From Candidatus Aminicenantota bacterium (GTDB taxonomy: Bacteria > Acidobacteriota > Aminicenantia > UBA2199), in contig CP070627.1 of assembly GCA_020355945.1 (NCBI GenBank), forward strand, positions 8,287,202 through 8,314,347: DNA of 27,146 nt, read 5' to 3'. Every line of letters starts with the position of its first letter. Position 1 is the first letter of the stretch. Under the pieces are notes generated by a model that saw nothing but the letters and a program-made list of their open reading frames with translations, searched no databases and had not been told where the DNA came from. Shown piece after piece: positions 1-27,146 of the stretch. The translations under genes were made by a program, and so were the position numbers.

Positions 1-851
1 ACCCCCCCGCAAAAACTTCTGCCTAACTGCTCCGGGATTCCCAGGGTTTTGTAACGAAACCTGGAATTTTCACGACATAAAGTACGAACAAAACCACTTG
101 ATCCTTCATACTGCGGCTGAGGCTCCTGGCTGAAAATGGGATAGACATACAACAGTCTGACCTTATCCTCCGGTTCCTGCTCCAACAACACCCGGGTTAA
201 ATAAAATAACGAATAAATCCCCAGGTCCAACTGCCGGTTGATGTCTTCCTGCCGCGGAGAAAACCTCTCTTTGCTCCACCAATGAACGATATGACTCGGT
301 ACCAGGGAACGATAACGAAGATTCGCCGCCAGACGGCGGTAATCCTCCAGGTCCCGGGCATTGATTTCATAAATGTTGTTATCGATCTCCCGGTACGCTT
401 CCCCCGGTTTGACCAGGATGAGGTCTCTCTTGCCTAAATACTCCCCCAGTGCATGAAAAAATTCCTCTCCACTGTCCAATATGACCAAAACCTGCGGTTG
501 AGAAATTGTAAACTCTATAGGCTCTATATCACACTCTTGCCAATATTCACGAAAATACATTAACCCGCTTTTTTCAGTCACTTCATCCTGGGAATCCCCC
601 TGTCTCTTGCCCACCTGTCTGATTAATTTCAAACCTTCCTCTAAGTCGATTCGATGCTGTTTAACCATATTCAAAATTTCAATTCGCTGTTTCCTGTCAA
701 CGTTGATTTCACTGCTTGTTTTAATCTCTTCTGCCTCAACGACCTCTGTGACCTCTGTGGCTTCACTTATGTCTGAGACACCTGCAGCTTTTGTGGTATC
801 TTTTATCCAGGCTAACGGGTTATTTCCCAAACGAGATTTCTTTTTTCCCAT
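1..851 (-). CDS. Trans-AT PKS protein 3, N-terminal part (partial)
   Basis: The frame is open for 283 codons and runs off the window, so the C-terminus is missing. Residues 1-16 (MGKKKSRLGNNPLAWI) form a basic peptide. Residues 25-50 are an acidic, low-complexity linker in which a tandem 9-bp repeat (plus strand 741-758) encodes TEVTEV. Residues 53-82 form a helical segment (QRIEILNMVKQHRIDLEEG) like those found between DH and KR in trans-AT PKSs. From about 98 onward the sequence matches the structural half of a PKS ketoreductase: an LMYFREYW entry, VLVILDSGEEF, then GFVRTLCRENSRFRYKTLGI. The catalytic KR half should lie beyond the edge. It probably completes the module whose KS and DH end PKS2. 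The ATG follows the ParA stop by 2 bases, so translation is likely coupled. The PKS assignment rests on pattern recognition of the KR structural subdomain and is fairly secure. The role of the N-terminal peptide is inference. Confidence 0.82.
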   Translation of the reverse strand, partial: MGKKKSRLGNNPLAWIKDTTKAAGVSDISEATEVTEVVEAEEIKTSSEINVDRKQRIEILNMVKQHRIDLEEGLKLIRQVGKRQGDSQDEVTEKSGLMYFREYWQECDIEPIEFTISQPQVLVILDSGEEFFHALGEYLGKRDLILVKPGEAYREIDNNIYEINARDLEDYRRLAANLRYRSLVPSHIVHWWSKERFSPRQEDINRQLDLGIYSLFYLTRVLLEQEPEDKVRLLYVYPIFSQEPQPQYEGSSGFVRTLCRENSRFRYKTLGIPEQLGRSFCGG

Positions 852-853
852 GA

Positions 854-1615
854 TTAGACAACCTCCCGTCGGATGATCTCCTGGCAGAGTTCGGAATAAT
901 CTTGTGCTCCAACACTGTCAGGTTTGTATTGGTAAATATCCTGGCCGAAACCAGGGGCTTCAGCCAGGGAAACATTCTTTCGTATAAAAGTTTTAAACAC
1001 TTTCTCTTTAAAATGCCCCCGGATGGTTTCCATCACTTCCCGGTCCAGGTTTTGCCGGGAGTCATACATGGTAACAATTACACCACTGATTTCCAGGTCT
1101 CTATTTAAACGCTTCTTTACGATATCAATGGTTGACAACAGCATCTTAACCCCCTCCAGGGGCAGGTATTCGGATTGGATGGGAATAAATAGCTGCTGGG
1201 CGGCTGTCATCGCATTTAACGTCAGTAAGCCTAACGAGGGTGGACAATCGATTAAAATACAATCAAACCGCCCCGCCACCCCGGACAATGCCTCTCTTAA
1301 CAGCAGCTCTCTACCGGGAATAGTGGACAGTTCGATATCGGTCCCGGAAAGATCAATGGATGACGGAATCACATGGACACCGTTATGAAAAATAGCTGCC
1401 TCATCAACCCCTGCTTCCCCTTTTAACAGATCATATACCGTACATTTAAAAGACTGACTTTTCAAGCCAATAGAAGAGGTTAAGCTGGCTTGCGGGTCCA
1501 GGTCCACCAACAGGACATTTTTCCCGTGGAATTTCAGACCCACTCCCAGGTTCACTGCCGTGGTGGTCTTACCCACTCCTCCTTTCTGATTCGCTATACA
1601 AATGATTTTTCCCAT
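854..1615 (-). CDS. parA: ParA/Soj-type partitioning ATPase inside the PKS operon
   Basis: The 253-aa protein has the ParA/MinD deviant Walker A box KGGVGKTT at residues 11-18, with signature Lys11 and Lys16. It also has the A' motif LVDLDPQAS near 37-45, Walker B-like LIDCPPSLG near 121-129, and a Soj-like C-terminal block (FIRKNVSLAEAPGFGQDI). Its length is that of short Soj-type ParA, with no N-terminal HTH. Proteins of this family dimerise with ATP, bind DNA non-specifically and move plasmids, chromosomes or protein cargos when a partner triggers hydrolysis. The start has AGGGAG 8 nt upstream. No parB gene and no recognisable parS palindrome were seen in the window. The gene sits between two PKS genes that share one split module and is 2 bp from PKS3, so its cargo may be the synthase and not DNA. 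Calling it a ParA-family ATPase is secure; its role here is inference. Confidence 0.95.
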   Translation of the reverse strand: MGKIICIANQKGGVGKTTTAVNLGVGLKFHGKNVLLVDLDPQASLTSSIGLKSQSFKCTVYDLLKGEAGVDEAAIFHNGVHVIPSSIDLSGTDIELSTIPGRELLLREALSGVAGRFDCILIDCPPSLGLLTLNAMTAAQQLFIPIQSEYLPLEGVKMLLSTIDIVKKRLNRDLEISGVIVTMYDSRQNLDREVMETIRGHFKEKVFKTFIRKNVSLAEAPGFGQDIYQYKPDSVGAQDYSELCQEIIRREVV

Positions 1616-1679
1616 TGGCTTCGCTCCCTGGTCACAAAAAATCCAACATTGGAATATCGAAATCCTCTTGTTTCAACCC

Positions 1680-1735
1680 ATTAACAATTAACAATTAACA
1701 TTTAACATTTAACAATTGACAATTGACAATTAAAA
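1680..1735. repeat. Heptameric AT-rich tandem repeat upstream of parA
   Basis: Eight consecutive 7-bp units are present: attaaca three times, tttaaca twice, attgaca twice, then a degenerate attaaaa. They fill much of the 148-bp spacer between the PKS2 stop and the parA start, so any internal promoter or leader for parA would include them. No clear promoter or hairpin terminator is seen here. A shorter array of similar heptamers lies at 18818-18845. Confidence 0.9.
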
Positions 1736-1763
1736 ATTTGCATTATACATATTCCCTCATTCA

Positions 1764-4700
1764 TCACGACAATAAGACTTCATCCAGCATTTGATCCGCT
1801 TGATGAACTTCCAATTCCCCGGCTTTTAATTGCTTTAATATTTCCAGTATTTCCCGGCTTTCCCTTCTCTTGATATCTTTAGCAGCACCATCTTTATTTC
1901 CTGGTTCCTCCCTGACCGGGTTTACTGATGCGGATTCTTGAGAGATAGTCATGGATTCTAATTTTCTTATGGAAAAGTTCCTGATTTTTACCAGTACCTG
2001 TCCCTGTTGATCCACCAGTTGGATATCGAAGGTTTTTTCCCTGGTGCCAGGAGGGCGATTACCAGCCAGCACAGCATAGGCGTAACCATTTTCAGTGAGA
2101 GGGTTGATGATTTCCACTTCTTCCACTGCAAAGGGGACATAAGGGATATCCACAGGTGGTGCGGCACTGTGGTCCAGTCCCACCACGGTTTGCAAAGCAG
2201 CATCAATGACCGAGGGATGCAGATCAAACTCCTGGAATCCTTCCCGGTACTCAAGGGGCAGTTCCAGCATGGATAAGGCTTCGCTGCCCTTTCTATGGGG
2301 GTACAACCATTTGATCAAACGAAAGGAGGGACCATATTGGAACCCGGCTTGCCGGGTCCTTTGATAGCACAGCGCACCCTCGATTCCAGGGGAACAGCGC
2401 TGCTTGATGGCACCAATATCCAGCCTTTGATTCCTGTTTTCCTTTAATATTGTTACTGTTTCCCGTTGATGATCATAGACCAACTGCCCCTGGGCATGGA
2501 CCATACGCCTTTCCCGGTTGTTGGCACTATTCACGGCAAAACCTGCGCTCCCCTCATGGGAGGTGGGATAAAGGGTGATGTATACTTCACGGCTGTGCTC
2601 TTCCCTTTCCATGGTGATAGGGCTTGTCCAGACCATATTCTTGATTTTTACTACTTTTGCTTTGCGATAGGCCAGGTTTCCCGCGGCCCTGGCCATTTCC
2701 AGGTAGGCGGCGGCCGGGAACACCATCTTACCCTGCACCACGTGGTCCTTCATGTAAAAATCTTCCCTGGTAAGTACTTTTTTAAAACACTGCTCCTCCA
2801 GCGTGGATTCATTGGTATCAAGCAGCGGGTGCAAACCATTAATTGAAGTCGCCGCCCCTGTGGATTTCATAGTCTTACCGCTGATACTACCCTGGTCTTC
2901 CGGTACCCAGCAGCGCTGCCGGGCAAACGGATAGCCGGGCAGGGAAATCCGTTGACAACAGTCTCCCCGGTACAACTCTCGCCATTCCAGCTCATACCCC
3001 TTCACATACAAATCCGCTAATGCCAGTAGTTTATCTTTGTATTGATTTGCGGTAAGCCGCTGCTCCCGGTATCCCTGTAATTCCTTGATTAAACCTTCTC
3101 CCAACTGTACCAGGGCTGGTTCCGGTTTGAACTGTGACTTTTTTATGTGGTGAAACAAATAATTGTCTATCTCTTTTCCCTCCAGGACTTGCCGGAGATT
3201 TTTCTTCAAATCGCTGGTATCATCAATATTTTCCACTAGCAAACAGGAACGCAGGGAAAAGTGAGACCTTCCCTTCAGCAGGGTATAGGAAATATCCTTT
3301 AATTGCTGGTTTTTTCCTTTATTTTCCAGCCAATGAATCATATCCGTTAATTTTTGGTTTAGAGCGGTTGAGGTTTTAGCGGAGATGGGGATCAAGTAGT
3401 AAGGAGGAGTTTTGGCAGGCTGTTCAACAGGCAAGGGGGCCTCTCTGACCACCACATGGGCATTGGTGCCGCTGAAGCCAAAGGAGCTGACTGCCGCTGT
3501 CCTGGGTTTGCCCTCCACGGGCTGCCACTCCTTCAGTTGGGTGTTGACATAGAAGGGGCTGTCTTTGAAATTGATGAATTCATTTTCCTTTTCAAAATTT
3601 AATGAAGGGACAAGCTTTTTGTGGTAGAGGCACAATAGAACTTTGATCAGCCCGGTAACACCAGCCGCGGCCAATGTATGGCCAATGTTGGTTTTTACCG
3701 AACCAATGGCGCAGTATTGCTTTTTTGAGGTATATTTTTTGAAAGCATCAGTGAGTGCATCCACTTCAATGGGGTCGCCCAACCGGGTGCCGGTACCGTG
3801 AGCTTCAACATAGGTGATAATTCTCGGATCGATGTGATATCGGTCATAAATTTCACATTCCAGGGCGGTTTGGGAGGGGCCACTGGGGGCGGTGATACCA
3901 TTACTTCTACCATCGTAATTGATCCCTGATCCCAGGATGACGCCGTATATATGGTCCCCATCTTCCCGGGCTTTTCCCAGTGGTTTCAACACCACTGCAG
4001 CGGCTCCTTCTCCGGGCACAAAACCATCCGCACGGTTATCAAAGGTCTTGCATAGACCATCTGCTGCCAGCATATCGGTACGACTGGCATGAATATAAAA
4101 CCCGGGTTTTGTCATTACCATGACACCGCCGGCAATGACCATGTCACTGGTACGGCTGCGAATACTTTCACAGCCCAGGTGCACCGCTGTCAATGAAGAA
4201 GAACACGCCGTATTAATGGTCAATACCGGCCCCCGCAGGTTTAAATGATAGGAAATCCGCGCCGATAACATGGCTTCAAAATTCCCTGTCATGGTATAAG
4301 CATCCGGTAATACTCCATTTTCCTCGATCAACTCCCGGTAATCCGCCAAATTAAACCCTCCAAATACCCCACATTTTTTCTCTTCTAGTTCCCGGTCCGA
4401 ATACCCGGCATCTTCCAATGCTTTCCACGCTTCCTCTAAAAAAAGTCGATGCTGGGGGTCCATCAATTCCGCTTCTTTAGGAGAAATATTAAAAAATAAG
4501 GGATCAAACCCATCAATATCTGTGAGAAAACCTCCCCATTTGCAGTAACTTTTACTGGCTGCCTGGGGATCAGGATCATAAAAATCCTCTATATTCCAGC
4601 GGGTGATTTCTTTAACGGAATTTCTCCCGTTGGCCAAATTATCCCAGAATTCATGGATATTATTGGCATCCGGGAGCCGCGCCGACATTCCAATAACAGC

Positions 4701-7700
4701 AATGATTTCCCGGTCATCTCTTCCTGGGGATTTCCTACTGTCATGCTTTTCCTCCTGCGTCAATGGGTTATCCGGGTCAACAGGCGCTAACACGGATAGA
4801 GAAATGGAATCGCCGAATTGCTCAAAAATATGACGGGTTAATTTCTCTATGGAGGAATAATTGAACAGGTCTGTGGACCTTAAATTGATTCCCAATGCCT
4901 GGTTGATTTCCTTGACGATCCCAATGGCCAGGATCGAATCCACACCAAAATCCGAATAGGACTTTTTGAGGTCCAGGTCGCACTTTTCTATTTCCAGGAC
5001 TGCAGTCAGGCATTCACCAATGGTTTTCTCTATAAACTCGCGTTTATCCTGGACCCGGATATTTGGAACTTTGATGACTTGCTGCCGGGGGAGGCACTGG
5101 GATTTGGGTTTTGACAGGCTGTCCACACTCAAGGTTTCTGCCCATCTTTTTCTCACCAGGCCATTACTTTGGCCGATCACGATAAGATGATGGGGAATGG
5201 TATTGCTCATTACCATTTCCTGGCCCGGGAACACCACTCGGTCAAAACCTTCATCCTTTAAAAGTCTTTCCCACATTCCCGTGTTGAGAAGGGGGCTGCC
5301 TGATAAGCGGTTCTCTTCATCCTCAAACAACCACCACCCCCCCAACAATCCAAAAGTAAGGGTGACATAGTCCTGGATATTGACCCCTTCATTCAAAATC
5401 AGCCAGCCGTTGGTTTTTAACAGGGCTTTGGTATTGCGCAGGCTTTTGGCAATATCCCGGGTGGCGTGCAGCACATTGGCGGCAATGACCACGTCCACAT
5501 TGCCATTTTCATAGCCCTGTTGGCCGATGTCCTCTTCGATATTGAGAATGCGAAACTCCACCATGGGATACTTTTTACCGAAATGTTCCTTCCCGTGTTT
5601 GGTAAACCTGGAGGAAATATCGGTATAAATATAATGCAGCCCTTCGGCATGGGGGTGAAGAGCTTCCAGTACAGGGGCTGTAGTACCCCCGGTTCCTGCG
5701 CCTATTTCCAATATCTTGATCTTCTCACCCGGCTCCAAAAGGGGCAGCCGAGCCTGGACATACGCCCGGACACTTTGAACCACCAGGTCATTTGCGTAGT
5801 CGGAAATTTGATTGCCTTTGTAGATGCCTTCCACCAATTCCATGCCGGAACCAGGGAACATCACATCTGTGGCCGGAATTTCCCCCCTAAGGATGCGGGG
5901 ATAGTTATTTAAACAGGTCCATACCAGGCGGATATGGGCGGTGATATCCGGGAATGCCTTTAAAAGTCTGTCTTTTTGCTTTTCCAGGTGTTTTGCCCGG
6001 GACCCGGGATCATCTTTGTCAATAACCCCGGGGGTAACTACTTCCAGGCTGCTGTCCCCATCTATCCCCGGTCGAAGGAACCCGGCTCTTACCAATATGT
6101 TCAATAACTCATTAAATAAACGAGTATAAGACGAAATAATGCCCAAAGACTGCTGCAGTGCCTCTCTCTGATAACGTTCTCCTTTCCGCTGCAATACCCC
6201 CATTTGTTGAAAGATGGAAAATAACAATTCCTGACCCCACCGGTCCAGTTGACCATAGGCCTTTTCCAGTCGATGCCGCTGCCCGGGGTCCAGTGAAAGC
6301 GGTTGGACCTGTGATAACACAGGATCAAAATTCCATGGGCAAGTTCCGTCGCCAGGGTAAATTTCCAGTCGATGGTCACGCTGTATACCCAATTTATCCA
6401 GGAAGCTGTCTTCGGCTTTCAACGACACCACCTGGGTTACCCGGTGGGCCATGATGCGCTGCACCGCTTCCATGCCTTCCTCGGGTTCGATGGACCTGAT
6501 ACCCTGCCCGGCCAAACGTCTCTTGTACGCTTCAGAGGCCACAATTCCCACACTACCCCAATACCCCCAGTTAATAATCTTTACCGGATAGGGGGCAACC
6601 TGGCTGAGATGAAGTGCAAAGGCATCTTTAAAGGTACAACCGGCCGCATAATTACTCTGCCCGGTATTGCATGTAATGGATTGGGCCGAAGAGAAAAACA
6701 TCATAAAATCAAGGGGGCTTTCTTTAAACACCTTATACAGTATCACACTGCCCTTAACTTTTGGGTGCAAAGCAGCCCCCAGGGTTTCTTCGTCCATATT
6801 TTGCACCGTCCTATCCCTTAAAACAATGGCAGAATGAATCACACCGTGGATAGTTCCAAAATGGGACTCCGCGGTTTTTACAGCGGTCTTCATACTGCTG
6901 AAATTTGCCGCATCTGCCTGGATATACAAAACCTCTCCGCCGCTGGATTCAATCTGCGCCATTTTCTCTTCCTGGTAAGGTTCTAACTGGCTTCGGGCCC
7001 TTCGACCCACCAGCACCAACCTCGCCTGCACTGTCCTGGCCAGGTGAAAACCCAATTCCAGCCCGATTCCACCTGCTCCACCCAGGATAAAATAAACACC
7101 CCGGTGTTTAAATGAAGTATGGGGCAGAGAGAATGACGGTAAGGAGGGCAGTCGCAGGGACTCTATGATGGGAATATAACATCTGCCTCCCCGCAGGGCA
7201 ATTTCCCCGGGAATATCTCCGCCATTGCCAGCAACCATATGAACCACGGCGTCCAATGAATCCCAATCCATATCAATACATCGAACCTTTAACCGGGGAT
7301 ATTCTTTGCCCATGGTCTTGCCTAATCCATATAAACTGGCTGCAAAAGGATTGGTTAGGTCCCCGCGCCATACCTGCCGGGCATGATTGGTGATAATATT
7401 CACCTGTAAAGAAGATTGAAGAAACCCGGCCTGGTCCAGGGCTTTGAAGAGGCGAAACAAGGAAAACACACCGCGCTGCTGGGACTCCTCCAGGGCATCC
7501 GGGTCATGGATTTCCACAACCTCCGGCTGAATTCCTCCCATAAAATAGACCACCTCCAGGTGCCGCAGCCGGAACCGGCTGATGGCTCGTTCCACTGCCT
7601 GATCATCAGATATGCTGATTTCCCATACGCCCGGCGAATGCTGACGGGTTTGGCCGCCCAATTGGATTTCAAATACCCGGTCACCCGAATGGCGGGCAGC

Positions 7701-9866
7701 CAGGACTTCTTTTATATTGGAACTCCCGGGGGCATAGACAAAAAGAACCTGCCTTTTCCCGGTTGAAACTGCCTGGCGTGAATCATCCCGGGTATGGGCT
7801 GCCGGGGCTTTCACCGCGGGAGGAAGCAGCCTCCACCCAGGCATATAGAAGAAATCCTGCAGCGGGTCCTGCACCTCTTCCTTTTGTTTATTCTCTTCGC
7901 CTGCAGCCGCGGCAGCCACCCGGGCAGGACCAGGCATAGGACAGCGCCAATACCGCTTCCGGGCAAAAGGATAAGTGGGCAAAGAAATCAACTGCGGCCC
8001 GGTTCCGGGGTTCCCATAAAGGGATGACCAATCAACATTCTCACCGGAGACCCACAGTTGGGCCAACCGGTCCAGGCTCTCCTCGGGTCCTGCTTTTACC
8101 TGGTTCTTATCCCCGGTTTCATCCGCAGCAATATGCCCCCGGTAAAACCCCCTGATGCCGGTCTGCCCCTGGAGAAATTGCCGGAACCTGTCTTTTAAAG
8201 CAGGGACACTTGAAACCTTCACTGCCAATCTCTCTTCCATGGCTTCCCGTCCCATTTGCAAGGTGTAAGCAATGTCTGCCAGGGAGAGAGAGTCGCCTAT
8301 TTTTTCAAGGAAATTTACCATTTTGCCGGCATAGGCCCTTAACCGATCTTCATTTTTGGCAGAAAGGAGTATGAGTTCTTTTTGCCTCCGGCGGCCAGGG
8401 TGTGAGAGCACTGAGCATGGTGCATGGCGCACAGCTTTTGGGGCAAAGCACTTTGCCATTTTAGGGTCCCCTCGCCGAGGGGCCCCTGGACCCCCGCAAA
8501 ACTTTTTATTAAATGCTTCATACTCCTCTAATACTACGTGGACATTGGCACCGCCAGCACCAAAAGAGCTGATACCGGCCCGCCGCGGATATTCGACATG
8601 TTTCCCGTTCTCAACAATCACCATCTTTTTCCAGGGAACCAACTCCTGCTGAACATAAAAAGGCGAATCTTCAAAATCGATTTTGGGATTCAACGGTTCA
8701 CAATGCAGCGTAGGAACCAATTGCCTATGCTTCAACTGCAGCAGGACTTTGGTCACGGCAGCAATGCCAGCGGCAGATTCCAGGTGACCGATGTTAGACT
8801 TGGATGAGCCGATGGAACAATACTGCTTATCCTGGGTATACCTCCTGAACACCTGGGTCAATCCGGCGATCTCTATGGGGTCCCCCAGTGAAGTCCCGGT
8901 ACCGTGAGCTTCCACATAACCGATGGTCCTGGGGTTGATTTTGGCTTTATCCAGGGCGGAAGAAATCACAGCAGACTGGGCATTGGGATTGGGTACGGTA
9001 AACCCGCTGGTCTTTCCCCCGGCATTGATGGCAGAACCTTTGATAACTGCATAAATAATATCACCATCGGCAGCAGCGCGGTCCAGCGGTTTTAACAGCA
9101 CCGCCCCTACCCCCTCACCATCCACAAATCCATCCGCTCCGGCACCAAAGGCTTTACACCGGTTATCAGCGGTAATCATATCTATACTGCATAACCTCTG
9201 GTATTGCACCGGAGAAAGAATCAGGTTAACACCACCGGCAAGAGCCAATTCACACTCCTCCCGCTTCAAACTCTCACACGCCAGGTGAATGGCGGTAAGC
9301 GAAGACGAACAAGCCGTATCCACCGCCATACTGGGCCCCTGGAAATTAAAAAAATAAGACACCCGGTTGGCAATCGACCAGTAAGCACAATGCGCACCGG
9401 TATCATACCCCCTGGCATGAGCATACCCACTGAGCCATTCATAACCGCCGTTCATCATCCCGGCAAAAACACCCACCCGGTGGTCCGCACTCGCAAACCT
9501 TTTTTGAGTATATCCCGCATCTTCAAATACTTCCCAGGCTATCTCCAAAAATAGCCGCTCCTGGGGGTCCATGCCCTCAGCCTCCCGCGGCGAAATATGA
9601 AAAAACAACGGATCAAACAAATCTACACCAGTAATAAATCCACCATAGCGACTGTAACATTTATCCCGATATTCCCGCCAGTCCCAGCGGTCCCCGGGTA
9701 TTTCACCGATACAATTTCTGCCTTCTTTTAAATTATCCCAATACTCCGCCAACGTCTCCGAACCAGGATACCGACCACTAATACCTATAATAGCTATATC
9801 TTTTCCAGGTTCATCCTTTTGAAGATTTTCCAAAAGCTGGACCAACCGTTCCCGTTTTTTATCCAT
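1764..9866 (-). CDS. Trans-AT PKS protein 2: KS-KR-cMT-ACP-KS-DH
   Basis: The protein has 2700 residues and no AT domain. KS-a (about 22-445) has Cys186 in DTACSSS, His321 in EAHGTGT and His361 in NIGH, so it looks active. The post-KS linker (496-640) keeps LPTYPFARKRYW. The KR spans about 670-1165, with NADPH motif GGAGGIG (929-935) and Tyr1073 in QSNYAAGC. The C-methyltransferase spans about 1195-1565, with SAM motif LEIGAGTGG (1386-1394). The ACP is at about 1605-1685, with phosphopantetheine Ser1644 in GVDS. KS-b (about 1720-2142) has Cys1888, His2023 and His2063. The DH (about 2344-2635) has H2375xxxGxxxxP and D2555xxxQ2559, so it also looks active. The protein ends with a helical tail (EILEILKQLKAGELEVHQA) that may dock onto PKS3. 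The first module should give an alpha-methyl beta-hydroxy unit. The second is split, with its KR on PKS3. The start has GGAGG 8 nt upstream. An odd in-frame insert lies at residues 452-494. Confidence 0.95.
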   Translation of the reverse strand: MDKKRERLVQLLENLQKDEPGKDIAIIGISGRYPGSETLAEYWDNLKEGRNCIGEIPGDRWDWREYRDKCYSRYGGFITGVDLFDPLFFHISPREAEGMDPQERLFLEIAWEVFEDAGYTQKRFASADHRVGVFAGMMNGGYEWLSGYAHARGYDTGAHCAYWSIANRVSYFFNFQGPSMAVDTACSSSLTAIHLACESLKREECELALAGGVNLILSPVQYQRLCSIDMITADNRCKAFGAGADGFVDGEGVGAVLLKPLDRAAADGDIIYAVIKGSAINAGGKTSGFTVPNPNAQSAVISSALDKAKINPRTIGYVEAHGTGTSLGDPIEIAGLTQVFRRYTQDKQYCSIGSSKSNIGHLESAAGIAAVTKVLLQLKHRQLVPTLHCEPLNPKIDFEDSPFYVQQELVPWKKMVIVENGKHVEYPRRAGISSFGAGGANVHVVLEEYEAFNKKFCGGPGAPRRGDPKMAKCFAPKAVRHAPCSVLSHPGRRRQKELILLSAKNEDRLRAYAGKMVNFLEKIGDSLSLADIAYTLQMGREAMEERLAVKVSSVPALKDRFRQFLQGQTGIRGFYRGHIAADETGDKNQVKAGPEESLDRLAQLWVSGENVDWSSLYGNPGTGPQLISLPTYPFARKRYWRCPMPGPARVAAAAAGEENKQKEEVQDPLQDFFYMPGWRLLPPAVKAPAAHTRDDSRQAVSTGKRQVLFVYAPGSSNIKEVLAARHSGDRVFEIQLGGQTRQHSPGVWEISISDDQAVERAISRFRLRHLEVVYFMGGIQPEVVEIHDPDALEESQQRGVFSLFRLFKALDQAGFLQSSLQVNIITNHARQVWRGDLTNPFAASLYGLGKTMGKEYPRLKVRCIDMDWDSLDAVVHMVAGNGGDIPGEIALRGGRCYIPIIESLRLPSLPSFSLPHTSFKHRGVYFILGGAGGIGLELGFHLARTVQARLVLVGRRARSQLEPYQEEKMAQIESSGGEVLYIQADAANFSSMKTAVKTAESHFGTIHGVIHSAIVLRDRTVQNMDEETLGAALHPKVKGSVILYKVFKESPLDFMMFFSSAQSITCNTGQSNYAAGCTFKDAFALHLSQVAPYPVKIINWGYWGSVGIVASEAYKRRLAGQGIRSIEPEEGMEAVQRIMAHRVTQVVSLKAEDSFLDKLGIQRDHRLEIYPGDGTCPWNFDPVLSQVQPLSLDPGQRHRLEKAYGQLDRWGQELLFSIFQQMGVLQRKGERYQREALQQSLGIISSYTRLFNELLNILVRAGFLRPGIDGDSSLEVVTPGVIDKDDPGSRAKHLEKQKDRLLKAFPDITAHIRLVWTCLNNYPRILRGEIPATDVMFPGSGMELVEGIYKGNQISDYANDLVVQSVRAYVQARLPLLEPGEKIKILEIGAGTGGTTAPVLEALHPHAEGLHYIYTDISSRFTKHGKEHFGKKYPMVEFRILNIEEDIGQQGYENGNVDVVIAANVLHATRDIAKSLRNTKALLKTNGWLILNEGVNIQDYVTLTFGLLGGWWLFEDEENRLSGSPLLNTGMWERLLKDEGFDRVVFPGQEMVMSNTIPHHLIVIGQSNGLVRKRWAETLSVDSLSKPKSQCLPRQQVIKVPNIRVQDKREFIEKTIGECLTAVLEIEKCDLDLKKSYSDFGVDSILAIGIVKEINQALGINLRSTDLFNYSSIEKLTRHIFEQFGDSISLSVLAPVDPDNPLTQEEKHDSRKSPGRDDREIIAVIGMSARLPDANNIHEFWDNLANGRNSVKEITRWNIEDFYDPDPQAASKSYCKWGGFLTDIDGFDPLFFNISPKEAELMDPQHRLFLEEAWKALEDAGYSDRELEEKKCGVFGGFNLADYRELIEENGVLPDAYTMTGNFEAMLSARISYHLNLRGPVLTINTACSSSLTAVHLGCESIRSRTSDMVIAGGVMVMTKPGFYIHASRTDMLAADGLCKTFDNRADGFVPGEGAAAVVLKPLGKAREDGDHIYGVILGSGINYDGRSNGITAPSGPSQTALECEIYDRYHIDPRIITYVEAHGTGTRLGDPIEVDALTDAFKKYTSKKQYCAIGSVKTNIGHTLAAAGVTGLIKVLLCLYHKKLVPSLNFEKENEFINFKDSPFYVNTQLKEWQPVEGKPRTAAVSSFGFSGTNAHVVVREAPLPVEQPAKTPPYYLIPISAKTSTALNQKLTDMIHWLENKGKNQQLKDISYTLLKGRSHFSLRSCLLVENIDDTSDLKKNLRQVLEGKEIDNYLFHHIKKSQFKPEPALVQLGEGLIKELQGYREQRLTANQYKDKLLALADLYVKGYELEWRELYRGDCCQRISLPGYPFARQRCWVPEDQGSISGKTMKSTGAATSINGLHPLLDTNESTLEEQCFKKVLTREDFYMKDHVVQGKMVFPAAAYLEMARAAGNLAYRKAKVVKIKNMVWTSPITMEREEHSREVYITLYPTSHEGSAGFAVNSANNRERRMVHAQGQLVYDHQRETVTILKENRNQRLDIGAIKQRCSPGIEGALCYQRTRQAGFQYGPSFRLIKWLYPHRKGSEALSMLELPLEYREGFQEFDLHPSVIDAALQTVVGLDHSAAPPVDIPYVPFAVEEVEIINPLTENGYAYAVLAGNRPPGTREKTFDIQLVDQQGQVLVKIRNFSIRKLESMTISQESASVNPVREEPGNKDGAAKDIKRRESREILEILKQLKAGELEVHQADQMLDEVLLS
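8385..8510. repeat. Palindrome-rich repeat-like insert within PKS2
   Basis: The stretch encodes an unusual Cys/Pro/Arg-rich peptide (residues 452-494, including APRRGDPKMAKCFAPKAVRH and HAPCSVLSHPGRR) between the end of KS-a and the usual post-KS linker. The DNA holds a perfect inverted repeat, ggcaaag-ca-ctttgcc (8442-8457), and a second one, cccctc-gcc-gagggg (468-473 with 477-482, adding 8000), flanked by gggtcc and ggaccc. The equivalent point in PKS1 has only a short ordinary linker. The base pattern resembles a small dispersed palindromic element that inserted in frame. No other copy was found in this window. Confidence 0.6.
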
Positions 9867-9949
9867 TCAATTTTCCTCCGCTGCACCTGTCACCTGTTGT
9901 CCTGTTGTTCACAAGAGTCCTATGGTCACCGAAGGCAAAAAATCCACAT
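9867..9949 (-). other. PKS1-PKS2 spacer with short tandem repeats and PKS2 RBS
   Basis: The spacer holds an 8-bp tandem repeat (cctgttgt twice, plus strand 9893-9908) next to a 7-bp tandem (cacctgt twice, 9884-9897). These are followed by the PKS2 ribosome site GGAGG (9875-9879), 8 nt before the ATG. No promoter or terminator is seen, so PKS1 and PKS2 are probably co-transcribed. Confidence 0.6.
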
Positions 9950-12900
9950 TTATTGGTTTGACAACAATTGCAGCAGTTCATCCACTTCACTGTCGGATAA
10001 TTGCAATACCCTGTCTCTTAAACTCCCATTCTTCTTAACTGGAAATGGGTCCAATGGTGTTTCCATCACTTCTTTATCGGTTTTAGGTGTTTGTACCATA
10101 TGATGGGGCTGGGGTGGAAAACCTCCTGGCGGTTCCCGGTGGTTAAAAAGCTCGGCTGCCCGCTGACCATGCCGGGACAGGAAATAATCGGTTAATTCCC
10201 CCAGGGTCATATTCTCAAATAACAAAGTGGCTGGCAATTTGCCAAAATCCTTTTCAAGACGGTGAATAATATCCATACTTACCAGGGAATCAAGACCATA
10301 CCGCTCAAAGCCGGACGTGCTGTCGAACCGCTGCTTCTGTATTTTGAGTACTTCGGAAAAAACTGTTTTCACATAATCCAGCAAATCTTCCTGCAACTTT
10401 TTTTTTGACACAGGTTCAAAATTAAGCGTTGGTCCTGGCGGCGTTCCAATTTCAAATTCAAGTCCGGGCCCGGGTTCAAGTCCAGGTTTCAGTTCAAGCT
10501 CAGGTGCCGGTTCAAGAGAGGGAACCTGCACATTCCCATCACTTTCCCCAACCATCACACACTGCCCGAATTCCTCCACGGCGGCATCAGGGAATTGAAA
10601 GATATGAACCCACCGGATTCCATTGGTTTCCAACAGTTCTTTCCACTGGTGTGGGCCCAATAAAGGCGAACCCGGGAGGCGAATCTCCTCATCTTCAAAA
10701 CGCCACCACCCCTCGGTTAACCCAAAGGTTAAAAGGGAAAATTCCTCAACGTGGGTAACTTCATTGATCACCAGCAGGCCATTGGTTTTCAGCAGCCTTT
10801 TGGCATGATGCAAGGTTTGAACCATCTGCCGGGTGGCATGCAGCACATTACTGCCCAATACCAGGTCCATACTGCCGGGTTTAAATCCCTGGCGTTCAAT
10901 GGGTCCCTCAATATCTAAGACCCGGAACTCCACAAAAGGATAATCAGCACCAAAAGCGGTCTCACCATATTGGGTAAATCCCTGGGAAATATCCGTATAC
11001 CAATACCGGAGGTGTTTTGCATATTCCCTGACAGCTTTAAACACAAATCGGGAGGTGCTCCCCGTGCCTGCCCCCACCTCGAGGATATGAATTTGCGCTT
11101 CGGGATCGCTTTGCAGCCGCTGCCGGATATATTGCCTGACCACTTGCGCCGCCAGTCGGTGAAAATAATCAGAGAGGGGAGTCCCCTGGTAAACACCTTC
11201 TACCAACGTTTTGGAACCCCCGGGAAACATGACTTCCATGTGACTCTTCCGGCCGGTAAGCACATGGGAGAAATCCTTAAAACAGGCCCACAGTAAACGA
11301 ATATAAGGAATAATTTGCGGGTGCCCGGCCATTAATCTATCTTTCTCTTTCTCCAGGGTGTTCATATTTCCCGGGCCGTGTCCGCCGGGATTATCTGGCA
11401 GCGAAGCAGTGACGATTTCATCACTGCTGCACCGAACCAGGCCGGCATTTTCCAGGATATGCAGTAAAGCGTTATATAACCGGGTATACCTGGGGATGAT
11501 GCCCATGCGCTCCTGCAGCTCATCCTTGCGCCGATGTTCATCTTTCCCCCGGAACACCCCCATTTCCTGGAAAACATGCAGTAACAAGCCCGGGATCCAG
11601 CGGATCATTTCACTGTAACCCTCCCAATATTGATGAACTTCAACCGTGTCGAAGGCGGGCAGGGTAGTAAGGGAGACCATTTTATCCGAAACCGATGGTA
11701 TTTGTTCCGGGTATACTTCCCGGTAATGGCTCATATCAACGCCAATTTTTTCCAGATAAGGGCGAAGAGCTTTCAGGGGAATCACCTGCGTTACCCGGTG
11801 GGCCAGGATGCGCTGCATCGCTTCCATACCTTCTCCCGGTTCGATGGATTCGATACCCTGGGCTTTTAAACGTTTAGCGTAGGCTTCGGAAGCCACAATG
11901 CCTACACTGCCCCAGTATCCCCAGTTGATGATTTTCACGGGATAAGGTTCACACCGGTGGATCAAGAGAGCAAAGGCATCCTTAAAGGTACAGCCGGCAG
12001 CATAGTTACTCTGCCCGGGATTCCCTGCAAACGATTGGGCTGCGGAAAAGAATATCATAAAGTCCAACTGCTCTCCCTTAAACACATGATGCAAAATCGC
12101 ACTGCCCTTGACTTTTGGCTGCAAAGCGGCGCGGAAAGTCTCTTCCTCCATGTTTTGCAGTGTGATATCCCTCAATACAATAGCGGAATGAAATACACCG
12201 TTGATTTTACCAAAATGAGATTTTGCTTTGTGCAGGGCATTCTTCATGCTTTCCAGGTCTGCGGCGTTTGCCCGGATATAAAGCACTTTACCGCCGCAGG
12301 CTTCGATCCGGGAAATTTTCTCTTGCTGTCCGGGTTTCAACTGGCTTCGCCCCACCAATACCAATCTTGCCTGTACTGTCTTTGCCAGGTAATGAGCGGT
12401 TTCCAGCCCGATACCCCCTGCCCCGCCCAGGATAAAGTAAACACCTTGCTGTTTGAAGGGCGGCCGGCTCACACCCGGCAGCAGCAGCGGCTCAATGGTG
12501 CGCACATATCGTTTCCCGTTCCGCAGGGCTGTCTCATTCCCGGCAGGATGGGCAGGCTCATCAAGTATCTGCCGTACCACTTCATCCATTCTCCGGGAAT
12601 TTGTCTTTATCTCTTCCAGGCTGACATCAATGCAGTTGATTTTCCATCCGGGGTATTCTTTAGCCATGGATTTAACCAATCCATGCAAACTTGCCCCATA
12701 AGGCTTTACCGGGGCTCCGGGTGTTACCTGGAGAACATCATTGGTAATTACTTTCAACTGGAGTACCCGTTGGGCAAACCCATGGGCGATCAAAAACTTC
12801 ACCAGCCTGAAGAGGGAAAGTACTCCCCGCTCTTGAGCCTGTTCCCACGCATCGATATCATCCGTATCGATATCCTCCTCCTGTATTCCACCCAGGAAAT

Positions 12901-15900
12901 AAATCATACGAACATCTTGCAGTTGAAGCGCCCGGTTCTCCAGGGTCAGGGAATCCAGGGGATCCAACTCAATCTCGTGAACTTCATCTTTGCCGTGTGC
13001 TTGTGCCAGTGCAGGTTTAAGCACCGATTCCCCGGGAGGATAAAAAATAAGCACCTTTAGTTTCCCCGGGGTGGATGGCCGGCTCTGCGGGGCAGGTAAC
13101 CGGACCGGTTTCCATGTTGGCATATATAAAAAATCCAGGCTGGTTTTTTTAAATGGCCGAAAGGCCACTTGATGAAACTTCAAACACACGGTGCCGTTCT
13201 CATCCGTAATAAAGACATTATACCGGAGGGGGGCGGCGGTAATGGCATAGGCATACCCGCTGGCGGGCAGGGGATGTGACATTTCCACTTTTGCCGCGGC
13301 AAAAGGGACCACCGGGGGTAGATAGTCAGGGTTGTCAGCCGCAAAAATTCCTATAATAGTCTGGAGTGCGCTGTCCATCACTGCCGGGTGCAGGGTGTAC
13401 CCGGACCACTCATGCGCGAACTCGGTGGGTAAACGGAATTTGCTCACCGCTTCATGGGGATTTGACCACACATCAATGACCCCCTGGAAATAAGCCCCGT
13501 ACCTCACCCCCATTTCCGCAGCCCGGCGATAAAGTACGGTTTTATCCATGTGATAAGGACATTTGGCCCGGATTTCTTCAATAGAAATACGCACTTCAGG
13601 CGGTGTGTTCACCATATCCCCGGGCACCAGCAATTGGCCCACCATATGGATAACCTCACGGCCGTCCCCATGACTTTGAACCCGGAACACCAGGTCCTGG
13701 TTATCCTTTTTGATGGTAATCCATAATTCTCTTTCTTCTCCCGGCACTGCCAACGGTTCCCGCCATACCACCCGGGCCAGTTGGCATTGAGTGCCTCCAG
13801 TGATAACAGCCCCAACAACAATTCCCATTTCCAGGTATCCCACACCGGGAAAAATGCATTGACCATGAACCTGGTGGTCCCTGAGAACCGGGTCTGTTTT
13901 TTTTAAGGTCTTCAGGAACACGATGCCCTGTTGTAAACTAAGCTCAGGAGCAACCCGATCAATAAGAAGATGAAGTCGGGGTCCCTCGAACGGTTTTTTA
14001 TACGGGATTTGAGCATTGACCGGGACCCAATAACGCTCATTGACAAAAGGATAAGTGGGCAGCGATATGCGTTGAGGATGACTGCCAGGACCGGCGTGGG
14101 CCAGCTCCCACGGGATGTCCACACCTGAAACCCACAACCGGGCCAATTTGTTTAAATTCCGGTCATCGATAAGGATGCGAATGAATTCCTCGGTCTCCCT
14201 TCCCCCGGATAACAACTGGGAAGTCGTTTTGTGTTCAGCGATATTCTCCCGGTAAACCTCCTTTTCACCGGTCCTGGTTTGCATTTGCTCTTGTTTTTCC
14301 AGGTGTCGGGTTAATTTTTCTTTCATGTCCCGGAGGTTTGATGCCACGATTGCCAACCGTTCCTCCATGGCTTCCCGTCCCACCTGCAGGGTGTAAGCGA
14401 CATCCGGGAAACGGATTGGTGTTTCGGCATGGGTGACGCCTTTGCCGTAGTGGTTTCCCAGGGTACTGGCGTACTGGCTGCCCAGACGCCGGGAAAGCAC
14501 CCGCAGCGACATATTTCCAGGGACCAGGCCCGGGTTGATTTCCAGGTCGTACATCTCATTGAGCCGTTGGATAAAAGCCGCCAGCTTCACCGCATCAAAA
14601 CCGTATTCTTCCAGGCCCTCATCAGGATTAATATCGTTTTCTCCCACATCAATGATTTTTGCGGCTGTCCTTAATAAATCCATTTGCAGGTGATTGAAAA
14701 AATGACTGCCGAATCCGATTGTATACTCCGCCTTTTCCAGGAATTCCTTTATTTTCCCGGCATACACGTTTAACCTCTCTGCACTTTTGGCGGACAGGAG
14801 TATCAATTGGGGTTCCCCCGGGCTGAGGTCCGGGCGTCCTGCGCCCTGTGTATTCGGCCATTCTTCCAACACCACGTGGGCATTGGTGCCGCCAAAACCA
14901 AACGAACTCACCCCTGCCCTCCGGGGGACAATATCCCCGTTCTCCTTTTCAAGTGGTTTCCAGTCCCGGGTTTCTTTGACAAAGAAGAAAGGGGTATTTT
15001 CAATTTTGATAAGAGGGTTGATCTTGTGCAGGTTAAGGGTGGCTGGCAGCTTTTTATATTTCATTGCCAGTACCGTTTTGATCAACCCGGCGATGCCAGC
15101 AGCAGACTCCAGGTGTCCGATATTGGTTTTAACAGAACCTAAACCACAGGAATGTTCCTGGTAAGTTTCTTTATGAAATTTCTCGAATAATTGGGTAAAA
15201 GCGGTCTTCAACCCGTGAATTTCAATGGGGTCACCCAGGGTGGTCCCGGTGCCGTGGGTTTCGATATAACTTATCGTATCAGGGCTTACCCGGGCATCTT
15301 CATAGGCGTTAACCAGCAATCTTGCCTGGGCTTCGGCGCTGGGAACCGTGAGAGCGCTTGCTTTACCGCCATGATTGACAGCAGTTCCCTTAACAATGGC
15401 ATAGATATGGTCCCCTTCTTCAATGGCCTGGCGCAGCGGTTTTAACAGGATAAGGCCTGCACCTTCGCTGCGCACATACCCATCGGCTGCCTCATCAAAG
15501 GTTTTACATTTCCCGTCATTAGATAACATCCCGGCGCTGCTGCAGGCAACAAATAATTTAGGGGTCCAACAGATGTTAGCGCCGCCTGCCAGGGCCAGTT
15601 GGCACTCCTCACCGCGGATGGCGCGAACCGCTTGATGAACGGCCACTAAAGAACTTGAACAAGCCGTGTTAATGGTTATGCTGGTACCATGGAAATTGAA
15701 AAAATACGATATCCGATTGGAAATGATGGAGGAATCCGTACCCGAATTCAGGTAAGGATCGATTTCTGTTAAGTACTGATCGATTAACTCGCGGTAATCA
15801 TTATGGCTGGCTCCGATGAAAACACCTGTCCTGGTCCCGGCCAGGCATGATGCCCGATACCCGGCATCCTCCAACGCATGCCAGGCTAACTCCAACAAAA

Positions 15901-16210
15901 TTCGCTGCTGCGGGTCCATTAAATTCGCTTCCCTGGGCGATATATTAAAAAAAGAGGCATCGAATCCTTCAATATTATCCAGGGTCCCGGCCCACTTCGT
16001 GCTGCTCTTATTGATTTCTTCAGCGGCATTGCCCATATATTGCTGCCAATCCCATCGTTCTACCGGGATCTCTTTAATGAGATCTTTACCTGCGATGAGG
16101 TGCTCCCAGAAGGTTTCCATATCCGGGGAACCGGGAAAACGCAGGCTGATCCCGATAATGGCAGCGTCTTTTTCATTAAATTTACTATAATCCGTTGTCT
16201 TTTGTTCCAT
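9950..16210 (-). CDS. Trans-AT PKS protein 1: KS-(pseudo-ACP)-DH-KR-cMT-ACP
   Basis: From the ATG at 16210 the protein has 2086 residues; GGAGG precedes it by 10 nt. An upstream in-frame TTG at 16240 has no such site and was not used. The KS (about 14-450) has Cys184 in NTACSSS, His319 in ETHGTGT and His366 in NIGH. The post-KS linker contains an ACP-like insert (503-578) whose Ser position is Ala540. The DH (about 745-1020) has H779xxxGxxxxP and D946SALQ950, so it looks active. The KR spans about 1028-1495, with GGAGGIG (1262-1268) and Tyr1403 in QSNYAAGC. The C-methyltransferase spans about 1525-1885, with ILEVGAGTGS. A Pro/Glu/Leu-rich linker (1898-1932) precedes the ACP (about 1938-2015), which carries Ser1975 in GLDS. 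A short tail (SDSEVDELLQLL) may dock onto PKS2. There is no AT, so malonyl must be loaded in trans. The expected product is an alpha-methyl enoyl chain, open to trans enoyl reduction. As the first module after the free ACP, it probably takes the starter. Confidence 0.95.
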   Translation of the reverse strand: MEQKTTDYSKFNEKDAAIIGISLRFPGSPDMETFWEHLIAGKDLIKEIPVERWDWQQYMGNAAEEINKSSTKWAGTLDNIEGFDASFFNISPREANLMDPQQRILLELAWHALEDAGYRASCLAGTRTGVFIGASHNDYRELIDQYLTEIDPYLNSGTDSSIISNRISYFFNFHGTSITINTACSSSLVAVHQAVRAIRGEECQLALAGGANICWTPKLFVACSSAGMLSNDGKCKTFDEAADGYVRSEGAGLILLKPLRQAIEEGDHIYAIVKGTAVNHGGKASALTVPSAEAQARLLVNAYEDARVSPDTISYIETHGTGTTLGDPIEIHGLKTAFTQLFEKFHKETYQEHSCGLGSVKTNIGHLESAAGIAGLIKTVLAMKYKKLPATLNLHKINPLIKIENTPFFFVKETRDWKPLEKENGDIVPRRAGVSSFGFGGTNAHVVLEEWPNTQGAGRPDLSPGEPQLILLSAKSAERLNVYAGKIKEFLEKAEYTIGFGSHFFNHLQMDLLRTAAKIIDVGENDINPDEGLEEYGFDAVKLAAFIQRLNEMYDLEINPGLVPGNMSLRVLSRRLGSQYASTLGNHYGKGVTHAETPIRFPDVAYTLQVGREAMEERLAIVASNLRDMKEKLTRHLEKQEQMQTRTGEKEVYRENIAEHKTTSQLLSGGRETEEFIRILIDDRNLNKLARLWVSGVDIPWELAHAGPGSHPQRISLPTYPFVNERYWVPVNAQIPYKKPFEGPRLHLLIDRVAPELSLQQGIVFLKTLKKTDPVLRDHQVHGQCIFPGVGYLEMGIVVGAVITGGTQCQLARVVWREPLAVPGEERELWITIKKDNQDLVFRVQSHGDGREVIHMVGQLLVPGDMVNTPPEVRISIEEIRAKCPYHMDKTVLYRRAAEMGVRYGAYFQGVIDVWSNPHEAVSKFRLPTEFAHEWSGYTLHPAVMDSALQTIIGIFAADNPDYLPPVVPFAAAKVEMSHPLPASGYAYAITAAPLRYNVFITDENGTVCLKFHQVAFRPFKKTSLDFLYMPTWKPVRLPAPQSRPSTPGKLKVLIFYPPGESVLKPALAQAHGKDEVHEIELDPLDSLTLENRALQLQDVRMIYFLGGIQEEDIDTDDIDAWEQAQERGVLSLFRLVKFLIAHGFAQRVLQLKVITNDVLQVTPGAPVKPYGASLHGLVKSMAKEYPGWKINCIDVSLEEIKTNSRRMDEVVRQILDEPAHPAGNETALRNGKRYVRTIEPLLLPGVSRPPFKQQGVYFILGGAGGIGLETAHYLAKTVQARLVLVGRSQLKPGQQEKISRIEACGGKVLYIRANAADLESMKNALHKAKSHFGKINGVFHSAIVLRDITLQNMEEETFRAALQPKVKGSAILHHVFKGEQLDFMIFFSAAQSFAGNPGQSNYAAGCTFKDAFALLIHRCEPYPVKIINWGYWGSVGIVASEAYAKRLKAQGIESIEPGEGMEAMQRILAHRVTQVIPLKALRPYLEKIGVDMSHYREVYPEQIPSVSDKMVSLTTLPAFDTVEVHQYWEGYSEMIRWIPGLLLHVFQEMGVFRGKDEHRRKDELQERMGIIPRYTRLYNALLHILENAGLVRCSSDEIVTASLPDNPGGHGPGNMNTLEKEKDRLMAGHPQIIPYIRLLWACFKDFSHVLTGRKSHMEVMFPGGSKTLVEGVYQGTPLSDYFHRLAAQVVRQYIRQRLQSDPEAQIHILEVGAGTGSTSRFVFKAVREYAKHLRYWYTDISQGFTQYGETAFGADYPFVEFRVLDIEGPIERQGFKPGSMDLVLGSNVLHATRQMVQTLHHAKRLLKTNGLLVINEVTHVEEFSLLTFGLTEGWWRFEDEEIRLPGSPLLGPHQWKELLETNGIRWVHIFQFPDAAVEEFGQCVMVGESDGNVQVPSLEPAPELELKPGLEPGPGLEFEIGTPPGPTLNFEPVSKKKLQEDLLDYVKTVFSEVLKIQKQRFDSTSGFERYGLDSLVSMDIIHRLEKDFGKLPATLLFENMTLGELTDYFLSRHGQRAAELFNHREPPGGFPPQPHHMVQTPKTDKEVMETPLDPFPVKKNGSLRDRVLQLSDSEVDELLQLLSNQ
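10415..10519 (-). repeat. Pro/Glu/Leu-rich linker repeat before the PKS1 ACP
   Basis: The DNA encodes repeated units such as LEPAPELE and LEPGPGLEFE (PKS1 residues 1898-1932) between the methyltransferase and the ACP. The imperfect DNA repeats of the ggttcaag type suggest slippage growth. It is likely a flexible tether giving the ACP reach to the preceding domains. Confidence 0.65.
14477..14704 (-). other. Degenerate acyl-carrier-protein domain inserted in the PKS1 post-KS linker
   Basis: Residues 503-578 of PKS1 have an ACP-like pattern: a first helix (LLRTAAKII), an acidic loop (DVGENDINPDEGLEEYG), the site GFDAVKLAAFI where GFDSxxL is expected, then NEMYDLEINPG and a final helix. The Ser codon is replaced by GCG (Ala540, positions 14591-14593), so a phosphopantetheine arm cannot be attached there. 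The insert interrupts the linker between VYAGKIKEFLEKAEY and FPDVAYTLQVGREAMEERLA, parts that are contiguous in PKS2. It is probably a structural or docking relic and not a working carrier. Confidence 0.75.
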
Positions 16211-16278
16211 TAGACGAATCCTCCACCCCGGGCAGCACAAGGGATGGCTGGCGCTAATGTCGTTTCCTGGTCAACATA

Positions 16279-16521
16279 TCAATTGATGGCGCCTTTCGAT
16301 TTCAGGAAATCCAATATACTGGAATAGGAAACCAGCACATTGGAGAAGAGTTCATCATCTGTCAATGTGACATTGAATTCTTTTTCCAAAAAATTCAGGA
16401 TCTGCATGTACCCGTGCGAGTTAATGACCCCCTGTTGAAACAGGTTGCTCTCTTCGGTTAGCCTGTCGTCGAATTTCACCATCAATTGTTCAACAAAAAA
16501 TTCTCTCAATTTACTAATCAT
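16279..16521 (-). CDS. Free-standing acyl carrier protein
   Basis: The 80-residue protein has typical carrier-protein length and helix pattern. The phosphopantetheine site is GVINSHGY, with Ser35; the usual Asp before Ser is Asn here, a tolerated variant in stand-alone carriers. The following helix, ILNFLEKEFNVTLTDDEL, fits recognition helix 2. The start is preceded by AAGGAGT, which overlaps the methyltransferase stop codon, so translation is probably coupled. It sits between a ligase/methyltransferase pair and the first KS. The natural reading is that it holds the starter unit activated by the AMP-forming ligase and passes it to the PKS1 KS. The starter identity cannot be told from sequence. 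Confidence 0.88.
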   Translation of the reverse strand: MISKLREFFVEQLMVKFDDRLTEESNLFQQGVINSHGYMQILNFLEKEFNVTLTDDELFSNVLVSYSSILDFLKSKGAIN

Positions 16522-16533
16522 GTTTTATACTCC

Positions 16534-17310
16534 TTAGCTTGCAAAAATCTTCTGCCCGACTATTGTAAATACCTTTCTTTTCCAAAAAAGGGCTTCATTC
16601 TCAACGACAAAACACCTGGATATGTCTTTATCTTCTAACCCGAACCCCATGAGTTCATGGATTTTTTGTTTACTGGTACCTGATTGAACCGCATGGTTTA
16701 CGTAATCATCGAAATGTAATTTTGGTCCTGATTCAAATAAACGAAGGACTTTTACCTGGTTCTGTTTGTACAAATTGAATATGTCTCTTTTTGACAGCGA
16801 TGCCTGATGACTGGCATCGATGGTTATTTCTAATTCTTCGAAGAAGTCATCGAGTTTCCGGTTTTCATAAAGGACAATATCTTCGATACAGATTCGTCCC
16901 CCTTCCTTGCAGCAGCGCAGCATTTCCCCGAATACCCCGGTATAATTTTTCATATGATGAAATGCTGACCTGGATACCACCACAGAAAAGAGGTTATTGC
17001 CAAAGGGAATATTTTCCACATCGTGACAGGTAAATTGAATATTCTCCAGGTTATTATCGGCTGCATGCTTCCTGGCAATCGCGATCATTCTATCTGAAAT
17101 ATCCACTCCTTTCACTTCTCTGATCCTCTTTGCGGAAAATATGGCAAAGGCACCGGTTCCACAGGCTGTATCCAGGAGATTGTCTCCCGGTTTTAGTCCA
17201 CAAAAATCGAACCAGGCTTGATAGAGCTTCAAATTTTGGGTAATGGACCAATTGCTAAAATTTTGAGCCTGCTTGTTAAATTGATTTCTAACTAATACAT
17301 TTGCTTCCAT
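16534..17310 (-). CDS. Class I SAM-dependent methyltransferase
   Basis: The 258-residue protein has the SAM-binding motif LLDTACGTGAFA (residues 45-56), the acidic end of strand 2 in VKGVDIS (66-72), motif II-like CHDVENIPFGNNLFSVV, and RSAFHHM, which resembles UbiE/Methyltransf_11 proteins. It is a separate gene and differs from the integrated C-methyltransferases of PKS1 and PKS2. Lying between the acyl ligase and the free ACP, it may methylate the starter unit on the carrier or before loading. O- versus C-methylation cannot be decided. The start has a strong AGGAGG site 4 nt upstream, and the stop lies 12 nt before the ACP start. Confidence 0.88.
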   Translation of the reverse strand: MEANVLVRNQFNKQAQNFSNWSITQNLKLYQAWFDFCGLKPGDNLLDTACGTGAFAIFSAKRIREVKGVDISDRMIAIARKHAADNNLENIQFTCHDVENIPFGNNLFSVVVSRSAFHHMKNYTGVFGEMLRCCKEGGRICIEDIVLYENRKLDDFFEELEITIDASHQASLSKRDIFNLYKQNQVKVLRLFESGPKLHFDDYVNHAVQSGTSKQKIHELMGFGLEDKDISRCFVVENEALFWKRKVFTIVGQKIFAS

Positions 17311-17366
17311 TTTTCCTCCTGCGATGGTTTACATTTCATCAATCCTGGTCAGGTTATCGTTCCCTT

Positions 17367-18761
17367 TTATTTGAACAGTTCCTTGTACTGGATTTTCCCG
17401 GAGGAATTTTTTAAAATCTCTTTCACCTGGAAAACTTCAATAAGTGAGGGTTGAAATCCAAATTTCTCCACCACCACTTTCTTTATTTTTTTGGAAACAC
17501 TTTTATCGGTGATGGCAATACGGATGAGATCGTCCTGCCCGCCGCAGGCGCAGTCGAATCCCATGTTCCTGAGATGATTCTCTAACTCCACCAGATTGAC
17601 TCTATTGCCCAATATCTTTAAAAACCGGCCTTTCCGGCCCGAAATGTAAAAATAACCATCCTCATCAAAGTAGGCGATATCTTTTGTTTTTAGAACACCC
17701 TTCAATTCATCGCCCCGGCAGAGGTCTTCTTTCTTCTCTGCATAGCCCATCATCACATTGGGACCGCGGTAAACCAATTCCCCCTCTTTATGAATTTCCT
17801 TCACCACGTTTCCCTCATCATCGCTGATCCATAATTCACCATCCGGGATTGGGATACCGATACTCTTGCATTTGGAAATATTGTTTCCAGGCGGTAGATA
17901 AGAGATGCGCGCCGTGGCCTCGGTTTGGCCATACATCACATAAAAGTCAAAATTCTCCTGGCGGGAAAATCGGGCAAACTCCAGGATATATTCATGTCCC
18001 AATTTCCCTCCGGCCTGGGTCATATATCGCAAGGAGGGTAAATTCATCCTGAAGAACCCAAGTTTTTTCAACATTTCGTAGGTGTAAGGAACCCCCACCA
18101 GCGAGGTCACACACTCTGCTTTGAACAAGTTCCAGAATTCCCCCCTGACCACTGACTCATCGGTCATGACCAGCGTCGCCCCCACAAGCAAATGGCTGTT
18201 GATGACAGACAGGCCATAAGAATAGTGAAAGGGGAGAAGGGTGATGGGCCTCTCGGTCTCGTCCAGGTGAAGATATCGGGCAATGGACCGGGCATTGGCA
18301 ATTAAGTTAGCCCTGGTTAATTTTACCAGTTTAGGCGACCCGGTAGAGCCAGAGGTAGAAAGGAGCAAGTTGACATCCGGGTGAGAAGGTTTGCCTGCGC
18401 CGGGCATTCGCTGTTCCAATTCATAATCGCCAGAGCAATAAACCACCTGCCCCGAACCGCCTTTAGGTCTCCAGATAAAATCCGGGTCATAATTTTTAAT
18501 TAATTCTGTTAACAGGGACGGGTTGATCCGTCGATCAACAAGGTTTACCACATGGTTGCCGCGGATTAAGGCCAGGTAACCCACCAGGGTTTCGATATTA
18601 TTCCGGGTGAGAAGAAAAACCAGTTTTTTCCCCTCCCCGGGCAGGTACGCCTCCATATCTTCACATAGGAGGCGCAAAAAGTCATAGGAGTAATGTTTTT
18701 TTTCTTCGTCTACAACGGCAATTCGATCTCCGAACCAGGATAAATTAAAGAAATTATTCAT
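17367..18761 (-). CDS. AMP-forming acyl ligase, probable starter-loading enzyme
   Basis: This is a 464-residue member of the ANL superfamily. Motifs seen are the P-loop-like STSGSTGSPKLVK (135-147), LPFHYSYGLS (176-185), MYGQTEATAR (276-285), hinge region KDIAYFDEDGYFYISGRKGR (360-379), GNRVN (385-389) and C-terminal SSGKIQYKEL with catalytic Lys456. These enzymes adenylate a carboxylic acid and pass it to CoA or a carrier protein. With a free ACP two genes downstream, acyl-ACP loading of the PKS starter is likely. It is shorter than most acyl-CoA synthetases (about 500-550 residues), as is common for PKS loading ligases. The ATG lacks a close ribosome site; a purine-rich AGGAGAGGAG lies 40 nt upstream (18801-18810). 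An in-frame stop just upstream excludes a longer start. The substrate is unknown. Confidence 0.88.
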   Translation of the reverse strand: MNNFFNLSWFGDRIAVVDEEKKHYSYDFLRLLCEDMEAYLPGEGKKLVFLLTRNNIETLVGYLALIRGNHVVNLVDRRINPSLLTELIKNYDPDFIWRPKGGSGQVVYCSGDYELEQRMPGAGKPSHPDVNLLLSTSGSTGSPKLVKLTRANLIANARSIARYLHLDETERPITLLPFHYSYGLSVINSHLLVGATLVMTDESVVRGEFWNLFKAECVTSLVGVPYTYEMLKKLGFFRMNLPSLRYMTQAGGKLGHEYILEFARFSRQENFDFYVMYGQTEATARISYLPPGNNISKCKSIGIPIPDGELWISDDEGNVVKEIHKEGELVYRGPNVMMGYAEKKEDLCRGDELKGVLKTKDIAYFDEDGYFYISGRKGRFLKILGNRVNLVELENHLRNMGFDCACGGQDDLIRIAITDKSVSKKIKKVVVEKFGFQPSLIEVFQVKEILKNSSGKIQYKELFK

Positions 18762-18875
18762 ATTTAATTTTAATGCTTATGCTTTAAAAGAAGTAAAAAT
18801 CTCCTCTCCTTTTTACGATTGGCAATGATTAATGATTAGATAATTAATTTTTATTGAGTTATTCTTGTTCTTTTT
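18762..18875 (-). other. Hydrolase-ligase spacer with AT-rich heptamers
   Basis: The 114-bp spacer holds a short array of 7-bp units (attggca, atgatta, atgatta, gataatt; 18818-18845), similar in style to the larger array at 1680-1735. It also has a strong SD-like purine run (18801-18810) placed too far from the ligase ATG for normal use. No hairpin terminator or clear promoter is seen, so hydrolase and ligase are likely in one transcript. Confidence 0.55.
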
Positions 18876-20240
18876 TTAGTTTTCCTCGATTTGAAAAAAA
18901 GGTTTTATAACGGATTTTAAGAAGGAATCCAGTAGTTGATGGCCGGGGGACTGCCAGGACAATGCCTGGGAACTACCTTCGTCCATATGGGCATTTAACC
19001 AAACCAGGAGCGGCTGTTTCACATCCGTTAATGAATACGTTCCAAACAAAACATCCATATGACCATATCCCTGTAAAAAGTTAATGGTCACATCGTCACT
19101 CAAAGTAATGTTGGGAATGACGTCAATCAGGCAAATATAGTTCGGGCATCCCACTTTAGAGACAAATCCAATCATGGGGAGGTATATATCGTTATCATCA
19201 TAATCAAAATAGGGAACATCTTCATGGGCCATTAACTGTAAATCTTCTAAGGTTTGTATATAAGGATAGTATCGACTGAACTCATTAAGAACGTCAACCA
19301 GGACGTCTCGATCGATATAACCGCCGTGATAATTGGTTAATGCGCCTTCTCCTACTCCAATTAAATCCCACAAATGATGAGCGCTGTCGCCTACATAATC
19401 GGAAATCACATCAAAACCCGCTGGAAGTGCCCCTCCAACCAAATTTTTCGAGTAGGGAAGAACCCCGGCCAATTTCCAGTTATTATAATTCACATCATCT
19501 AAAAACCATGCCATGTATAACCAGGGGATCACGGTGGAGGTATCCGGGTCTACCAACAGCCCGGCTTTAAAAAGATTGACCACCTGGTTGTAGGTGGCTT
19601 CATCCCATGGTGTACCGGAAGGTGGCATATCTTTTGTAAGACCATCCAGGGCCACCAAGCCCCTGAGATCATCCTGGTATTTCGAAGCATAAATAGTCAT
19701 ATGAGTTACACCCCGGCTAAATCCACTCATGAAAATCTTCTTCACAGATGATGACTTCTTGATGAAATCCACACAGCATTTGATATCTTCCCGGAATACC
19801 CCATATGTCCAGTCGGTGGTTGAACTGATATCGATCCCATACTCAGAAAACTGGTCATAATCCATATCCGGTACGTTCAGCGACCGAAAGTCCATGGTAT
19901 AAACATCATAACCATTATTGGCCAGGTACAGCATCGGGTTAATATCCGGGTTGGTGAGCTCTGACCAACTCCCGGCATTCCAGGTCCCGGGAATCATAAA
20001 AATCACTTTCCGGTTAAAAAACATTTTGCTTTTTTTAACCACTCGATGGAGCGTAACCTTGTCCAATGCGCCATAAGGGGGACGCAGCGTTTCCCAAATA
20101 AAATTCACTAATTTAGGATTGTCGTCAACATCGCTTACGCTCTTTAATTCCCAATCTGAAATGCCAGCGTTAGCACTTGTACCTACAACAAAAAATAGTG
20201 ACAGCAACACGCAACTTGCAAAGACATGTGTCTTTTTCAT
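18876..20240 (-). CDS. Secreted alpha/beta-hydrolase
   Basis: The 454-residue protein begins with a Sec signal peptide: MKKTH, a hydrophobic core (VLLSLFFVVG), and a likely cut after SANA (residue 25). The mature part has an oxyanion-loop-like IPGTWNAGSW (83-92), nucleophile elbow GFSRG with Ser175 (173-177), and a late His in GYGHMDVLFG (His394), matching an alpha/beta-hydrolase triad. The acidic member is not certain. It acts outside the cytoplasm (periplasm or beyond). It is the first gene after a consensus promoter and appears to lead the operon with the loading set and PKS genes, so a role in processing the exported polyketide (ester or amide cleavage) is possible. A lipase-like role unrelated to the PKS cannot be excluded. 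The start has AAGGAGG 7 nt upstream. Confidence 0.85.
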   Translation of the reverse strand: MKKTHVFASCVLLSLFFVVGTSANAGISDWELKSVSDVDDNPKLVNFIWETLRPPYGALDKVTLHRVVKKSKMFFNRKVIFMIPGTWNAGSWSELTNPDINPMLYLANNGYDVYTMDFRSLNVPDMDYDQFSEYGIDISSTTDWTYGVFREDIKCCVDFIKKSSSVKKIFMSGFSRGVTHMTIYASKYQDDLRGLVALDGLTKDMPPSGTPWDEATYNQVVNLFKAGLLVDPDTSTVIPWLYMAWFLDDVNYNNWKLAGVLPYSKNLVGGALPAGFDVISDYVGDSAHHLWDLIGVGEGALTNYHGGYIDRDVLVDVLNEFSRYYPYIQTLEDLQLMAHEDVPYFDYDDNDIYLPMIGFVSKVGCPNYICLIDVIPNITLSDDVTINFLQGYGHMDVLFGTYSLTDVKQPLLVWLNAHMDEGSSQALSWQSPGHQLLDSFLKSVIKPFFQIEEN

Positions 20241-20461
20241 TTTTTAATCCTCCTTTTATGAATTAATTTTTTTTTGGATGTCATTTTTAAATTGCCGCCG
20301 GAAACCACCTGTCATCAACTGCAGACCTTATGTCCTCCGTGGTTTGTTGTTCAATGGCTGGGGAAGATTCGCTGCTGGTTTCTTCTAATCATTGTCCTCT
20401 AGTCCGGGAAGCTTAAGCAGAGAATTAACTGCGTTGTATAAATTGCCTTTTCGTCATTTTA
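20241..20461 (-). promoter_or_regulatory. Long 5' leader of the hydrolase-PKS operon
   Basis: From the predicted start of transcription to the hydrolase ATG there are about 220 nt. The leader contains inverted arms aaaccac (20302-20308) and gtggttt (20339-20345), a possible 19-codon ORF ending just before the hydrolase ribosome site, and a TAAGCTTCC element (minus strand, about 20407-20415) shared with the 16-bp repeat near the araC-type gene. No known riboswitch class was recognised. A control role is suggested only by the length. Confidence 0.4.
20256..20315 (-). CDS. Possible 19-aa leader ORF
   Basis: The ORF reads MTGGFRRQFKNDIQKKINS and stops at a TAA directly before the AAGGAGG of the secreted hydrolase. 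A weak AAGG lies 10 nt before its ATG. It is basic and has no recognised family. The position would allow translational coupling, but an ORF of this size could arise by chance. Confidence 0.2.
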   Translation of the reverse strand: MTGGFRRQFKNDIQKKINS

Positions 20462-20467
20462 AGTTTC

Positions 20468-20496
20468 ATTATAAACGATTAATGAGTAACTGTCAA
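20468..20496 (-). promoter_or_regulatory. Perfect-consensus sigma70 promoter
   Basis: On the minus strand TTGACA (20491-20496) is followed by a 17-bp spacer and TATAAT (20468-20473). All twelve core bases and the spacing match the housekeeping consensus. It points to the secreted hydrolase and the downstream ligase, methyltransferase, ACP and PKS genes. An imperfect dyad, catca...tgatg (20524-20540), lies just upstream of the -35 box and could be a regulator site. Confidence 0.8.
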
Positions 20497-20584
20497 TAGT
20501 TAATGTAAATCCAAAATCCTTCACATCAAATTTAATGATGCAAACGCCTCTGCCAGGGGCAACCTATTACTCCTATTCTTTATT

Positions 20585-23500
20585 TTATTTAATAAAATGT
20601 TGAAAGCGTTGATTGAGCAATTCAGCAGTCTCCTGCATCATTTTTTTACCCATTTCATCCACATGGCGATTTCGCCAATCTTCCAGCGGCGTGCCTTTGA
20701 CCCATTGATTGAAAGCCCCTAACGCGGGACCACACTGGACTTGATAGTTGACTTTATCACTTTCGTCCCCGCTTAAGGCCAACCGGGACCCATAGCCAAA
20801 ATACCAGCGAAAAATCAATGCCATTTTATGTTTGGGATTTTTATCCGCTTTTTCAATCTCCTGCGCAGGATAAAAGGATTTGACTTCCCGGTAAATTTCG
20901 TCAAAGGTCCGTTTAAAATATCGCTCCTGGAGTTGTTTTTTTGTTTTTTCATCGATGTTGTCAATGGAATTATATTGACGGTAAAGTTCATAAAGTTTAT
21001 TGGCCCGGGCCGGGAAAAACACCCCCCGCTTTAAGACCTGGACTTTAGCTCCCAACTCAAACATATCACCGGCTGGTGCATAATCCGTATCCTGGACATT
21101 GATCTGCTGGAGTAAATCTTTAACCGCGTCACTGGTAGCGGCTTCTACACTGCATTGGTTGATGGACCCGGTTAATATAAAATCCGCACCCAGGATAAAC
21201 GCAGCGGCTGCGGCCTGGGGGGTACCAATCCCTCCTGCCGCCCCTACCCGTATCGGTTTGGGATATTTGTACTTTTCCATCATTTCATCTCGTAATTTGA
21301 GCATGGCTGGCATTAACGCATAGGGCATGCCCTGGTCGGTATGACCCCCGGAATCCGCCTCCACACATATATCATCCGCCATGGGCACCTGCTTTAATAA
21401 ACCCGCTTCTTCCCGGGTGATTTTATTGGCTTCCACCAACTTTTTGGCAATACGTTCCGGCACCGGGCTTAAAAACTGCTCCGCCACTTCCGGCCTGGAG
21501 ACCTTAGCGATGATTCGATTGAATTCCTTTGCCCGGTACTTCACCAATGCCGGGGTAATTGTCAAAAAAGCCGCGGCTTCAATGGTCCGGATTCCATATT
21601 TCAGGAACAAATCCACGACTTCTTCTTCAACTCCCGGGTCCAGGGGATTGGAAACCAGGTTCATCCCATAGGCCTCACCATTATCCAGTTCGTTTTTTAT
21701 ATATCCAATGGCGGTTTCAATGTCTGCCAATTCCAGGCCGCCGGTTCCGAAAAAACCCATCATACCTGCCCTGCCCATTTTTACCACCATTTCTTTCGAG
21801 GCGATGCCTTTATACATACCCCCGGTAAGATAGGCATACGTAAGACCATAATCCTGTTTAAATTCAGCACTGCCAAGGGATTCCCCGGTAATTTTTCCAT
21901 TCCCGGTATCCCCCTGTAAAACTGGCTCTATTTTCTTATCCGTGGGCATTGGTGCAGCGATCTTTTTCTTTTCTATTTTTATTGGTTTTCCGGTCTTTTC
22001 TTTTTTCTTTTTCAACTGTTCCTTTGGTTTTTTTTGTGCTTCTTCTTTGGGAAGATCCAGGGGACCGGCTTCATTATTGATCCTGATGGCCAGCGCTTTT
22101 ACTACACTGAGCTCGATGCCGCTGACCTCATGAAAACCATCAATATCAACGCCTTTGGCCAACAGGTACCGAATGCTGTCCATCCACTTGACCGGGGTGG
22201 TTATTTGCTCGATAATATTGTCTTTTATCTCTTCCTGTTGATAGGGTCTGGCGGTTACGTTGGCAATGATGGGAATGGTGATTTCTGCAAACTTAAACTT
22301 CTTGACAAACTTATTAAATTTTTTCTTCGCCTCCGCCATATAAGGGGTATGAAATGCGCCGCTTACATTTAATATTCGATAGTGAGTGGCTCCCCTGTCT
22401 AAAAAGACGGACTCTGCCCGGGCAATCTCTTCATTAAGACCGGAAATCACCACCTGGTAAGAGGAGTTGTAATTGGCAATATAGAGATTCGTAAAGTTAT
22501 TCTCTTTCAATATTTTTTCTACTTGATCCGCGGTTAACCCCATTACCGCAGCCATGCCGCCTCCCCGGGCCTGTCCCATCAGTTCTCCTCGTTTTTTTAC
22601 CAATTTCAACCCGGTTTCAAAATCCACCACCCCGGAAGCCAATAAGGCATCATACTCGCCGACACTGTGCCCCAGCACATAATCAGGCTTTGGTTCTGCC
22701 CGGCTTTTTTTCAAATAGCTTAAGGCATTAACCACATATACTGCCGGCTGCGTGAATTGGGTTTGCAGCAATTGTTCATCGGGGTTCTCTAGGCACAATG
22801 TTTTGATGGAATACCCCAGTATGTCATCGGCTTTCCGGGTTAAGTCTTTAAACTCATCAAAAAGGTCCTCACCCATACCTTGCTGCTGTGATCCCTGGCC
22901 GGGAAACAAATACGCTTTCATTTTCTTTTCCTCCTTTCTTACTGCAAATGGTCTATTGGATAAAAAAAATTCGTTGAATTGCTCTAATCTTTTTAAATCA
23001 CTGCCAAAGGGAGTCATAATCGCAAAATGCATCGATGCCGCAGGTTCGGTTAAATTATTCTTGACAAAATTTTGCAGGGTACCCGAAGGTCCCAGGTCGA
23101 TATAAATATGGCTTTGTATTTTTTCCAGGTTGTGCAGTGCTTCCCGGAATACCATGGGTTGACGCACAATTTCCCAGAAATAGTCAGGAGGAATTTCATC
23201 GATTACCCCACCGGTCATGCAGGAGACAAAAGTACAATTGGGACGCTGAAACTGCTTCTCCTTTAAATAGGAACAATAAGCCGACCCGGCCGGTTCCATC
23301 AACCGGGAGTGAAAGGCAAAGGAAACCGGTAAAAGCTGAAACACGATATCCCTTTCTTTTAGAAAATGTTGGATTTCAATTAAGGCTTCCTTTTTTCCTG
23401 ATACCACAAAATGGCTGTTGTAATTAATCGCGGCCAATTCCGTATGTTGATGCAAAAGAGGGGATTCATGGTATATAGTGGGATCATGAAGAATGGTCAT

Positions 23501-23917
23501 CATACCTCCTTCACCCTGCTGGCAGTGGGTTTCAATGATTTCCGCCTGTTTAACCACCATTTCCACTGCCTCTTCTATTGTCATGACCCCTGAAAGTGCG
23601 GCAGCGGCAAACTCCCCTAAACTACTCCCCATCACGATACCCGGTTCCGGGCCACTTCCTGTTAAGGCCCGGGACAACGCATATTCCACCATAAAAATGG
23701 CCGGATGCGTGTACCGTATACAATCAAAAATATCACTGGTCTTTCTTTTATCATCATATAATTGGTGCAGTATTGATTCTCCTGTCATATCAACGATGAT
23801 GTGGTCCAATTGCTCCATCCACTTCCTGAAATCCGGATGCCTATGATAAAGCTCTTCTCCCATATGATAATATTGGCTCCCCTGACCGGGAAACATAAAT
23901 ACAATCGGTTTACCCAT
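20585..23917 (-). CDS. Trans-acting acyl hydrolase - acyltransferase - enoyl reductase
   Basis: Numbers count from a GTG at 23929; the ATG at 23917 (residue 5) is used as start, and GTG at 23923 or 23929 is also possible. Domain 1 (about 8-325) has FPGQGSQ, Ser103 in GSSLGE and His207 in FAFHS, matching the proofreading acyl hydrolase branch of AT-like proteins. Domain 2 (about 337-625) has FPGQGSQ, Ser422 in [11 protein letters not shown] and His527 in GAFH, the usual form of the free malonyl acyltransferase. A Lys-rich linker (634-657) leads to domain 3 (about 685-1110), a PfaD/PksE-type FMN enoyl reductase with GFFGTGGLE and [20 protein letters not shown]. Together they would load malonyl onto the AT-less modules, clear stalled chains and reduce selected enoyl intermediates. 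Fusions with this order are known in trans-AT clusters. The gene lies 46 nt after the AraC-type gene, probably in the same transcript. Confidence 0.94.
22919..22936 (-). promoter_or_regulatory. Internal ribosome site at the acyl hydrolase/acyltransferase junction
   Basis: Minus-strand AAGGAGG (22930-22936) is followed by 8 nt and an in-frame ATG (22919-22921). That Met begins [12 protein letters not shown], exactly where a free-standing malonyl acyltransferase would start. It looks like a retained start from before the two genes were fused, and may still give a shorter acyltransferase-enoyl reductase product. Confidence 0.6.
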
Positions 23918-23961
23918 TATCACCGCCACTTGCTCCTATGACTGACTGAGCCGCCAGCCGG

Positions 23962-24315
23962 TTATCTTTTTTCACAATGATTTTTGTATTTCCTATATTT
24001 ACTGGGGACGACGCCAAAGTATCTTTTAAAGAGTCCCCTGAAGTATTCGGCAGAGCAAAACCCCAGGCTTTCGGACAATTTCGCTACTGTCAGATCAGTG
24101 GTCTCTCTTAACAACATTGCCGCCCGCACCATCTTCTCTCTTTGAATGAATTGACACAGGGTGAAATTTTTATCGGATTTAAACTCTCGGGCCAAATGGG
24201 AACGATCGACTTTAAATCTCCTGGCAATAGATGAGACTGTCATTCCCTTCAACACTTCATTATTACAGGTCATCACAAATTTCGCCACTTGATCCGGAAG
24301 AGTTTCACTATCCAT
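23962..24315 (-). CDS. AraC-type HTH regulator, DNA-binding domain only
   Basis: The 117-residue protein is essentially an AraC/XylS DNA-binding domain. A first HTH region (MTVSSIARRFKVDRSHLARE) is followed by the linker helix and a second HTH with the family signature LGFCSAEYFRGLFKRYFGVVPSKYRK. No ligand-binding domain is present; normal AraC proteins have about 280-300 residues. The ATG at 24315 has AAAGGTG 5 nt upstream; a GTG six codons earlier lacks such a site. It lies directly before the trans-acting acyltransferase protein and after a long leader with a 16-bp direct repeat. A cluster-specific activator, perhaps acting on its own promoter and on the promoter at 20468, is likely but inferred. 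Confidence 0.85.
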   Translation of the reverse strand: MDSETLPDQVAKFVMTCNNEVLKGMTVSSIARRFKVDRSHLAREFKSDKNFTLCQFIQREKMVRAAMLLRETTDLTVAKLSESLGFCSAEYFRGLFKRYFGVVPSKYRKYKNHCEKR

Positions 24316-24365
24316 GACAACACCTTTAATCACACCGAAACTCTACTACCTTGCCTCTATTCCGA

Positions 24366-24381
24366 GTAAGCTTCCGCCATT
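24366..24381. repeat. 16-bp direct repeat, copy 1
   Basis: The sequence is gtaagcttccgccatt. An identical copy lies 186 bp away at 24552-24567. Both lie in the leader of the AraC-type gene. They may be operator sites or the remains of a local duplication; on the minus strand each includes ATGGCGGAAGCTTAC, which could also read as a start (MAEAY). Confidence 0.75.
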
Positions 24382-24534
24382 GACCCTACAATGCATGCCT
24401 TTCTACAATCTACCTTTTACCGGCCGCTGTTATGATGGGCCAAAAATAACTGCATTACTGGTAAACAGATGTCTTAATTTAACTAATACCTGTAAAATTG
24501 CCTTTAAGATGAATTATGAAACGGGCCAAAAAGG

Positions 24535-24579
24535 TCAAACCAATAAAAAATGTAAGCTTCCGCCATTCTGTTTAAACAT
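24535..24579 (-). CDS. Possible 14-aa ORF in the araC-type leader
   Basis: The ORF reads MFKQNGGSLHFLLV. AAAAGGAG lies 9 nt before the ATG, a better ribosome site than many real genes here have. It is downstream of the predicted promoter at 24699-24727 and contains one copy of the 16-bp repeat. There is no recognised family. A leader peptide or chance ORF are both possible. Confidence 0.25.
   Translation of the reverse strand: MFKQNGGSLHFLLV
24552..24567. repeat. 16-bp direct repeat, copy 2
   Basis: This copy is identical to the one at 24366-24381 and lies within the small ORF at 24535-24579. Similarity ends at once on both sides, which argues for a short functional site over a long duplication. 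Confidence 0.75.
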
Positions 24580-24613
24580 CCCTGAAAACTCCTTTTAGTA
24601 TGTTCATGTTTAA

Positions 24614-24619
24614 ATTATA
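24614..24619 (-). promoter_or_regulatory. Isolated TATAAT element
   Basis: There is a perfect -10 hexamer on the minus strand with a poor -35 (GAGTGA at 17-bp spacing). It could be a second promoter for the AraC-type gene that needs an activator, or simply AT-rich sequence. Confidence 0.25.
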
Positions 24620-24698
24620 AATTGGAGAAAACAGACTCACTCTAATGGTACATGATAACGCCTTTGACGCCTGCTCAAACCACTTAAACGCAAACCAT

Positions 24699-24727
24699 AT
24701 CATAACAGAGGGCTGTAATAGCGTCAA
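24699..24727 (-). promoter_or_regulatory. Sigma70-type promoter upstream of the AraC-type gene
   Basis: Minus-strand TTGACG (24722-24727) is followed by a 17-bp spacer and TATGAT (24699-24704). Ten of twelve core bases match consensus. The predicted transcript has a leader of about 375 nt before the AraC-type ATG. A 6-bp stem, agggct/agccct (24709-24732), overlaps the -35 and spacer and may be an operator dyad. Confidence 0.65.
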
Positions 24728-25012
24728 GCCCTAATTTTGTGACCATTGGGCATGATTTTTTTATACCCGAGAAAATATTATTGTAAAAGGATTTCGATAT
24801 TTTTTACTTTTAAAAAATAGGGGTCCTCCTTTGACGGATGACCACATAGCCTTACCAAAAATCTCCTAAAATTCTTTTATATCAGTTGTCCACCCCGTTA
24901 ATCGTTAAATAAAAACAATATGTCACAAATTTGGGGGGTATTTTAAAAAAAATGACCTAAAGGTTACAAATTTAGTGATTATCGATCGCTGCCCCCCGGG
25001 GCTGGCCAATAT
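24728..25012. other. Spacer between the flanking operon and the PKS regulator
   Basis: No convincing gene is present. Three related 13-bp words of the GTyACAAAwTT type occur: plus strand 24922-24934 and 24963-24975, and inverted at 24731-24743. A minus-strand 28-codon ORF (24761-24847, starting MWSSVKGG) has only a weak ribosome site. The GC-rich run near 24991-25007 is not followed by a T tract on the minus strand, so no clean terminator for the upstream operon can be named. Confidence 0.4.
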
Positions 25013-25342
25013 TCAACCTTTTAATTGGGACTTGAACCGCCCGATGAGCTCCTTTACCGTGCCTTGATCTGCGGGGATCATTTTGATTTTAGCTTTTTCC
25101 AGGACAGCCGCGGCTTTGGGTCCCGGCTGCGCCCCAATGGCTGCCCGACATCCCTTCCCCACCACAAACGAAGCTATTTTGATACCCACCTCATGGGCAT
25201 CATTTTTAAACATATTTTCCTCGATGGAGATAATCTTTTCCTCTTCCATATCATAAACGATAAAACAGCCAGCTCTTCCAAAACGATTATCCAGTTTGGA
25301 ATCCAATCCTGCATTACTTTCAACGGCAATAAAAACCCTCAT
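25013..25342 (-). CDS. Dinitrogenase iron-molybdenum cofactor (NifX/NifB-like) family protein
   Basis: The 109-residue protein matches the small NifX/NafY-type fold: N-terminal MRVFIAVES, NRFGRAGCFIVYD (residues 18-30), GCRAAIGAQPGPKAAAVLEK and a C-terminal helix. Stand-alone members are common in anaerobes and often of unknown function, so it does not prove nitrogen fixation. The ATG at 25342 has a purine-rich GGAAGAGAAG just upstream; a longer start at 25378 would add 12 lysine-rich residues and is less likely. It lies 66 nt after the ATC-hydrolase-like gene and is probably the last gene of that operon. Confidence 0.85.
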   Translation of the reverse strand: MRVFIAVESNAGLDSKLDNRFGRAGCFIVYDMEEEKIISIEENMFKNDAHEVGIKIASFVVGKGCRAAIGAQPGPKAAAVLEKAKIKMIPADQGTVKELIGRFKSQLKG

Positions 25343-25408
25343 CTTCTCTTCCTTCTTTTTGAAGCCGCGGATGTACACGGGCCCACCGGGACCCGGGTAC
25401 GAAACATT

Positions 25409-25903
25409 TTATCCTTTTTTTGCAGCTTCTTTATATTCAATAATATGATCGCAGTAGGGGTCGCCCTTGGGTATTGATTGGGAAACCCGATAAGCTAGAT
25501 TCTTTCCCAATGTCTCTACCAGTGTTTTTTCCATCTGGGTGTGGGCCTCGCATACTTCAGGCGTCTCCCAGGGATAGGGACACTCCCATACCCTTATTAC
25601 CACCCTGTTATCGGAGAATTCAACCACTTTACCATTACCTCTTAAGGTATTGAATACCCTGATCACGTATAATGCAACCGATTCGAGGTCACGATTTTTT
25701 ACTCTTTTTTTTGCTCTTTGGGCAATCTCCAAACCGTATTTTTTTCCCACTTCCCTGATGAGGTTTAAGCCATCTTCGCCGTATTTTTCGTAAATGGCCT
25801 CATATAGGATTTTAATTCTTCTTACCAATCCGGCTGTTACGCTTTTATACCTTTTTTCTATTGGCACTTCTTCGATTTTAACATCCTCGGGTAACTGGAT
25901 CAT
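25409..25903 (-). CDS. Small Cys-containing protein, ATC-hydrolase-like
   Basis: The 164-residue protein has an N-terminal helical half rich in charged residues and a C-terminal half with three spaced Cys: VWECPYPWETPEVC (Cys108, Cys118) and GDPYCDHIIEY (Cys151). The GDxxCxxxIE ending recalls the family annotated as L-2-amino-thiazoline-4-carboxylic acid hydrolase-like proteins, many of which have no tested function. The Cys residues could bind a metal or act in catalysis. It is 23 nt downstream of the aminotransferase, so the two are likely co-transcribed. Family assignment is from memory of the motif and is moderate. Confidence 0.6.
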   Translation of the reverse strand: MIQLPEDVKIEEVPIEKRYKSVTAGLVRRIKILYEAIYEKYGEDGLNLIREVGKKYGLEIAQRAKKRVKNRDLESVALYVIRVFNTLRGNGKVVEFSDNRVVIRVWECPYPWETPEVCEAHTQMEKTLVETLGKNLAYRVSQSIPKGDPYCDHIIEYKEAAKKG

Positions 25904-25926
25904 TCTTACCTCCGGGATAAATTTGA

Positions 25927-27105
25927 TTATACCATCTGCTTTGTAAAAGTTTCTATCCTGTCAAAGGCTTTATTTATCTCATCTTCGGAGACACAGAAAG
26001 ATAATCTCAGGTGACTTTCTCCTGTAGGACCGAAAGCAATTCCAGGGGTTGTTGAGACTTTGGCTTCTTTTAGCAGTTTTTGACAGAACGCAATGGAATC
26101 GTTTCCTTGCTTTAATAGAATCCTGGGAAACATCAGGTATGAACCACCTGGTTTTTGATAAGCGAAAGCAGTACTCAGCCTGTCAAGACGTTCACACATC
26201 AGGTTCCTGGTGGTGAGATAGTGTTTCCTGAAATCATCGACACAATGGCGGGGCCCTTTTAAAGCCGCTAAGGCTGCATATTGAGAAACAACCGGGGCGC
26301 ATATCGAAAAGGGGATATGAACCTTTTTTATTTGCTCGATTAATTCTTCATGCGCATGCAAATAACCCACTCGCCAACCGGTCATCGCATAGGTTTTTGT
26401 AAAGGTATAGCAGGTAATCACATTTTTTTCCATTCCCGGGACGGATTCAACACAGAAATGTTTATGATGATCAAAGACAAAATATTCATACGCCTCATCG
26501 GTAATGATCATTAAATTGTGTTCCCGGGCAATTCGTGCCAGTTGACGCAACTGCTCTTCCGGGAAAACCGTGCCAGTGGGATTATTGGGATTGCAGTACA
26601 TGATTGCTTTTGTTTTGGGGGTAACTGCCTTTTCAATGGCTTGAATATCCAGGGTAAACCCTTCCTCTTCCACTAAAGGGACAAGAACCGGTTTACCGGA
26701 TGCCAATAGCACCTGTTGGATATGAGTTGAATAAGTTGGGGTTGGCAATATCACTTCATCCCCGGGATCGACAACCGCCATCACCGAAGCCGCCAATCCT
26801 TCAATCGCGCCAATGGTAACCAGTATTTGTGAGATATTTGCCTCTATATGATTATCCCGCTTTAGTTTTTTTACAATCTCCTGGCGCAGTTCCACCAGGC
26901 CGTCACTGGGTGAATATCCGCCGGTAAGCCCCTGTTGTATTGCTTCAATGGCCGCGTTATTGATGTGCCGGGGCGTTCCTGCCGTGGGCTTTGCCCAGGA
27001 TAAAAATGCAACATCAGTGAATTGTTTCGACAATCTTGTCATCTCATGGATGGCAGATTTTTTGAGTTGTTTAACCCTGTGGGAAATTCTTAGATTTTTT
27101 TCCAT
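25927..27105 (-). CDS. PLP-dependent class I/II aminotransferase
   Basis: The 392-residue protein has full family length. It has NPNNPTGTVF (substrate/PLP region), ITDEAYEYFVFD, the PLP Lys in TFTKTYAMTGWRVGY, and a C-terminal Arg in SHLRLSFC that would bind the substrate carboxylate. This pattern fits aspartate/aromatic-type aminotransferases; the substrate cannot be assigned. The start is preceded by AAAAAGG 6 nt upstream. It is the first gene of a three-gene operon, separated from the PKS genes by about 700 bp, and is likely a metabolic gene outside the cluster. Confidence 0.92.
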   Translation of the reverse strand: MEKNLRISHRVKQLKKSAIHEMTRLSKQFTDVAFLSWAKPTAGTPRHINNAAIEAIQQGLTGGYSPSDGLVELRQEIVKKLKRDNHIEANISQILVTIGAIEGLAASVMAVVDPGDEVILPTPTYSTHIQQVLLASGKPVLVPLVEEEGFTLDIQAIEKAVTPKTKAIMYCNPNNPTGTVFPEEQLRQLARIAREHNLMIITDEAYEYFVFDHHKHFCVESVPGMEKNVITCYTFTKTYAMTGWRVGYLHAHEELIEQIKKVHIPFSICAPVVSQYAALAALKGPRHCVDDFRKHYLTTRNLMCERLDRLSTAFAYQKPGGSYLMFPRILLKQGNDSIAFCQKLLKEAKVSTTPGIAFGPTGESHLRLSFCVSEDEINKAFDRIETFTKQMV

Positions 27106-27146
27106 TTTTTACCTTTTTCTTCTAAACCGTCTCATTCGTCTCCCCA

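Follow-up and report, generated by a model that had tools for sequence, protein, structure and literature searches.

The PksX megacomplex of Bacillus subtilis, the trans-AT PKS/NRPS system for bacillaene, is reportedly gathered into one large assembly, and no ParA is known to serve it. The positioning of other cargos by ParA/MinD (A/D) systems is known, including McdA/McdB for carboxysomes, ParC/PpfA for chemotaxis arrays and FlhG, and the partners of these ATPases are described as having charged N-termini and as possibly belonging physically to the cargo; the main text of the same paper contains neither "polyketide" nor "megasynth" (PMC10241942). In chromosomal ParABS (Soj/Spo0J) systems a ParB gene adjoins parA, and a motif at the ParB N-terminus, made up of aliphatic and positively charged residues, is described as sufficient to stimulate ParA (PMC12462528). 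Open-licence PMC literature on ParA and PKS yielded nothing similar to a ParA tied to a PKS; the ParA named in PMC9867215 is a plasmid ParA.

The locus described here resembles the ParA/MinD positioning systems in combining a ParA-type ATPase with a partner that bears a charged N-terminal tail (PMC10241942), and differs from them in its putative cargo, a polyketide assembly line, and in having the tail fused to a catalytic subunit of the PKS. We consider it probable that a trans-AT PKS has incorporated a ParA together with the tail by which the partner would bind it, with the synthase replacing ParB and, by analogy, being positioned as cargo. Such positioning being known in itself, the comparison suggests that a biosynthetic megasynthase as its cargo would be new.

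The PKS locus and its parA gene

The window, that is the whole stretch of 27,146 nucleotides analysed, encodes on its minus strand, in this order, PKS1, PKS2, parA and PKS3 (ORF list). The features referred to below are the following.

9950..16240, minus strand: PKS1, KS-DH-KR-MT-ACP-ACP (Pfam domains)
1764..9866, minus strand: PKS2, upstream half of the split module, KS-KR-MT-ACP-KS-DH (Pfam domains)
1680..1738, no strand: ATTAACA heptamer array, 8.4 copies, 90% matches, AT-rich, directly upstream of parA (TRF)
854..1615, minus strand: Soj-type ParA ATPase, 253 aa, without adjacent ParB (intact ORF; Pfam and PDB matches)
862..867, minus strand: GGGAGG inside the last parA codons, putative ribosome-binding site for PKS3 (read directly)
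3..851, minus strand: N-terminal 283 aa of PKS3, the ORF running off the window end (ORF list)
792..851, minus strand: N-terminal tail MGKKKSRLGNNPLAWIKDTT of PKS3, residues 1-20, candidate ParA-docking/activating peptide (matches the tails of other PKSs and of non-PKS partners)
804..833, minus strand: core motif of the tail, RLGNNPLAWI (regex R[LM]G.[DN]P[FL]; alignment)
600..686, minus strand: weak SHOCT-like stretch of PKS3, residues 56-84 (PF22746, 3e-05, below the Pfam cut-off)
30..488, minus strand: KR structural half of PKS3 (Beta-ketacyl_N), residues 122-274 (PF21394, 1.2e-44)
20585..23929, minus strand: stand-alone acyltransferases and PfaD-type enoyl reductase, trans-AT component (FabD and PfaD models; Acyl_transf_1 in two stretches)

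PKS2 ends at its C-terminus in a DH (PKS_DH_N, PS-DH; Pfam), and PKS3 comprises within the window the tail, the weak SHOCT-like stretch and, after about 100 residues, the KR structural half, so parA lies inside a split module. The NCBIfam KR-start domain scored 31.8 on PKS3, just below its cut-off of 35, and the KR catalytic half falls outside the window. The protein-database entry for PKS3 (P0121) has 284 aa, one residue beyond the window end, and the source record may end thereabouts. Pfam matched no acyltransferase domain in PKS1 or PKS2, and together with the stand-alone acyltransferase/enoyl-reductase protein this identifies the cluster as a trans-AT PKS, with AT-less modules and a stand-alone AT, as PksX is.

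The parA ORF is intact, from an ATG start at 1615 to a TAA stop at 856-854, confirming an earlier note on this DNA that had placed a complete Soj-type ParA gene between the DH end of PKS2 and PKS3, 2 bp before the start of the latter at 851. The protein matches AAA_31 in Pfam (8.4e-58), and its nearest solved structure is 8ray, "ParA family protein" (5.1e-69), followed by the Soj-type structures 1wcv, 2bek and 6iub. An alignment of 25 sequences showed no variation in the deviant Walker A motif NQKGGVGKTT and none or almost none in LIDCPP; the protein has the KGGxGKT motif with its signature lysine, the Walker B motif and the full-length structure match of ParA/Soj deviant Walker ATPases. Among the main genes of the window no ParB was detected with Pfam or NCBIfam, and the gene after parA is PKS3 where chromosomal ParABS systems have ParB. 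A search of the window for parS, using the B. subtilis-type consensus, gave no match with up to three mismatches; sites of another sequence, or elsewhere in the genome, may exist. The absence of parB and of a visible parS asserted in the earlier note holds to this extent.

PKS-linked ParAs and their phylogeny

Relatives of the window ParA were found at 35 loci in one genome-contig scan. The closest by far, with 59% identity compared with 51% for the next, comes from Paenibacillus harenae (L001) and is also located inside a PKS: an upstream ORF ending in a KS flank is followed by parA and, 2 nt on as in the window, by a 1914-aa PKS that starts with MSKQPRLGSNPLAWLTSTT and continues into a KS linker. 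In G1442, a genome matching Brevibacillus dissolubilis (L119/L120), a PKS ending in a KS flank, parA and a 2357-aa PKS follow one another, the last overlapping parA by 4 nt and starting with MTKKNNRLGNNPLSWIRQTT; contig C1 of this genome encodes the same protein start as the B. dissolubilis ParA P0029. Recurrence in P. harenae and in the Brevibacillus-matching genome indicates that the gene pair is more than chance. The check proposed in the earlier note, a search of trans-AT PKS clusters for parA at the same place, thus came out in its favour as to the inside of split modules (L001, L119/L120); the split point differs, being DH|KR in the window and KS|linker in the clusters of P. harenae and G1442. 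A fourth tailed PKS, P0125, which starts with MSKQPRLGNNPLAWL, is known as a protein only (2/10 candidates).

No ParB-type motif was found in L001, and neither a ParB nor an Arc/RHH-like protein was seen near the other two PKS-linked parAs when ORFs of at least 60 or at least 100 aa were inspected by eye, nor by Pfam among the main genes of the window; the RHH-type partner of a type Ib-like partition pair was thus not seen beside them. P. harenae has a separate Soj-ParB pair elsewhere in its genome (L079).

ParAs of this PKS-linked kind are rare. ParA model A1 at 1e-99 matched three loci in 398 genomes of the class (P. harenae L001, G1442 and G1559), at 1e-97 one of the 392 genomes of the order, and at 1e-93 38 of 398 genomes of the phylum, among which G001 and G677 stand out. 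Of 28 further loci from the phylum (L046-L073), 22 gave a ParA row, all of the ParB type, and six gave none. Model A2 at 1e-80 gave seven matches in 5 of the 15 entries searched: a tailed system (G811:C10), four ParB-linked loci (L003, L014, L016 and L022), L020 with neither mark, and G816:C87. Plasmid ParAs reached 52.6% at best among the 5000 records listed, below the PKS clade.

Two trees were computed. The first, of 119 ParAs, used 58 of 120 P proteins and left out 12 ParA rows (L020, which has no label, and 11 rows that were near-duplicates or came from the same genus). It set apart at 100/100 a group in which 44 rows are ParB-linked and one has no label; the remaining rows fell into a clade of 32 that unites the window ParA, L001 and P0029 (support 100/96) and a clade of 42 that contains the tailed non-PKS systems (96/88). 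All three members of the 32-row clade with readable surroundings lie in split PKS modules, the other 29 being rows without read surroundings. In the second tree, of 65 rows, which left out L096, L005, L095 and L097 together with the majority of the ParB and P rows and in which L094 was labelled as tailed by eye, the PKS-type clade of 26 forms one side of a branch with support 100/96.8, and Soj again splits off at 100/100. Resolution is lower among the other tailed systems, and the ParA of G1559 lies outside the clade. The ParA of L110, which has an internal stop, is absent from both trees. The PKS-linked ParAs thus form a clade apart from ParB-linked Soj, a point that the earlier note had proposed to test, and the window ParA does not group with ParB-linked Soj; it is 43-51% identical to the ParB-linked loci of the genome-contig scan. 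The ParA of L044 (NZ_CP054613.1), a 2.7-Mb Paenibacillus cellulosilyticus record labelled plasmid, has a ParB-type neighbour and groups with Paenibacillus Soj.

A shared N-terminal tail after parA

PKS3 opens with a basic/hydrophobic tail, MGKKKSRLGNNPLAWIKDTT, which the earlier account did not mention. The parA-then-tailed-PKS pairs of P. harenae and G1442 carry the tails MSKQPRLGSNPLAWL and MTKKNNRLGNNPLSWI, respectively, and the PKSs share the consensus M..K..RLG.NPL.W[IL]; the parts downstream of it differ, being the KR half in the window PKS3 and a KS linker in the other tailed PKSs. In the three KS-linker-type proteins 64, 131 and 177 residues precede the first linker motif, and to judge from these sequences the tail is a conserved end carried by a tether of differing length. 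A protein search with PKS3 residues 1-110 retrieved PKS3 itself alone among 51 candidates of 0.55-1.75 times the query length, and in 51 genomes from the genus to which G001 belongs the pattern YTNGGNNNNAAYCCNYTNGCNTGG matched twice, once at the tail of the P. harenae PKS and once in L043, in a frame that is unrelated.

The N-terminus of Soj-linked ParB (e.g. MSKRLGRGLDALIP) is spaced similarly to RLGNNPLAWI, with LGNNPLAWI in the PKS tail corresponding to LGRGLDALI in ParB, and a lysine and an arginine precede the PKS motif. Unlike in Soj/Spo0J systems, PLxWI replaces GLxALI, and the window ParA belongs to a separate clade and has neither an adjacent ParB nor a parS match in the window. At the motif level, PKS3 has a charged N-terminal tail of the ParA-binding kind that an adjacent partner or cargo carries in ParA/MinD positioning systems.

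Fifteen non-PKS relatives were fetched (5/297 and 4/199 genomes from two phyla, and 6/54 from one family), and in 12 of them the gene after parA starts with the same tail, joined to different bodies. The partners of G677 and G811 carry MTQKKRMGKDPFEQLEWIQDS and SRMGRNPLSWIQDT, the latter amid mobile-element-type genes (by eye); in G994, KKRLGSDPF stands ahead of a PAS domain; KPRMGSDPFQKKNPLGWI and three similar starts occur in G1254, G1236, G1227 and G1120; and KR-[LM]-G-x-DPF starts occur in five more (G1343, G1346, G1341, G1345 and G1334). The three without a regular tail are G890, which has none, G979, whose contig stops after parA, and G1023 (L094), with a variant recognized by eye, LLADTTLSWIKDTT. 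In G1559 the tail MSDKRLGRDPLDWIGKST stands on an Arc-like partner surrounded by phage-type genes (by eye). Five small partners were compared with domain databases: one matched Arc-like repressors in PHROG (7.4e-05), Pfam, NCBIfam and the PDB gave nothing firm apart from one very weak PDB match, and the best-shared PHROG, 31248 (3/5), is an entry without a function. From the PHROG matches of this one member, the very weak PDB match and their appearance, these proteins can tentatively be called RHH-like.

Several partners have distinctive bodies. In the small partners of L074, L112, L114, L115 and L116 the C-terminus is formed by a WFPW-like aromatic segment (e.g. NPWMIWFPWAIFKK), in some after a coiled-coil-like stretch, and the segment is possibly a membrane or partner anchor for a ParA cargo. 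At L096:4643-5794 an orphan ParA is followed by a protein that has a PAS domain and the tail MSAKKRLGSDPF, a possible signalling-protein cargo. L094:5118-5801, likewise after an orphan ParA, encodes a membrane-type protein (by eye) with the variant tail MAKKILLADTTLSWIKDTT. L121 combines a ParA with an Arc-like tailed partner amid phage-type genes and may be a phage-plasmid partition system.

The regex R[LM]G.[DN]P[FL], picked after the tails had been seen, matched 30 times in all frames of 831,005 residues, corresponding to 15 distinct genes when doubly fetched loci are merged. A ParA Walker A motif lies within 1.5 kb upstream of 29 of the 30 matches; the one match that lacks a neighbouring ParA is a second tail ORF in L110 (1-243, minus strand), the ParA of the other copy having the internal stop. 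Thirty duplicate or short loci were dropped before the ParA rows of the fetched loci were typed. Among 73 ParA rows, in which some loci were fetched twice, a tail gene is next in 13, a ParB-type motif is present in 55, both occur in none and neither in five. Since the regex had been chosen with the tails in view, a control profile was built from the 12 non-PKS tails alone. On it the PKS3 tail scored 17.4 bits, a non-PKS tail outside the profile (L118, G1559) 16.0, and the tails of P. harenae, P0125 and G1442 12.8, 13.2 and 12.7, compared with 11.8 for the best tail-less ORF among 1105 (duplicates included). In 200,000 shuffles of the first ~50 residues the score was reached 0 times for PKS3, 33 times for L001 and 27 times for P0125. 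The window tail therefore stands clear of the background, and the other PKS tails lie only just above it. The pairing of ParA and tail is, at the level of sequence, well supported.

Possible function and origin of the ParA-PKS pair

Because the same tail precedes different bodies after the parA of 12 of the 15 non-PKS relatives, it is very likely the docking/activating peptide of this ParA branch, fused here to a PKS. PKS subunits are homodimers, so the tails would come in pairs. Given these paired tails, the fit of the PKS tail and the published work on the N-termini of ParB and other partners, we propose nucleoid tethering and tail-triggered hydrolysis. ParA-ATP dimers would bind the nucleoid non-specifically and tether the megacomplex, whose PKS3 tails, two per PKS homodimer and many per megacomplex, would bind the ParA dimers. 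Tail binding would trigger ATP hydrolysis, the complex would follow the ParA gradient, and the megacomplex would be moved, spaced, kept over nucleoids and shared between them. To this reading the sequences themselves contribute a gene pair that recurs, a tail that is conserved and also stands on unrelated partners of related ParAs, and a ParA clade of its own; binding, ATPase activation, positioning and inheritance we infer by analogy. The proposal of the earlier note that this ATPase positions or segregates the PKS megacomplex is in this sense partly supported. The PKS is most likely, on the same analogy, a ParA cargo spread over the nucleoid.

An unlikely alternative is that ParA and the tail do interact but the ATPase governs assembly, clustering or turnover of the megacomplex, as an ATP-driven switch, instead of its place on the nucleoid. 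The pairing would equally support any ATP-dependent interaction; however, the protein matches Soj-type structures, which are those of DNA-binding proteins, over its full length, and some related ParAs pair with Arc-like, DNA-binding-type partners (one member). Distinctly less probable is that the halves of the split module are joined by the tail acting as a docking element of the usual PKS kind, with ParA as a hitchhiker. N-terminal docking elements are frequent on trans-AT subunits and the tail is located exactly at a subunit junction, yet the same tail stands before different domains, at different split points, and on non-PKS proteins adjoining related ParAs. Least probable is DNA partition, in which the cluster would lie on a mobile element, ParA would serve a distant DNA-binding partner and the heptamer array would be the centromere: related ParAs do occur amid mobile-element-type genes (L093 and L121, by eye) and the repeats do lie upstream of parA, but such a partner was not seen around the PKS-linked parAs within the searches given above, the other PKS-parA junctions (53 nt in L001; genes meeting or overlapping in L120) have little or no room for a similar array, and the contigs are long (1,126,016 and 904,467 bases), a second replicon still being compatible with this. 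The array itself might represent a former centromere or a microsatellite lying between the genes.

We return to the ParA-positioned synthase to consider its origin. The PKS-linked systems share with the Arc/RHH-like partition pairs of L093 and L121 the same wider ParA group, similar tails (RMGRNPLSWI and RLGRDPLDWI) and the order parA-partner, and differ from them in lacking a DNA-binding-type domain and in having the tail joined to the PKS. Grouping with plasmid partition systems, which the earlier note had named as evidence against its proposal, is half borne out: non-PKS relatives include partition-like pairs on apparent mobile elements (G811 and G1559, by eye), whereas the tail sits on an Arc/RHH-like protein there and on the PKS in the PKS clusters. 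Because the ParA-tail pair also occurs with Arc-like partners on mobile-element-type loci and the modules are split at DH|KR in one case and at KS|linker in the others, we favour the view that a partition cassette was captured and then entered PKS genes, possibly on more than one occasion; a single insertion that was rearranged later is the less favoured alternative. We lean slightly towards the fuller view that trans-AT PKS modules took up, possibly repeatedly, a partition cassette of parA and its partner's ParA-binding tail out of a mobile-element-type system, making a self-segregating cargo, and that tailed partners with other bodies mark further ParA cargos.

Few bacterial enzymes are as large as the megasynthases that make polyketides and peptides, and the control of their location and inheritance is poorly understood. 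A ParA motor with its docking tail on the synthase would give a direct mechanism for megasynthase placement and inheritance, and the tail motif makes it possible to look by sequence for what orphan ParAs carry. If this is true, the tailed coiled-coil-like, membrane-type and PAS partners would reveal more ParA cargos, readable from the tail alone.
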